Part shown: positions 1 through 56,172 of the stretch, piece by piece
Position numbering within the stretch: the stretch's first letter is position 1
How the letters are laid out: each line of letters begins with the position of its first letter
DNA from: Myxococcota bacterium
Lineage (GTDB): Bacteria > Myxococcota_A > Polyangia > Polyangiales > Houyiibacteriaceae
Direction: 5' to 3'
Assembly (NCBI GenBank): GCA_028284955.1
Contig: JANQQS010000146.1
Location: 1 to 56,172 of the forward strand
DNA: 56,172 nt
Translations under genes and position numbers: made by a program
The notes under the pieces: model-generated
Database searches by the model: none
Told to the model about the DNA's origin: nothing
Seen by the model: the letters and a program-made list of their open reading frames with translations, nothing else

Positions 1-85
1 GGCCGGACGCAAAGAAGCGGTTTCAACGATAAATCAGACTTCGAAACTTCCTCGGACTTCTTTGACAAATGGTAGGAAGTCCAAA

Positions 86-147
86 CTCCCCCGCCAGGAT
101 GCACGTGGCCTGGTTGTGTGGGGTCAAACTGCTGGGGCCCCGCCGCT
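86..147 (+). repeat. Direct repeat copy A (62 bp)
   Basis: A 62 bp unit beginning CTCCCCCGCCAGGATGCACG and ending CCCCGCCGCT recurs at 212-273 with only two mismatches. Both lie just beyond the 3' end of the minus-strand lipoprotein gene that stops at 371. The unit contains the self-complementary GGGGCCCC. There is no sign that it is coding. It looks like an intergenic repeat family rather than an insertion sequence. Confidence 0.85.
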
Positions 148-157
148 CTGTTGTCTA

Positions 158-241
158 GGGTCTGGCACCCAGACCCTCTCGTCGGTGTACAACCCCGCCG
201 ATTCACCCAAGCTCCCCCGCCAGGAAGCACGTGACCTGGTT
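158..241 (+). repeat. Dispersed palindromic repeat, left copy
   Basis: These 84 bp match the reverse complement of 56089-56172 at 79 of 84 positions by my own alignment. The copy starts with a perfect hairpin, GGGTCTGG-CAC-CCAGACCC (158-176), and runs into direct repeat copy B. Both copies have the same orientation relative to the gene they follow, since each lies downstream of the stop codon of an outward-facing gene. Confidence 0.9.
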
Positions 242-273
242 GTGTGGGGTCAAACTGCTGGGGCCCCGCCGCT
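212..273 (+). repeat. Direct repeat copy B (62 bp)
   Basis: This is the second copy of the unit at 86-147, with 60 of 62 positions identical. Its first ~30 bp are shared with the long repeat copy that also occurs at the right end of the window. The second half, through GGGGCCCCGCCGCT, occurs only in the two left copies. Confidence 0.85.
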
Positions 274-317
274 ACGCGGTGGGGCGGACGCGAAGCGGCC
301 GGCGGCGGGTGGGGGGA

Positions 318-367
318 CCCGTCGGGTCGTACCCGACGGGGGGAGGGTCTGCGGGGTCAGACCCTCC
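318..367. repeat. Two strong hairpins downstream of the lipoprotein gene
   Basis: Two perfect inverted repeats stand side by side. The first is CCCGTCGGGT-cgt-ACCCGACGGG (318-340, 10 bp arms). The second has 10 bp arms, GGAGGGTCTG / CAGACCCTCC, around a 6-nt loop (342-367). They lie 4-53 bp past the stop of the minus-strand gene ending at 371. They could stop or protect its transcript, but no T-tract follows, so a classic intrinsic terminator is not shown. Confidence 0.7.
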
Positions 368-370
368 AAA

Positions 371-1390
371 CTACAGGAGTTCGGGGAGCGCGGCTTGGGG
401 CACGAGGATGTAGCCGACATTGACGGTGGCTTCGAAGCCGTCGTGCTGGCAGTCAGAGCTCGGGTTGTTGTCTCCGGTCATGACGACAGTGAGGTTGTAG
501 TTGTCGGTGAGCGCGGCGCGAATGCCGAGGCGGCTTGCGGTTTGGTCGTCGAGGTCGATGAAGAATCGACCGTCTTCTTGGGTGGGGGGCAATCCGCATT
601 GCGGGTTGTCAGGGTCGACCGTCGGGATGTCCAAGCAAAAGAGCGCGTCGTTGTCGTTGGAGATTTCCAAACCGGCGATGTCCGACCAATCGTAGAGCGG
701 CCAGCTGACGCCGGTGAGGTCGGGTACGGGTTCCAGCATTGCGCCGGGCATCGATGCGTTGCGGGTGATGAGCAGTGCGCCGCCTTCGGCTCCGGAGCTC
801 GATGTGTTGCCTCCAAAGAGGAACAGGATGTCGTCATCGTATCGAAACTGTCCGTCTTCGCGTAGTGACCGCACCGAGATGTCTACGCTACAGAACACTG
901 CGGCCTCGCCCTCGGGCACGGAGAGCTGAGGTTTGAGGTCGCGAATTTGTTCCACGCGGGCGCGCGTTTCTTCATCGACGAGCGAAAGGTTGTCGCGATC
1001 GCTCGGTCCGTCGAGGTCGTCTTTGTCGGTCCACGGGCACTCTTCGGTGAGCGGTTCGAACGTGACCTGAACGGGCACCACGTTGTCCGCGGTCAGGCTG
1101 GAGCAGAGCACGTCGACCGGACAGCCGATAAAGGTCCGCTGGCCAGTCTCAGCTTCGCACGCGTTCAGCGCGGCCTCTTGCTCGGGGGTGAGGTTCTGAA
1201 ACGAGCCGTTTCCTGAGCCAGACGAGCCTGAGCCTGACGACGTAGCGTTCATTCCACCGTCGTTCTGTGTGCCGTCAGCGTTGCCGTTTTCATCGGTGCT
1301 GCAACCACCCGCTACCGCGAATAGAACCGATGCCAGTAGACCCACCAGCGTTGACGATGGATCGCTCGCTCGACGTTCGTATTCTTGCAT
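371..1390 (-). CDS. Predicted lipoprotein of unknown function
   Basis: A protein of about 339 residues. I chose the ATG at 1390 because it puts a normal lipoprotein signal right at the N-terminus: a hydrophobic stretch ending in AVAGGC, with Cys30 as the predicted lipidated residue. An upstream in-frame start would add 38 residues ahead of the signal. A Gly/Ser/Asn/Asp-rich linker (to about residue 65) follows, then a globular part with several cysteines. I recognise no family. It is the last gene of the minus-strand run below the polysaccharide genes, with 126 bp between it and the O-antigen-ligase gene. It may therefore be co-transcribed, but no functional link is proven. Downstream lie the hairpins at 318-367. 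Confidence 0.75.
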   Translation of the reverse strand: MQEYERRASDPSSTLVGLLASVLFAVAGGCSTDENGNADGTQNDGGMNATSSGSGSSGSGNGSFQNLTPEQEAALNACEAETGQRTFIGCPVDVLCSSLTADNVVPVQVTFEPLTEECPWTDKDDLDGPSDRDNLSLVDEETRARVEQIRDLKPQLSVPEGEAAVFCSVDISVRSLREDGQFRYDDDILFLFGGNTSSSGAEGGALLITRNASMPGAMLEPVPDLTGVSWPLYDWSDIAGLEISNDNDALFCLDIPTVDPDNPQCGLPPTQEDGRFFIDLDDQTASRLGIRAALTDNYNLTVVMTGDNNPSSDCQHDGFEATVNVGYILVPQAALPELL

Positions 1391-1516
1391 CCTTACAACC
1401 TCACCGCTTTGCCTGGGCTTGAATGGCGTTCCGGAATCTCGAGGTTTGAATTCTACGCGGTTGACATGCTTTTCGCTAGCCCAGGCGCGCCTTCGTCGTG
1501 TCACGTTCGCGCGAAT

Positions 1517-4135
1517 TCAGTTTGTTCGACGGGGTTTTCCGGACGTTTCGGCGCGCGTGCACGCGTTTTCGTCGTCGGGCGCTTCTTCGCAAAGTTGTGC
1601 GTAGATGAGCTGCGCTCGGATCGTGTCGCCCATTCGCTCCGAGAGAGAAGCCATCCGATACAAGGCGGTACGGCTCGGTACCAGGCGATGGGCATCCCGC
1701 CACGCGCCTCGTGCGCGGCCAAGGTTTCCCATGCGCTCTTCGAGATCGGCGAGCAGTCGGTAGGTAGCCGCAATGCTCGGCGTCGACCCCGCACGCGACG
1801 CGCGCAGGCGTGCGATGGTTTGCCGAACCGCGATCGGATTCGGTATGTCGGCGTAGGTTTGAGCGAGCGTCGCCCACAGGGGCCCAAGATCACCCTGAGT
1901 TTTGCTGACAGCGCGCCGGAGAAGTCGGACTGCTTGCTTGGGTTTGTTCTGCGCTCGCAGGAGCTCGGCGGACCACACATAAGGAAGCGGGCTCGTTGGG
2001 TGTTGGTGTCGCGCGCGTCGCGCGTGTTGATGGGCAGCCGTAACGCGGCCGGCCGCGAGCAGCCTTCGGACGATTCGGATGCGCGGAGGCAGCGCGCTCG
2101 AATGGCGGCGAAGCGTGGCGTCGTCCACCGCGGCCGCTGCAGCCGATTCGAGGGGTAAGCATGCGCCGAGCGCGAGGAGGTATTCTGCCGTCGCGTTTTT
2201 CGCGCCATGAGGTTTTCGGATTTCTGAAGATCGGCTTGCCGAAAAGGTCGCCGGAGAGCGGCGCGGGATCGATGCGAGGGCTCGCGCGGGAGTGATCTGA
2301 TCTTGCCCCAAGCGTTCGTGCAACGCGCACAGCCGCTTCGCGCTCTGCTCCGGCCCGCGCATCGCGGCTTCGCGCATTTCGAGCATCGCCTGGTCGGTTC
2401 GGCCGTGAGTGGCGAGAAAGTCTGCGGCTTCGAGGTGCGGACCAGGCCAACCTGGAGCCAGCGTCATCGCGCGTGATAGCCAGCGAAGCGCCTGCGCGTC
2501 GCCGTGCTGCGCGGCTTCCACTCCTGCAATGAGCAGCATTGATGGTTCTGAGGGATGAAGGGACACCGCGCGCGTCAGCGTGCTGCGAAACGCGGTTCGA
2601 TTTCCGCTGCGCACGTGCGTCATGAGTGAATGGTTCGACTGCGAGACGCTGCTCGCGGCCACGGTGGGGGTGGTGATGGCGATGACCAGTGCGCTGGCGC
2701 CCGCTATGATCATCGGCCCTCGATTCGGAGCGGCGATGCTCGAAAGCGAGGTTGGCGGAAACGACTGAAAACGATTCGGATCCTTACCGAGGTTTCCGCG
2801 CCTGCCGCGGGGCGCGACAAGCGTGCCCAGCATCACGGAAACCAATAGTGCGATCGCGGGCAGCTCGAGGCTGAAATCGACAAGGTTGTGGGTCGCGATG
2901 ACCAACACGCCCACGAAAGCACCGATGGACGAGCTCGACTGAATCTTTTTTCCGATTGCCCAGAGCGCTGCCCCGAGGCCCGCGAGCCAGAGCGTTCCAA
3001 ATAGTAGACCCCATTCGCTGAGCCATTGAGTCACCAGGTTTTCTGGGTATTCGAAGCGAAAGAGCGACCCGTGGTGGCTGACGAATGCCGTCGAGAATGC
3101 CCCTCGTCCAATTCCGAGAGGAGGCGCGTTGAGGGCAAAGGATGCGCTTTCGCGGAGCAACTCGAGTTTGCCGAAGTCGGTTCGGCTGAGCTCCGACGCG
3201 ATGCGCGGGCCCGCAATGTAGGCGGAGAGCCCGAGGGTTCCTGCGGTTGCTGCGCCGGCCGCAACGATCGTGACGCGGCGATCTCTCCGTCGTCGCGAAG
3301 TCAGCAGAGTGATGAAGAGTACGACCCCAGCCAAGAGCGCCGCGATGCCGCCACGAGAAAGAGTCATCATGCAGGTTGCGCCGGTGAGGGTTGCGCATAC
3401 GAGCCATATGCCGCGACTTTCTCGGTTTTTGTCGAGTCCGAGCCCCAGCGAAACCATCGTCGTGAGCCCGAGGAAGCCGGCCAGGTTGTTGGTATTGATG
3501 AGCGGAGTAAGCAACTGCACGTTGCCAAACTTAGGGCGGTACACCCCGAACAGTTCGCGCAGGCCGGCGGCGGCGTGAAGCAAGCCAATGACGGCCATGA
3601 CCGCTCCCGCGATCGCCACCATTTTCCATATTAACGAACGGTAGCCGTGAGTCGTCAACGTAGCACCCGCGAGGTAGCCACAGCAGATCAGGCAGGCGGT
3701 GGTGAGCGCATAGGCCGTGGCTCCCGGGGACTGCGTCAGCGCGACGAAGTAGGGCTCGGGCGCGCCCACAAGCTCCGCCGTTTCGCGGGCCGCGAGCAAG
3801 CTTTGAGGAGCGAGCCACCCAGTGAGAAACGAGGGGAGGGGCGTTGCCTGCAGCGCGGTGCATCCAAGCCCTGCAAACAGCAACCATGCCACGCGGGACG
3901 ACAGGCGTGAATGCCAACCGGGAGTGGAGAATGCGAGCATGCCCGCCATGACGCAGGCGACCACGCCGAGCGATGTGGCGGCCCAGGGCGGAATCCCACC
4001 GAGGAGCATCGGGCCCAACACGATCAAACATGCCATCAAGACGAGCGAAACGGGAACGGCGAGTCGAACGATTTTGGCGTCGGGGGTCGTGGCTCGCGGT
4101 CGCGAGCCTAGCAATGCATCCTCTCGGTGTTCCAT
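1517..4135 (-). CDS. O-antigen ligase/Wzy-family membrane protein with C-terminal TPR region
   Basis: An 872-residue protein. Residues ~20-450 form about a dozen membrane segments with the loop signature of the Wzy_C/O-antigen ligase family, including LINTNNLAGFLGL near residue 210 and LSRGG near 260. Residues ~510-870 are soluble and read as degenerate TPR helices with many paired Ala/Leu/Arg helices (for example WLSRAMTLAPGWPGPHLEAA). This architecture is common in large-genome bacteria, where the enzyme polymerises or attaches lipid-linked polysaccharide on the periplasmic side. Its start overlaps the sulfotransferase gene by 28 bp, so the two are translationally linked. Whether it is a ligase (WaaL) or a polymerase (Wzy) cannot be decided from sequence. 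A separate Wzy-like protein at 5137-6582 makes the ligase role slightly likelier. Confidence 0.85.
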   Translation of the reverse strand: MEHREDALLGSRPRATTPDAKIVRLAVPVSLVLMACLIVLGPMLLGGIPPWAATSLGVVACVMAGMLAFSTPGWHSRLSSRVAWLLFAGLGCTALQATPLPSFLTGWLAPQSLLAARETAELVGAPEPYFVALTQSPGATAYALTTACLICCGYLAGATLTTHGYRSLIWKMVAIAGAVMAVIGLLHAAAGLRELFGVYRPKFGNVQLLTPLINTNNLAGFLGLTTMVSLGLGLDKNRESRGIWLVCATLTGATCMMTLSRGGIAALLAGVVLFITLLTSRRRRDRRVTIVAAGAATAGTLGLSAYIAGPRIASELSRTDFGKLELLRESASFALNAPPLGIGRGAFSTAFVSHHGSLFRFEYPENLVTQWLSEWGLLFGTLWLAGLGAALWAIGKKIQSSSSIGAFVGVLVIATHNLVDFSLELPAIALLVSVMLGTLVAPRGRRGNLGKDPNRFQSFPPTSLSSIAAPNRGPMIIAGASALVIAITTPTVAASSVSQSNHSLMTHVRSGNRTAFRSTLTRAVSLHPSEPSMLLIAGVEAAQHGDAQALRWLSRAMTLAPGWPGPHLEAADFLATHGRTDQAMLEMREAAMRGPEQSAKRLCALHERLGQDQITPARALASIPRRSPATFSASRSSEIRKPHGAKNATAEYLLALGACLPLESAAAAAVDDATLRRHSSALPPRIRIVRRLLAAGRVTAAHQHARRARHQHPTSPLPYVWSAELLRAQNKPKQAVRLLRRAVSKTQGDLGPLWATLAQTYADIPNPIAVRQTIARLRASRAGSTPSIAATYRLLADLEERMGNLGRARGAWRDAHRLVPSRTALYRMASLSERMGDTIRAQLIYAQLCEEAPDDENACTRAETSGKPRRTN

Positions 4136-5133
4136 TTCGTCGTGTCGATGCCGAAATCCGCAGCTAACCGCTCATTGTAGGGAGCGAAGTGCCGGTCCAA
4201 AGCGAGTAACGTTTCAAGTTCTTCTTCGGTTTTGGAGGGCCCTCGCGGCGGCTTCTGAATCGCCAGATAGAGTTGCTTGACGTGAGCCCGCAGTTCCGAA
4301 ACAGAAACGCTTCGGCTCGTGAACGGAACAGGCATGCTTCGGGGGAGATACCGAGCCACGTGGCGGGCCGCGCGGTGAAACCGCGGATTGCGGATGCGGT
4401 AGGTCTGGTTGTGGGCGGAGTAATCAAAGTTCGAGAAAAACTCGGGGTCGATATTCAGAAAGTCCGATACCCGCTGGAGTATGCCTCGCGGGTTGTCGCG
4501 AAGATCCTCGTAGAGCAGCACTAGGATATTCTCTTTCCCGAACGCCACCCTCCAGTGTGATAAGTAGTCAGCGTACTGGCTGTACTTGATATCGCGCTGA
4601 AGTACAAACGTGCTTTGCGGAGTTTTGATGCGGCGGGCGAGCTCAGAGGGCTGGTTCTGGGCCAACTCGACGTAGTCCGCGAACCCTGTTGAACGGGAAA
4701 TATTGCCCAAATTGTGGCTCGTGTACTGAAACGAGGAGAACACTCGGTCCGCGGGGTTGCGCAGCAAAAAGAGGATCTTGGGTTGGGGCCGGAGGTTCGA
4801 GAGAACCTTCAGGGCGGTTTGCTGATAGATGTAGTGGGTGGTCGCTTCAAGGGTGATTAACCCTTTTGGCGCATCCAGGTGTTGAAAGAACTCTGCGTAG
4901 CCATCAAGGCCTTTTGCGCGGTAACCCCCGCGTGGCGGACTCAGCGGGTGGCCCTCGTCCATCAAGTAGAACGTTTCCTTCGGAGAGGAGCCGCCGATGC
5001 GGGGGTGTGCGTCAAGCCAGCGAAACAGTGTGCTGGTGCCGCACTTCGGCGCGCCTGCGAGCACCACCTGAGGAAGGACAGGTGCGCTTCGCGAAGGCCG
5101 TTTCGGGAGCGAAGGCTGTTGGGTACGATGCAT
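4108..5133 (-). CDS. PAPS-dependent sulfotransferase
   Basis: A 341-residue soluble protein of the sulfotransferase family. The 5'-phosphosulfate loop is visible at about residues 27-36 (GAPKCGTSTLF, preceded by a beta strand VVLA). The 3'-phosphate site is near residues 121-135 (LLRNPADRVFSSFQ). It also has an early KETFYLMDEG motif, as in bacterial heparan-sulfate-like and Stf-type enzymes. It would move sulfate from PAPS to a sugar hydroxyl or amine. It lies in the middle of the polysaccharide operon, 3 bp after the Wzy-like gene and overlapping the ligase gene. This suggests that the polysaccharide made here is sulfated. The acceptor sugar cannot be read from the sequence. Confidence 0.88.
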   Translation of the reverse strand: MHRTQQPSLPKRPSRSAPVLPQVVLAGAPKCGTSTLFRWLDAHPRIGGSSPKETFYLMDEGHPLSPPRGGYRAKGLDGYAEFFQHLDAPKGLITLEATTHYIYQQTALKVLSNLRPQPKILFLLRNPADRVFSSFQYTSHNLGNISRSTGFADYVELAQNQPSELARRIKTPQSTFVLQRDIKYSQYADYLSHWRVAFGKENILVLLYEDLRDNPRGILQRVSDFLNIDPEFFSNFDYSAHNQTYRIRNPRFHRAARHVARYLPRSMPVPFTSRSVSVSELRAHVKQLYLAIQKPPRGPSKTEEELETLLALDRHFAPYNERLAADFGIDTTKWNTERMHC

Positions 5134-5136
5134 GGG

Positions 5137-6582
5137 CTACGCTGACTTCAGAGCTCCGCGAGCAGGTAGGGGAGAGGGCGCGACGCTGGCGTGTTTGGCC
5201 ACGCCAACGAATCGCAGGATAAGGTAGACCGGTAGCGCGTATTGCAGCGTGGACGACAACGCGGCGAGCGTCGGCGCGAAATACACCAGAAGCACGCCGT
5301 AAAGCACCACTACGTTGGGGTCTTTGGATCGTTCGAGCAACCATTCGTAGAGGCCTCGCTGTACACCGCCCCAGAGAAACATGCCGATGACGATGCCGAT
5401 CCACGCAAAGTTCGCGTAGAGCGCTCCCAAATAAACCGTGGGAATACGAAGCCCGACCAAGTTCCACATAATGCGGCTATCGCGCCATTTGAAGTGCGTA
5501 TGCTTATCTTTCCAAAGCCAGCGCGGAACGAGCATGCCGACGAGCCCGTACCATGTTTTGCCGACCAGATAGTCGTATCGATCGGGGAAATGGTAGAACA
5601 CCACCGCGAGAGCCTCGAAACGAGTTCGGTCGCGCTCGTGTTCGGCGAGAACTTTGTCCGGTCGATAGGTTTGTACCGAGGCTTGGTCGCGCAGATGGTC
5701 TTCCCGATATTGGCCAAGGACGCTGCTGATGATCAGGGCGACGAATCCGAGAGCGATGATCGCGGTCATGGGCACGCGCTTCTTCAAATAGTGCGCGCAG
5801 ATGAAGAGCACGATGCCCATGTAGACGATTTCTCCGCGCTGCCCGAGTCGGGTGACCATGAGACCGACCAAGACAGCCACGATTCCGACCGCGTACAATG
5901 CGGGCGAAGTGGGCCGAGCGAGTAGCCGAGCGGCGACCAAGTAAATGGGTACGAGAGCGATCAACACTCCGCGGTTGAGCCAGGTAATGGTCGGGTCGTC
6001 CCGCCACACCGCCTTGCCTTCTCCGAGCATGGTGGCGTCGAAAATGTTTCCGCCGATTTTGGACTGGAGATATCCGTATGCGCCCAAGAAGATGACTCCA
6101 CACACCACCATCGCGAGCACCAAGCGGCTCTGGACCCACTCCTGACCGACGATTCGTGTGGGCCACCACGATCGAAACCGGGTTCCAAAGTTCGAGTAGT
6201 ATCCGGCGTAAAACGCGAGGCGTCCGAGCACCAAGGCGAGAATCACTGTCTGTGCCAGCTCGACTCGAGAGTACCGCGTCATAAAGGGCAGCAGCTCGAA
6301 GCGCACGCTCCCTGCTGCGGCGATCGCAAAAAAGCTCGCGGCAAGCCGGAGCGTTCCCGTGGCGGCCGTGTATCCTACCGGACTGAACACATCGGCGGTT
6401 TTCGGCCAAAGAAGCGGCCACGCGTACACCACGATGGCGACGAAAAAGTAGGGAAGCACAGCCACGAGATCCGGCGCCGTGCTGTCGGTCATCCACACCA
6501 GCGCCGCGGCGATGGCGCAAATGGATGTCAGTCGGCGTAAGACTGGCGTGCGAGGAGTGGGCTGAGGCTCGAGTTCGTTCAA
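5137..6582 (-). CDS. Wzy-like polysaccharide polymerase (multi-pass membrane protein)
   Basis: A 481-residue, highly hydrophobic protein with about 11-12 membrane segments. A large polar loop at residues ~330-390 contains FYHFPDRYDYLVGKTWYG and a Trp/Lys/Arg-rich stretch, which is typical of EpsG/O-antigen-polymerase-type proteins. By family it would join repeat units on the outer face of the inner membrane. The start codon overlaps the stop of the upstream dehydratase gene (ATGA at 6579-6582), and the sulfotransferase follows 3 bp after its stop, so it sits inside one transcription unit. Sequence identity within this family is low, so the call rests on topology and neighbours. Confidence 0.72.
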   Translation of the reverse strand: MNELEPQPTPRTPVLRRLTSICAIAAALVWMTDSTAPDLVAVLPYFFVAIVVYAWPLLWPKTADVFSPVGYTAATGTLRLAASFFAIAAAGSVRFELLPFMTRYSRVELAQTVILALVLGRLAFYAGYYSNFGTRFRSWWPTRIVGQEWVQSRLVLAMVVCGVIFLGAYGYLQSKIGGNIFDATMLGEGKAVWRDDPTITWLNRGVLIALVPIYLVAARLLARPTSPALYAVGIVAVLVGLMVTRLGQRGEIVYMGIVLFICAHYLKKRVPMTAIIALGFVALIISSVLGQYREDHLRDQASVQTYRPDKVLAEHERDRTRFEALAVVFYHFPDRYDYLVGKTWYGLVGMLVPRWLWKDKHTHFKWRDSRIMWNLVGLRIPTVYLGALYANFAWIGIVIGMFLWGGVQRGLYEWLLERSKDPNVVVLYGVLLVYFAPTLAALSSTLQYALPVYLILRFVGVAKHASVAPSPLPARGALKSA

Positions 6583-8570
6583 TTGCGGTGAGCTGCGGGA
6601 CGGAGTGGAAGCATAGGTGCGCCCCCGGTTTCGGGGCGGCGAGCGTCCGAGGAGCGTCGCGACGCGGCCTTGTCGGTATTTGCTCGCTTGGGCGGCTCTC
6701 GTTCGGGGAGTGCGTACTCCGGAACCGCATGTTTGAGCGCGCTACGAATGTCGTGTTGTTGGTTTGTCTGGTACGCGGCACCGAGCGCGTTGAGCTGCGC
6801 CTGTAGTGAATCCCACGCGGACGGCTGAAGTTTTCCAACAAAGATCTTGGGATGACGGGTTTTGGCTGCGTTCTCAGCCTGCACGGAGAGTTCTTCGAAC
6901 AGTTTTTCTCCCGGCCGAATGCCCGAGAACACGATGTCGATGTCGTGATCTGGCTTGAGACCCGAGAGCGAAATCAAATCGCGTGCGAGGTCGACGATTT
7001 TGACCGGTTCGCCCATGTCCAAGATGAAAATCTCGCCGCCCGTTCCCATGCTTCCCGCTTGCAGCACGAGCTGGCATGCTTCGGGAATGGTCATGAAGTA
7101 ACGGCACATCTCCGGGTGGGTCACCGTCACCGGGCCGCCGCGCTTGATCTGGTCTCTGAAAATGGGCACGACGCTCCCCGCGCTGTCGAGCACATTGCCA
7201 AAGCGTACCGCCGTGAAGCGGGTCTCGCTTCGCTCGGAAAGCGCTTGAATGTACAGCTCGGCCATGCGCTTGGTCGCGCCCATCACCGACGTCGGGTTTA
7301 CGGCCTTGTCGGTCGAGATCATCACGAACGCAGACACTCCGAACGCGTGCGATACGTCAGCGATGGCTTTCGTTCCGAGGACGTTGTTCTTGACCGCTTC
7401 CCCCGGGTTCCATTCCATCATCGGCACGTGCTTATGCGCCGCTGCATGAAAGACGACCTCGGGCCGTTCGTCACCGAAGATCGCGCGGAGCCGTTCGCTA
7501 TCGGCCACGTCGGCCACGAGCGGGATGATTTCGACATCGGCATGTCGTTGGGTGAGTTCGCGGTGAACAAAAAACAGGCTGTTCTCTGCGCGCTCCAGCA
7601 GCAACAACCGCTTCGGCCCAAACCGGACGATTTGACGACACAGTTCAGATCCGATGCTCCCGCCCGCCCCACTCACCAGCACCACGCGATCGCGAACCAC
7701 CTTCGAAATCGCATCCTCGTCGAGCACCACGGGGTCGCGGCGAAGTAAATCTTCGATCGCCACGTCTCGGATGCGGCTGATTTTGGCTCGCCCGTCGACC
7801 ATCTCGTAGAGGCCAGGGATCATCTTGGCGGGGACGCCGGCTGCCTCACATCGCGCGGAGAATCGGCGAATGACCGAGCCCGGTGCCGCCGCGACCGCGA
7901 TCAGAACCTGTTTGGCGCCGGTTCGTTCGCAGAGTGCTGGAAGCTCTTCCGTGCTGCCGAGGACACGAATGCCGTGGAGGATGGTGCCGTGCTTGAGGAT
8001 ATCGTCGTCGACGAATCCCACCGGCTTGATGCCGAGGTCAGGACGCTTTTCGATTTCCTTGGCGACCATGAGCCCGGCTTGTCCTGCACCCACCACCAGC
8101 GTCGGGATAGACTCGCCTGGGGTGGTCTTACGGTGAGTGGCCTGAGTGGCTCGCTCGGCGCGAATTCTGCGCGCGACGCGCACGCCCACCACCGCGATGC
8201 AGGCCAGTGAAAAGTCGATCGCGAGCACACCGAGGGGAATCAGTCCGCGGCGCAATGCCGGGTAGTCGTGATGAAGCATGCCCGTGCCGAGCCGAACCGC
8301 GAGCAGCACCGTCGTGCCGAGCCCAAGTCCAACCACGATACGCATCGCTTCGCGCAAACCGACAAAGCGCCAGGGAAAGCGAGGCACTCCGAGCGCGTAG
8401 AGAAATAGGTATTTAAGTACAACAGCGTAGGGCAGCGTGAAGACCCACTGCCGAATCGCCGACCAAGGCGGGTCCCAGTCAAAGCGGAGGAGAAAGCCCA
8501 GGGTGTACGCGGCGGTGAGTACCGCGAGGTCCACCAGGGTTTCGCCTACGCGTCTGTACACACGCACCAT
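6579..8570 (-). CDS. Membrane-bound nucleoside-diphosphate sugar 4,6-dehydratase (CapD/PglF/WbpM family)
   Basis: A 663-residue protein. Residues ~10-130 hold four membrane segments. Residues ~155-260 are a first nucleotide-binding fold (VVGAGQAGLMVAKEI). Residues ~295-600 are the catalytic SDR domain, with the NAD loop GAGGSIGSE at 301-309 and the active-site region STDKAVNPTSVMGATKR at 419-435, including the Met430-x3-Lys434 pair used by this family in place of Tyr-x3-Lys. Members convert UDP-GlcNAc to the 4-keto-6-deoxy sugar, the first step to diamino- or deoxy-sugars. The full two-fold length (around 600-660) is normal. It starts 3 bp after the epimerase stop. The low-complexity C-terminal tail (after ~620) is Arg/Ala/Pro-rich. 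Confidence 0.92.
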   Translation of the reverse strand: MVRVYRRVGETLVDLAVLTAAYTLGFLLRFDWDPPWSAIRQWVFTLPYAVVLKYLFLYALGVPRFPWRFVGLREAMRIVVGLGLGTTVLLAVRLGTGMLHHDYPALRRGLIPLGVLAIDFSLACIAVVGVRVARRIRAERATQATHRKTTPGESIPTLVVGAGQAGLMVAKEIEKRPDLGIKPVGFVDDDILKHGTILHGIRVLGSTEELPALCERTGAKQVLIAVAAAPGSVIRRFSARCEAAGVPAKMIPGLYEMVDGRAKISRIRDVAIEDLLRRDPVVLDEDAISKVVRDRVVLVSGAGGSIGSELCRQIVRFGPKRLLLLERAENSLFFVHRELTQRHADVEIIPLVADVADSERLRAIFGDERPEVVFHAAAHKHVPMMEWNPGEAVKNNVLGTKAIADVSHAFGVSAFVMISTDKAVNPTSVMGATKRMAELYIQALSERSETRFTAVRFGNVLDSAGSVVPIFRDQIKRGGPVTVTHPEMCRYFMTIPEACQLVLQAGSMGTGGEIFILDMGEPVKIVDLARDLISLSGLKPDHDIDIVFSGIRPGEKLFEELSVQAENAAKTRHPKIFVGKLQPSAWDSLQAQLNALGAAYQTNQQHDIRSALKHAVPEYALPEREPPKRANTDKAASRRSSDARRPETGGAPMLPLRPAAHRN

Positions 8571-8573
8571 AGA

Positions 8574-9647
8574 CTACACTCTCTGCTGCGGCTCTGAGCC
8601 GCCGCTCCCTGCGGACCCTGTTGATCCAGTTGAACTCGTCGGACTTGCTGAGCCGCCCGGCGTTTGTGCCTCGCGCGCCTGGCTCAATACCGCGTCTTGG
8701 TACCAGTCCCAGTGGCTCTCGATTCCCTCCTTCACCGAAACCTTAGGTTCGTAGTCGAGCAGCTGGCGCGCCTTATCGATCGACGCATAGGTAAACGACA
8801 CGTCGGCATCCATCATGGGCTTGTTGGTCAGCGAGGTCTTTTTGCCGGTCACCGCTTCGATGCCGGCAACAAAATCGGAGAGAAGCACCGGCTCCCCGCG
8901 TCCAATATTGATGACTTCGTATCCCAACCGTCGCGTGGCGGCGTTCGCGACGCCGGCCACGATATCGAGCACGAAGGTCCAATCGCGATGCATATTGCCG
9001 CCGTTGTAGAGCGGCACTTCGCGGTCGAAGAAGATGTTGTCGAAGACTTTGTAGGCCATCATGTCGGGTCGCCCTCGAGGCCCGTACACGGTGAAAAATC
9101 GGAGCGCAGTGAAGTCCAAGCCATGCAAATGGTGAAAGCTATGGCCGAGGAGTTCGACGCTTCGTTTGCTGGCTGGGTAGGGCGCAAGCGGCCGGTCCGC
9201 AGTGTCGGTCTCGACAAACGGGATAGTCTCGGTTCGGCCGTAGGCAGACGAGGTCGACGCAAATACGAAGTTGGGTTTGCCGTGCTCTTTGGCCGCGGCG
9301 AGCAAATTGAGTGTGCCGGTAAGGTTGACGTCGTAATAAGTCCAAGGGTCGTCTACCGAAGCTCGGACGCCGGCCATCGCCGCCAAGTGGACCACCGAGC
9401 CAAATCGGTGCTCCGAAAAGAGATTGTTTAGCAGAGCGCGATCGCGAATGTCGCCTTCGACAAACGTAAACGGCGCGCCTTGGAGCGCGGCGCGAACCTC
9501 TTCCAAGTTGGCTCGTTTGCGTTCTGGCGCGTAGTAGTCGTTGAGATTGTCGAGACCGACCACGGGAAGCCCGCGACGACAGAGCGCCTCCACAGTGTGG
9601 CTGCCGATAAATCCGGCCGCGCCGGTGACCAGAACAGGTGCCGTCAC
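8574..9647 (-). CDS. NAD-dependent sugar-nucleotide epimerase (UDP-glucuronate 4-epimerase-like)
   Basis: A 357-residue SDR-family protein. I chose the GTG at 9647 because it puts the Rossmann motif GAAGFIG at residues 9-15, and AGGAG lies ten bases upstream; a start at 9767 would add an unrelated 40 residues. The catalytic Tyr157-x3-Lys161 (YPASK) and the Ser-rich strand ASTSSAYG are present. LDNLNDYY, YDVNLTGTLNLL and YGPRGRPDM resemble UDP-glucuronate 4-epimerases, which supply galacturonate. The last ~25 residues are a Ser/Gly/Thr tail that is probably disordered. It is the first gene of the polysaccharide operon, downstream of a palindrome-bearing leader. Other UDP-hexose epimerase activities remain possible. 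Confidence 0.88.
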   Translation of the reverse strand: MTAPVLVTGAAGFIGSHTVEALCRRGLPVVGLDNLNDYYAPERKRANLEEVRAALQGAPFTFVEGDIRDRALLNNLFSEHRFGSVVHLAAMAGVRASVDDPWTYYDVNLTGTLNLLAAAKEHGKPNFVFASTSSAYGRTETIPFVETDTADRPLAPYPASKRSVELLGHSFHHLHGLDFTALRFFTVYGPRGRPDMMAYKVFDNIFFDREVPLYNGGNMHRDWTFVLDIVAGVANAATRRLGYEVINIGRGEPVLLSDFVAGIEAVTGKKTSLTNKPMMDADVSFTYASIDKARQLLDYEPKVSVKEGIESHWDWYQDAVLSQAREAQTPGGSASPTSSTGSTGSAGSGGSEPQQRV

Positions 9648-9807
9648 GAGTCCATCACTCCTGAGAACCTTGGGGGGGCTGAGGTAAGGCTTGCCGATGA
9701 GGTTGCGGTCACGAGCTGCGCGGCCAACGTCCGGCCACGCATGTGTAGCGCAGAGCGAGCAGACCATTCAAGCCGACTGTGGCTCGCGACTGATGATTTC
9801 ATCGGCG

Positions 9808-9840
9808 ACAGATTTATCTGTTTCGAATTGTTGAACAATT
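9808..9840. promoter_or_regulatory. Twin palindromes upstream of the polysaccharide operon
   Basis: Within the ~300 bp region between the epimerase start (9647) and the next gene (9951) stand two adjacent inverted repeats. ACAGAT-TT-ATCTGT is at 9808-9821, and the perfect 15-mer AATTGTTGAACAATT is at 9826-9840. The region is AT-rich compared with its surroundings. They are candidate operators for the minus-strand operon. The rest of 9648-9950 shows no coding signal except the terminator at 9880-9914. Confidence 0.45.
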
Positions 9841-9879
9841 GCTATGTTGCAACGCGGTAAAAAACTTCCGCGTGACTTC

Positions 9880-9914
9880 AAAAAAGAAACCCGGCACCGA
9901 GGAACGATGCCGGG
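9880..9914 (-). terminator. Intrinsic terminator after the EGF/fibrinogen gene
   Basis: On the minus strand, CCCGGCA and TGCCGGG arms (9890-9896 / 9908-9914) form a GC-rich hairpin. It is followed by TTTCTTTTTT (from 9889 down to 9880). It lies 37 bp past the stop of the gene at 9951-11921. Confidence 0.85.
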
Positions 9915-9950
9915 TCGTTCGCGCTCGTGGCGCGTCAGGGTCGGTGTGCG

Positions 9951-11921
9951 CTATCGCATGGCGGCGTAGAACGCCATCGTCCCGCCATCGGCGCTGTGGC
10001 ATCCCGAAGTGCCCGTCCACGAGCCAAGGCTGGTGTTGACGTCGTAGCCTGCTGCTTCTCCGCCGCTTCGTTGGTAGCTGTAGAGATAGTGCTGCGCGCA
10101 GCCGCAATTGAGATTCCAATACGCCGTGCTGTGATGGTCGACGCCTTGGGTCGTGGTGCCCGCGCAGGTGTTGCCGTCGCGGCTCACGTAGAAGTCGCCG
10201 CCTCGCGCGATGTTGTAGTTGGCGTAGCCTAAGAACGCATCGGGGTTGGTGGTTCCATCGTTTGCGGTGATGGTGACGGCGACGTGGCTCTCGCTGCTCG
10301 GGGTATCGAGGTTTTCGTCGAAGAGCGGGGCGTCGGCCTTGAGCCACGGCCCGGTGCGTCGGACGAAGATCGATTCGTCGGCTCGGGCGCTGAGCGCCAT
10401 CTTTTTCGCGCGGTCGACATTGAACGCGTCAAACGCGAATGGGTCACCCGCGGTTTCGGTGTCTGAGACGAGCGCTTGTTCGCCCGCCGCACCGGTGGCA
10501 CCGAAGACGATGGTCCAGCCGCCGCCGTCGGTGACCATGTCACAGTAGGCATCGAAGGGTTCCACCGGGCCCACGCCATCGGGGTCGATTTCGTAGGTTC
10601 CGTTGGTTGCGGTCGGGTTCGCACTCAAGATCGATGCGCAATCCGGATGCGGCAACTTTCGCACCCAGAGGCGGACGCGGTCGGCCGAGTTGCTGCCGCC
10701 TGCCTCGTTGGGCTGCGAGTACGTCGGAATGCCCCGATTGGTACCGTCGGGGTGGCCGCGCCCCGAGCCAACCGCAAACCACCAGCAACCACCAGGGTCG
10801 CCGTCCAGGTAGGAGGCGCTGGTGCCTACCGCGAGGCCGCCGAAAGGCTGGCATCCGCGTTGGTCGGCCGGCATCATCGTCACGTTGGAAATGCGTGCCC
10901 GGGCGTTGTCGGACACGTCCATGGGATTGGCGCCTTGGGTCCATTGGACGTAGCCCGCGGGCATCGGTCCATCGGGCCACTCGTAGAGCAGCTCGTAGGT
11001 TCCGTCGGCGCCTTCGAAGCGATGAAGTTGATCGAGAATCGAATACTGGCCCGAGTTCGGCATGTCGGGGTTCACAGAAACCCATTCCGCCTTCGGGCGA
11101 TACCCGGGCGCGACGTCGATGTCTTGATCGAACACCTGCGTCCAGCCGCCGTCGTTCATGCTCATCGAGCAGTAGACGGTCATCGGTTCGGTCGCGCCCG
11201 CGGGAACGATGGTGTACTCGCCGTCGGTGGCGGCAGGATTGGCCCGCAGGATCTGGAGGCAGTCTTCGAGCGCGGTGCAGGTTTCGCCATCTCCGGAGTA
11301 CCCGGGGTCACATTCGCACGTGAACCCGCCGGCTGTGTTGGTGCAGGCCGCGTTTTCGTCGCAGTTGTCGGCCGCGGTGGCGCATTCGTCGATGTCCACG
11401 CATCCCGTGGCGCCGTCGCCGGTATACCCGGCTGGGCAATCCCCGCAGGTGCGGCTTCCACTGGTGTTGGTGCAGGTGGTGAGCGCATCGCAACCGCCGT
11501 TGTCGGTCGCGCATTCATCGATATCTAAGCAGCCCGATTCAGCGCCTCCGGTGTAGCCTTCAGGACAGTCGCCGCAGGTGAAGCTGCCCGCGGTGTTGGT
11601 GCATTCCGCGAGTGCATCGCAGCCGCCGTTGTCGGTGGCACATTCGTCTACATCGACGCACGATGTGCCGTCGCCATTCGGGTCGTCGTACCCCAGCGGA
11701 CATTGTCCGCAATCGGCGCGGCCGCCGTTGTTGGTGCAGGTGGCGAGCATGTCGCAACCGCCGTTGTCGACCGCACAAAGGTCCACCGTCGCTGCGTCGG
11801 ACAGACCAGCGTCGCCGTTTGTTCCGCTGTCATCGTCGCCGCATGCCACAGCCAAACACGCCATGAGCACAAACCCGCTCCACCGCCCGACATCGCGGAC
11901 GCACCCCACAACTCCCCTCAT
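9951..11921 (-). CDS. Lipoprotein with EGF-like repeats and two fibrinogen-like domains
   Basis: A 656-residue predicted surface lipoprotein. The signal ends in LAVAC, so the Cys in VACGDDD is the lipid site; the ATG at 11921 has a strong GGAGGGG site upstream. Four Cys-rich EGF-like repeats follow (roughly residues 50-215). Three of them begin with the calcium-binding pattern D-[IV]-DEC and contain CTNT-x-G. Then come two domains starting CLQILRANPAATDGEY and CASILSANPTATNGTYEI, each with the fibrinogen C-terminal hallmark YC.M....GGWT (roughly 216-425 and 426-656). Such modules bind protein or glycan ligands in animals. In bacteria they are probably adhesive or sensory surface domains. It is a single gene with its own terminator, and no partner is evident. 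Confidence 0.85.
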   Translation of the reverse strand: MRGVVGCVRDVGRWSGFVLMACLAVACGDDDSGTNGDAGLSDAATVDLCAVDNGGCDMLATCTNNGGRADCGQCPLGYDDPNGDGTSCVDVDECATDNGGCDALAECTNTAGSFTCGDCPEGYTGGAESGCLDIDECATDNGGCDALTTCTNTSGSRTCGDCPAGYTGDGATGCVDIDECATAADNCDENAACTNTAGGFTCECDPGYSGDGETCTALEDCLQILRANPAATDGEYTIVPAGATEPMTVYCSMSMNDGGWTQVFDQDIDVAPGYRPKAEWVSVNPDMPNSGQYSILDQLHRFEGADGTYELLYEWPDGPMPAGYVQWTQGANPMDVSDNARARISNVTMMPADQRGCQPFGGLAVGTSASYLDGDPGGCWWFAVGSGRGHPDGTNRGIPTYSQPNEAGGSNSADRVRLWVRKLPHPDCASILSANPTATNGTYEIDPDGVGPVEPFDAYCDMVTDGGGWTIVFGATGAAGEQALVSDTETAGDPFAFDAFNVDRAKKMALSARADESIFVRRTGPWLKADAPLFDENLDTPSSESHVAVTITANDGTTNPDAFLGYANYNIARGGDFYVSRDGNTCAGTTTQGVDHHSTAYWNLNCGCAQHYLYSYQRSGGEAAGYDVNTSLGSWTGTSGCHSADGGTMAFYAAMR

Positions 11922-12173
11922 TCATCCCCTCCGACAAGAGTTCGCAAAGAACCCCGCGGCGCTCCAACCATCACACTTCCGGAGGCGCTGCGGGGGTTCA
12001 AAAAGTGTGCAGGCGGCCGTAGGGGACAGCCAACAATAATATTATCCGCGCTGAATTTTGGTGGCACCATTGGATACCTTAGCGGTTCTATGCGCGGGTA
12101 TGCGTTTCGTTGAACGAAGGACTACATGACGTGCGGTGGGCGCCAGGCCAATCGTGCATCGCGATACCGGGGC

Positions 12174-12179
12174 TATACT
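12174..12179 (+). promoter_or_regulatory. -10 element TATACT abutting a GTG start
   Basis: TATACT ends seven bases before the GTG at 12187, with no convincing ribosome site between. A transcript from it would start at about the start codon (leaderless). No good -35 box is seen. Confidence 0.4.
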
Positions 12180-12186
12180 GGGGCGA

Positions 12187-15100
12187 GTGTCCGAAGAGCA
12201 GACGTTGGCGGATCCGTTCATCGCGTTTCGCCGCGTGGAAGTTCGCCGGTATCGCGCATTTGCGGGAATGGTCGCGCTCAGCGTCGTCACGACCTATGCG
12301 ATCGCCGCGTTTCTGGACAGCGATCCGTTGTTTCACCGGATTCATCTGACCATCAGCGCTCCTTGCGGCATCTACGCCGCTTGGTTTTTGGTTCGGACCC
12401 GCGACATTCGCCGATATGCATCATGGATGGGCGAAGGGCTCGCGTACATCTGCCTCGCTCAGATTCTTACGACGCTGCCCGTGTATGGGCCGTTCTCCTT
12501 TGTGGTGTTGTTCGTTCCGCTGGGCTTTTTCGTCTACTGCCAGGGCGACCGGGTGCGCGTGGGCATCGTGTTGTTGGTGTTCGCGCTCCCCGGGCTCGCG
12601 ATTCTTGGCTTCGGGCAGGTGCGTGGTGGATGGACTGCGACCAGTCTCATCGGTCTCTATGACGGCACCAGCGCTCGGGTCTACGCGAACACTGCACTGG
12701 TTTGTCTCATTTCGCTTCTGGCGTTCGTTCAATCGAGATTGGTTCGCCGCACGACCCGCGGGTCGCTTGACGAACTCGATGACGCGGCGCGAGATATCGG
12801 CGTTCGGGAGGCGATTGTGGCCGAGGCGCGCGACGAGATCGATCGCGCGATGCGGAGAGATCAACGAGGACGATTTACGGGGCAAACCATAGGCGGCTAT
12901 CGACTCGGTTCCGTGTTGGGGCGAGGCGCGATGGGAGAGGTGTACGATGCCCAGACCGAAGACGGGACGCCATGCGCGATCAAGGTTCTTCAGTCGAGCG
13001 CGGTGCGTGAGAGCGCCAACGTTGAGGCGTTTTTTCGCGAAGCGGAGGTAGTGCGGACGCTTGATGTGCGCCACGTGGTGAAGATTCTCGATTGCTCTGC
13101 CGAAGATACGCCGATTCCTTGCATCGTGATGGAGCGGCTTCGCGGACAGAGCCTATCGGAAATTCTCCGTGCCCGTGGCCGGCTGACTCTCGACGAAGTT
13201 CTTGGGTTGGTGCATGAGGTGGCGTTGGGGCTTGAAGCCGCTCATCAGGCAGGCGTTGTCCATTGCGATCTCAAACCAGCAAATATCTTTCGGCATCGCG
13301 AAGATGACGGAGAGACGGTTTGGAAGGTGCTCGATTTTGGCGCCTCCCATCGGATCACGGATGGCGCTGCCATCGTCGAGGGGCGCTTGGTCGGTACCCC
13401 TGCGTACATGGCCCCCGAACAGTTTTCTCCGGCGGCGTCACGTTCTTCAACCGCACCGTCTGCAGAACCGCTAAGCGCCGCTACCGACGTGTACGCGCTA
13501 GGAATCGTCGCCTACCGAGCGCTCACGGGTCGTCCTGCGTTTGGAGGAGCAGGACACGCCGCCATGCTCTATTCGATTGCGAACCATATGCCCTCTGCGC
13601 CGCAAGCGCTGGGTGTCGAAGACGCAGTCTCAGACGTGATTGCGCTCGCGATTGCCAAGCGAGCTGAAGACCGCTGGGCAACGCCTCGCGCGTTCGCCGA
13701 GAGTTTGTACTCGGCGGCAGAGGGAACGCTGCCACACGCGACGCGTCGACGCGCGCGTACGCTGCTGCACGAGCACCCTTGGGGGGACGAGCTTCGGGCG
13801 TGGATGCTGCGAAACGATTCGCTGCTGCCGACTGCGCGTAGACCGTCGTCTCTCGCCCCCGATGCACCGATGGTCAGTGCCGCCCGTGCGACGAGCGCGG
13901 TCACCGGAACTCAGTCCACCGGAACCCTGTCCACCGTTGCGCTTGCCGACCAGTGGCCGCCGCCGTCGCGCAACGGCCACCAAGCGGCATATGCGCACGT
14001 TCCGTCCTCGGCCGAATCGCAAACCAGCGACCTCATCAGCACCGCGCTCGACGTGTCGCAAGCAGGAAATCAAACCGGAAGCGAAGCGAAAAAAACTCTT
14101 GAGGAGTGCGCTGAGCAATCGATCATCGCCGAGCGATCAGCGATCGCAGGAGCATCTGGCGTCGACGAAGGACTGGACGAACGTTCCGAGTCATCGGTGG
14201 CTTCACTCGACCGCACGCAGCTCACGACGACTGGAATTGCGCTTCGCCTCAACGAGCTTCGCAACCTGCGCATGTTCGCAAAGCTCATGCTCATCGTCTT
14301 GTTCACGTCTGGCCCGATCGGCGTGTTTCTGGGCGGTCATCGCATGGCACTCGGCGCGTACCTCGGGTGTGGCGCGGTCTCGGCGGCATTTTTTATTTGG
14401 TTTCTCATTCGGACGCACACCCCGCAGCGTTATCAGCCTAGTCTTGGCGTCGCGTTCGGTGCATTCACGGCGGTGGTTGTGTCATCGGGCATTCCTTATT
14501 GGGGCGGCGCTTCGGCTATTTCGCTATTCATCCCGTTTGCGCTGTGCACCTTTGCGCAAGGTACCGATTTTCGCGCGGGCTTCGTGTTCTATGCGCTTTG
14601 TCATGCGACTTGGTTTGTATGGGGGGTGTTGCGGCTTACCCGCATCGCTCCGAACGTCGCGGTATGCGGGATTCTTTCAGACCATGCAGCGACCGATTGG
14701 GCGATTTTCTTCGGCGCGCAAGCAATCTTGGCCCTGTCGTACATCCAGGCGAAGTCGCAGCGTCAGGGAACGGAAACCACCTTTCTCGAGCTCGAAGCGG
14801 CGACGCGAACGGTGGCCGGGCGGCAAGCACTGGTGGATGAGTTTCGCGCAGAGATCGAGCAGGCAGTGCGCGTCGGCGGGCCAGGTGCGTTTTCAGACCA
14901 CGTGCTCGGCTCGTATCGGTTGGGCAATTTGATCGGCCGCGGCGGGATGGGGGATGTCTACGAGGCTACCCATACGCGCGACGGAAGCTTCGCGGCCACG
15001 AAGCTAATGAATGCGTCGATCACCCAAAAGCCATCGGTCATTCGGCGCTTCCTTCGAGAGTCGCGCTTGATTGCCAAGCTCAACACACCAAACGTGGTGC

Positions 15101-15762
15101 GCATCCTCGAGCTTCCCGACGCCGAATCGCCGATTCCGTTCATCACCATGGAACGTCTGGCGGGGGAAACGCTTTCACAGCGACTTCGTCGCGCGGGAAC
15201 CCTCACCGTCATCGAAGCACAAGATATGCTGCGGCAGGTCGGGGCCGGTGTGGCCGCGGCACACGCGACAGGGATTGTGCATCGAGACCTGAAACCGGCC
15301 AATCTCTTCTTGCACCAACCTTCGACCGGCGAACCGGTCTGGAAGGTTCTGGATTTTGGTGTTTCCAAATCGCTCGATACCCACGCAACGCAAACCCAAG
15401 GAGGGTTTTTGGGAACGCCCGCGTATGTCCCGCCGGAGCAAGTCTATGGAATGGAGGTTGATGCGCGGAACGACGTGTATGCGCTCGGCGTTGTGCTGTA
15501 CCGCGCACTTACCGGACGACTTCCGTTTACCGGCGAAGCGACCGAGATATTGCATCAAGTGCTTACCCAGATGCCCGCGGCGCCGAGTAGTGTACGCAGC
15601 GAACTGCCTACGCGGATCGACGAGGTTGTCCTCAAAGCGCTCGCCAAGGAGAAAAAAGACCGCTTTGCCGGCGTCGCTGAGTTGGTGCGCGCGTTCGAAC
15701 AAGCCGCTGGTGCGCGGAAGGACGCCGCGCTAGCAGAACGAAATGCTTCGGCGGAGGGCTAA
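12187..15762 (+). CDS. Double-module membrane Ser/Thr protein kinase (PknB type)
   Basis: About 1191 residues built as two consecutive copies of one architecture: several membrane segments, a short helical linker, then a complete kinase domain. Module 1 has membrane helices at ~25-185 and a kinase at ~235-510, with glycine loop LGRGAMGEVY, Lys in CAIK, catalytic loop HCDLKPAN, DFG and GTPAYMAPEQ. Module 2 has membrane helices at ~690-860 and a kinase at ~905-1175, with IGRGGMGDVY, HRDLKPAN, DFG and GTPAYVPPEQ. Matching phrases in the membrane parts (AAWFLVRT / FIWFLIRT) show internal duplication. Kinase 1 has Cys in place of the Arg of HRD; kinase 2 is normal. The Ser/Thr-rich stretch between the modules (~530-680) could be a phosphorylation region. 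The start is uncertain: GTG 12187 is preferred over GTG 12136. Its stop overlaps that of the convergent RES gene. Confidence 0.9.
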   Translation: MSEEQTLADPFIAFRRVEVRRYRAFAGMVALSVVTTYAIAAFLDSDPLFHRIHLTISAPCGIYAAWFLVRTRDIRRYASWMGEGLAYICLAQILTTLPVYGPFSFVVLFVPLGFFVYCQGDRVRVGIVLLVFALPGLAILGFGQVRGGWTATSLIGLYDGTSARVYANTALVCLISLLAFVQSRLVRRTTRGSLDELDDAARDIGVREAIVAEARDEIDRAMRRDQRGRFTGQTIGGYRLGSVLGRGAMGEVYDAQTEDGTPCAIKVLQSSAVRESANVEAFFREAEVVRTLDVRHVVKILDCSAEDTPIPCIVMERLRGQSLSEILRARGRLTLDEVLGLVHEVALGLEAAHQAGVVHCDLKPANIFRHREDDGETVWKVLDFGASHRITDGAAIVEGRLVGTPAYMAPEQFSPAASRSSTAPSAEPLSAATDVYALGIVAYRALTGRPAFGGAGHAAMLYSIANHMPSAPQALGVEDAVSDVIALAIAKRAEDRWATPRAFAESLYSAAEGTLPHATRRRARTLLHEHPWGDELRAWMLRNDSLLPTARRPSSLAPDAPMVSAARATSAVTGTQSTGTLSTVALADQWPPPSRNGHQAAYAHVPSSAESQTSDLISTALDVSQAGNQTGSEAKKTLEECAEQSIIAERSAIAGASGVDEGLDERSESSVASLDRTQLTTTGIALRLNELRNLRMFAKLMLIVLFTSGPIGVFLGGHRMALGAYLGCGAVSAAFFIWFLIRTHTPQRYQPSLGVAFGAFTAVVVSSGIPYWGGASAISLFIPFALCTFAQGTDFRAGFVFYALCHATWFVWGVLRLTRIAPNVAVCGILSDHAATDWAIFFGAQAILALSYIQAKSQRQGTETTFLELEAATRTVAGRQALVDEFRAEIEQAVRVGGPGAFSDHVLGSYRLGNLIGRGGMGDVYEATHTRDGSFAATKLMNASITQKPSVIRRFLRESRLIAKLNTPNVVRILELPDAESPIPFITMERLAGETLSQRLRRAGTLTVIEAQDMLRQVGAGVAAAHATGIVHRDLKPANLFLHQPSTGEPVWKVLDFGVSKSLDTHATQTQGGFLGTPAYVPPEQVYGMEVDARNDVYALGVVLYRALTGRLPFTGEATEILHQVLTQMPAAPSSVRSELPTRIDEVVLKALAKEKKDRFAGVAELVRAFEQAAGARKDAALAERNASAEG

Positions 15763-16445
15763 ATCGAGCTCCAATGTTCTTCGCCGAAACGAAACCATCG
15801 ATCGATTCGCTCTCCATCGAAATGAAAGCGTAGATTCGATCCTAGGATCGGTCGGGTGATTGCGGTGGGACGAAATGCTGCGAGGCACATGCCGCTTTGG
15901 TCGCGCACGCTGTCATACGCAATTCCGTTTGAGCCGGCTGTGCGAAGATCTCGAGCGAGGGCTTGCGCTGGGCCATAGTGTTCCGGATCGTGTACTTCTG
16001 CGTACGCGCCACGAACGTCGTGAACGCTCGAATCGACTCGACCCACGAGCGTGCGCATTTCCGTCGTGGTGCCGAGCGGTTCCGCGGTGGCCGCGAGGAA
16101 GCGACCGATGTGGTAGGCCTTTTCCCGGACCGCGGTCACGAGTGAACGAGCGCAGTAATATACACCCCAGGTTCCGTCGCTGAAACGAGACGGCATTCCA
16201 ATATGCGTAAACGGTGCCATGAGCCACGAGGCACCCGGGCCGCTCACGCGATCTTCTTCCGGCACTAGCGAAATCTCGCCGACTTCTTGGCGAATGCGCG
16301 GATTGGTCAAGCTTTCGAGCGCGATGAGGCTTTCCCAATCGCTCGGCTCGGCGACTCGTTCGAATACATCGATGGGTGGGTAGCGCGTGCTGATGACGCG
16401 ATAGCTCTTGGCCCACCGAACGCGGCGCTTCGGAGGCAGCGACAC
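15759..16445 (-). CDS. RES-domain toxin (NAD+-degrading family)
   Basis: About 228 residues. The GTG at 16445 follows the antitoxin stop by one base; an upstream in-frame start (16547) would overlap the antitoxin by ~100 bp and add a non-conserved leader. RES features are visible: the early Arg-rich strand YRVISTRYPP, the core GVYYCARSLVTAVREKAYH with its conserved Glu, and the later AYDSVRDQSGMCLAAFRP with the conserved Ser. RES toxins act on NAD+ (ADP-ribosyltransferase-like fold) and are held in check by the Xre/ParS partner encoded just upstream. The gene order antitoxin then toxin, on one transcript, fits type II RES-Xre loci. It converges with the kinase gene, sharing a 4-bp stop overlap. 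Confidence 0.88.
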   Translation of the reverse strand: MSLPPKRRVRWAKSYRVISTRYPPIDVFERVAEPSDWESLIALESLTNPRIRQEVGEISLVPEEDRVSGPGASWLMAPFTHIGMPSRFSDGTWGVYYCARSLVTAVREKAYHIGRFLAATAEPLGTTTEMRTLVGRVDSSVHDVRGAYAEVHDPEHYGPAQALARDLRTAGSNGIAYDSVRDQSGMCLAAFRPTAITRPILGSNLRFHFDGERIDRWFRFGEEHWSSI

Positions 16446-16446
16446 G

Positions 16447-16839
16447 CTACCCGCGCACGAAATCGAGATATTGGCGAATGTAGGCGAGGTCGACGACTCG
16501 CCCTCCCAGAGCGTGGTCCAGCGCAGTCTTCCCGCCGAACGCGTCATTGGGTCGGTTCATCCACGCATCCGCCTGAGCCGTGCTTGGAAACAGCAGCTGA
16601 AGCGCTTTGTAAATTCCCAGTATGTAGCTCACGCGCTCGAGCGTATCGTGACCCAGGTCGCCGCCACGGCCCTTTTTCCATGCATAGAACGTCGTTCGAC
16701 TCGGTCGTCCAAGGAGAATCTGCGCGTCGCCGTCGCGCACCTTCCAAAGGCCCACAATGCGAAAAAAAGCGCGCTTGACGGCGCTGTGGTCCATGGCCTC
16801 GGGTTCATTTGTGGCTGGCTCGACGGATTCCGCATGCAT
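16447..16839 (-). CDS. Xre/ParS-type antitoxin (DUF2384 family)
   Basis: A 130-residue protein. The N-terminal half carries a helix-turn-helix (roughly residues 30-75, LGRPSRTTFYAWKKG then LERVSYILGIYKALQLLF). The C-terminal half is the MbcA/ParS toxin-binding domain, with the typical WMNRPNDAFGGKTALDHAL-G segment. By family it blocks the RES toxin and represses its own promoter. The start ATG at 16839 has no ribosome site upstream. It lies about 5 bp after a plausible -10, so the message may be leaderless. Confidence 0.88.
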   Translation of the reverse strand: MHAESVEPATNEPEAMDHSAVKRAFFRIVGLWKVRDGDAQILLGRPSRTTFYAWKKGRGGDLGHDTLERVSYILGIYKALQLLFPSTAQADAWMNRPNDAFGGKTALDHALGGRVVDLAYIRQYLDFVRG

Positions 16840-16844
16840 AGTTC

Positions 16845-16873
16845 ATATTTGTACTAAATATTTATTTTGTCAA
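16845..16873 (-). promoter_or_regulatory. Promoter of the RES-Xre pair
   Basis: On the minus strand there is a perfect -35 TTGACA (16873-16868), a 17-bp AT-rich spacer containing AAATATTT, and a -10-like AAATAT (16850-16845). The predicted start is at or beside the ATG at 16839. The AT-rich spacer would be the natural site for Xre autorepression. Confidence 0.55.
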
Positions 16874-16952
16874 TATTCGCACTTCTCACGCCATGTCGAA
16901 TACCCCGACGATCGCCACAGGAACCAGTCGTGCAAAAGTGTACTATTGCGTA

Positions 16953-16958
16953 TATAGT
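16953..16958 (+). promoter_or_regulatory. -10 element TATAGT abutting an ATG start
   Basis: TATAGT ends six bases before the ATG at 16965. There is no Shine-Dalgarno-like sequence in between. It is a candidate leaderless promoter for the lipoprotein gene. The -35 region (GTGCAA at 17 bp) is weak. Confidence 0.4.
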
Positions 16959-16964
16959 GTATGA

Positions 16965-18077
16965 ATGGTCCGGCCGCGAGGACTGCCGCTCGGAGCTCTG
17001 ACCGGTGCATTGTCGATCGTCATCGGGGTCGTCGTCATAGGGTGCCGCGGCGGCCTCGAAACCATTCAGAACATCATCAACGTCGAAGACGCCGGACGCG
17101 CTGGTGATTCTGATGTCCAGAGTTCGATCGACGCGTCGCGGGAAGACGGCGGAGTCTCGTTTACGACTCAGTCGGTCGATGGTTCTCTCTATATCGTGGC
17201 TCGTGGTTTCGTGCTCGATGCGCCTCTGCAGCTTAGGGCAGAACGAAAATCGGAGTTCGTAGGGCGGCTTCGCGCGATTGCCTTTCCTGATGCGTCGAGT
17301 TCCTTCGCGCAGGGCATGTACGTCGGTCTAAACGTTCCTCCGGAAATCGCGTTCACGGATATGGCAAGCGACGGCTTGGAAGTCGTGGGTCGCGGAGGCC
17401 CTGATGAGAACATGAGTCAAATCACATTTTCGGATCCGAACAGCGACTACGGCGATTTCCTCTACATTTGCTCGAACTCTCCGGGACCCGGGGACGGGCT
17501 CTTCCGCATGAACCGAGCGGGGGTCGTGGATCAGTGGGGCGGGGCCTTCAACACATGCAATGGCCCGTTTTTTGACCGACAGAAGCTGCTCGGCGACCCG
17601 GGATACGCATCGCCATTCTATGCCGTCGAACAAACCGATGTCCGTCGCTACGCGCCGAACGTATCGTTTCGCGAGCTTACCGAAATCGAAGGCCGAATCA
17701 GTTTCGCGACTGCGTCTGTGGGCGCATTCTCCGGCAAGTTGTGGATGGCCGAATCGCTGTCCACCTCCGAAATGGTGCGCGTTGCCGATCCAGGCACGTC
17801 GCCCGCGGAGGTCATCGAGTCTCGTGAAGATTGGCTTCGCGAGTTCATCGCGTTTCCGTATCATCACGCGTTGGCGTTCGGCGAAGATGGCCCTCTCGGC
17901 GACTATTTGTTCCTCACCACCCACTCCGAGGTGCGCGGCTACGATATCGATGGTGAGCACGTCACAGTCGTCGCGGGCATTGACGAGTCTCGAGCGATCG
18001 CGGTGCAACCCGATAAGTCTGCACTGTGGATTTTGGAGAGCGGTCGGGGTCAGATTCTTCGGCTGAGGGCCGAGTAG
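16965..18077 (+). CDS. Lipoprotein with predicted beta-propeller fold
   Basis: A 370-residue protein. The signal peptide ends VVVIGC (Cys27), followed by an Asp/Ser-rich linker to about residue 65. The rest reads as repeated beta-strand units of the NHL/SMP-30 kind, with phrases such as GDFLYICSN, GDGLFRMNRAGV, GKLWMAESLS, GDYLFLTTHSEVRGYDIDG and ALWILESGRGQILRL recurring about every 40-50 residues. No catalytic motif is evident. It is transcribed divergently from the RES-Xre pair, and no operon partner is obvious, since the next gene begins 105 bp on. Function unknown; ligand binding at the cell surface is a guess from the fold. Confidence 0.7.
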   Translation: MVRPRGLPLGALTGALSIVIGVVVIGCRGGLETIQNIINVEDAGRAGDSDVQSSIDASREDGGVSFTTQSVDGSLYIVARGFVLDAPLQLRAERKSEFVGRLRAIAFPDASSSFAQGMYVGLNVPPEIAFTDMASDGLEVVGRGGPDENMSQITFSDPNSDYGDFLYICSNSPGPGDGLFRMNRAGVVDQWGGAFNTCNGPFFDRQKLLGDPGYASPFYAVEQTDVRRYAPNVSFRELTEIEGRISFATASVGAFSGKLWMAESLSTSEMVRVADPGTSPAEVIESREDWLREFIAFPYHHALAFGEDGPLGDYLFLTTHSEVRGYDIDGEHVTVVAGIDESRAIAVQPDKSALWILESGRGQILRLRAE

Positions 18078-18182
18078 CCGGTTGAAGGAATAGATGTTTG
18101 GCGGCGCGATGTCGGCGTTGTCGACCGATGCCAAATCGACATCTTTTTTTCGAGTTCGGGCGCGCTACGGCATGGTGGCCCC

Positions 18183-20063
18183 ATGAATCAGGGGAAGTTG
18201 TTGCTGACCCGTCGCTTCGCGCCGTTCTTTTGGACGCAGTTTCTGGGCGCGTTCAACGACAACGTATTCAAGAACGCGATGCTCGTGTTTCTCGCGTTTG
18301 GGGCGGCGTCCGCCAAAGCGGCCGATATGCGCGTCAACCTCGCCGCCGGGCTCTTCATTCTTCCCTTCTTTCTATTCTCGGCTACCGCCGGCCAAGCCGC
18401 GGATAAATACGATAAAGCCTCGCTGATTCGCATCGTGAAGGCGCTCGAAGTCGTCATCATGGTGGTTGGCGCTTTCGCATTCGCAGTCGCCAACACGCCA
18501 GCGCTCTACGTCGTGCTCTTTCTGATGGGGTTTCAGTCGAGCGTATTTGGACCCGTGAAATACAGCATTCTTCCCGAGCAGCTTCGACCGGAGGAGCTCG
18601 TTGGCGGAAACGCGTGGGTCGAAACGGGAACCTTCGTCGCTATTTTGGTGGGCACCATTGCCGGCGGAATGTTGATCGCGGAGCGCCCCGCGGGGGTGTA
18701 CTGGCTTGGTGGAGTGGTGATCGTCGTTGCGGCGCTGGGGCTACTCTGCAGTTTGGGCATTCCTCGCGGCAAACCTTCCGCGCCTGAGCTCGCGTTGCGC
18801 CTCAATCCGTGGGGCCCATCGGTCGATTGCGTGCGCATTGCGAAGCGCAATCGCTCGGTGTTTCTCTCGATCCTTGGCATCTCCTGGTTTTGGTGTTTCG
18901 GAGCGATCTTTCTCGCGCAGTTTCCTGGCTATGCGCGAGATGCGCTTCGAGGCGACGAACATGTCGTCACGGCGCTGCTGGCGGCCTTTTCGATCGGCAT
19001 CGGCGCTGGCTCGATGCTCTGCGAACGGCTCAGTGGGGAAAAAATCGAACTCGGCTTAGTTCCGTTGGGGGCGGCTGGGCTCACGATATTCGCGATCGAC
19101 GTCTACTTCGCCACGCCGTCTTCCTCAATGCTTGCCGGCTCGTCGGTTTCGATCGGTCCCGCAGACCTCTTTTCGTCGTGGACCTACGTGCGCGTACTGG
19201 TCGACCTCGCGCTCATTGGGGCATTCGGAGGGGTCTACATCGTGCCGCTCTATGCTCTGGTGCAAAAGCGAAGTGCGCCCGAGTCGCGCTCGCGGGTCAT
19301 CGCCGCCAACAATATTCTGAACGCTCTGTTCATGGTGGCGGCTGCGCTCCTGGCGATTGGCGCCCGGATGCTCGGGTGTTCGGCCGCGGAGCTCTTTCTG
19401 TTCGCCGGAATCGTAAACGCGGCGGTCGCGGTCTACATCTTCACCCTCGTGCCCGAGTTTCTCATGCGCTTCATCGTGTGGATGGTCATGCGCGTGTTGT
19501 ATCGGCTTCGCCAGGAGGGCATGCATCATATTCCCGACGAAGGTCCCGCGACGTTGGTGTGCAACCACGTCAGCTTCGTCGATGCGCTGGTTATCGCCGC
19601 CGCGTGTCGAAGGCCTATTCGCTTCGTGATGTACCACAAGATATTTCGCATTCCGCTTCTCAGTTTCGTGTTTCGTACCGCCAAAGCCATTCCTATCGCG
19701 CCGCGCCACGAAGACGCCGAATTGATGGAACGCGCGTTTGACACCATCGCCGATGCGCTTGCCTCGGGCGATGTGATTGGCATCTTCCCCGAAGGGAAAA
19801 TCACCCACCATGGTGGCCTCAACGAATTTCGAACAGGCATCGAGCGGATTCTGGGCCGAACCCCAGTCCCGGTCACTCCCATGGCGCTACACGGTCTTTG
19901 GGGAAGTTTCTTTAGCCGGAAAGATGCACCCGCGATGACGCGGCCATTTCGGAGAGGCTTCCGCTCCCGAGTGACGCTGAGCTGCGGGCCTCCCGTGTCG
20001 CCCACTGAAGCGACTGCAGAGACGCTTCAGGCACGCGTGCACGAGTTGATGCATAAAAGCTAG
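18183..20063 (+). CDS. LplT-type transporter fused to PlsC acyltransferase
   Basis: A 626-residue fusion. Residues 1-~420 are an MFS transporter whose opening (FFWTQFLGAFNDNVFKNA) is characteristic of lysophospholipid flippase LplT. Residues ~430-626 are a 1-acyl-glycerol-phosphate acyltransferase domain with the catalytic NHVSFVD motif at about 456-462 and FPEGKIT at about 535-541. Together they would bring lysophospholipid across the inner membrane and re-acylate it (phospholipid repair). Many related proteins carry a third domain, an acyl-ACP synthetase; here the protein ends cleanly after PlsC, so acyl chains must be activated elsewhere. It starts 105 bp after the preceding lipoprotein gene, with no clear ribosome site. 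Confidence 0.92.
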   Translation: MNQGKLLLTRRFAPFFWTQFLGAFNDNVFKNAMLVFLAFGAASAKAADMRVNLAAGLFILPFFLFSATAGQAADKYDKASLIRIVKALEVVIMVVGAFAFAVANTPALYVVLFLMGFQSSVFGPVKYSILPEQLRPEELVGGNAWVETGTFVAILVGTIAGGMLIAERPAGVYWLGGVVIVVAALGLLCSLGIPRGKPSAPELALRLNPWGPSVDCVRIAKRNRSVFLSILGISWFWCFGAIFLAQFPGYARDALRGDEHVVTALLAAFSIGIGAGSMLCERLSGEKIELGLVPLGAAGLTIFAIDVYFATPSSSMLAGSSVSIGPADLFSSWTYVRVLVDLALIGAFGGVYIVPLYALVQKRSAPESRSRVIAANNILNALFMVAAALLAIGARMLGCSAAELFLFAGIVNAAVAVYIFTLVPEFLMRFIVWMVMRVLYRLRQEGMHHIPDEGPATLVCNHVSFVDALVIAAACRRPIRFVMYHKIFRIPLLSFVFRTAKAIPIAPRHEDAELMERAFDTIADALASGDVIGIFPEGKITHHGGLNEFRTGIERILGRTPVPVTPMALHGLWGSFFSRKDAPAMTRPFRRGFRSRVTLSCGPPVSPTEATAETLQARVHELMHKS

Positions 20064-20064
20064 C

Positions 20065-20129
20065 GAACGCCACCCCATCAACCTCAGCGGCTTTTTCGGA
20101 TCCATATCGTAAGGACTTAGGTGGCGTTC
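20065..20129. repeat. 10-bp inverted repeat flanking a gene boundary
   Basis: GAACGCCACC (20065-20074) is exactly mirrored by GGTGGCGTTC (20120-20129) across a 45-bp loop. The left arm sits just after the LplT-PlsC stop, and the right arm is the 3' end of the broken minus-strand gene. It could be a long-loop structure or a rearrangement scar. Confidence 0.5.
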
Positions 20130-20847
20130 TGACCGCCAAAGAGGCGTTTCATGAGGTCCTCTGGCAGCAAATCGTGGAGGCGATAGCCGAGCGCGAGCAT
20201 GGTGTTCAAAAAACGAAGGCAGGAGGTGGCTGCACCACTTTGCCTCCCGGCACCGTTCAGAACTACGCCGTCATAGTGATAGACTCGAGAGGCGAGGGGG
20301 CCGCGAGCGCCAGTGGCCAAACCTTGAAGGCAATCTTGGTTCGTCAGGCGAATGCGCGAGGGCAAAGAAGCGTGTGTGAACCACCTGATGGCTTCAAGAA
20401 GCTCACCGAGGTCATGGGGTCATGGTTCGAAGGCTATGGTATTCGGATTGGGGTACGTTTTCCGAACGACCCCGCCCGTACCGCGTCCGAGTGGCAGGTC
20501 AGTACGAGCTGTCACGTTCTCGATTTTGAGTGGTGGAATCTCACCAAGCCCAATAAGGAACAGAACTTCTCGGAGAACAAACTCCGGCTTCCCTACTCCA
20601 AGCTTGAACACGATAAAAAAACCGCGACCGGATGACCCAGGTAGCTTTTCAGGCCGCCTCCGAGGCGAGTGTTTTCGTGAATGCATCGCGGAGAAACACC
20701 GAAGAACTCGCCCACCTGAGAGCGATTCGCCGCAATCTGCACTACGAAATCGGACAAGTGCTGCGCGACATCACCGAGCGGCTGGGCTGGCAATAGACTG
20801 TAGACCATAGCAACGGTCAGCATGGTTGATTGAAGCGCAAGTCGCAT
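20117..20847 (-). pseudogene. Probable broken secreted-protein gene
   Basis: Reading the minus strand from ATG 20847 gives a signal-peptide-like start (MRLALQSTMLTVAMVYSLLP). It continues to about 20640-20686, where the sensible reading moves to another frame (RGFFIVFKLGVGKPEFVLRE). That frame then meets a TGA at 20420-20422 and continues, still in frame, to a stop at 20117. The joined product would be ~243 residues. I recognise no family. A plus-strand open frame (20174-20635, 153 residues) covers part of the same ground, and I cannot exclude it as the real gene. One frameshift plus one in-frame stop suggests decay, or sequencing error. Confidence 0.4.
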
Positions 20848-21061
20848 CCCATAGAGCAGTGGAATTTTGGCCTGAGCGCGAGCGCCTGCGTTCTCCGGGG
20901 GCGATGTTGCCCCCGCTCCATCGATTACATCCGATGGGGCCCCACCCCCTACTGGGCTGCGAACGACTGAGGAAGGCTCCGAGACGTTCTAGCGCCTCGT
21001 TTCGAGAACCGAACGACGTGCTAGGGTTCCGGTGGTCAGGAGCAGGCAGTTGTCATCGGCG

Positions 21062-21625
21062 ATGTTGATGTTTGAGCGATGCGCGATGTGTTTGTGGATG
21101 GCGCTCCTCGGAACGGGGCTCGAGGCTTGTTCTCCGAAGGCTTCGCCGCGAAAAGAGAGCGTCACAAAAGGTACCCGAATACTGCCGGGGCTGAGCCACC
21201 CGAAGCGGGCGCTCTCGGAGGTGAACTGCGTCGTCTATGAGTACTTTCCGCGGGTGAAACACGCGTGGGTGGTGTGGGCCGACTACGACTTGATGTTGGA
21301 GGACTTTCCGGAGTTGCGTTCGCTGGCTGCGTTCCAGAAGGACGAGCCGCGTACGCGATTCGACCCTCGCTGGGACGCGTTCTTCGGAGCATGGAAAGAC
21401 GTGGATGAGTGGTTGCTGGCCAACTTTGCGGTGATGTCGGCAAGGCAGGTGTCTTGGTTTGAGATTGATGTCGAGCTTTCCTCGAGTGGATCGAGGCAGC
21501 CGCTCAGCTCCAACGATGCGGCGCAGAGTGAAGCGATCGGTTTGCTTTCCACCCATATGGAGTCGGCAGGGGTCCTTGACGAGGAGCGTTCGGCTCTGAC
21601 TCAAGATTGTACTTTCACCGTGTAG
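21062..21625 (+). CDS. Small predicted lipoprotein, unknown function
   Basis: About 187 residues. I picked the ATG at 21062 because it gives a short positively charged start and a hydrophobic stretch ending in GLEAC, a plausible lipobox; an in-frame start lies 30 bp upstream. The mature part is acidic and aromatic (VVYEYFPRVKHAWVVWADYDLMLEDFPEL), with no motif I recognise. It precedes two larger lipoprotein genes on the same strand. The next starts 44 bp later behind a strong GGGGAGG site, so the three may form an operon. Function unknown. Confidence 0.65.
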   Translation: MLMFERCAMCLWMALLGTGLEACSPKASPRKESVTKGTRILPGLSHPKRALSEVNCVVYEYFPRVKHAWVVWADYDLMLEDFPELRSLAAFQKDEPRTRFDPRWDAFFGAWKDVDEWLLANFAVMSARQVSWFEIDVELSSSGSRQPLSSNDAAQSEAIGLLSTHMESAGVLDEERSALTQDCTFTV

Positions 21626-21669
21626 GTGTTTGTAGTACGACTTCTGATACGGGCACGGGGAGGTGAGCG

Positions 21670-22944
21670 ATGGGGGCGATTTCGTGTGCGGCGCTATGCG
21701 TTCCGCGCGGCGCGAAGCGGGCGTTTTGGTCCGTGTTGGGCTTGCTTGCGGTCGCGGGGGCGTGTTCCGATAGCGATGGCGAGTCCGCGAATACTGGCGA
21801 GGAAGCGACCGCGTTTCCGACGCCGGATCTATTTCCGCAGCGTAAGCCGGGGGTGTCCGAAGCTGCGCTTCGACCCTGCGCGAGGTCTCGCAGCGGCGCT
21901 GGACCGCAGATTCCGTTTTCGGCGCGTCGCGATCGAGAGCTCTACCTCTTGCTCGGATCCACGCCCGAGCAGCTCGCGTTCGATTACCGAGTGCCATCCC
22001 CCTTTCGAATGGCGTCGGTCGAGCTTCGCTACGATTTTGACCGCACAACGTCGGTAGCTCCATTGATGATCGAAGAAGACTGTCCGGTCGCGCTTCCTTT
22101 TGAAACGGTGCGCCAAGGTTTGCCGGCCGAGGGGGTGTTCACCGCGTCGGTGACCGCACGTGACGCGCTGGGCCAAATGGTTCGCCAGGCGCGAGTATCG
22201 TTTGCTTCGGGGTCGCGAACTCTTCGCCTTGAGTTGCCTGAAGTGCCCGAAGGCGCGGGCGCTGCGTGGGTGATTTTCGAGCCCGCGGAAGGGAAGGGGC
22301 GTATTGCGCTTGGCCCTGCTGAATGGGGCGATACTGTCACCGTGGAGGGGCTTCCTTCGGGAGGCGGAGAAATCGCGGTGGTCGGGTCGCGTCTTATCAC
22401 GCCCGATCGCGAGCAGGGCGCGGCATATGTTCGCGCAGGGTTTGGCGAATCATGGCGCTTCGGGGTGAGCCCTTGGTACGGCGCCATCGTGAGCGCCGCT
22501 GACGGGGAGACTGCCGCCAGCGTTGGCGATAGTCCCGACGCAGGCACAGTCTCGCTGCGCCGCATGAAATCGACCGAAGATGCCGCGGTCTACTTCAACT
22601 ACCTCGCGGCGCGAGAAGAACTCAGCGCCGAGCGACCCTCAGTGCTTACGAGCTTCTCGGGAAATACTCGCGCAGGAAACCAATCGAGCATGTTGCAGGC
22701 GCCCTGCGATGCGAGTGCGATTGCGGTTCATGTGATGGGGTTTGGTCGAGTGACTTCTGGTGAGCTCGAGGCCGGGCCGGGGGAAACGCTGCGGCTCGAA
22801 GTCGACTGCGCGGGAGATGATGAGTTTGTTGCGCCGCTGTCCGTGCGCAGCGTCAACCAGCGGTTGGGGGCGCTCCTGGTTGAGCTTGAGTTCGCCGATT
22901 CGTCGTCGCCGTCTTCTGCTGCGACGGGAGGTTCCGATGCTTGA
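21670..22944 (+). CDS. Predicted lipoprotein with Ig-like/beta-rich body
   Basis: A 424-residue protein starting behind GGGGAGGTGAGCG. The signal ends AVAGAC, so Cys32 is the likely lipid site. An acidic, Thr-rich linker follows. The body is rich in alternating Val/Arg/Ala strands (VTARDALGQMVRQARVSF, AGPGETLRLEVDCAG) and looks all-beta. I recognise no family and see no catalytic motif. Its stop overlaps the start of the next gene by 8 bp (ATGCTTGA), which argues strongly that it is translated together with the large metallopeptidase-like lipoprotein. A role as partner, inhibitor or anchor of that protein is possible but unproven. Confidence 0.75.
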   Translation: MGAISCAALCVPRGAKRAFWSVLGLLAVAGACSDSDGESANTGEEATAFPTPDLFPQRKPGVSEAALRPCARSRSGAGPQIPFSARRDRELYLLLGSTPEQLAFDYRVPSPFRMASVELRYDFDRTTSVAPLMIEEDCPVALPFETVRQGLPAEGVFTASVTARDALGQMVRQARVSFASGSRTLRLELPEVPEGAGAAWVIFEPAEGKGRIALGPAEWGDTVTVEGLPSGGGEIAVVGSRLITPDREQGAAYVRAGFGESWRFGVSPWYGAIVSAADGETAASVGDSPDAGTVSLRRMKSTEDAAVYFNYLAAREELSAERPSVLTSFSGNTRAGNQSSMLQAPCDASAIAVHVMGFGRVTSGELEAGPGETLRLEVDCAGDDEFVAPLSVRSVNQRLGALLVELEFADSSSPSSAATGGSDA

Positions 22945-25900
22945 ATCGACCTCCAAATCGTCGCGTTTTTGGACATGCATGTGGGTTCTCGCGGGCCTTT
23001 TGGGCTGCGATTCAGCTTCGCGCGAGGTGCCAGATACCGTGCTCAATCTCGCGAGCCAGGTGGATGATACGGGATCGCTGCCCGTGCTCGAGCCGGCGCT
23101 TTCGGCCGAGGAGACCACCGCGCTGCGCGAAGCGTTTTCCTGGGATGCGTTCGATGAAGTGGCCGAACGCGATGATCAAGGGCGACCTGCGCTTTTTTAT
23201 ACGCTGCTCTATCTCGAAGAAGAATGGCAGCTCGACTACGTGCGCGTGCTCGGTCTTCACCATTCGTTCGTTCCGCTGTTTGAAGAAGAGCGCGCACGCT
23301 GGGCCGGGCAAGCCGGCGTGTTCTCGCTCGAAGGAGACCGCGAGGGCGTGTTTCTGTTCACGCTCGTTCCCGGCCGTTTCCTCAACCTATTGAGGGAGGC
23401 CCACGCGGCGGGCGAGTCTCCCTTCGGCGCGGTCGTTCTGCGTGCGCCGCCGGAGCCCGAGGCGCGAGCCGCCGGAGGCTCGGTTTCCTACGATTATCTG
23501 GGTGCGCAGGGGTTTGCCTACGGTGGAGCCTTTGTTTCTGCTGATGATGCTGGTTCGGAGGATGAAGGCGACGTAGGCAGCGCCACCGCGATGCTCGTCG
23601 ACACGCCGATTCGCGTCTTACGCGCGGCAGTAAGCCCACTTGAAGACCTCGTCGATGAAGTGCGCGCGTTCTTCGGCGAGATCTCAGCGGCGTTTGACGG
23701 AAAAGCGCGGGTCACCGTGTCGGTGATGCCGCTCAACACGGACAATAGTTTTGGCTTAGGCACCGTGATGCGGCGCGGCTGGGGCCTCAATCCCGGCACG
23801 GGATCGCCCTTCGCGCCGCGGATTGGCGAACCGATGTTTCTTCGGGGCGCCCGTATTCAGTCGCACAAAGGGGCGGCGCTCTTTCGCGGCCAACTCAACG
23901 CAAACGGTCGCGCGACCTTCGAGGTCGCCAAGGGCCGGCAAAACCTCTGCGTGGAGCTCGCCAATGATGCCGCTGAAGTCACGAACTTCCTGAATGCACT
24001 GGTGCTCTGCAACTTCAACGACCCGACCATGCCGGACCTGAATCTCAACATTCAGGAAGACACCATCGTGCGCATGGATGTTCAGGACTACCGCGTCAAC
24101 ATCTTCGCACAGATGCAAGACGGCTATGACTACATGCGCTGGGTCATTGGTCGCGCACCGCGGCAAGTCCGGGTCATCACCGGATTCTTTGCGGACATCA
24201 TCGGCGAAATCAACGGCGGTCGCGCGTTTGCGCCGTGCCTCGGGAACTCCATGGACGTCGGCTCTACGCTGATTCAGCTCTTTCCGATTCTTGGCGTGAT
24301 CCTTCCCGGCGACGTCGATATCGCCTTTCCCTTCGACCAGGGCGTGTCCGCGAATTCCCGCGGCGTCCCGACCCACGAGTACGGCCACTTTGTCTCGTGC
24401 GACTTGATGCACGCCACCAATGCGGCGAAGTGGGCCGAAAACTGGTTCAACGTGGTCATCAACACGCTCGGCGGACCAGGAGCCGACAACGACTCTGCGT
24501 TTGTTCATGAAGCGTTCGCTGATTTCATCACCATGCAGATCGTCGGCGGCGCGAACTACCCGGCCTTGAATGGCTCTCGGGACGGCGGCAACGTCGGCTA
24601 CTGCCCGGTGGACGGCGGCGATGTGCGCGACTGCGCCGAAGACAACGTCGGCGGCCCTTCGGAAGGCATCAGTGGAGTGACGTTCAACTACGGAGTCGCG
24701 CGAGTCGCCACGCTCCTCCAAGATGCCTTTGACGGCGCCCGTACCCCTGAAGGACAGCTCATCGCGCCTCCGCCTGGCGCGGCGTTTCCTTTTGACGGCA
24801 CAAACTTCATTGCCCCTGTGCGGGTCGGCACCAACGCTGCCGACGAAGAGGTCGTGCTTCCCGGTCCGGCGATGCGCGATTTCTTTCGGCGCTTGTTCGA
24901 CCACGTGTCCACCATGAACGAGCGCAACTTCAACAACGCGCTCGCGCGCACCGCGCTTCAGTATGGACACAGCGAAGAGCAAGTCTGTGAAATGTTCTCG
25001 CTGCACGCAGGTGTGGCCGGTGTCCCAGGCATTCCCGGTACCGCGGACTATATGGATTGCCGCGATATGGTCGACGAAGATGCGCTCAGCACGGTCGACC
25101 TCGAACCTTCCGCGCCCGAGGGCGTTCGCGTGATCCGCGACCGCGCCGATCCGTCGATGGTGACCATCGAGTGGACCGATCTATCTCTCGTGGCGACAGG
25201 GTTCGAATTTGAGCTCACGGGCGAAGACGGAACCGATCGCAGCCAGTCGCTTCCCTACGCACGGTCTCAAATGGTGATGGAGAGCGGCCTTTCTGGAGAC
25301 ACCGAATACACCGCGACCGTCACCAGCGTAAACGAATCGCAATCCGCATCTACGACCACGACCTTTGTCACCTTCGCGTTTCCCCCAACGAATGTGATGG
25401 CATCGCCGGGCCCAGGGTCGGCGGCGCTCAGCTGGACGCCTCCTGAACGCGCCAGCGGCTACGAAATCTCTCGTGCCGAGCCGGACGAGGCGGTGCTCTT
25501 CAGCACGACAGACCCATCTGCCGAAGTACGCGGTCTGAGCGACGCCGTCGACTATCGTTTCGGGGTTGCCTCGCTCAATCGGCTCGGCGAACCGGGCGAG
25601 AGAGTGCTCACTTCGCGCGTTCGTCCGGAGACGCCCGCCGTGTTTTACGTCGCGCCAGGTGGTTCGGATAGTAACCCCATGGCGGGAACGCTGGGCGTGC
25701 CCTTCGCGACCATTTCCGCGGCAGTGGCGGCGGCCAATGCGCGCGACGCCGATGCGGTGTGGGTACTCGAAGGCGCCTACACCGAAACCGCGGCCATCCG
25801 CATCACCACCGACCTCGACATCATCGGCGGGTTTGCGCGCGGAACCGACGGCTCATTTATCCCGGGAACGGGAACCACCACCGTCTCGCTCACCGGCACC

Positions 25901-27241
25901 GCATCGGGCGGCGCTGCGCCTCGAACGCGTTTGTTCAACTTTAGCGGCGGAGGAAGAGCCGGGCGCTCAGGGGTCATTGTCGCGACCGGCGCCGACGCGT
26001 TTATCGCTGGCATCGAGTGGACCTTAAACGTCTTGCCCTCCGCAGATGGCTGCTACAGCGCGATGCATGTCTTCGGCGCGCTGACGCTCGACCGAACGCT
26101 CGCCGAAACCTTCGTCACCGCAAACGCCATCACGCCTTGCGTGGCGGGGTTGATGGCGAATGTAGGCTCCACCTTACGTATTTCAAACAGCGAGCTTCGC
26201 GGTTTTTCCGCCGGCGCCTTCGCGATCTTGCCGAGAGACTTCGATGCTGCGGGCGTGGCATCGCAAAGCTCTTCCATCGACCTCTCGGACACCACCCTGA
26301 CGGGCGTGTTTCGCGACCCGGCGGGTCTTTCCATGGCTCCCGCGAACCTGAGCGGCCTCACCGCGCGCGTCAATTCTTTGCGGGCGAGCCGGGTCACCAT
26401 GCAGGCCACGAACCCAGTGCCCTGGCGTTCGAACGTCGGTTCGCTGGCCGGCATGGAAGCCACCGTGCGCAACACCTGCGTCATCGATAACTCCGTGTTC
26501 CGCGGCGGAAACGGCGGCAACGACAGCTACGCGATCACGGTGCACTCATCGATTGGCTCACTCCAAGCGCTGACCCTTGCCCACGTCACCGCGGTGGTCG
26601 GCACCAACTGGCCGCTCACCTCAGGCACTGCGCCCGACGGCTATGAGGGCGCGGCGATTCGCGTCTCCGGCAGCATCAATGAATTCGTGATGGCCAACAG
26701 CATCTTGAGCTTTGCAGGCGGCGCGAGAACCACCGGAGTTCGCTATACCGCCCTCGACATCTCGGGCCTCAATCGCCCGTTCACGCACGTGACCTCACGA
26801 GGCAACGTATTTTCTGTACCCTTGCTCTTCGACGCCGGGACGCCGTACCTTCCTGAAGCCGACGGCTCCCTCATCTATTGCTCGAGCACCGAGTTCGGAC
26901 GCGTGCTCGACGAATCGGGACTCAACGGGACCCTGGAATACCAATGCCCCGATACCGGCGGCGGCTCGACGGTAGGGTGGGACATCGGCAACAACCGCGC
27001 CCTCCTTCGCCGACCCCAATCCTCTTCTACGGACAGCCTCGTCTTTCCCCACGTCATCGCGTTTGACGACGACGGAAAGCCCGCCGAACCCCGCAGCGGC
27101 CTCAGCGCCCCCGTCAACATTGTCCGCGCCGCTGGCGTACGCCTCTCCACGCTCACCCGCGCCGTCTCAGCCCCTCGAGATCGAGGCGGCGTCGCCCGCA
27201 GCACCTCCGCCGCCAGCGGCGCGGGAGCGTGGATTCCTTAG
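22937..27241 (+). CDS. Large lipoprotein: HExxH metallopeptidase, FN3 domains, beta-helix
   Basis: About 1434 residues. The start at 22937 overlaps the upstream stop and has GGGAGG eight bases before; it gives a signal ending LAGLLGC. A longer in-frame start at 22760 would add 59 unrelated residues. The zinc site HEYGH is at about residues 480-484, with a downstream Glu in HEAFADF at about 525, a gluzincin-like spacing. Two fibronectin-III-like domains follow at ~724-810 and ~815-900 (VTIEWTD, AALSWTPP). From ~902 a right-handed beta-helix begins with FYVAPGGSDSNP and PFATISAAVAAAN and runs to ~1380. The mix suggests a surface protease with carbohydrate- or protein-binding parts. The extreme C-terminus lies in a repeat that recurs at 28594. 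Confidence 0.85.
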   Translation: MLESTSKSSRFWTCMWVLAGLLGCDSASREVPDTVLNLASQVDDTGSLPVLEPALSAEETTALREAFSWDAFDEVAERDDQGRPALFYTLLYLEEEWQLDYVRVLGLHHSFVPLFEEERARWAGQAGVFSLEGDREGVFLFTLVPGRFLNLLREAHAAGESPFGAVVLRAPPEPEARAAGGSVSYDYLGAQGFAYGGAFVSADDAGSEDEGDVGSATAMLVDTPIRVLRAAVSPLEDLVDEVRAFFGEISAAFDGKARVTVSVMPLNTDNSFGLGTVMRRGWGLNPGTGSPFAPRIGEPMFLRGARIQSHKGAALFRGQLNANGRATFEVAKGRQNLCVELANDAAEVTNFLNALVLCNFNDPTMPDLNLNIQEDTIVRMDVQDYRVNIFAQMQDGYDYMRWVIGRAPRQVRVITGFFADIIGEINGGRAFAPCLGNSMDVGSTLIQLFPILGVILPGDVDIAFPFDQGVSANSRGVPTHEYGHFVSCDLMHATNAAKWAENWFNVVINTLGGPGADNDSAFVHEAFADFITMQIVGGANYPALNGSRDGGNVGYCPVDGGDVRDCAEDNVGGPSEGISGVTFNYGVARVATLLQDAFDGARTPEGQLIAPPPGAAFPFDGTNFIAPVRVGTNAADEEVVLPGPAMRDFFRRLFDHVSTMNERNFNNALARTALQYGHSEEQVCEMFSLHAGVAGVPGIPGTADYMDCRDMVDEDALSTVDLEPSAPEGVRVIRDRADPSMVTIEWTDLSLVATGFEFELTGEDGTDRSQSLPYARSQMVMESGLSGDTEYTATVTSVNESQSASTTTTFVTFAFPPTNVMASPGPGSAALSWTPPERASGYEISRAEPDEAVLFSTTDPSAEVRGLSDAVDYRFGVASLNRLGEPGERVLTSRVRPETPAVFYVAPGGSDSNPMAGTLGVPFATISAAVAAANARDADAVWVLEGAYTETAAIRITTDLDIIGGFARGTDGSFIPGTGTTTVSLTGTASGGAAPRTRLFNFSGGGRAGRSGVIVATGADAFIAGIEWTLNVLPSADGCYSAMHVFGALTLDRTLAETFVTANAITPCVAGLMANVGSTLRISNSELRGFSAGAFAILPRDFDAAGVASQSSSIDLSDTTLTGVFRDPAGLSMAPANLSGLTARVNSLRASRVTMQATNPVPWRSNVGSLAGMEATVRNTCVIDNSVFRGGNGGNDSYAITVHSSIGSLQALTLAHVTAVVGTNWPLTSGTAPDGYEGAAIRVSGSINEFVMANSILSFAGGARTTGVRYTALDISGLNRPFTHVTSRGNVFSVPLLFDAGTPYLPEADGSLIYCSSTEFGRVLDESGLNGTLEYQCPDTGGGSTVGWDIGNNRALLRRPQSSSTDSLVFPHVIAFDDDGKPAEPRSGLSAPVNIVRAAGVRLSTLTRAVSAPRDRGGVARSTSAASGAGAWIP
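27068..27137 (+). repeat. Short repeat, copy 1 (in the 3' end of the large lipoprotein gene)
   Basis: These 70 bp, containing GCAGCGGCCTCAGCGCCCCC, match 28594-28663 almost base for base and in the same frame (KPAEPRSGLSAPV). After an extra ~70 bp, the tail GGGAGCGTGGATTCCTTAGGG (27221-27243) matches GGGAGCGTAGATTCCTTAGGG after copy 2. Confidence 0.85.
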
Positions 27242-27291
27242 GGACCGAAGGCCTTGCAAATTGATGGCTGAATCATCAAAATGGCAGTTAA

Positions 27292-28541
27292 ATGTTTGTG
27301 CGCCGACAAGTGATTCCTCGGCTCGAGCGCTTGGCGGAGCATTTTCCTGCGGTGGTGGTTTCCGGGGCTCGGCAGGTTGGAAAAAGCACATTGCTGCACC
27401 ACGTGTTTGGGGGTTCGGCGCGAGAGTTTGTGTTCGAACCGTTTGAAGACGTAGCCGGAGCTCGCGAGGACCCGTCTCTTTTCTGGAGAACAACCCTCCG
27501 CCGATCATTTTAGACGAAATTCAATACGTGCCGGAACTGGTGCCGGCGCTGAAGCGGCGCATCGACGAGCGCCGCGACGTCTCGGGTCAATTTCTGATCA
27601 CCGGAAGTCAGCAGTGGGGCGTGATGCGCACGCTTGCCGAAAGCTTGGCGGGTCGAGTGGTGTTTTTGGATCTCGAGGGTTTCTCGTTGCTTGAGATTGC
27701 CGAATCCAATTCGGTTCCGTGGCTTCACGCGTGGCTAGGCTCTGACGCAGTTCATCAGCGCTATAGTTGCGAGCGATTGCCCAGTACGCCCGCGGAGCAC
27801 GTCTGGCGCGGATTTTTTCCTGAAGCTCAACAGCTGCCGGTTGACCTGGTGAGCGATTTTCTCGGAGGCTACCTTCGAACGTACATTGAGCGAGACGTGC
27901 GAGTTCTGGCAGATGTCAGCGACCTGTCGCTGTTTGCGAGGTTCGTGCGCTTGTGTTCGGCGTTGACGGCTCAGGAAATTAGCTTTTCTCAGCTTGGGCG
28001 TGAGTTAGGAGTCACCCCCCAAACCGCGAAACGTTGGCTCGAGTTGCTCGGCGCGTCGTTTCAGTGGTTCGAGTCCCCGGCGTATTCAGGAAATACCATC
28101 AAGCGAGTGAGCGGAAAGCCGAAGGGGTATGTGGCGGATTCTGGGCTCGGCTGTGCGCTTCAGGCGATTTCGGAACCGGTGGCGCTGCAGGGGCATCCAT
28201 TTTGGGGGGCCATGTTTGAAACTGCGGTGGTTGCGGAGATTCGGAAAGCGCTCAAACTCCTGTCGCCGACATCGCGCATGTTCCATTGGCGCGCTCGAGG
28301 CGGCGCAGAAATCGATGTGCTCATCGAACGCAACGGCATCGTATTTCCGATCGAGATCAAAGCAAAGAGCAACCCTGGACGGCGAGATGCTCGAAGCTTC
28401 CAGTCGTTTCGGGACACCTATCCAAACCTGCAGATCGCTCCCGGCCTCATCGTTGCGCCGGCACGAGAGTTCCGGGCGATTACGGAACACGACTACCTCA
28501 TGCCGTGGAACGCCGCCGTCGCAGAGAACCAGCCGCGCTAA
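27292..28541 (+). pseudogene. AAA+ ATPase with DUF4143, frameshifted
   Basis: Joined across one frameshift this encodes about 416 residues, the usual size of the AAA_14/DUF4143 family. Frame one gives the start and Walker A (VSGARQVGKSTLLHHVF, about residues 22-38), then fails at a stop at 27511. From around 27479 another frame carries the family's next motifs without a gap: FLENNPPPIILDEIQYVPEL (Walker B) and GQFLITGSQQ, followed by the C-terminal nuclease-like DUF4143 region (GAEIDVLIERNGIVFPIEIKA). The break falls in a TTTT run (27479-27482), and one extra T would restore the frame. It is therefore either a young pseudogene or a homopolymer sequencing error. These ATPases are often mobile orphans. 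This one lies between two copies of a short repeat. Confidence 0.85.
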
Positions 28542-28931
28542 GATCTCTGACCGCACTGTTGGCGCGCGTTCCCGTTGCATCGGTTCCAACAACGAAGACG
28601 GCAAGCCCGCCGAACCTCGCAGCGGCCTCAGCGCCCCCGTCATCATCGTTCGCGCCGCCAGCGGTTCGGGAGCGTAGATTCCTTAGGGTCTGGAGACCGT
28701 ACCGCCGTCGGAACTTGGCTCCCTGTCGAGGTGGTTTGAACGCGACTCTTCGAGCGTTCGGAGCAACGTCACACGGTATCAAAGCGCTAACTTCCAACCG
28801 GCGGATCCCCCGTTTTGCTGCGAGGCTGTGCGCTTTTCGGGGCAAGGAGAAGGAACCAATCCTTGTCGTCCCGGTCGCACACCGCCTCGAGAAGGGCGTC
28901 GGTGGTATGCTATTTGCTTGGCGACGTATGC
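28542..28931. other. Intergenic region with repeat copy and palindrome
   Basis: Apart from the repeat copy at 28594-28663 and its GGGAGCGTAGATTCCTTAGGG tail, this stretch holds a small palindrome, GGTCT-GG-AGACC (28687-28698). I see no convincing gene here. Short open frames in it look like shadows. Confidence 0.5.
28594..28663 (+). repeat. Short repeat, copy 2 (after the ATPase gene)
   Basis: This near-identical copy of 27068-27137 lies 52 bp past the ATPase stop. Read in the frame matching copy 1 it gives EDGKPAEPRSGLSAPV and then a stop at 28677, as though the 3' end of the large lipoprotein gene had been copied to the far side of the ATPase gene. Confidence 0.85.
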
Positions 28932-29525
28932 ATGTCCCTCACCAAATCATCGCCTATTCTCATTATTTGGTTGTGCGCCTGCACGGCGCAGACGACAGAC
29001 TTTGACAGCGAGAGTATCTCAAAGTGTACGGGGGCAGGAATCGAGCCCACGTATCTGTGTGAGCGACCGACTGCTGTGTCCATGCAATCGGGTGCCGGGC
29101 AGAGGTTGGACTTCGAGAATTCAATCCTCCCCGTTGTGAAGCAAATCGTTGCCCGAGTGGAACCTGCGGCGCTGACCAAAAACGGATCCGTAGCTTTCTA
29201 TGATTACGAAACGAACACACAGAAAAACGAGTCGCTTGGCACGATCACCCAACATGTGACAACGCAGGTGGCTGCCGCCGAGCGGCGCGGCGGCAAATGG
29301 TACACGAGACTGGTCATTGTCAACGACGGAACATGGCGCTTAGCCGTAGGCTTGGGAACGTGTGTAGAGGATGGCCCGCCTCGGGACGACGGCAGCAAAC
29401 GATACTTGTGCTCGGGGCTTCTACTGGTTCAAGGAACCTACAGTGGCAAAGGCGACAACATCACGGTCAAGCTCCTTGACACTCCCGATTCATGTGATGT
29501 CGTGGGAGGTTATCGGTCGTGCTAG
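28932..29525 (+). CDS. Small predicted lipoprotein
   Basis: About 197 residues from ATG 28932. The signal is short, MSLTKSSPILIIWLCAC, with Cys15 or Cys17 as candidate lipid site; I preferred this start because a longer frame from 28815 puts the signal 39 residues in. The mature protein has paired cysteines and a beta-rich C-terminus (GKWYTRLVIVNDGTWRLAVGLGTC, SGKGDNITVKLLDTPDSCDVVGG). No family recognised. There is no strong ribosome site. It stands alone, between the repeat region and the next lipoprotein gene. Confidence 0.6.
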   Translation: MSLTKSSPILIIWLCACTAQTTDFDSESISKCTGAGIEPTYLCERPTAVSMQSGAGQRLDFENSILPVVKQIVARVEPAALTKNGSVAFYDYETNTQKNESLGTITQHVTTQVAAAERRGGKWYTRLVIVNDGTWRLAVGLGTCVEDGPPRDDGSKRYLCSGLLLVQGTYSGKGDNITVKLLDTPDSCDVVGGYRSC

Positions 29526-29926
29526 CTCACAGCAATTGCGGCTGCTCACCGCGCGCTGAAAAGGCCGACAACTCCTCGAAGCCACGTCGGCGCCTCCCGG
29601 CCTTCTGAAACACTCACGAACGCACTGGGAAATCAAAGCTTGTTTTGAACACCCCTAGGACTTCTGTCTCCGAGTTTGCCCGTGGATTGCGTCGCTTCAT
29701 GAACCTGCCCGGATTCGATGGAGAGAGCCAGAGGGGCCAAGATGGCCCTGGGAGCTCGGGAGAAGTGCGTAAAGGTCGGATCCGTATTCGCCACCTTCAA
29801 CCTTTGGATTCTCAGGCGTACAACTCGCGATTCGTACGCGCACGCAACAGGCTCGCGGAAGTGAACGACGTTAATCAAGTTCCCGCGCCGGACGTTTATT
29901 GCATCACGTCTCTGGTAGGAGGTCCA
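29526..29926. other. Intergenic region with possible RNA structure
   Basis: No gene is supported here; the in-frame extension of the next ORF back to 29645 lacks protein-like composition. Two structures are visible. One is a nested hairpin with outer AAGGCCG / CGGCCTT and inner GCCGAC / GTCGGC arms (about 29561-29606). The other is GGGCCA-aga-TGGCCC near 29735-29749. Either could terminate or process the upstream transcript. Confidence 0.4.
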
Positions 29927-30487
29927 ATGATATCGATTGCAAAAAGAACCCGAGTCTCACCATCGTTGACGGCAATCATCGTGATGGTTGGCTCGATGTC
30001 GATCTCCGGTTGCGTCGCCAATCAAGGCGACGTCGACGACGACGTCGAAAAGCAGGTAAGCGCCGACGAAATCCTAGTGAGTCCCCGAAACGGTTCGGAA
30101 GACAGATTTATCGCACTGTCGCAGTTCTCGTTTTTCAGTGGTTGGGCGGCGGATGAGGTCGGGTTTGTGTGGCACAACAATTGCCGCTCGCCCGGCGGTT
30201 GTCCTAAAGGTTACGAAGAGAGAATCGAAATCAACAATAAGTCGGAGGTAGAACAACGACTTGCACAACTCTATCAGTCAAACAAAGACTATTTCATTCG
30301 ATACACAACAAGGTCAGGGGTCAACGGGATGATGGCGAAACATGCCTATGGCCGGTTCCAAAGAATGAATCGCACCGGTGTCTTGTATTCGACCGATGAC
30401 GATGAAGACCATTACGTTGAGGTCGCAGATGCCAAACAAGTGGAAATGGAACTGAAACGCCTTTCGTTTGCCGTTCCGGTGAACTAG
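29927..30487 (+). CDS. Small predicted lipoprotein with acidic N-terminus
   Basis: A 186-residue protein behind an excellent TAGGAGGTCCA ribosome site, which decides the ATG at 29927. The signal ends MSISGC, with Cys29 as lipid site. A run of Asp residues (DVDDDVE) follows. The mature part contains WHNNCRSPGGCPKGYEERIEI and KDYFIRYTTRSGVNGMM, with no known motif. It converges on the vWA lipoprotein gene, and the two stop codons overlap in the sequence CTAG (30484-30487). Function unknown. Confidence 0.7.
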   Translation: MISIAKRTRVSPSLTAIIVMVGSMSISGCVANQGDVDDDVEKQVSADEILVSPRNGSEDRFIALSQFSFFSGWAADEVGFVWHNNCRSPGGCPKGYEERIEINNKSEVEQRLAQLYQSNKDYFIRYTTRSGVNGMMAKHAYGRFQRMNRTGVLYSTDDDEDHYVEVADAKQVEMELKRLSFAVPVN

Positions 30488-31815
30488 AGCAGGATGACTG
30501 CGTCGCAGGGAAAGGTTGCCCGCAGCGCGGCGCCGGTCTGTAGCTCGTCGCACGCGTCGCCAACAATTTCGATTCGGTTTCCAGAGACGGCCATCCAATC
30601 CTGGTTGCATTCAAGGGCTCTGCCGTCGAGCGTCACCGTGCCTTCGCAAGCGCGGTCGATTTCCGGAATGGTTCCGTTCAAGACCAACTGGCAAGAGACT
30701 TGCGCGCGAACAATGTTGCCGATGTCGGTGCGGAGCTCTGCGGCGTCGGTGGCTTCAAGGAACGATTCCGTGCCGCCGGCTTGCGCGACGTCGGTCAAGT
30801 GTCCCCGCACGATGTCGTTGGTGGTGGGCCCGACGAACAGCGCATACGTTTGCACGCCGTACATTCGGCTCGCGTTCCCGACGGCATCGGTCACTTCGTC
30901 GAACGCGAGCTGCTCATTCCGTCGCGCTTCTGGGGTATCGCCGTCGGCGTACGCGTCTCCGTTTTCGCAGCGGTCGGGCTCTCCGTCGGTAGCCAGTATA
31001 TAGATGACAGGATCTCCGGTCGGGCTCGGCAGTTCGCCCGCGTCGACCAGGCTTTGGGTCACCGCGGCGATGGCGTCGCCGGTGGGCGTATCCTCTCCCA
31101 CGAAGCCATCGGGGTCCGGCGGGACGACCGTGGTGGTGCCTCGCTCAAATCTCCACGAGCGAGGAAGAAATCCAGATTCGATCGCGCCTTGGTTGCTCAG
31201 CGCCGGCGGCACGGAGTCGAGCATTGGACACGGATCGTCCGCCGGACCCGTGTTGTTGCCGCCGTTGGTGGCGGTGTAAAGCGTGACTCCAAACCGCACT
31301 TGGTCTGCAAGGGGAGGTACGACTCCGTTGGTGGGGTCGAGCAGCGTTTTTCGCATTGCATCCCAGCGGCTGTCTTCGCGCGCACCTACTTCGCCCCCGT
31401 CGAACGCGGTCTGCATGGTAGCCGATTTGTCGATGATCATGATGACGGTTGGCGTGACGCGGCGCGCCTCCACCTCGACTTCCGCGCAGACGTTGGATCC
31501 ATCCCCGGACCCCTCGATCGATCCATCAAACGACGACGCTGGAACGCAGCGACCTTCGTCGGTGCATCGCTCGGTGTCGAAGCACCCAGTTCCGTCAGCC
31601 GAGCATTTGGCCGTGCACAACTGATCCGCGCCGCAGAATAGACCCGGAAGACATTCCTCGGCGTCACTGCAAGCGGCTCCGCAGCCGTCGATTTCAGCTT
31701 GAAACGACGCTGCGCACGGTCCCCGGCCCGCCATAACCGAGTCGTCGTTGCAGCTGCATCCAACCAAAGGTGCGCCACATACCCACACCACACACCAGGT
31801 TTTCCATCGATTCAT
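30484..31815 (-). CDS. Lipoprotein with von Willebrand factor A domain
   Basis: A 443-residue protein. I start it at ATG 31815, which has GGAG eight bases upstream and gives a signal ending APLVGC. An open frame runs on upstream to 32445, but that is the CYTH gene read through a frameshift, not one protein. After a Cys-rich region of about 100 residues (CSDAEECLPGLFCGADQLC), the vWA domain begins near residue 125 with VIMIIDKSATMQTAF; its metal site is DKSAT, with Thr where Ser is usual, and the later ATDGEPD. It has Myxococcota-style disulfide-rich segments on both sides. A surface binding or adhesion role is likely from the family. No partner gene is clear. Confidence 0.85.
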   Translation of the reverse strand: MNRWKTWCVVWVCGAPLVGCSCNDDSVMAGRGPCAASFQAEIDGCGAACSDAEECLPGLFCGADQLCTAKCSADGTGCFDTERCTDEGRCVPASSFDGSIEGSGDGSNVCAEVEVEARRVTPTVIMIIDKSATMQTAFDGGEVGAREDSRWDAMRKTLLDPTNGVVPPLADQVRFGVTLYTATNGGNNTGPADDPCPMLDSVPPALSNQGAIESGFLPRSWRFERGTTTVVPPDPDGFVGEDTPTGDAIAAVTQSLVDAGELPSPTGDPVIYILATDGEPDRCENGDAYADGDTPEARRNEQLAFDEVTDAVGNASRMYGVQTYALFVGPTTNDIVRGHLTDVAQAGGTESFLEATDAAELRTDIGNIVRAQVSCQLVLNGTIPEIDRACEGTVTLDGRALECNQDWMAVSGNRIEIVGDACDELQTGAALRATFPCDAVILL

Positions 31816-31930
31816 CGGTCGCTCCGTGTACAGCAGCGTACAGTCTACACGGAAAGCCGGCTGACCCCCCAAATCGGGTGCCGAGGCGCCCAAATCAGAT
31901 CGCAGTGGATCGTGGAGTGAGTCGTTTTGC

Positions 31931-32445
31931 CTACCGATCTTTCTCGAGGAGGTCGACATACGCTTCAGGAATCCAGTCGGATTCCTGAAGACCCAAAGCA
32001 GCGATGATCGAGTTCGCTTCGTCGATTCCGTTCGCTTCGGATTCGTCATATTCAGCACGACTTCCAACTCCAGAAAATCGCCCAGGGCTTCAACCACGTC
32101 GAGGTGGACTCTGGTTCTTCCAATCAAGTAAAGGGTTCGAACCTTTCGCACGGTATTGCGCGCGCCGTATGCGATGGAGAGCACTCGCGCGAGCCGCTCG
32201 GGCTCCGCGGTGGGGAAGCGTTCGTAGTAGCTCGATTTTGGTCCGCTCTTATTGTCTCGCTCATAGTAAATGAGCTCGCCTCGACGGGGGCTAAACTGTC
32301 TCAACTTGAAACGCCCTCGGTCGCAATGGAAGAACGTGTCGGTCTGGGTGAGCGTATCGGGTCCCGTGTCAGCGATAGCCGCGACCTTGCTCTCAATATC
32401 CGCCCGATCCCCGATCCGAATTTTGATTTCAACGTTCTTGCTCAT
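31931..32445 (-). pseudogene. CYTH-domain (triphosphatase/class IV cyclase-like) gene with frameshift
   Basis: From ATG 32445 (GAGGA nine bases upstream) the protein opens with the CYTH signature MSKNVEIKIRI. It continues with QTDTFFHCDRGRFKLRQF, LIYYERDN and RVHLDVVEALGDFLELEVVL, all typical of the tunnel fold that binds triphosphates. At about 32047-32052 the frame breaks. The adjacent frame continues YDESEANGIDEANSIIAALG and ends EAYVDLLEKDR at a stop at 31931, exactly the C-terminus expected for the family. The repaired product would be about 171 residues, normal for CYTH. One base seems missing near CTGAATATG. It is either a sequencing error or a recent mutation. Uncorrected, the ORF wrongly fuses with the vWA lipoprotein. 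Confidence 0.85.
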
Positions 32446-32463
32446 CGCGACGTCCTCGCAGAG

Positions 32464-32715
32464 CTATTCGATAGCTTCCATGTGCGTCTCGAGCCACTCA
32501 CCGACGCGATCGAGCTGTGCTTTCCCTTGAACGACTTTATCGATCAAGAAGCGTTCTGCGATATCAGCGGAGACGTTGAGGCGATAGCCATTGACGTAGA
32601 TAGAGATTGACATGAGTACAGCAGCAACCGGCGATGTCCATACGACGCTTGGCAAGGCGCGAATCGCGCGTCTTCGAGTTTGAACCTCGCCGTCGATGGC
32701 TCGCTCTTCGCTCAC
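32464..32715 (-). CDS. Small hypothetical protein upstream of the CYTH gene
   Basis: 83 residues from GTG 32715, or about 49 from the internal ATG at 32613. Neither start has a clear ribosome site. The C-terminal half (SISIYVNGYRLNVSADIAERFLIDKVVQGKAQ) looks like a real folded segment and ends 18 bp before the CYTH start, suggesting co-transcription. No family recognised. The 208 bp upstream of it (32716-32923) shows nothing convincing. Confidence 0.4.
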   Translation of the reverse strand: MSEERAIDGEVQTRRRAIRALPSVVWTSPVAAVLMSISIYVNGYRLNVSADIAERFLIDKVVQGKAQLDRVGEWLETHMEAIE

Positions 32716-32923
32716 GGGCTAGCGACCCAGTTGCCTCGCAACGTGCGACTGTATCCGAGTAAGATCCTTTTCGCCGCGTGCACATTGTCGCTTGGCGACC
32801 TTAGAGCACCCTGACGTGCGTCGTGCGTTTGAATCGTTTGATGTATTTGTGTGGTGCCCTCTTCGCCTGTGAGAAAACCCTGTGGTTCTGTTTCCCTGCG
32901 TAACTGCTCCAGGCCCAGCAGTT

Positions 32924-34213
32924 TTACTGCTCTTGGATCGAGTCGAGTGGAATTCGGAAGAAGAATGGACCGACGATCTCGATGACGCCGTCGCTGCTCC
33001 CGTCTCGCGGCAATAGACGTCCTCCGAGGTTGCTCAGGCAGTGGCCGCGGCCTTCGTATAGCCGTGTCGCGGGCAATGGGTTGCCGATCGTCGTCATGCG
33101 TGTGACCGACAATGCGCACTGTTGCTCGGCGCTCTGCCATTCTCGACTCGATCTCAAGTCTCGAACGCGTACGCTGGCGCTCTGCGTAGACGTTGGATCA
33201 ACCTCTAGTGGAGCATTCAGCGACAGCACGATTGTGAGCTCGCGCGCGGAGTCCTCGACTTCGATCGTGGGGCCCCCGTTCCCGGTCTCCGAGCTAGGAA
33301 CGACCCGAATGCGGTCGGTGCCGGTTTGGGATTCGAGCTCTCCCGACACGGCTCCCTCCAGCGACGCCCGAAAAAAGTGGCGCGGCATGGTATCGTCGAG
33401 CGCGTCGAGCGGGCCCGTGCCAGCGCGCTCCACAGCGAGAAATTTCTCCCGTTCGCGTGGTGAACGGGCGGCCACATTTGCCGTTGAGCCCGAGGCGTCC
33501 GGGTCGGTTTCAAAGAGCATCAACCCGTCTTCGAGCTGCTTGGCGCCAAACCTCGGGACTCCGCCTTCTGCAGCACGTGACGCCCGCAGCGCTTCCGCGA
33601 GCCAAATCCCGGCATCAATGGCGACAAACAAAGATTGCGATTTCTCATCGCGCCGCCGGCCTTCTGTCGCAACCGGGTCGATGGAAAATGCGCGGTCTCC
33701 CGGAGCGCTGCCAAGCACCCATGATGTCGTCTCGGTGGCTGTTGCTCGACCGGAAAGCGCGCCCCGATAGTCCAAATATACAGATTCGCGGTCTGTGATG
33801 CCCGGCACGAACGCCAGCTGGCAGTAGTCGCCAACGGGTAGCCTGATGTGGAACGAACGAACGCGGCCGTCTGCAAAGTCGCTACGACCTTCCTCGCCTT
33901 CAAGGCGCATGCGGCCACTAGGTGGTCTATTCGCGTCGCCGTTGTCTTCAGTGCCTTCGCAGTCGTCGCCGTGCCAATACTGGAGTTCGCCGAGCCTAAG
34001 TTCCGCGTTCGACAATACGAAGCGCCCCTCAACGGCCGTATCTTCGCTGGCTGCTTGCTGCGGTTCGAGGCTCACTTCCGAGGGAAGGGGGGTCCGCAGT
34101 TGAACATCCATCATCACTGGGTTTCCTACTTCGGTACCCGTACATCCGGCCGCGAACATTGCGAGCCACGCGGAGGCACGCAGCAGTGCAGACGTCATTC
34201 GATGCTTTGTCAT
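32924..34213 (-). CDS. Predicted lipoprotein of the GTEVGNP type
   Basis: A 429-residue protein starting at ATG 34213, whose ATGA overlaps the stop of the regulator gene. A longer open frame upstream is only the regulator's antisense-phase extension. The signal ends AMFAAGC and is followed directly by TGTEVGNPVM, an N-terminal phrase I have seen in many deltaproteobacterial lipoproteins. The body is beta-rich and acidic: VEGRFVLSNAELRLGELQYW, LPVGDYCQLAFVPG, VAIDAGIWLAEALRAS. The overall look resembles outer-surface lipoproteins with metal- or ligand-binding loops, but no function is known. Translational coupling to a TIGR02147-type regulator suggests that the regulator controls this gene or responds to it. 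Confidence 0.8.
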   Translation of the reverse strand: MTKHRMTSALLRASAWLAMFAAGCTGTEVGNPVMMDVQLRTPLPSEVSLEPQQAASEDTAVEGRFVLSNAELRLGELQYWHGDDCEGTEDNGDANRPPSGRMRLEGEEGRSDFADGRVRSFHIRLPVGDYCQLAFVPGITDRESVYLDYRGALSGRATATETTSWVLGSAPGDRAFSIDPVATEGRRRDEKSQSLFVAIDAGIWLAEALRASRAAEGGVPRFGAKQLEDGLMLFETDPDASGSTANVAARSPREREKFLAVERAGTGPLDALDDTMPRHFFRASLEGAVSGELESQTGTDRIRVVPSSETGNGGPTIEVEDSARELTIVLSLNAPLEVDPTSTQSASVRVRDLRSSREWQSAEQQCALSVTRMTTIGNPLPATRLYEGRGHCLSNLGGRLLPRDGSSDGVIEIVGPFFFRIPLDSIQEQ

Positions 34214-35121
34214 GTGTCGCGACCTTCGTGGGAAGTTGGTGCGCTGGAGCCTTGGGAGCGCGCTGCGCGTGGCTTGGTCAGAGCCGTACCGCGGCTCAGC
34301 GGGAAGAGCTGAAAGTTGAGTTGGACGACTTGTCGAGGTTCTTCTTCGAGTGACGACAGCTCGAGCAATTCTCTCCGAAACTCGCGCAATCGATGTTTGA
34401 GGCGTTTGAGGCCATCTTCGCCCAGGCACATGATCAACGCCGACAAGTCTCGTTCTTCGGAAGGAATGATGTCGATGGATTCGGCCGCGCGGCGCATCAT
34501 TTCTCGATGGTATCCCCCGACCAGCACCGACCGAGTCTCCGCCGGGGTGCTGAGCAGGCTCGCATCGCCCATCGATACCTCACCGCGTTCGTTGAACGCG
34601 AGCAATCCGAGCCGCTGCAAAACGGATAGCGCTTCGCGCACATCTCGTTCGGAGACGCGCGGCCAGAGTTCGTTTCCGATCCATTTCGCGTCCGGCCGAA
34701 AGTCTGGCCGGAGCGCCAGTTCTCGAATCGCGGGCAAGTACCACTTCGAAAAATACTGCAGCTGTTCTCGATCGAGTTCGCCTACGCCTTGATGACCGCG
34801 TTCACGGGCCAGTCGTTCATAGTGGGCTTGTCGTTCAGCGCTGCTCTTGGCTTGTTCGTACGCGACGAGCTCCAAGAAGTAGCGTGCCTCCTTCTTTTCT
34901 AGTTGGCATGCGCGCGCGAAGCTGGCCGACATTTCCGCGCTCAGATTGCGTTTCCCATCGATCACCAGCTTCAAAAAGTTCGGCGACGAGAAGCCCGCTT
35001 GTCTCGCGAACAAGCGATACGAAAACCCCCGGCCGAGTTTCTTCTTGTACGCATAGAAGTCTCTCAGAAACTCGCGGTAGCTCAGGTAGCTCAATACAGA
35101 GGGTGGCTCGTTGTGATCCAT
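34210..35121 (-). CDS. TIGR02147-family (DUF4423-like) transcriptional regulator
   Basis: A 303-residue protein. The N-terminus has the family signature SVLSYLSYREFLRDFYAYKK, then a helix-turn-helix-like stretch SYRLFARQAGFSSPNFLKLVIDGKRNLS (roughly residues 33-62). The central part contains FELVAYEQAK-like helices, and the C-terminal half a second winged-helix-like segment (SERDVREALSVLQRLGLLAF). The family is abundant in Fibrobacteres and deltaproteobacteria and is usually paired with surface proteins. Here the next gene, overlapping by 4 bp, is a GTEVGNP lipoprotein. A perfect inverted repeat 26 bp upstream of its start (35147-35164) is a natural candidate for autoregulation. The ligand is unknown. 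Confidence 0.85.
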   Translation of the reverse strand: MDHNEPPSVLSYLSYREFLRDFYAYKKKLGRGFSYRLFARQAGFSSPNFLKLVIDGKRNLSAEMSASFARACQLEKKEARYFLELVAYEQAKSSAERQAHYERLARERGHQGVGELDREQLQYFSKWYLPAIRELALRPDFRPDAKWIGNELWPRVSERDVREALSVLQRLGLLAFNERGEVSMGDASLLSTPAETRSVLVGGYHREMMRRAAESIDIIPSEERDLSALIMCLGEDGLKRLKHRLREFRRELLELSSLEEEPRQVVQLNFQLFPLSRGTALTKPRAARSQGSSAPTSHEGRDT

Positions 35122-35146
35122 CAGCGAGGCAGCAGTTCGGTCGTTT

Positions 35147-35164
35147 GTATTCTTATTAGAATAC
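35147..35164. promoter_or_regulatory. Perfect inverted repeat, candidate operator
   Basis: GTATTCT-TATT-AGAATAC (7-bp arms, 4-bp spacer) lies in the 157-bp divergent region between the TIGR02147 regulator and the YfbK-like gene. It is AT-rich and overlaps a plausible minus-strand promoter. It could control one or both genes. Confidence 0.6.
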
Positions 35165-35278
35165 GAAAATGTCTAATTTTCATTTCAAAATAACGGAAGT
35201 GGGTAGCTCGTCAAGCTATACACAGAATACAGATTGACGCTTGATGTCGTTTTGGCATCGGAACAAAGGAGCAATAAA

Positions 35279-36829
35279 ATGAACTGCAGCATGTCTCATC
35301 ACGCACTTTGGCTGGTGCTCGTCATGTCTCTCAGCATGTCGCTGAACGGATGCGCGGAGGAGACATCGTCGGCCAGTCTTGGCGGACCCGCGAAAGCGAT
35401 GGGGTCAACGGGTCGTAGCGCGTCGCGCCTCGCGCCGGACGACGAAGCGCGAGGTTTTCGACCCTTCGTGATGACTAGTCACGACAGTCGATCGACGTTC
35501 GCGGCTGACGTCGACACGGCGAGCTACGATATCTTTCGACAGCACGCCGAAGCAGATCTCGAGATGCAAGCTCGTCAAGTGCGACTCGAAGAGTTCGTCA
35601 ATGCATTTGACTACTCGTACGATGCTCCGGTCGATGGCGCGGAACACCCGTTCGCAGTCACGATGACGCTGGCTGAAAACGAGCTCTTTCCGGAAACCCC
35701 GATGTTGCGTGTGGGCGTACAAGCTCGGATGCCAGGTCGCTTTGAAAAGAAACCCGCCAACCTGGTCTTCCTCGTGGACGTATCGGGGAGCATGCAGTCA
35801 TCCGACAAACTAGAACTCGTGAAGACGACTCTAGAGCTTGCGCTTGATCAGCTGGAGCCAAGCGACACGGTGTCGATTGTCACGTACGCGGGGCAGGTTG
35901 GGGTGCCGCTACGGCCTACGCCGATTTCTGACCGAGCACAGATCATTCGAGCGCTCCGAGCACTCGAAAGCGGTGGAAGCACTGCCGGAGCGGCGGGTAT
36001 TGATCTCGCGTACGAGCAAGCAGAGTCCGCGTTCATCGAAGGCGGCATCAATCATGTCGTGTTGTGTACCGATGGAGACTTCAATGTCGGGCCATCTTCG
36101 ACGGAAGAGCTCGTCGAGCTCATCGTAAAAAAGCGCGAGACGGGTATCACGCTGACCGTCGCAGGGTTTGGTTTTGGGCTTGCCGACGACATGATGGAAG
36201 CGATCAGCAACAAGGGCAATGGCGTATACGCAGTGATTTACAGCGAGGAACGCGCTGCGGAGTACGTCAAGCAGGAGTTGATGTCGTCGATCGTTCACGT
36301 CGGCAAAGACGTGAAGATTCAGGTCGAATTCAACAGAGACCATGTGCTCGCCTACCGACAGCTTGGGTATGACAACCGCCAGCTTGAGGACGACGAATTT
36401 CGCAACGACGTCATCGATGCTGGCGAGGTCGGCGAAGGCCACCAGGTCACCGCGTTGTATCAGCTGGCGATGGAAGAGACAGCATTGCCCGCGCCGGATG
36501 CGGCTCCCGAAGCGCGCGACGGGGACGATGAAACCGACCCCCCTGCGTTTGATGACCCCACCGTGGTGGCGCGAGTTCGCGTTCGCTACAAAGCACCCGG
36601 AGCCACCGCCACCGACGAGGCCGTCGAGTTCACAACGTCGATCGTCGCTCCGACATCGGTCGCCGAGGGCTCTGTGGATGATCGATGGGCATTGGCTGTC
36701 GCCGCGCTCGCCGAGAAACTCGCGGACAACCCCTTCGCGAACGCGGCGCAAACCGCCATCGAACAAACCCTTCGAGCGAATGCGCGCGACCAGGCCGACC
36801 GACTAGAGCTCGTTCAGCTTCTCGAATAG
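35279..36829 (+). CDS. YfbK-like lipoprotein with vWA domain and DUF3520
   Basis: A 516-residue protein starting at ATG 35279 behind AAAGGAGC. The signal ends MSLNGC. The family's N-terminal region appears as TFAADVDTASYDIFRQ and VRLEEFVNAFDYSY. The vWA domain follows, with the complete metal site DVSGS beginning at Asp167, a later STAG and TDGDFN. The C-terminal DUF3520 has RQLGYDNRQL and VTALYQLAM. By family it is an outer-surface or periplasmic metal-dependent adhesion protein. Length and order are typical of YfbK. It is transcribed divergently from the TIGR02147 regulator, across the candidate operator at 35147, and ends before a good terminator at 36890. Confidence 0.9.
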   Translation: MNCSMSHHALWLVLVMSLSMSLNGCAEETSSASLGGPAKAMGSTGRSASRLAPDDEARGFRPFVMTSHDSRSTFAADVDTASYDIFRQHAEADLEMQARQVRLEEFVNAFDYSYDAPVDGAEHPFAVTMTLAENELFPETPMLRVGVQARMPGRFEKKPANLVFLVDVSGSMQSSDKLELVKTTLELALDQLEPSDTVSIVTYAGQVGVPLRPTPISDRAQIIRALRALESGGSTAGAAGIDLAYEQAESAFIEGGINHVVLCTDGDFNVGPSSTEELVELIVKKRETGITLTVAGFGFGLADDMMEAISNKGNGVYAVIYSEERAAEYVKQELMSSIVHVGKDVKIQVEFNRDHVLAYRQLGYDNRQLEDDEFRNDVIDAGEVGEGHQVTALYQLAMEETALPAPDAAPEARDGDDETDPPAFDDPTVVARVRVRYKAPGATATDEAVEFTTSIVAPTSVAEGSVDDRWALAVAALAEKLADNPFANAAQTAIEQTLRANARDQADRLELVQLLE

Positions 36830-36889
36830 CGGGAGGTGAATGTAGTTCGGTGCGCCCATTTCAACGACGCTCATTGCTTTAACCATTTA

Positions 36890-36916
36890 GGACTCGAGGG
36901 CTCTCGGGTCCTTTTT
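36890..36916 (+). terminator. Intrinsic terminator after the YfbK-like gene
   Basis: GGACTCGAG-GGCT-CTCGGGTCC (36890-36911) forms a 9-bp stem with one T-G pair. TTTTT follows at 36912-36916. It lies 61 bp past the stop at 36829. Confidence 0.85.
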
Positions 36917-36984
36917 CCTTCCCTTACTGATCGCGATTTGATTTCCTTTCGGAGATGCGGTGCATCCAGCATATGAGGGACAAT

Positions 36985-38532
36985 ATGGAATGCATAGTAA
37001 GTTTGAGTCGTAGAGTTAGCGCTTGTGTAGGGACGTTCGCACTGGTGGCTTCGTTATTCGCGGGAGGCTGCGGTGACGACGATTCCACCAATGAGGATGG
37101 AGGAACCGTCACCGATAGCGGATCCGCGCGCGATGGCGCGACCACTCCTGACAGCGGGCCCGTGGTTTCCGATGGCGGCGGTACCGGCGATGGAGGAGGG
37201 ACGGTATCCTGCGCGGGAGGCCCGGCGTGCGGTGCATGCGAGACATGCGGACCGACGGGTTGTGTGCCCGTAGACGACGGTACCGCGTGTGGAGACGGAG
37301 CCTGCTACGCCGGGTCTTGCTGTACCGGATGTTGGGACGGTTCAGCATGTCAGTCCGGCACCACCCTCGCCATGTGCGGAAACTCAGGTGAGGCGTGTTC
37401 AACGTGCAGCAACCCGTCGTGTGCGAATGTCAGCTGTGCAACCGGCGCATGCATGCCCGCAGCCCCAGTGGAAGCATTTTCGCTCGGCGGCTTCTCCACC
37501 TGCGCCGTGGCGGCAGGGGGCAGCCTGTGGTGTTGGGGACAAAACTCTGACGACGAGCTCGGACTTGGCAGCGAAGCACCGTCCGCGGTTGAGGTGCCGA
37601 CGCAGGTGGGCACGGAGTCGTGGATCACCGTCGGGCTAGGCGAAGATCACGGTTGTGGAATCCGCCAAAATGGCACGTTGTGGTGCTGGGGAAACAACGA
37701 AGATGGTCAGCTGGGCGTCGGCGACACCACCAATCGCGACGTCCCCACGCAGGAAGCCCTTGCAGCCACAAACTGGGTTCGAGTGTTGTCTTCCGCCGTC
37801 GACCAGGCCACCTGCGGTCTACGACAAGACGGGTCGATGTATTGCTGGGGAGACAACTCCTCCGGGCAACTCGGTCTCGGCGACTCGGACAATCGTGACA
37901 CTCCGACCCAGGTCGCGGGTACTTGGTTGGACGTCTCGGTGGGCAACGCACACATCTGCGGAATTCGCATGGGAGGCACGTTGTGGTGCTGGGGAGACAA
38001 CGAAGGCGGCCAACTGGGTCAAGGCGACACCACAAATGTCGACTCGCCCGCGCAGGTCGGAACCGACACCAACTGGAAGGACGTGAGCGCTGGCGCGGAC
38101 CATACCTGCGCTATTCGCATGGACGGGACGCTGTGGTGCTGGGGCGACAACAGCAATGGCGCGCTGGGAACCGGGGGCGGTGATGATCAGACGACGCCGG
38201 TGCAGATTGGCGCGGACAACAACTGGGACAGCATCGTCTCAGAAGGCAACCGTTTCAACTGCGGCTTGCGCACGGAAGGAACACTGTGGTGCTGGGGAAG
38301 AAACTTCCGCGGCCCGCTCGGTTTGGGCGATACAAGCGATCGCAACGCGCCCGAGCAGGTCGGCACCGATACAGACTGGGCGTCCGTGAATATCGGTCGT
38401 GACCATGCGTGCGCACTAAAGGATGACGGCGTGCTCGAATGCGTCGGCCGCAACTTCGCGGGTGGCCTAGGCATTGGGGACACCGACGATCGCACGGAGC
38501 ATGTGGCGATTTGTTTCCCGTCACCTAGCTAG
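36985..38532 (+). CDS. RCC1-repeat lipoprotein (copy A)
   Basis: About 515 residues. ATG 36985 has GAGGGA close upstream; in-frame starts at 36955 and 36973 are possible. The signal ends SLFAGGC, followed by an Asp/Gly/Thr linker and a Cys-rich segment (CGACETCGPTGC, CYAGSCCTGC). From about residue 165 there are seven RCC1 blades, each with the pattern LWCWG.N..GQLG.GD...R..P.QVG...W..V..G..H.C.IR.DGTL. Such propellers bind proteins or nucleotides in eukaryotes; in bacteria the role is unknown. It shares the whole layout with the copy at 39704-41488. It faces a polysaccharide-lyase gene, from which it is separated by a two-way terminator. Confidence 0.85.
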   Translation: MECIVSLSRRVSACVGTFALVASLFAGGCGDDDSTNEDGGTVTDSGSARDGATTPDSGPVVSDGGGTGDGGGTVSCAGGPACGACETCGPTGCVPVDDGTACGDGACYAGSCCTGCWDGSACQSGTTLAMCGNSGEACSTCSNPSCANVSCATGACMPAAPVEAFSLGGFSTCAVAAGGSLWCWGQNSDDELGLGSEAPSAVEVPTQVGTESWITVGLGEDHGCGIRQNGTLWCWGNNEDGQLGVGDTTNRDVPTQEALAATNWVRVLSSAVDQATCGLRQDGSMYCWGDNSSGQLGLGDSDNRDTPTQVAGTWLDVSVGNAHICGIRMGGTLWCWGDNEGGQLGQGDTTNVDSPAQVGTDTNWKDVSAGADHTCAIRMDGTLWCWGDNSNGALGTGGGDDQTTPVQIGADNNWDSIVSEGNRFNCGLRTEGTLWCWGRNFRGPLGLGDTSDRNAPEQVGTDTDWASVNIGRDHACALKDDGVLECVGRNFAGGLGIGDTDDRTEHVAICFPSPS

Positions 38533-38550
38533 CGTTTCCTTTACCACCCA

Positions 38551-38588
38551 AAGAAAAAGGGCTGCCGTTTCGGGCAGCCCTTTTTTTT
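38551..38588. terminator. Bidirectional terminator between RCC1 (A) and lyase (A)
   Basis: GGGCTGCC / GGGCAGCC arms (38559-38566 / 38572-38579) with a 5-nt loop are followed by T8 on the plus strand (38581-38588) and by A-rich sequence (38551-38558) that serves as a T-rich tract on the minus strand. It can end both convergent genes. Confidence 0.9.
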
Positions 38589-38610
38589 ATCGAGAAAAGA
38601 AATCCTAGAT

Positions 38611-39501
38611 CTAGATGTCCACCGCATGGAACGAGGTGCCGACGCGGACCTCGTCGATGTACAGCTTCTGTTCGTCGCCGTTGCTGCCCCACCCAGGGTC
38701 GCCCCGGTAGTTGCCAAGCTTCAGATACGGCGCTTTTGGAATGTCGATCATGATGCTGCCTTCACGATACACTCGCTTGTCGTAGCTCGACATGTTGGGG
38801 TCGCGAAGCCAGACCTGGAGTTTGCCGCCGCTGTCCGCGCGCCATTTGGCATTAATCACGAAGTCGGTCCAGCGATCCGTATGTGCATACCCGAGCAGCC
38901 ACTGTTTGGTCTTGATGTTCTGGGGACTACCATCAGAGTACTTGATGGTGAAGTACCAGTGTCCGTTCTTGATGGTCATCTTGGCCCAACCGCCATCGGT
39001 GTCCGCCCAACCTGGAATGCCCGAGTACCACTGAGCAAACTGCTGCACGATGGTCCAGTCCTGCGTATCAAAGCTCCAGTGCGGTTTGAGACTGAATCCG
39101 TAATACCGATCGTCCCCTACGTCGGGTCGGTCTTTCTCACGAAACTCCGCTCGCTCATGGCAGTTCTCAAGGATTGAGACCGCGGCCTTGCCACCAGCTC
39201 GTGGGCTCGTGCTCGTCTTTCTGAGGCTGACGCCATCTGCGCAACCGCAACCAGACCACGTGCCGCTTCCGCACGGCTCCACGCCAAACACGTCCGTGTA
39301 GGCGCTGTTGTTGAACACTTCCTTCCAATGCAAACCCGAGACATTTGCCTCGATTTTGCCGACGGCCCCGGGATCGATCGCACTTGACTCCTCACCGGAA
39401 TACGTTTCCATCACTTCCCCGGTGCACCCACCGAGAGAAGCTCCCGCCAATGCTAGCGTGAACGCTAGATCGACTTTTACGGCGTTACTTCTATACAGCA
39501 T
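38611..39501 (-). CDS. Polysaccharide lyase-like lipoprotein (heparin-lyase fold, copy A)
   Basis: About 296 residues from ATG 39501 (GAGGAGG ~12 bases upstream); an extra 14 residues are possible from 39543. The signal ends GASLGGC. The domain from about residue 55 carries the jelly-roll lyase signatures NCHERAEFREKDRP, DRYYGFSLKP, WTIVQQFAQWY, KNGHWYFTIKY and the final KLYIDEVRVG, resembling PF14099 (heparin lyase I/glucuronan lyase type). These enzymes cut uronate-containing glycans by beta-elimination. About two thirds of its motifs recur in the paralogue at 42502-43545. It has its own upstream palindrome at 39555. The substrate is unknown; the putative sulfated polysaccharide made by the 1.5-9.6 kb operon is one candidate, but this is inference. 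Confidence 0.8.
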   Translation of the reverse strand: MLYRSNAVKVDLAFTLALAGASLGGCTGEVMETYSGEESSAIDPGAVGKIEANVSGLHWKEVFNNSAYTDVFGVEPCGSGTWSGCGCADGVSLRKTSTSPRAGGKAAVSILENCHERAEFREKDRPDVGDDRYYGFSLKPHWSFDTQDWTIVQQFAQWYSGIPGWADTDGGWAKMTIKNGHWYFTIKYSDGSPQNIKTKQWLLGYAHTDRWTDFVINAKWRADSGGKLQVWLRDPNMSSYDKRVYREGSIMIDIPKAPYLKLGNYRGDPGWGSNGDEQKLYIDEVRVGTSFHAVDI

Positions 39502-39554
39502 TGCGACTACAAACCTCCTCGCTTTGATTTGAATCGAGCTCAATATTATTAATA

Positions 39555-39569
39555 ACAGTAAATTACTGT
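39555..39569. promoter_or_regulatory. Perfect 15-bp palindrome upstream of lyase (A)
   Basis: ACAGTAA-A-TTACTGT lies 54 bp upstream of the ATG at 39501, in a markedly AT-rich leader. Such symmetry fits a dimeric repressor or activator site. Nearby, AACCGA-tattcggg-TCGGTT followed by T6 is a weak plus-strand terminator-like hairpin (about 39574-39596). Confidence 0.55.
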
Positions 39570-39628
39570 ACCAACCGATATTCGGGTCGGTTTTTTAGAT
39601 TTTTCGCTTGTATAGCCCGGTTTATGGA

Positions 39629-39671
39629 CCCTAGGGGTTACGCGGTGGATAGCCCCCTAGGGGTTACGCGG
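39629..39671. repeat. Two direct copies of CCCTAGGGGTTACGCGG
   Basis: The 17-mer occurs at 39629-39645 and 39655-39671, period 26 bp. Each copy contains the palindrome CCCTAGGG. They sit 33 bp past the stop of the RCC1 (B) gene and upstream of lyase (A). They may be binding sites or a stem-forming terminator. Confidence 0.7.
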
Positions 39672-39703
39672 CGTATCGTCGCAAACCGGGTAGCGCGCTG
39701 GAA

Positions 39704-41488
39704 TCAGCTTCCCGCATTGGGGAAACATAGCACTTGAGGACCCAAGCGATCGTTGAAGTCTCCGGTCCCCAATGAACCGAAGAAGTTGCGCCCGAAGCAT
39801 TCAATGGTTCCGTTAGGCTTGAGGCCACACGTATGGTCCCGTCCGAGGTCGACTCCGGCCCAATCGGTGCTCGCTCCCACTTGAGTCGGGGCGCCACGGT
39901 CGGCCATGTCCCCGGTGCCGAGAGCCCCTCGAAAGTTTCGGCCCCAACACCAGAGAGTTCCATCAGAGCGCACGGCGCAGTTGTAGCGATTTCCTGTGGA
40001 CACCACCAAACGCCAGGTGTCTGCTCCAACCTGCACCGGCGACATGTGATCGATCCTATCGTCCGTGCCTAAGGCGCCGCTATTGTTGTCTCCCCAGCAC
40101 CACAGCGTGCCATCCGTGCGCAATCCACAGGTGTGCGCGAACCCCGCGCTCACGCTTCCCCAGTTGGTATCGGTGCCCACCTGTGTAGGCGCATTGAGGT
40201 CGACCACGTCGCCTTGGCCCAGCTGGCCATCCTCGTTGCTTCCCCAACACCAGAGCGTGCCATCGGGCCGCACTCCGCACGAATGTTCATCCCCGAGCGA
40301 GACTTGGCTCCACGTGCCCGCAGACAACGCAGTGGGTACATTCCGGTCCGCGGTATCGCCCACGCCCAGTTGCCCCCGATTGTTGCCGCCCCAGCAATGC
40401 AAACTGTTGTCGGAGCGTATTCCGCAGGCGTGGTTGCCGGTCGTGGCAGCCTCTACTTGGACCCAGTCGGTTGCCCCAGAGGCCTCCGCGGTGGGGGCGT
40501 TGCGCGCGGTGGTGTCGCCGACGCCCAACTGGCCGTCTTCATTGTTGCCCCAGCACCACAGCGTGTTGTCCTGACGTACCGCGCATCCATTGTCTTCCCC
40601 TTGGCTATGATCGAGCCAAAGATCCGTTCCCACCTGCGTGGGGACGTTGACGGTGTTTGGTGACCCGTTGCCCAGACCAAGCTGACCTTCCTCGTTGGCC
40701 CCCCAGCACCACAGCTGTCCGCTCTCGAGAATCGCGCACGACGTAAATCCGCCGAGGCCCAGCTGGCTTACCACCATCGTGGGGGTACATGACCCGTCCA
40801 CACACGTGGAGCTTTCGCAGGCGCAACGCACGCAGCTGTCTCCATTCGCCCCGCAGACGTCGTTGCTTGTTCCCGCCGCGCATTGAGCGCCGTCCCAGCA
40901 ACCCTCGCAACAGTTTCCTTCGTAACATCGACCGCTCGCGCACTCCGAGCCATCCGCGTCCACGATGCACTGACCGTCTTCGCCACACGTGCTGCACATC
41001 GGACACATGACATCGTCGCCGCACAAGGTAGGTGTGACGCATACTCCGCCCTCGCACGTCTGCGCACCGCTGCACAGGTCCTGCTCGTCTTCTGCGGCAC
41101 CCATTACGATTTCGACTTCGGATGCCTCTGTGGGAAGTTGAACTTCCACGCATCCGTTCGCAAAGATCTTGCAATCGCCATCCCGAGCGCGCCCCGAGTA
41201 CCCGTACGCACCCGGTCGGAGTTCTGGTACGCCGTCGATCGCGCCGGTGTCTCGCGTGATATCGGTCGTGAACACGACCGCCCCGCTATCGCAGCCCCCT
41301 TCTAGAATCCGTGCTTCCACTACGGTCGCTCGGGCGCTCAGCTCATCAGAACCAAACGAGATTTGCCAGCGCAGGTTCCGAGGCGGGGTGTCGCAGCTTA
41401 GAGCGGCGCACATAGCAATCAAAGACAGCGCGATCCACGAGGTTCGCCAAGCCAAACGAGATCGATCGACAGGGGGCTGAAGCTGCAT
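39704..41488 (-). CDS. RCC1-repeat lipoprotein (copy B)
   Basis: A 594-residue protein starting at ATG 41488 behind GGAAGGA. The signal ends AMCAALSC, with Asp at position +2. An extra N-terminal beta domain of about 90 residues (LRWQISFGSDELSARATVVEARIL) distinguishes it from copy A. The Cys-rich segment (CPMCSTCGEDGQC, CYEGNCCEGC) and seven RCC1 blades (LWCWG.N.GQLG.GD) follow as in copy A. The two proteins are clearly paralogues. The gene is divergent from the TPR protein at 41640, sharing a 151-bp promoter region. Function unknown; a surface recognition platform is a reasonable guess. Confidence 0.88.
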   Translation of the reverse strand: MQLQPPVDRSRLAWRTSWIALSLIAMCAALSCDTPPRNLRWQISFGSDELSARATVVEARILEGGCDSGAVVFTTDITRDTGAIDGVPELRPGAYGYSGRARDGDCKIFANGCVEVQLPTEASEVEIVMGAAEDEQDLCSGAQTCEGGVCVTPTLCGDDVMCPMCSTCGEDGQCIVDADGSECASGRCYEGNCCEGCWDGAQCAAGTSNDVCGANGDSCVRCACESSTCVDGSCTPTMVVSQLGLGGFTSCAILESGQLWCWGANEEGQLGLGNGSPNTVNVPTQVGTDLWLDHSQGEDNGCAVRQDNTLWCWGNNEDGQLGVGDTTARNAPTAEASGATDWVQVEAATTGNHACGIRSDNSLHCWGGNNRGQLGVGDTADRNVPTALSAGTWSQVSLGDEHSCGVRPDGTLWCWGSNEDGQLGQGDVVDLNAPTQVGTDTNWGSVSAGFAHTCGLRTDGTLWCWGDNNSGALGTDDRIDHMSPVQVGADTWRLVVSTGNRYNCAVRSDGTLWCWGRNFRGALGTGDMADRGAPTQVGASTDWAGVDLGRDHTCGLKPNGTIECFGRNFFGSLGTGDFNDRLGPQVLCFPNAGS

Positions 41489-41639
41489 GTTCCTTCCGAA
41501 GCCTAGAGTGGCGTGGACACTGTCCCTATTTTCGGAACGTGTTCGCCAAGACGATTGGCCAAACAGATCTTGGTTGCTCGAACTTCGTCATGATAACTTA
41601 AGCCTCACCAGGCGAGTAAGCTCAATCGCTTCGGCCAAC

Positions 41640-42485
41640 ATGAAACAGCGCGTAGATGAATTGACCGGACCAGCGGCTGCACACTTCGCGTTCGCGCTCG
41701 TTTTATGCCTCGCGTCTGTCGCGCATGCGCACCCGAAAATCGATCAGGCGCGACGAAGCTATGAACAGGCGGATTTTGACAAAGCGTTCGAGCTGCTGGG
41801 CGAAGCGGAATCCGCCGAGACACTGACGCGAGCAGAGCTCGCGACGTTGTATGAGCTCCGTGCGTTGGTTCACTTGGGGCTGCACAACTATGTGGAAATG
41901 GAGACCGACCTCGAACGTCTCGTGCTGGTCGATCCCGATCGGGCACCAAACGCCCGTATGCCTCCAGACCTAGCCCGCGCGTTGTCAAAAGTACGTGCAG
42001 GTTCGCGTGGGCCGCTCGAAGTACAAGTCGCCGCCACGAGCGGTCAATCGGGGGTCACGCTCGAGGCCGCTCTCTCCACGGAGACTTTTGGCGTCGTGAA
42101 CGAAATACGATTGTTTGGTCGCCGCGATGGAACAACGGAGTGGGTGACTTCCACCGACGGCCTTTTGTTGGTTCCTGCCTCCACGGGGGAGGCCGTTCAG
42201 TACTATGCAGAGGCCGTAGGTCCGGGCGGACAGATTTTGGCGCACCATGCCTCCGCAAAAGTTCCAAAACTCATTCATGTGGGAGAGCGTTTGAGCCTTG
42301 ACGGCGCCGCCGGGGGGCTCGCCCCCAATGGGCGGAACGTGGACACGTCGCGTCGCAGAAAGCGTTTGGCATGGGGTATTGTTGGAGCGGCGTTGGTTGC
42401 TGGGGCGGTCGTGGCCGCGGTGCTCTTGCTCCGCGACGATGGCGAGAGCGACACCACACGGGTTCAGCCCGAGGTCACCTTTTGA
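41640..42485 (+). CDS. Exported TPR-like protein with C-terminal membrane anchor
   Basis: A 281-residue protein starting at ATG 41640; an open frame from 41487 would bury the signal peptide. The signal peptide ends AHAHPK-like (cleavage after AHA). Helical repeats (SYEQADFDKAFELLGEAESAET, LATLYELRALVHLGLHNYVEME) follow at about residues 35-110, then a beta-rich segment (VNEIRLFGRRDGTTEW). Near the C-terminus a single membrane helix (WGIVGAALVAGAVVAAVLLL) precedes an acidic end. This layout is frequent in Myxococcota envelope proteins of unknown role. It converges with lyase (B), whose stop is 17 bp away. Confidence 0.75.
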   Translation: MKQRVDELTGPAAAHFAFALVLCLASVAHAHPKIDQARRSYEQADFDKAFELLGEAESAETLTRAELATLYELRALVHLGLHNYVEMETDLERLVLVDPDRAPNARMPPDLARALSKVRAGSRGPLEVQVAATSGQSGVTLEAALSTETFGVVNEIRLFGRRDGTTEWVTSTDGLLLVPASTGEAVQYYAEAVGPGGQILAHHASAKVPKLIHVGERLSLDGAAGGLAPNGRNVDTSRRRKRLAWGIVGAALVAGAVVAAVLLLRDDGESDTTRVQPEVTF

Positions 42486-42501
42486 GGTGAGCGCGGTCTA
42501 A

Positions 42502-43545
42502 CTACTCTGCAGGGCACTTCGTGCTGACTGCGCTGAACGTCGTTCCTACACGAATCTCGTCCACAAAAAGCCTCTGCTCCTCGCCGCAGCACCAGTTGGG
42601 GTCGCCACGATAGCTGCCCACTTTCAAATAGGGAGCACGAGGAACGTCGATGATGACGCTGCCGACACGTCGACCTTTGCCTTCGTAGGCACCACCGGGT
42701 TGTCGAATCCATACCTCGAAAAGGCCATCGCCATCTGCTCGCCACCGCCCGTGAACCACAAAATCGGTCCACTTGCCGACTTGCACCTCGCCCAGGTCAA
42801 AGCTCTGCGTGCGGATATCCTGCGGTCCACCATCAGAAAACTTGATGGTGTATTTCCATCGTCCGCGCTCGATGGTGATTTTGTGCCACCCACCGTCGGT
42901 GTCCGCCCAGCTAGGGATGCTCGGATACCATTGCGCGAGCTGATGGACGATGGTCCAACGGTCGGCATCGAAATTGTTGGCCGGCTTCAGGCTGAAGCCA
43001 TAGTAGCGGTTGTCCCCGACGGCCGCCCGGTTGCGCTCCTTCTCGCGAAACTCTGCGCGCTCATGACACGTGCGGAGCAGCGACAATCCAGAACCCGTTC
43101 CGGCACGAGCTTCTTCTCGTGTGCTCTGAAGGCTTACCCCGTCCCCACAACCACAACCTGGGTTCGAGCCGTTGCCACAAGGCTCCAGCGTCAGATTCTG
43201 CTCGTAGTTCGAGCTCGAAAAGCTCTGCTCCCATATCAAGCCAGCCCCGGAGGGCTGTTCCGCGCACCGTTCGAGGGAAGTCCCTGAATCTGTCGTCGCG
43301 CCGTCCAATCCTCCCCCTGCATCGGGTTCGGTCGGCTGCGTGCCGCCGGAAGAAGCGTCTCCCGCGTTCGGCTCTTGGGCCGAGCTGTCGCGATTCGCGT
43401 CTCCGGAGGTATCGCAGCCCCATGCGCCGACCAGGACCATCGCAACCAGGCCGGCAAACAAGGTTTGGTGGTCGCTGGTGCAGCCCCGCGCCGGCTTGCG
43501 CAGTGTCGGCCCGATCGCCCGCTGCGGTGGTGGTGAGGCCGTCAT
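42502..43545 (-). CDS. Polysaccharide lyase-like lipoprotein (heparin-lyase fold, copy B)
   Basis: About 347 residues from ATG 43545 (the open frame reaches 43617). The signal ends VGAWGC with Asp at +2. A 70-residue Asp/Ser/Gly linker follows. The catalytic-looking domain matches copy A phrase by phrase: CHERAEFREKERNRA, DNRYYGFSLKP, WTIVHQLAQWYPSIPSWADT, RGRWKYTIKFSDGG, RLFVDEIRVG. In place of copy A's QQFAQWY it has HQLAQWY, so a His lies next to the presumed active site. It is a paralogue of 38611-39501, and the pair suggests a duplicated locus. The start lacks a ribosome site. TAAACT lies 11 bases upstream of the ATG. Confidence 0.8.
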   Translation of the reverse strand: MTASPPPQRAIGPTLRKPARGCTSDHQTLFAGLVAMVLVGAWGCDTSGDANRDSSAQEPNAGDASSGGTQPTEPDAGGGLDGATTDSGTSLERCAEQPSGAGLIWEQSFSSSNYEQNLTLEPCGNGSNPGCGCGDGVSLQSTREEARAGTGSGLSLLRTCHERAEFREKERNRAAVGDNRYYGFSLKPANNFDADRWTIVHQLAQWYPSIPSWADTDGGWHKITIERGRWKYTIKFSDGGPQDIRTQSFDLGEVQVGKWTDFVVHGRWRADGDGLFEVWIRQPGGAYEGKGRRVGSVIIDVPRAPYLKVGSYRGDPNWCCGEEQRLFVDEIRVGTTFSAVSTKCPAE

Positions 43546-43633
43546 CGCGTAGCCAAAGTTTAGCGTTAAAACGCACATCCGTCCCAAGCTTGGGAGCGAT
43601 ACAAGAAGGACTTGCATCCGACCCGAAATTCAC

Positions 43634-43639
43634 TAGTTT
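43634..43639 (+). promoter_or_regulatory. -10-like TAGTTT abutting an ATG start
   Basis: TAGTTT ends six bases before the ATG at 43646. There is no ribosome site between. It is the same arrangement as at 16953 and close to that at 12174. Confidence 0.35.
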
Positions 43640-43645
43640 TTGGGC

Positions 43646-44305
43646 ATGTCCGCGGTCCCACGGAACGGAGGTTTCGTTCGCATGCCCCAAGGCGTGGCCT
43701 ACGCGCTCTGCGCGACCGTGTTGCTGGGAGCATTCGGTTGCAGCGCGGAGGTTGCGGAGTCCGATTCGCCAGCGGTGACCAAACTCAGTCCTTGCGTCAT
43801 TAGGTCCGTCGGAGCTCTAGAACAATTGCGGACGAGGAAGAGGCAGCGATGTCTCGTCGTGTTGCCGAAGGCGACACTCCAGGGTGAGCAACTCCAGCAA
43901 CTCGACTTGCGGCAAGCCTACCTGGCCGGCGCGAATCTCGAGGGCGCGAATCTCAGTCATGCGAATCTCGAGGGTGCGAATCTCGAGGGTGCGAATCTTA
44001 CGCAAGCAAAACTGTTTGGCACAAAGCTCAAATCCGCGAATCTGAAGGGAGCGGATTTGAGAGGCTCTCAACTCGGGATTGCGGACTTTACCAATGCCGA
44101 TCTAACCAATGCGAACTTGTGCTGCACGAAGTATGGCTTTAATCCGAATCGAGTTGGCGTGAAGCATGAAGGCGCTCTTTGGACGTCCCCGTTGAACGAG
44201 TCCTCGTATGAGCAAATAGGGGTAGGAACATTTTGTCGGGACGTCTCCCACCCCGATCCCAGACGCGGTAAATGCACGTACCATCAATTGTTCAGCGATA
44301 CGTAG
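43646..44305 (+). CDS. Pentapeptide-repeat lipoprotein
   Basis: A 219-residue protein. The signal ends LLGAFGC, then a short linker. Between about residues 85 and 160 run around a dozen pentapeptide units of the A[DN]LxG type (LAGANLEGANLSHANLEGAN and onward), which would build a right-handed quadrilateral beta-helix. In the DNA these appear as near-identical 15-bp units (GCGAATCTCGAGGGT). A Cys-containing C-terminal part of ~60 residues follows (CCTKYGFNPNRVGVKHEG). A lipid-anchored pentapeptide protein would act as a structural or binding element at the envelope. The DNA-gyrase-protecting role of cytoplasmic members should not be assumed. Confidence 0.85.
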   Translation: MSAVPRNGGFVRMPQGVAYALCATVLLGAFGCSAEVAESDSPAVTKLSPCVIRSVGALEQLRTRKRQRCLVVLPKATLQGEQLQQLDLRQAYLAGANLEGANLSHANLEGANLEGANLTQAKLFGTKLKSANLKGADLRGSQLGIADFTNADLTNANLCCTKYGFNPNRVGVKHEGALWTSPLNESSYEQIGVGTFCRDVSHPDPRRGKCTYHQLFSDT

Positions 44306-44463
44306 ATGAGTCGGTGAGGCGTGTTCATGACACACGAGTCTTGCCTCCGCGGCGTTGATTGTCTGAACTCGCTGGTGAATCAGCAGCGCCTGCTCGTCGG
44401 GAAAACTCTGCCTTCGGTCGGTCGGAAGATGCGTGCGCGCGGATACGCGATCACGATGTGGTG

Positions 44464-45582
44464 ATGCGATCAGGTGTTGGTCGGCGATTCCTAGTCCGTA
44501 TGTTCGCGCTGCTTTGTGCATCGGTTTTTTCGCTGCCCGGATGCGGTGAACCAGGTGACGGGATGTCGTCATCGGTGGACTCCGGTGCCGTCGATGAATC
44601 TCCGAGAGGGTTTGTGCAGCGTATTCGCGCCATGGCCGACGACGCCGCCAGCGACGGGTTTTCAGGATCGATCCTCGTCACCCTGGAAGGGGAACGGACG
44701 CTGCTGTCAGGCTACGGCCTCGCCAATCGCGATCTAGAGCTGCCCAATACGGAACGCACAGCATTCGACTTTGGATCCGTAATGAAGGACCTCACCGCTG
44801 CTGCGATCTTTAAACTAGAAGAGCGAGGTCAGCTGGCGCGAGGAGACGCGCTACGCACGATCTATTCAGATATCCCGACGGACAAAGCCGTCATTACCCT
44901 GCAGCAGCTGTTGCAACATCGCGCGGGGTTGCGCGAGTTCCACGACCGTGACGGCGATTTTGAGCCGATGACGCGAACGGAAGCGCGTCAGCGCATCTTC
45001 GATCAGGATTTGCTGTTCGCGCCGGGGGCGGGCGAAGCATACTCCAACTCTGGGTTTAGTTTGCTCGCGGATATCGTCCAAACCGTTTCGGGTCGTCCGT
45101 TTACCGAGTATGTCCGAGAGGAGCTGCTCGCCGCGGCGATGATGGAGCAAAGCGGATTCGTCGGCGATTCCCTTTGGCAACCCGGCGATATCGCGATTGG
45201 CTACGACGCGGAACGGTTCGGAGACAACAATCCCGCCACGTGGCCGTATACGTGGGCGCTGATCGGAAACGGCGGATTTGTGACCACGGTGGTCGATATG
45301 GAGAAATGGCTGGTCTCAATGCGCTCGGGAGACATCCTGGCCGCGTCCGCGCGCAACGCGTATGTGGACGACTACCAATCGCCGCTGTCTCTTCAGGAAG
45401 ACGGGGCGCCGGAAGCGTTCTTCTACGCTGGCGCGGGGGACTTTGGCCTCGGGGGCACGGCGATCGATATTCCTGAACGAAATAGCCGGGTGATCATTGG
45501 CAGCAACGCCCACGGGGCGTTCGATATCGAAAAACTGGCGGAAGAGATCGGCCAGGCCCTTTTGGTAGAGCTTTCGCGTTAG
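44464..45582 (+). CDS. Beta-lactamase-fold serine hydrolase lipoprotein (class C/PBP-like)
   Basis: A 372-residue protein. ATG 44464 is preferred because it leads into a signal ending SVFSLPGC; the open frame begins at 44359. The catalytic SxxK motif is SVMK at about residues 105-108, and the YxN motif is YSN at about 193-195. Around them are LQQLLQHRAGLREFHD and YVREELLAAAMM, all typical of the serine beta-lactamase/esterase/D-Ala carboxypeptidase superfamily. The third motif (usually KTG or HxG) is not clear: FGLGGTAID occupies its place. Substrate unknown; a peptidase or esterase role is likelier than antibiotic resistance. Its stop overlaps that of the convergent regulator gene by 4 bp. 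Confidence 0.85.
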   Translation: MRSGVGRRFLVRMFALLCASVFSLPGCGEPGDGMSSSVDSGAVDESPRGFVQRIRAMADDAASDGFSGSILVTLEGERTLLSGYGLANRDLELPNTERTAFDFGSVMKDLTAAAIFKLEERGQLARGDALRTIYSDIPTDKAVITLQQLLQHRAGLREFHDRDGDFEPMTRTEARQRIFDQDLLFAPGAGEAYSNSGFSLLADIVQTVSGRPFTEYVREELLAAAMMEQSGFVGDSLWQPGDIAIGYDAERFGDNNPATWPYTWALIGNGGFVTTVVDMEKWLVSMRSGDILAASARNAYVDDYQSPLSLQEDGAPEAFFYAGAGDFGLGGTAIDIPERNSRVIIGSNAHGAFDIEKLAEEIGQALLVELSR

Positions 45583-46334
45583 TGTCGGGTCCGGATGCCG
45601 ATGGCGCCTTTGAGCAGCTGCTCCCGAACCGCGCGGGCGCGATCTCGCGACACCGGAACGACCAGAGTTTCTCCAACCCTCAATACGAGCTCACCGCTGT
45701 CTCGCGCCAAGCTTCGTACCTGGTGCGGCGCTACGAGCCAGTTGCGGTGGACGCGCAGGGATTGGCTCTCGAGCAAAGCGTCAATTGCCTGGAGCGATAG
45801 ATCGATACAGTATTTTCCTTTGTCGTGGTGAACGTACGTGAGTCGATCGGCGGCCTCAAACGCAAGCATTCCTTCAACCTCGAGAAACACTAGCGCGTTT
45901 TGATCGCGCGCCACCAGTCGAAGCGGAGAAGAAGGTTCAGTGGCGGAGCGATGCCGCGAAAGCAAGCGTTCTACGCAGCGTTGAACTCTCTGTTCGGCGT
46001 ATGGTTTCAGCAGGTAGTCCACCGCGCCCAGCTCGAAGCCTTCCACCGCGTGGTGCGCCACTGCGGTAGCCAAGACAACCATCGGTGGCTGGGGCAGCGC
46101 TTGGAGCGAGCGCACCCATTGCAAGCCGGACACATCGTCTGGACGACCGGTCAGGCGGATATCGGCAAACACCACCTGAATACCGAGCTCCCCGCATTCA
46201 AGCACCTGCTTCGCTTCCTGCACGGTTGCGACGGCGGCGAGGTTTCCAAACTCACCCGTGCCGCGCAGCAGTTCAACGAGCAAGTTGCGGGCAGGCCACT
46301 CGTCTTCGAGCACCAGCGCGGACAACTGCGTCAA
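45579..46334 (-). CDS. LytTR-family response regulator
   Basis: About 251 residues. I start it at TTG 46334, whose TTGA overlaps the kinase stop TGA; GTG 46367 is the alternative, and the open frame goes back to 46529 without protein-like sequence. A receiver domain spans residues ~1-125 (ALVLEDEWPARNLL, phospho-acceptor Asp in VVFADIRL, Lys in DYLLKPYA). The C-terminal LytTR DNA-binding domain spans ~145-250 (ADRLTYVHHDKGKYCIDLSL, LRVHRNWLVAPHQVRSL). It pairs with the LytS-type kinase directly upstream. Targets probably include nearby surface genes, but none is shown. Confidence 0.9.
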   Translation of the reverse strand: MTQLSALVLEDEWPARNLLVELLRGTGEFGNLAAVATVQEAKQVLECGELGIQVVFADIRLTGRPDDVSGLQWVRSLQALPQPPMVVLATAVAHHAVEGFELGAVDYLLKPYAEQRVQRCVERLLSRHRSATEPSSPLRLVARDQNALVFLEVEGMLAFEAADRLTYVHHDKGKYCIDLSLQAIDALLESQSLRVHRNWLVAPHQVRSLARDSGELVLRVGETLVVPVSRDRARAVREQLLKGAIGIRTRH

Positions 46335-47497
46335 AGCCGGGGCCTCGGCAGCCGGACAAGCGCGCACGTGCCTTCTCGATTCGAGCTGAGTTCGAGGCTG
46401 GCGTGTTTCGATTCGAGAGCGAGGCGACGGCGGACAAGCTCGAGCCCGCGTGCACCTGGGCGTGGTCCATCGGGGGAGAGCCCAGGGCCGTTGTCGCACA
46501 CTCGAAAACGGAGTTCGTGCCCTGCGCAATCGATCTTCACCGCTACGTGTCCTCCGTCGGAGCGCGCCAAAGCTCCATGGTACACCGCGTTTTCAACAAG
46601 GGGTTGCAGCAAAAGCGCGGGCATAGGTTCGTGCTCCACCCGCGAATGCACCGACCACGCAAAAGAAAGTCGATGTCGATGTCTTGATTCCATGATGCGA
46701 GCGAAACGCTGAAGCCAGGCAACTTCTTCTGCGATGGATCGTTCTTTTTGATGTGCGGCCTCTGTGGCGTCCCGGAGCAGGTCTCCGAGAGCCGCGATAA
46801 GCTCACGAGCCTCTCGCGGTTCTTCCGCAACCAGACCGGAAATTGCGTTGAGCGTGTTCATCATGAAGTGTGGTTCGAGCGCCGCGCGAATGCGCAGAAG
46901 TTCTGCTTCCTGCTGGATCTCTCGTCGCTCTTGAACCAGAGCCTGGTTTGCCGCGATTCGTCGCGGAATCTCAACCAGGAGAGCCCAAAAGCCGAACAGC
47001 GCGTCGCCATCAAAAAACGAAATCAACGCCGCTTCTCGCCACGAAGAAAACCCGAGTCGCCTCAGCCCTTCAGGAAACAATGAAGGCAGGTTCTCGACGA
47101 CGAGGGCTAGCACCAGGTTTGCCATCGAGCTCGCGATACCCGCCGTGAGCGCGAGAATCGTGATCTGAAGCCAGACACGAGACGAAAAGCGTTCGCAGTA
47201 TCTCGATACCGCCGATAACGCTCCCAAGACCGTGCACACCCACCCGCAGATACCCAGTGCATCCCAGAGATCGTAGGAATCACGCTTATCGATCCAGTGT
47301 AGTAAATTGATCATTACAGCCGTCGCAACGACTGCTTGAACCGTCCGTGTCTTGTTCTTGAATGAGATGATGGTTCCTTTTGACGGATATACGGCGGCCG
47401 AGCCGTTGAGCGCGTCAATATCCTGAACGAACGAAATTTCCGGGTGGAGGCGTGTCCAGAATGTGAATGGCCTCGTTTTTGCACGCTGGTCCAGCAT
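46331..47497 (-). CDS. LytS-type sensor histidine kinase (His_kinase family PF06580)
   Basis: About 388 residues if ATG 47497 is used. GTG 47542 and ATG 47314 are the other in-frame starts, and the true one is unclear because the first ~60 residues overlap a repeat and look unlike protein. Several membrane helices (VQAVVATAVMINLLHW, ICGWVCTVLGALSAVS, ITILALTAGIASSMANLVLA) precede the kinase core. The core has the His box LEPHFMMNTLNAISGL, the N box LLQPLVENAVYHG and the G box DNGPGLSP, near residues ~220-365. It passes phosphate to the LytTR regulator encoded after it. The signal sensed is unknown. ATG 47497 overlaps the opposite-strand ATG 47496 within GCATGC, which makes the shorter form worth considering. 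Confidence 0.85.
   Translation of the reverse strand: MLDQRAKTRPFTFWTRLHPEISFVQDIDALNGSAAVYPSKGTIISFKNKTRTVQAVVATAVMINLLHWIDKRDSYDLWDALGICGWVCTVLGALSAVSRYCERFSSRVWLQITILALTAGIASSMANLVLALVVENLPSLFPEGLRRLGFSSWREAALISFFDGDALFGFWALLVEIPRRIAANQALVQERREIQQEAELLRIRAALEPHFMMNTLNAISGLVAEEPREARELIAALGDLLRDATEAAHQKERSIAEEVAWLQRFARIMESRHRHRLSFAWSVHSRVEHEPMPALLLQPLVENAVYHGALARSDGGHVAVKIDCAGHELRFRVCDNGPGLSPDGPRPGARGLELVRRRLALESKHASLELSSNREGTCALVRLPRPRL
47432..47466. repeat. Short intergenic repeat, copy 1
   Basis: CGAAATTTCCGGGTGGAGGC and the following 15 bp match 48837-48871 at about 30 of 35 positions. It lies 30 bp upstream of the lipoprotein start at 47496. On the minus strand it would read RLHPEIS in the kinase's extended N-terminus. 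Confidence 0.6.
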
Positions 47498-48701
47498 GCC
47501 GAATCGCTGTCGGAACGGCGAATGGTCGCTGTCGACGTTCACGTTGGCCGCAATGTTCGCGTTGGGATGCCCCGCGCCGAGCGAATCCGGCGAGCCTCGG
47601 GCTGAAATATCAAAATCCCTTACCCCTTATCGAGGCTTTATTCCATCGAAAGACGCGTTCTTGCGCGATCCCGAAACGCTCCACGTCATCGTGGAAGACG
47701 GCACGATGTATGAGTTCTATACCGAAAGGAAGCTTCGATACTACTTCGTGGATGAGACGACGTTCGAGCAATACAAAGGCAACCAACAAGCCCTCGCCGG
47801 CGCGCCGTATATTGAAGCCACGACGAGTCCGCTCGCACCGCGCGAACTTTCCAGTTCGAAGCTCACGATTACTCGGCGAAGTACTCAGCCAGGGATTGCT
47901 TTCCCGCAAACCGACGACCTTATTCTTCTACTACCCACCGGCGCGTACTTCTACTGGAACCAACTCGGTAAGAGAGCAAGATCCCGCGAAGTCGCGGTGC
48001 TCAAGGTCACACGAACCCTTGGCTTGCCAGGGTTCGAGGCTCGCGCGGCGAATGTGAAACTGCTGCGCTCCAGTGATCAGACGTGGCAGACCAGCGCCAT
48101 GTACTTCATGGAGCATGCGGATGTCATCGCGTCGCGCCATGCAAGTCTCGCGGTAGATACTGAAGCGTTGAACCCGCAGGGCGTACCTGCACCAGACGTG
48201 GGTCTTGCTCTGCTTTACCTCAATTTGGCGCTTTTGGGGGACAACGACCACCGCGTCGATTTGAATGCTGCCGGTGTTCCGAGACCGTCGGTGGTAGGAC
48301 TACGTAATATGTTCTTCGTGTCGACGTCGACAGGAGGTTCCGAACAGCCGTCATCCACTCGCTGCGAACCACGGGGGGTTTTCCTCGTATTCGACTTCAC
48401 ACCACTCGGTTTTGGCTCTGGTGGTAACTATGGCTCGTTTGTTGAAAGTAGCTTGAAACCGTTGCTGACAGACAACGACCTTCCTACGGGAAAAGCCGTG
48501 GCAACCGCCCTGTTGACGGTGCTGGGGAACTACGACAACGCCGTTTCCTTGATCCAAGCGAATCGATCGCGAGTGTTTACCGACCAAACCTTGAAGGACC
48601 TCAATACATACATTCGCAAGGTGTGCAGCCATTCTCTAAGTACCCACCCGAAGCTCGCTCAGTTCAAATCGGAGATAGCGGCGCGCTGCAAGCGATTCTG
48701 A
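47496..48701 (+). CDS. Predicted lipoprotein, unknown function
   Basis: A 401-residue protein from ATG 47496; an in-frame start at 47463 is less likely, because the chosen start gives a compact signal ending AMFALGC (Cys25). The mature protein starts with PAPSESGEPRAEISK. It has mixed alpha/beta character, with segments MYEFYTERKLRYYFVDETTFEQY, AVLKVTRTLGLPGFEARAANVK and FLVFDFTPLGFGSGGNYG. No motif is recognised. It is divergent from the LytS/LytR pair. A second lipoprotein gene follows on the same strand after a copy of the same short repeat. The two may be targets of the two-component system. Confidence 0.7.
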   Translation: MPNRCRNGEWSLSTFTLAAMFALGCPAPSESGEPRAEISKSLTPYRGFIPSKDAFLRDPETLHVIVEDGTMYEFYTERKLRYYFVDETTFEQYKGNQQALAGAPYIEATTSPLAPRELSSSKLTITRRSTQPGIAFPQTDDLILLLPTGAYFYWNQLGKRARSREVAVLKVTRTLGLPGFEARAANVKLLRSSDQTWQTSAMYFMEHADVIASRHASLAVDTEALNPQGVPAPDVGLALLYLNLALLGDNDHRVDLNAAGVPRPSVVGLRNMFFVSTSTGGSEQPSSTRCEPRGVFLVFDFTPLGFGSGGNYGSFVESSLKPLLTDNDLPTGKAVATALLTVLGNYDNAVSLIQANRSRVFTDQTLKDLNTYIRKVCSHSLSTHPKLAQFKSEIAARCKRF

Positions 48702-48836
48702 CGGCTACGAGTCGCTGCGTGTTCGGGTTGCCCGTAGTCGCTGCAAAAAACAACATCGAGAAGCCAATCACGGCCGAACGCAGATCCGTGTCCAGGCACA
48801 CCGCAACGCGCTTACCGAGCAAGCGCTTGGATCAGC

Positions 48837-48871
48837 GAGATTTTCGGGTGGAGGCGCGTCCGGGGTGTGAT
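48837..48871. repeat. Short intergenic repeat, copy 2
   Basis: CGAGATTTTCGGGTGGAGGC and the next 15 bp match 47432-47466. Both copies stand just upstream of a plus-strand lipoprotein gene in the same orientation. On the minus strand the reading is RLHPKIS. Confidence 0.6.
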
Positions 48872-48941
48872 AGGCAGTCGCGTCGGGTTCATTCCGGACC
48901 TGCGCGGAAGTTGCTTCTCGTCAGGCTGTAGGGGGAGCGAG

Positions 48942-49895
48942 TTGTCGAAATATCTCGTTGAGGGTTTGTGTGATTGCCGCCGCGGTGGCGCCAGCCTGCC
49001 GTCACGACTGCTCGTTTCGCAAAGCCTAGTCTCGGAGCCCAGAAGATCGGCCAGCAGCATTGCGGTGGTATGGGTCATTGCGGCGGCATGGGTCGTGACA
49101 AGCTGCAGTCCGGCCGTGGCCGCCAAATCGAACGTGGAAGAACAGCCGAAACAGACCCCATCGGCGCCTTGCGAATGCGACAATGTGCTCGAGCAACCGG
49201 AGTCTGCGGTGGAGGCAATTCGCGCTGGGTTCACGCGAAACAAAAGCGAGCTTACCGGAACCGATGGGATGGGGTTCGCTTTTGTTAAGCTCACTCAAAG
49301 AGCTCAAGATGCGGTCGACAAGAAAATCAGCACATCGCTGGAGCACACAAGGCAGCGCGAGAAACACGGCACTGTGGGAGATTTGGCCGATTGTCTCGCG
49401 CGCATCATGACCGGTCTCTTCGACGGCAGCTTTCAGTTTGAATACGGCGAGATGCTTAAGCCTCAAGCTACTGAGTGGCATGGGTTCGAAGCGCACGCGT
49501 TTCGTGTGACGATGACGAAACGCGGCGACGCCGGGTCTCTTTTCTGCATTAGCGACCCCACTACCATCTGGTTGTCGCCAGGCGAGTCGAATGGTGGTTA
49601 CTTCATGAAGTGCGGAGGGACGAAAAAAACAACCGACAACGCCGCGAACCTCCCCAACATCGCAAAGAGCGCGCCGCCCGGGCACATCGCACTCTTTGGC
49701 GGCGCGAAGCATCCGCAAGCCCCCACCAAAATCCAAATCGATCAGCTGGCGGAAAACAACACAGAGTATCGTCCATGGGGCGTCCACGGCTCTCCACTCA
49801 GCGAGAGGTCCACCACGCTCCTAAATCTTCCGACCCGGGCGATATACTACATGAACTTCCAGCTGGAAGAGCCCGCATTCAGTATCGTGGAATGA
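48942..49895 (+). CDS. Predicted lipoprotein, unknown function
   Basis: About 317 residues. I chose TTG 48942 because GGGGGAG lies four bases before it; GTG 48867 is the other option. Either way the hydrophobic signal (SIAVVWVIAAAWVVTSC) begins unusually far in, so the start stays doubtful. The mature part begins SPAVAAKSN and contains CECDNVLEQPESAVEAIRAG, HTRQREKHGTVGDLADCLAR and ATEWHGFEAHAFRVTMTKRG, with several Cys. No family recognised. It follows the lipoprotein gene at 47496 by 240 bp. Confidence 0.65.
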   Translation: MSKYLVEGLCDCRRGGASLPSRLLVSQSLVSEPRRSASSIAVVWVIAAAWVVTSCSPAVAAKSNVEEQPKQTPSAPCECDNVLEQPESAVEAIRAGFTRNKSELTGTDGMGFAFVKLTQRAQDAVDKKISTSLEHTRQREKHGTVGDLADCLARIMTGLFDGSFQFEYGEMLKPQATEWHGFEAHAFRVTMTKRGDAGSLFCISDPTTIWLSPGESNGGYFMKCGGTKKTTDNAANLPNIAKSAPPGHIALFGGAKHPQAPTKIQIDQLAENNTEYRPWGVHGSPLSERSTTLLNLPTRAIYYMNFQLEEPAFSIVE

Positions 49896-50007
49896 GCAGG
49901 CGAGACGGACGGTGCGGACAGTCCGCACTTATCGCACTTGTTTGAGCTCCGCGCTTAAGCGTTGACATACTCCTTCGGGTCGAGCGCTGGGGAGACCCAC
50001 CACGAAA

Positions 50008-51474
50008 TCAGTTTCCTGTTCGGGTGAACTCTTGCCGGCATATCGGTGTTCGCTCGGGTCCGCCCCAACAATCTCGAATCAGTTGATCGGTGTCCGGGCT
50101 GCAAAAAAGCCCACATTGATACGACCCCAGCAAGCCCCATAGTTCGAAGGGTAGATTCGGCCTCGGATGGCTGATGGACTCGTTGCCATTCCAGCGAAAA
50201 CGTCGCCCTTCATCGGCGCTCAGAGTGATTTCGTCGATCGTCGTGGCGTCGCCGCACGAGTTAGCGGTCTGCGGATAGTCGCCTTCTGCGCACGCCGAAA
50301 AATCGAAAGTCCATGCCGGCGACGCATTCGGGTTGGCTTCGCTTGCGGTCACTGGCGGGGGCGCCGGGGTTGGGGGCACGCCCGTGGGTTTCGGGCCGAC
50401 GATTTTCACGTAGTGCTGCGAAAACGCGTCCAAGAGATACGTGTCTCCGTTGAACGTCACCTCGATCCACGCGTGGCCGATAATCTCCCCGCTCTTTCTT
50501 CCGCAGCGCAATGCCGATTCGATTCCGGCGTCACGAAGGACTTCTTGAAGTGCAATGGCGTGGTGACGGCATAGCGCGTTCGGGTCGTCGCTTAGGTGTT
50601 GCTGCACGAGGTCTGCCGCGAGTCGCAGTTTTGTTGGAAAATCGGGTTCTTCGGCGACGCGGGTGGAGAAATCTTCTTGCTGCAGATCAGGCAGATACTC
50701 GAGAAAGCAAGACCTCAAGCTACACGTGGCGGTATAGGTCGCGGAGGGGTTCTGGTACCAGCCGTACATTACACGCATTTCGTAGGATCCGGCGCCGCGC
50801 ACTTCGTTGCCTTCCGAATCTCTAGATATTAAGGGTTCCCAGTTTTCTGGCGGGTCGGCGGGCGTCACCGATGCGGCGGGGTCTTGTGTGCCTCCGAGTG
50901 GTGACGCGAGCTTCAAGGTCGCGACCGCGTAGCGACCTTTGTCCAGGATGACGCCTCCGAGCACGCCGGTCGGAGGGGCTACCGAAGTCGGCACTTCGAG
51001 CCATAGACCATCTCCCGTTTGTCGAAATAGGCTCATGAGGAACCGTTGTTTCCGGTCGAAGCGATCCAGGTTCGGGTGGTCTTGTCGGAGGAGCGGGGAG
51101 CGCAGACGAAAGACCGCGGGAAGTGCGAGCTGAGCATCGTCGGGCTGCATGCGGATCTCGAGTGCACGATCTAGCGGAAATTGCAACTCGTCCGGTATGT
51201 TCTGCGGGGCGTCGCCGAACGCGATTCGAACCTCCACTTCGTCGGCGAATGCGCCAGCAGGAAACTCGAGTTCAAGCTCTTCGGCGATCAGCGTGCCGCC
51301 TTCTGGCCCAACGATCACCGGTGCCGTTTCGACGAAACCGCTGTCGTCCGTGGCGCTTGTGGGCTCATCGTCTCCGAAGCAGCCGACCATCGTTAGCGAA
51401 GTCGCGATCGGGACTGAAGCCGCTGCCTGAAACCATGTGGCCGTCTGAGCCGAAGTCCGCATGCCTTTTGCCAT
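50008..51474 (-). CDS. Lipoprotein with ZU5-like and transglutaminase-like domains
   Basis: About 488 residues from ATG 51474; the open frame begins at 51540. The signal ends LTMVGC. An early domain (about residues 48-150) starts VIVGPEGGTLIAEELELEFPAGAF, the ZU5-like pattern seen in surface proteins. The centre carries a papain-like transglutaminase fold: Cys in NALCRHHA (about 301), His in GHAWIEV (about 332) and Asp in YLLDAF (about 346), a complete triad in the expected order. A Cys-rich C-terminus follows a Pro-rich linker (GVPPTPAPPPVTA). It could cross-link or cleave proteins at the surface; EDR1/CTP-type transglutaminase-like proteins of unknown role are the nearest class. It is a single gene. 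Confidence 0.78.
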   Translation of the reverse strand: MAKGMRTSAQTATWFQAAASVPIATSLTMVGCFGDDEPTSATDDSGFVETAPVIVGPEGGTLIAEELELEFPAGAFADEVEVRIAFGDAPQNIPDELQFPLDRALEIRMQPDDAQLALPAVFRLRSPLLRQDHPNLDRFDRKQRFLMSLFRQTGDGLWLEVPTSVAPPTGVLGGVILDKGRYAVATLKLASPLGGTQDPAASVTPADPPENWEPLISRDSEGNEVRGAGSYEMRVMYGWYQNPSATYTATCSLRSCFLEYLPDLQQEDFSTRVAEEPDFPTKLRLAADLVQQHLSDDPNALCRHHAIALQEVLRDAGIESALRCGRKSGEIIGHAWIEVTFNGDTYLLDAFSQHYVKIVGPKPTGVPPTPAPPPVTASEANPNASPAWTFDFSACAEGDYPQTANSCGDATTIDEITLSADEGRRFRWNGNESISHPRPNLPFELWGLLGSYQCGLFCSPDTDQLIRDCWGGPERTPICRQEFTRTGN

Positions 51475-51816
51475 ATGTGCGTCTACCTGTCGTGAAACTT
51501 CGAACGGGCCGGAGTCTACCGCCGAGCGGACTTGCAGCAAACGACCCTATCGAGAAAGTCTCGGTGAGGGGAACGCTCGACCGCATTGCGACGCGGTCGA
51601 GCGTCTTAATCGACGGCTATGGAGCGCTCGCAGGAGTCCGGGCGAGAGAGCGGTTTCGCGGATGCTTTCGGTGCGCGGCACACGAGTCGTCCGCGCGCGG
51701 CACGGAGTCCTTAAAAACGAGCGCCGAGCGTACCGGAATGATGCGAGGTTCCGGTACGCTCGGCGTTGCTCGAGACGCAGGCGGTTGTACGGCCGCCTGC
51801 GCTTGTGTGCTAAATC
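51475..51816. other. Intergenic region with tandem hairpins
   Basis: No gene is supported here. Besides the terminator at 51713-51765 there is a second hairpin, CGCAGGCGG-ttgtacgg-CCGCCTGCG (51776-51801). Both lie downstream of the small acidic lipoprotein gene on the minus strand. Confidence 0.6.
51713..51765 (-). terminator. Strong intrinsic terminator
   Basis: This is a perfect 17-bp stem (51722-51738 / 51749-51765, arm CGCCGAGCGTACCGGAA) with a 10-nt loop. On the minus strand it is followed, four bases on, by TTTTT (51717-51713). It ends the transcript of the gene at 51817-52254. Confidence 0.92.
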
Positions 51817-52254
51817 TTATTCGGTTTCGCTGCTGCTGCTGGAGCTGCTTTCACCCTCGTCGGAACCACCAGGGGCATCGGCTTCGTCGGCGCCGTCTGC
51901 ATTGTCGGTCGGGGCGGGTTCTTCGACATCGTCGTCACCACCTGGGGCGGGAGCTTCGTCGCCATCACCGTCGTTGTCTACGGCCGGTGCTTCATCGCCT
52001 TCGCTCTCCGAGGAGCCAGCGCAGTCTTCGTAGACCAGCGTGCAGGGGTCGCCATCTTCAACCTGACCGCAGGCGCTGTCCGGAGTCGTGCCATCCTCGC
52101 ACACGGGCGGATTCGGGTCCGCGTCGCACTCCGAAGGATCACAAAGCGCGGCGAGGCTGCTGCGTACGCCTTCGGTGGAGTCGGTGGCACAGCCAGATAG
52201 CGCAAGCGTGCCAATCGCGAGCGCACATCCCAGAATTTCTAGTTTCTTGGTCAT
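51817..52254 (-). CDS. Small acidic lipoprotein with low-complexity tail
   Basis: A 145-residue protein behind GAAGGAAG. The signal ends LALSGC, with Ala at +2. The first part of the mature protein has six Cys (CDPSECDADPNPPVCEDG, ACGQVEDGDPC). The last ~65 residues are almost wholly Asp, Glu, Ala, Pro and Gly, ending in a run of Ser. Such a tail would be disordered and highly negative at the cell surface. No family recognised. A strong terminator follows. The 182-bp divergent region to 52437 may carry promoters for both directions. Confidence 0.8.
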   Translation of the reverse strand: MTKKLEILGCALAIGTLALSGCATDSTEGVRSSLAALCDPSECDADPNPPVCEDGTTPDSACGQVEDGDPCTLVYEDCAGSSESEGDEAPAVDNDGDGDEAPAPGGDDDVEEPAPTDNADGADEADAPGGSDEGESSSSSSSETE

Positions 52255-52436
52255 GGTGTTTGCTTCCTTCGTCGTTACAGGCTTTCCAAATACCTCCGCG
52301 ACCTAGGGCTCCCTCGTCCACACTCCCATGTAGGTCCCGGTGAGTTTGATATGTACAGTGACGTGGCGCGGATGAATCGATCAGGGTTTTTTCTTCGCCC
52401 TTACGTTGTGTCGTAATTTCAGCTAGATATACGGTC

Positions 52437-53822
52437 GTGAATCCGGCGCACGCGGGCGTTGATGCAGTCGCGAAACGACGTCTAGGAGGGCGGTTTCCGT
52501 CGCTCGCTTCGTGCGTGGTCTCGCTCTCCGTAGCCAGCCTTGCGCTTGCGTCGCTGGCGGGAGCCCAGTCGACCGATACAACGCGGGGAGCCGACGCATC
52601 GGACGCGTCGCCGACCAAAGTCGGCCTCTCAGTTCGCGGACGGTGCCCCGATCGACGCGCCGTGGTGCAGGCCCTAGACCAAGTTGTCTCCGTAGAAACC
52701 CGCGAGCAGGCTTCGTGGGTGCTGTCCGTGCGACCGGCGCGGCGCGGCGTACGCCTCCGGCTGTTTCCCCGAATCGGTTCCGGAGCCGCGCTCACTCGGC
52801 AGATTGCTGTTTCCGGACGTTCGAGAGCCCGCCGCTTGGGGGATTGCACCGCATCTGCGCGGGTGATCGCGGCGATTGTCGAACGTCACCTTCGCGCTCT
52901 TGACTTGCCGGTACGCAAGCGCGCCGCACCCGAGCGTCCGCCAGCGGTACTGACCGTGCCGACCATTGAGTCGCGCGAGACGCAGCCGCGAGAAGTGTCT
53001 CATTCACTGATCGACGCCAAGACGGAAAGTGAGAACGACGAGCCGATGTCGCCTCGGCGCCGGGGTGACGCTTCGAGAGCCTCCGATGGCGCGAATCGTT
53101 CATCGATGGATGCACGACGGTCCAATTCGACGTCTGGGCGTGATTCGGCGCGCCAGCCTAGTTCGTCAGATGAGCCCAGTTCGACGGATGAGCCCAGTTC
53201 GACGGATGAGCCTAGTTCGAAGGATAATAAGGTGGAGCGCGAACGGTTGAAGCGCAGCACGTCGGAGCGCAGCGATACGAATCGTGGCCGCGCGCGGGCC
53301 CGTGTATCGGCCGAGCTTGCGGGGGGGGGCGTGCTCTGGCTCTCGCCGACGGAGGGTGCTGGATTCGGGCGCGTAGGGATCGGTCTGCTTGCGGGGTCGC
53401 GATGGGTTGCCCGGGCGACCCTACGTTTACAGTCTCCCATTCACCTCGCTAGCGAAGAGGAACGGCTTCGCCTGTGGAGTTTGTCTATCGCGGGTGTGTT
53501 TGGGGTGCGCGCGCCGCTTGACGAACCGTCGGTCGACGGATGGTTTGTGGAAGGGCTCCTTTCAGGGGGGGCCGAACGCACCCATGTGCTCGCGCGCGAT
53601 GTCTCCGAAACTCCTGCCGTGAACCGCTGGGCCCCTGAAGTCGGCCTGGGGGTGGGCGCAGGGAAGGAATTCGCTCGCCGATTTGAGGGGTTTGTGGAGC
53701 TCTGGGGGTACCTCTATCCTCGAGTTGACCGCTACCGCATCGAACCTGCCGGAGAAGTCGCGCGCCACGCACGAGGCGCGTTGATGATTGCCTTGGGAAT
53801 ACGCGGTGGCGCAAAACACTGA
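52437..53822 (+). CDS. Exported protein with low-complexity repeats and beta-barrel-like C-terminus
   Basis: A 461-residue protein from GTG 52437. The signal peptide ends ASLAGA-QS. Residues ~60-160 form a small domain (VGLSVRGRCPDRRAVVQALDQV), followed by a Ser/Arg/Asp-rich linker with SSTDEP repeats (~240-265). From about 285 come alternating Gly/aromatic strands (VSAELAGGGVLWLSPTEGAG, GFVELWGYLYPRVDRYRI), suggesting an outer-membrane barrel or barrel-like sheet. The ECF sigma gene starts 34 bp later, so it is probably the first gene of that operon. No named family; the layout is common in Myxococcota, where the barrel protein sits beside an ECF sigma and FecR pair. Confidence 0.7.
   Translation: MNPAHAGVDAVAKRRLGGRFPSLASCVVSLSVASLALASLAGAQSTDTTRGADASDASPTKVGLSVRGRCPDRRAVVQALDQVVSVETREQASWVLSVRPARRGVRLRLFPRIGSGAALTRQIAVSGRSRARRLGDCTASARVIAAIVERHLRALDLPVRKRAAPERPPAVLTVPTIESRETQPREVSHSLIDAKTESENDEPMSPRRRGDASRASDGANRSSMDARRSNSTSGRDSARQPSSSDEPSSTDEPSSTDEPSSKDNKVERERLKRSTSERSDTNRGRARARVSAELAGGGVLWLSPTEGAGFGRVGIGLLAGSRWVARATLRLQSPIHLASEEERLRLWSLSIAGVFGVRAPLDEPSVDGWFVEGLLSGGAERTHVLARDVSETPAVNRWAPEVGLGVGAGKEFARRFEGFVELWGYLYPRVDRYRIEPAGEVARHARGALMIALGIRGGAKH
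53161..53226 (+). repeat. In-frame 18-bp tandem repeat
   Basis: There are three near-perfect copies of AGTTCGACGGATGAGCCC plus a partial fourth, encoding SSTDEP. They lie in the disordered linker of the exported protein. The copy number could vary between strains. Confidence 0.85.
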
Positions 53823-53856
53823 TCGATCCTCCCGGGTGAGGCCACCAAGTGTAATA

Positions 53857-54447
53857 ATGCAGCGAGTGGCTCGCTCTGATGTAGGGTCTGGCAACTGGAT
53901 GCTCAGCTTGGACCAGTCGGCTTCTGGGGCCGATTGGGATCGGCATTTTCGCGTCATTTACGACCGATACGGCGCGCTTGTATACACCATGGTGTGTCGT
54001 TCAGGGGTTCCATTTTCAGACGTCGAAGACCTTACTCAGCGCGTGTTCATGGTGGTGTTCCGTAGGCTTAAGGAAGGGGAAGAGGTCGTTCATTGGAAAT
54101 CGTGGCTCAGAATGATCGCGCTCCGCGTGGTGCAAGAGCACCGGCGCTGGCATCGCGTTCGCCGCTTGAAGGCATGGGTCACTCAATCGTCGGTGGACGA
54201 GCAAGAACGAGAGATTCCCACGCCGGAGCGGGAAGCTTCGCAAGCCGAAGCGGTCGACACCGTTGCATGGGTGATGAGTCGCATGAGTACGAAACTTCGC
54301 GATGTGCTCGTCCTCACAGACTTGCAGGAATGCACGCCTTCAGAAGCAGCCGAGCTGCTCGGCATTCCAGTGAACACCGTTCGTTCTCGGCGGCGGCTGG
54401 CCAAAGAGCAGTTTGCCAAGATTCTGGAGAAGGCTAAGCAGCGATGA
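53857..54447 (+). CDS. ECF-type RNA polymerase sigma factor
   Basis: About 196 residues from ATG 53857; the open frame extends to 53788 inside the upstream gene. Region 2 is at roughly residues 25-95 (HFRVIYDRYGALVYTMV, DVEDLTQRVFMVVFRRL, WLRMIALRVVQEHRR). Region 4 is at about 140-190 (MSTKLRDVLVLTDLQECTPS, AAELLGIPVNTVRSRRRLAK). It would direct RNA polymerase to a specific promoter set. Its stop overlaps the start of the FecR-like gene (ATGA), the classic arrangement for a sigma factor and its membrane-bound regulator. Confidence 0.92.
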   Translation: MQRVARSDVGSGNWMLSLDQSASGADWDRHFRVIYDRYGALVYTMVCRSGVPFSDVEDLTQRVFMVVFRRLKEGEEVVHWKSWLRMIALRVVQEHRRWHRVRRLKAWVTQSSVDEQEREIPTPEREASQAEAVDTVAWVMSRMSTKLRDVLVLTDLQECTPSEAAELLGIPVNTVRSRRRLAKEQFAKILEKAKQR

Positions 54448-55526
54448 CGCGCCCTGGTGACATAGACCGCGACGACATCGAGCGACTTTTGTCGCAGGTG
54501 CGCGGCGTGCGTCCGACACGCAGTGCGCTTGAACGGATTCGTGGGAGGCTCGTTCGAGATCAGCTCGAAGGTGCCATGCTGGAATCGACCGAGGTCGAAG
54601 CCATCCTGAGCGCGGTGCGCAAAGCCGAACCCACCCCGCGCGCGGTGCAGCGTGTTCGGTATGGACTCTTTGCGCCAAAAGCTCCTCGTCGCTGGGGAGT
54701 TCCGGTCGCGCTTGCGGGCACGGCGGCGATGGCCGCGGCCGCAGTGTTGTGGTTTCAGGCGCCTGATGCGCAGACGCCGCAAGTGCGCGTTGCGTTTGCG
54801 GAGGGTGCTGAGCGCTCAGACGGCGCACCCATTGGGAACGCGATGGCGGATGGATCGTGGCTCGAAACAGGATCATCGGGGCGCGTTGAACTCGAGGCAG
54901 GAAAAAATCGAGTTCGCCTTGGCAAGGACACGCGCGCGCGCGTCGGCGCCACCGAGGTCGAAGTGCATCGGGGGCGCGCCAGGGTGCGGGGAAATATGCG
55001 GGTTGCATGTCCCACCTGCCAGGTTCGCGTGAACGGAGAAGCCGACGTCCGAGTCGACAGCACGGGGTCCACGCAGATCGTGGTGATTGCGGGGAGCGTG
55101 TCGCAGCGCGAACCAGATGTCGCCTGCCGCATTGTGGATGTTGCGCTCTACGAGGAACCTGCCCCAGACAAAGTGGTTGTGGACGCGCCCGGCATTCCAA
55201 AAGCGCGGCCCGCTCGGGCAACGCGGCGGCACGCGCGCTCTTCCGAGCTCTCGGCTCAGGTGGCGGCGTACGAGAAAGCGCGCATGCTCGAACATCGCAA
55301 CGACGCGAGTGCATTGCAGGCCTATCGGAAACTACTTCGCAAGTATCCGAGCTCGCCGCTACGCCCGGAAATCGAACTCAACGTTGTGGAAACACTGCAT
55401 CGGCTCGGCAATACAAGGGCTGCGGCGCGCGCGGCGCGCTCGTTCTTGAAGCGATATCCAAGCAACCCTCGAGCGGGTGAGCTGCGTCGATTCCTTCAAG
55501 GCGCTCAGCTTCGAGGCTCGCGATAG
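54444..55526 (+). CDS. FecR-domain membrane regulator with TPR-like C-terminus
   Basis: A 360-residue protein. The N-terminal ~85 residues are cytoplasmic and repeat a short helical motif twice (IERLLSQVRGVRPTRSALER, VEAILSAVRKAEPTPRAVQR). One membrane helix lies at about 87-105 (PVALAGTAAMAAAAVLWF). The periplasmic part is FecR-like (LETGSSGRVELEAGKNRVRL, VEVHRGRARVRG, VRVDSTGSTQIVVIAGSV). The C-terminal ~90 residues are TPR-like helices (AYRKLLRKYPSSPLRPEIEL). It overlaps the ECF sigma gene by 4 bp and is the probable anti-sigma or transducer for it. The signal is unknown. Confidence 0.85.
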   Translation: MTRPGDIDRDDIERLLSQVRGVRPTRSALERIRGRLVRDQLEGAMLESTEVEAILSAVRKAEPTPRAVQRVRYGLFAPKAPRRWGVPVALAGTAAMAAAAVLWFQAPDAQTPQVRVAFAEGAERSDGAPIGNAMADGSWLETGSSGRVELEAGKNRVRLGKDTRARVGATEVEVHRGRARVRGNMRVACPTCQVRVNGEADVRVDSTGSTQIVVIAGSVSQREPDVACRIVDVALYEEPAPDKVVVDAPGIPKARPARATRRHARSSELSAQVAAYEKARMLEHRNDASALQAYRKLLRKYPSSPLRPEIELNVVETLHRLGNTRAAARAARSFLKRYPSNPRAGELRRFLQGAQLRGSR

Positions 55527-55966
55527 TGGGGCGTGTCCACCTAGCGTGGATCTGGCTGCTTGCAGGTTGCTCGGTTGACGTGACAGTCGCGGTCCGCGAT
55601 GCGGCGCCGGAGCCTGTGAATTCGACTCCCGACCCGATACTCGACGCCGGCCCCGCGGGGAGCGACGCGAGTGAATGTGAGTGTGCAGGTCCGATGCCCG
55701 TTGTCCCGGCGTCGTGCTCAATGGGCTCGGTGCAGTGCGCCGAATTTGAAGACACCTGCGAATGGGGTCTCTTAAACTGCCCGACCGCTACGGAATGCGA
55801 AGAATCAAGCTGCTCGCCACAGGGTGGCTGCACCGAGTTACCGGGCGCCGCATTCGCGACCTCTGGACGCTGCGTCATGGCGTCCGATGTGTGTGTCATT
55901 GAACTCGTGGACTGCGACAGCGACGACGAGGCGAACGAAGGCAACCAACCAGAACCTTCCGGCTAA
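55526..55966 (+). CDS. Small Cys-rich lipoprotein at the end of the sigma/FecR operon
   Basis: A 146-residue protein from GTG 55526, overlapping the upstream stop (TAGTG). The signal is very short and ends WLLAGC. The mature protein is acidic with about 14 Cys (ECECAGPMPVVPASCSMGSV, CEWGLLNCPTATECEESSC), so it is probably disulfide-bonded and surface-exposed. No family recognised. Its position makes it a candidate sensor input or output of the ECF system. A hairpin with AGAGCAG / CTGCTCT arms follows at 55969-56023. Confidence 0.75.
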   Translation: MGRVHLAWIWLLAGCSVDVTVAVRDAAPEPVNSTPDPILDAGPAGSDASECECAGPMPVVPASCSMGSVQCAEFEDTCEWGLLNCPTATECEESSCSPQGGCTELPGAAFATSGRCVMASDVCVIELVDCDSDDEANEGNQPEPSG

Positions 55967-55968
55967 GA

Positions 55969-56023
55969 AGAGCAGGGGAGGTTGTTGCGGGCCGCCAAGA
56001 TCAGGCCAAAAGGCCGCTGCTCT
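55969..56023. repeat. Nested inverted repeat after the last gene
   Basis: The outer arms AGAGCAG (55969-55975) and CTGCTCT (56017-56023) enclose an inner GGCC-AAAA-GGCC hairpin (56004-56015). There is no T-tract. It may act as a weak terminator or an RNA-stabilising structure. Confidence 0.5.
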
Positions 56024-56088
56024 AGGGCAATGGTCAGTATGGCTGATCGAAATCCCTCAGAGGAAAGACATTTCGCGAACTACCCGGA

Positions 56089-56172
56089 AACCAGGTTACG
56101 TGCCTCCTGGCGGGGGAGTTTGGGTGAATCGGCGGGGTCGTACCCCGACGAGAGGGTCTGGGTGCCAGACCC
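56089..56172 (-). repeat. Dispersed palindromic repeat, right copy (cut by the window end)
   Basis: This is the inverted counterpart of 158-241, with 79 of 84 positions matching. The window ends at the outer edge of its GGGTCTGG / CCAGACCC hairpin, as expected if an assembly stopped at a repeat. It lies 123 bp past the last stop codon. Confidence 0.9.

Follow-up and report, generated by a model that had tools for sequence, protein, structure and literature searches.

Among described systems, the polysaccharide utilisation loci of Bacteroidota (SusC/SusD) show the same grouping of surface lipoproteins with polysaccharide lyases as the locus analysed here. Kinase-coupled surface recognition is known from the single-chain receptor Ser/Thr kinases of the PknB/PASTA type and from the plant receptor kinases CRINKLY4/ACR4, which carry an RCC1-like ectodomain, ACR4 likewise coupling a propeller to a kinase. 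RCC1 propellers bind many ligands besides sugars. One study gives RCC1 counts and suggests that myxobacterial proteins form a branch of their own within the RCC1 superfamily (PMC3035250), and an RCC1 protein has been found in outer-membrane vesicles (PMC4158809).

We analysed a locus of five genes in a 56,172-nucleotide stretch of a Myxococcota genome (the window). In contrast to the Bacteroidota loci, RCC1 proteins take the place of SusD and are linked to a module of the Ser/Thr kinase type, and no SusC/SusD family protein was found among the ten window proteins scanned between 32.9 and 45.6 kb. Unlike in PknB/PASTA kinases, sensing would sit in a separate lipoprotein and be relayed by a TPR-like protein; unlike in ACR4, the propeller and the kinase are two proteins, between which, on this reading, a lipid-anchored domain and the TPR-like protein form the link. 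We regard it as an evenly balanced question whether the lipoprotein RCC1-B serves as sensor, and the TPR-like protein as relay, in a receptor-kinase module of three parts, the RCC1 type of which is linked here to uronan-cutting enzymes.

Layout and duplication of the locus

The sequence-only reading had described A and B copies of RCC1 and lyase genes at this place, with an extra TPR protein, and all five genes are present there in the order RCC1-A, lyase-A, RCC1-B, TPR-like gene, lyase-B (Table 1). The copies bear this out: identity is 52% between the RCC1 proteins (496 aa aligned, E 4e-174) and 51% between the lyases (273 aa aligned, E 9e-101), so that by their sequences both are true homologous duplicate pairs rather than proteins unrelated beyond fold. 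DNA identity is 66% for the RCC1 pair and 67% for the lyase pair, and the two pairs have therefore diverged equally. In the tree, RCC1-A is the sister of RCC1-B with full support. The RCC1 proteins and lyases are putative lipoproteins, judged by eye from lipobox-like cysteines, and the lipoboxes of lyase-B and RCC1-B are non-canonical.

Table 1. Genes of the locus and domains of RCC1-B
Feature	Position	Strand	Evidence
RCC1-A	36955-38532	+	Pfam PF25390 1.2e-74, PF00415 1.7e-58
Lyase-A	38611-39543	-	PF14099 2.3e-22
RCC1-B	39704-41488	-	PF25390 4e-63
RCC1-B, RCC1 propeller	about 39740-40770	-	Predicted model matches UVR8/RCC1
RCC1-B, Cys-rich linker	about 40763-41076	-	Linker HMM 6e-31
RCC1-B, N-terminal module domain	about 41077-41380	-	N-domain HMM 3e-48
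TPR-like membrane protein	41487-42485	+	Homologue in the C15 RCC1 locus of the same genome, 7e-49
Lyase-B	42502-43617	-	PF14099 2e-20

Pfam finds six RCC1 stretches in each RCC1 protein, and the predicted model of the RCC1-B propeller matches the folds of UVR8 (E 7e-28) and RCC1 and, at rank 47, the ACR4 ectodomain (E 3e-13); repeats and modelled fold thus both point to an RCC1-type propeller. RCC1-A is a lipoprotein-like RCC1 beta-propeller with a Cys-rich linker that lacks the N-terminal domain of about 100 aa present in RCC1-B (alignment A2); it matches the linker HMM only, with no N-domain match. The model of the RCC1-B N-domain has a pLDDT of about 30, and our searches found no convincing solved relative of either the N-domain profile or the TPR-like profile.

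The TPR-like gene is intact, with a probable start near 41640; it is divergent from RCC1-B, with which it has its 5' region in common, and convergent with lyase-B. Its product has an N-terminal hydrophobic segment (aa 63-81), helical repeats and a C-terminal transmembrane segment (aa 297-315), and it matches the TPR-like profile of the module described below at 4e-129. It has no Pfam TPR match; we call it TPR-like because of how its sequence reads.

The PL20-like lyases

Both lyases had been labelled heparin-lyase-like, a label we replaced: they score 80.4 and 74.0 bits against the PF14099 profile (curated cut-off 29.9), which fits better, and the only solved relative found for them is the glucuronan lyase of Trichoderma reesei (PL20, PDB 2zzj). 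The heparin-lyase reading was rejected as nothing speaks in its favour, and the suggested specificity for sulfated glycans or heparin likewise finds no support. A profile of the lyases matches 2zzj at 1.7e-60, and single-sequence similarity is very weak (phmmer E 0.025 for lyase-B, no match for lyase-A).

The positions of Gln91, Tyr200 and Asp222 in 2zzj, the last of which is a calcium ligand, are kept in both copies (lyase-B Q229, Y336 and D353, invariant in alignment A8, with the register taken from the phmmer and profile matches to 2zzj). At the position of His53, which presumably has a role in the T. reesei enzyme, both copies instead have Arg (Arg187 of lyase-B, in the motif RAEF), with a His two residues upstream, and we therefore class the lyases as PL20-like, not PL20. 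Equivalence of the substrate Gln (Gln91) across lyases has been described (PMC3764139). In contrast to the T. reesei enzyme, the proteins are putative bacterial lipoproteins with a predicted uronan-cutting activity. The AlphaFold model of lyase-B, built from a two-row alignment, has a pLDDT of 33. Searches of 183 genomes from the order and 377 from the phylum, and a pattern search across 84,980 species, turned up no close relatives of the lyases; a plasmid or viral-contig origin was rejected, neither giving a match.

The TPR-like gene and its partners in other genomes

We surveyed 61 TPR-like loci from about 30 genomes, several of them orthologues in sister species, calling kinases at HMM E<1e-100, taking 6 kb as the neighbourhood and using 40 PF14099 loci as a control. 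A Ser/Thr kinase lies nearby at 51 of the 61 loci, on the same strand and within 200 nt at 33; an N-domain lipoprotein is found at 35, both partners at 29, and RCC1 at 10. The control loci gave 3/40 for the kinase, 0/40 for the N-domain, 0/40 for the TPR-like gene and 1/40 for RCC1. In genome G029, the RCC1 gene and the TPR-like gene share 4 nt, with the kinase adjoining. The gene that the sequence-only reading took for an extra is present, and it proves to be the RCC1 lipoprotein's conserved partner, as a rule together with a Ser/Thr kinase.

In most N-domain proteins a lipobox-like Cys directly precedes the N-domain, and the C-terminal parts of 32 of them vary (RCC1 in six, Lectin_C in four, Laminin_G_3 in four, FG-GAP in three). 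A C-terminal hydrophobic segment is present in 64/65 TPR-like proteins. The kinase parts match the Pkinase and PknB models, as in PknB/PASTA kinases, and fall below the PASTA-kinase cut-off. A lipoprotein sensor, a membrane TPR-like protein and a protein kinase would thus form a widespread surface-sensor module that is apparently undescribed: we found no description of it in literature on RCC1 with polysaccharide lyases, on myxobacterial kinases or on polysaccharide utilisation loci, in a search mainly of open-access literature.

The window holds part of this module, namely an N-domain lipoprotein (RCC1-B) and a TPR-like protein with a C-terminal membrane segment. It holds no module kinase; the kinase closest to the locus (12136-15762) matches less well and lies about 26 kb away. 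We propose that the module, which occurs across this order of Myxococcota, combines a lipid-anchored lipoprotein, made up of an anchor-proximal domain and a swappable recognition domain (here the RCC1 propeller), with the TPR-like protein as a membrane-anchored relay and the Ser/Thr kinase as third part. At this locus, the lyases would trim external polyuronate and the propellers would bind the polymer or its fragments; RCC1-B would pass this state on, by way of the TPR-like protein, to a kinase whose gene lies elsewhere, and RCC1-A, which has no contact domain, would do no more than capture polymer.

Uronan-active enzymes beside the RCC1 subfamily

The RCC1 type of the module would have multiplied in this genome. 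The genome's RCC1 lipoproteins of this subfamily, six in all, fall into a single clade (87/80) made up of three sister pairs at three loci, and each pair adjoins a different type of uronan-active enzyme: the two PL20-like lyases in the window, pectate-lyase-like enzymes on contig C44 (six pectate lyases; PelZ model match 9e-78) and a GH28-like hydrolase on contig C15. If about nine uronan-enzyme loci are counted, the chance of all three lying within 5 kb of one of them is about 3e-6; with 150 carbohydrate enzymes of whatever kind admitted, it is about 1e-2. These figures are to be read with the common ancestry of the three loci, which makes them not fully independent, and with the choice of enzyme families after looking. 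No RCC1 gene lies near four of the five GH28 genes of this genome, nor near the pectate lyase on contig C36.

We see the link to enzymes in this genome alone. The RCC1 modules of other species gave no match to PL20, PL1 or GH28, and a wider Pfam survey covers the commonest of its families. The pairing of RCC1 with PL20 as a conserved system was rejected, given the missing close lyase relatives and the single RCC1 neighbour among the distant PF14099 loci. In genome G129, a lyase, a kinase and an RCC1 gene lie within about 4 kb among chitinase-like genes, an observation at chance level. The earlier suggestion of propeller and lyase as a working unit therefore survives in part: the search for such neighbours elsewhere returned the pairing at about chance frequency, and the RCC1 subfamily does recur beside unrelated uronan-active enzymes within one genome.

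A simpler account, which we consider possible but rather unlikely, is a surface unit that captures and cuts without signalling, in which the RCC1 lipoproteins hold polyuronate for the lyases in the manner of SusD and the TPR-like gene serves as scaffolding or is a relic of the module. The lack of a module kinase in the window and of an N-domain in RCC1-A would fit this account, as would lyase-A lying 160 nt downstream of RCC1-B on the same strand, and contig C44, where RCC1 and pectate lyase genes share one strand and the stretch examined has no TPR-like gene. It accords less well with the intact TPR-like gene and the 5' region this has in common with RCC1-B, or with the sister locus on C15, which keeps the TPR-like gene, kinase, RCC1 pair and GH28 gene together. 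Since the TPR-like gene is a conserved partner, normally with a kinase, sensing has better support than a mere cutting unit of propeller and lyase.

It is improbable, in our estimation, that the lyases lie in the region of an RCC1/TPR-like module by coincidence only. These genomes are rich in RCC1 proteins, kinases and lipoproteins, RCC1 matches fall on 13 contigs of this one, and both the chance-level pairing elsewhere (1/40) and the absence of close lyase relatives would suit coincidence; against it, uronan-active enzymes adjoin 3/3 loci of the subfamily, while no GH or PL family occurs among 20 neighbours of the genome's other RCC1 genes, and on C15 the GH28-like gene starts 6 nt after the TPR-like stop. 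Remodelling of the cell's own acidic or sulfated polysaccharide, rather than food, is very improbable: genes for an O-antigen-ligase-like protein, a sulfotransferase and a nucleotide-sugar epimerase do lie on the same contig (1.5-8.6 kb), but about 30 kb away, and the pectate-lyase-like and polygalacturonase-like enzymes of the sister loci point to plant or algal pectin.

Returning to the split receptor, we tentatively extend it, at less than even chances, to Polyangiales-type myxobacteria at large: lipid-anchored lipoproteins whose recognition domains are interchangeable (lectin, laminin-G, integrin-like, RCC1) would signal by way of a TPR-like protein in the membrane to a Ser/Thr kinase, and in this lineage RCC1 receptors wired to lyases would sense uronic-acid polymers. 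In myxobacteria, RCC1-repeat proteins are numerous and Ser/Thr kinases very numerous, to our knowledge with no known signal. A conserved trio with swappable recognition domains would suggest receptors and classes of ligand for some of both, and the copies linked to enzymes point to pectin, glucuronan and alginate as candidate ligands. If true, this way of sensing glycans would resemble neither the SusC/SusD nor the two-component systems of Bacteroidota.

The paired RCC1 and lyase genes

The window forms contig C116 of a 6.07 Mb genome in 223 contigs, and its locus of interest holds five genes (see table), encoding RCC1-A and RCC1-B, putative lipoproteins with RCC1 propellers (PF25390, 1e-74 and 4e-63, respectively), two putative lyases (PF14099, 2e-22 and 2e-20), and a putative membrane protein, TPR-like. 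The sequence-only reading had recognized A and B copies of the RCC1 and lyase genes, and these copies are indeed homologous, with 52% and 51% protein identity, respectively. The DNA of the two pairs has diverged equally (66% identity for RCC1, 67% for the lyases), as expected if both duplicated at about the same time. RCC1-B carries an N-terminal domain that is absent from RCC1-A.

Apart from lyase-A and lyase-B, the genome has no clear PF14099 gene, just a third, weak match on contig C104. As a single query, lyase-B found the PL20 glucuronan lyase structure 2zzj (E 0.025), where lyase-A gave no meaningful match; a profile of the lyases and their relatives reached 2zzj at 1.7e-60. Both copies keep the positions of Gln91, a substrate-side glutamine common to 2zzj, Cip1 and a viral alginate lyase (PMC3764139), of Tyr200 and of the calcium ligand Asp222, and both have Arg at the His53 position. 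Judged by these residues, the active cleft looks preserved, yet not identical to that of PL20. The lyase structure model had a pLDDT of 33. Close lyase relatives were found neither in 183 genomes of the order or 377 of the phylum, nor by a pattern search of the species collection, nor on the plasmids and viral contigs searched.

The idea that RCC1 and lyase recur as a pair elsewhere did not hold. The set of 40 PF14099 neighbourhoods (about ±8 kb each) comprised 39 loci of the order and one of another part of the phylum. RCC1 was nearby in just one of them, about chance level given RCC1 abundance, and the pairing is therefore ruled out as a conserved system. That single locus, in genome G129, adjoins chitinase-like genes.

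RCC1-B relatives and uronan enzymes in the same genome

Within the genome, RCC1-B has its best full-length relatives on contigs C44 and C15, one pair on each. On C44, the RCC1 genes share one strand with pectate-lyase-like putative lipoproteins (PelZ model, 9e-78 and 6e-51), of which the contig has five genes and one fragment in all. On C15, the pair is accompanied by a Ser/Thr kinase and a GH28-like protein (8.5e-9) whose gene follows, after 6 nt, a gene homologous to the window's TPR-like gene. All six RCC1 proteins group in one clade (support 87/80) composed of three fully supported sister pairs, which means that the RCC1 gene was duplicated separately at each locus. No PL or GH family occurs among 20 genes beside the genome's other RCC1 genes, where TPR, PEGA, Kelch, FG-GAP and metabolic proteins are found. 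The chance that all three loci lie within 5 kb of a uronan enzyme is about 3e-6, assuming about nine uronan-enzyme loci in the genome, or about 1e-2 with 150 carbohydrate enzymes of any sort allowed, figures that are a guide only because the families were picked post hoc and the loci have a common ancestry.

Both the C44 and the C15 locus have DUF4397-like putative lipoproteins nearby, with none seen in the window; these may be a further component of the set. Two RCC1 genes of the same genome that closely resemble each other are truncated by contig ends, probably because a recent duplication interrupted the assembly.

A conserved lipoprotein, TPR-like and kinase module

The TPR-like protein proved to be the conserved partner. 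We searched the 183 genomes separately with a profile of the RCC1-B N-domain and its linker and with one of the TPR-like protein, and scanned neighbourhoods of strong TPR-like matches with HMMs for N-domain, linker, TPR-like protein and kinase. Within 6 kb of 61 TPR-like loci lay a kinase (E<1e-100) in 51, an N-domain protein in 35, both in 29 and an RCC1 protein in 10; the number of independent loci is below 61, since several are orthologues in sister species. On the same strand and at most 200 nt from the TPR-like gene were a kinase in 33 loci and an N-domain protein in 15. The 40 PF14099 loci, as controls, had such a kinase in three and neither N-domain nor TPR-like protein in any. In genome G029, the RCC1 gene shares 4 nt with the TPR-like gene, and the kinase gene lies on the opposite strand at a distance of 71 nt. 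Module loci span about 30 genomes in seven families of the order, outside which the TPR-like profile gave only weak matches (51 bits or less).

In most members, the N-domain, which has no Pfam name, begins only a few residues from a lipobox-like cysteine. The region behind it is swapped among 32 members (RCC1 in 6; Lectin_C, Laminin_G_3 and MopE metal-binding motifs in 4 each; FG-GAP in 3). Such domains serve recognition, and several bind carbohydrate in other contexts. Hydrophobic segments at the C-terminus of 64/65 TPR-like proteins and behind the kinase domain of 48/56 kinases suggest membrane placement. For RCC1-B, the structure model covers the propeller, with a pLDDT of about 70-85 in many blades, but not the N-domain. 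This propeller matches UVR8 and RCC1; a weaker match is the ectodomain of ACR4, a receptor kinase of plants.

Coordinates of features in the window and in other sequence stretches (L-numbers)
Feature	Coordinates	Strand	Observation
Five-gene locus	window 36955-43617		RCC1-A (+), lyase-A (-), RCC1-B (-), TPR-like (+), lyase-B (-)
Candidate cluster for sulfated surface-polysaccharide synthesis	window 1517-8570	-	O-antigen-ligase-like protein with TPRs, sulfotransferase, Polysacc_synt_2 epimerase; about 30 kb from lyases
656-aa protein	window 9951-11921	-	Several calcium-binding EGF domains, fibrinogen C-terminal match; animal-like extracellular architecture
1208-aa protein	window 12136-15762	+	Single chain with two protein-kinase domains (at residues about 257-513 and 927-1177)
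G129 locus	L074:4317-12077		PL20-like lyase with ricin-like repeats, Ser/Thr kinase and RCC1 protein within about 4 kb
DUF4397-like	L115:5055-6065
DUF4397-like	L118:1071-2054
DUF4397-like	L118:2265-3245
Truncated RCC1 gene	L117:2-1330		Contig C204
Truncated RCC1 gene	L119:11194-12522		Contig C203
N-domain lipoprotein	L293:8133-9092		Terminal C-type lectin domain (2.4e-14); near TPR-like gene; 4-nt overlap with module kinase gene

A proposed split receptor kinase and its alternatives

The simplest account of the module is a split receptor kinase, in which the anchor-proximal N-domain would contact the TPR-like protein, the latter would contact the kinase, and the ligand would be seen by the swappable outer domain. 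On this account, RCC1-type receptors multiplied in this genome and became linked to enzymes that cut uronans. The sequences show homology, duplication, co-location and domain swapping; placement in the membrane and at the surface, the ligand, the contacts, signalling and lyase activity are inferred from them. The window holds an incomplete copy of the module, with no module kinase near its locus; we assume that a kinase acting in trans, perhaps the one on C15, would serve it. This lack of a kinase, together with an RCC1-A devoid of the N-domain, would also suit a unit that captures and cuts polysaccharide without signalling, a less likely alternative that does not fit the C15 locus. It is rather improbable that RCC1 and lyases adjoin by coincidence, as the lack of RCC1-PL20 pairs elsewhere might suggest, because three of three subfamily loci beside uronan-type enzymes are hard to fit. 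Remodelling of the cell's own polysaccharide, hinted at by the cluster 30 kb off that encodes a Wzy-like protein, a sulfotransferase and an epimerase, is very unlikely, as the sister loci on C44 and C15 point to pectin.

It was already known that RCC1 proteins are abundant in myxobacteria (PMC3035250) and that one occurs in vesicles (PMC4158809); we found no description of the trio in the literature searched. The trio, whose enzyme link is established in just a single genome, would represent a variant of bacterial receptor-kinase signalling, here tied to polysaccharide degradation.
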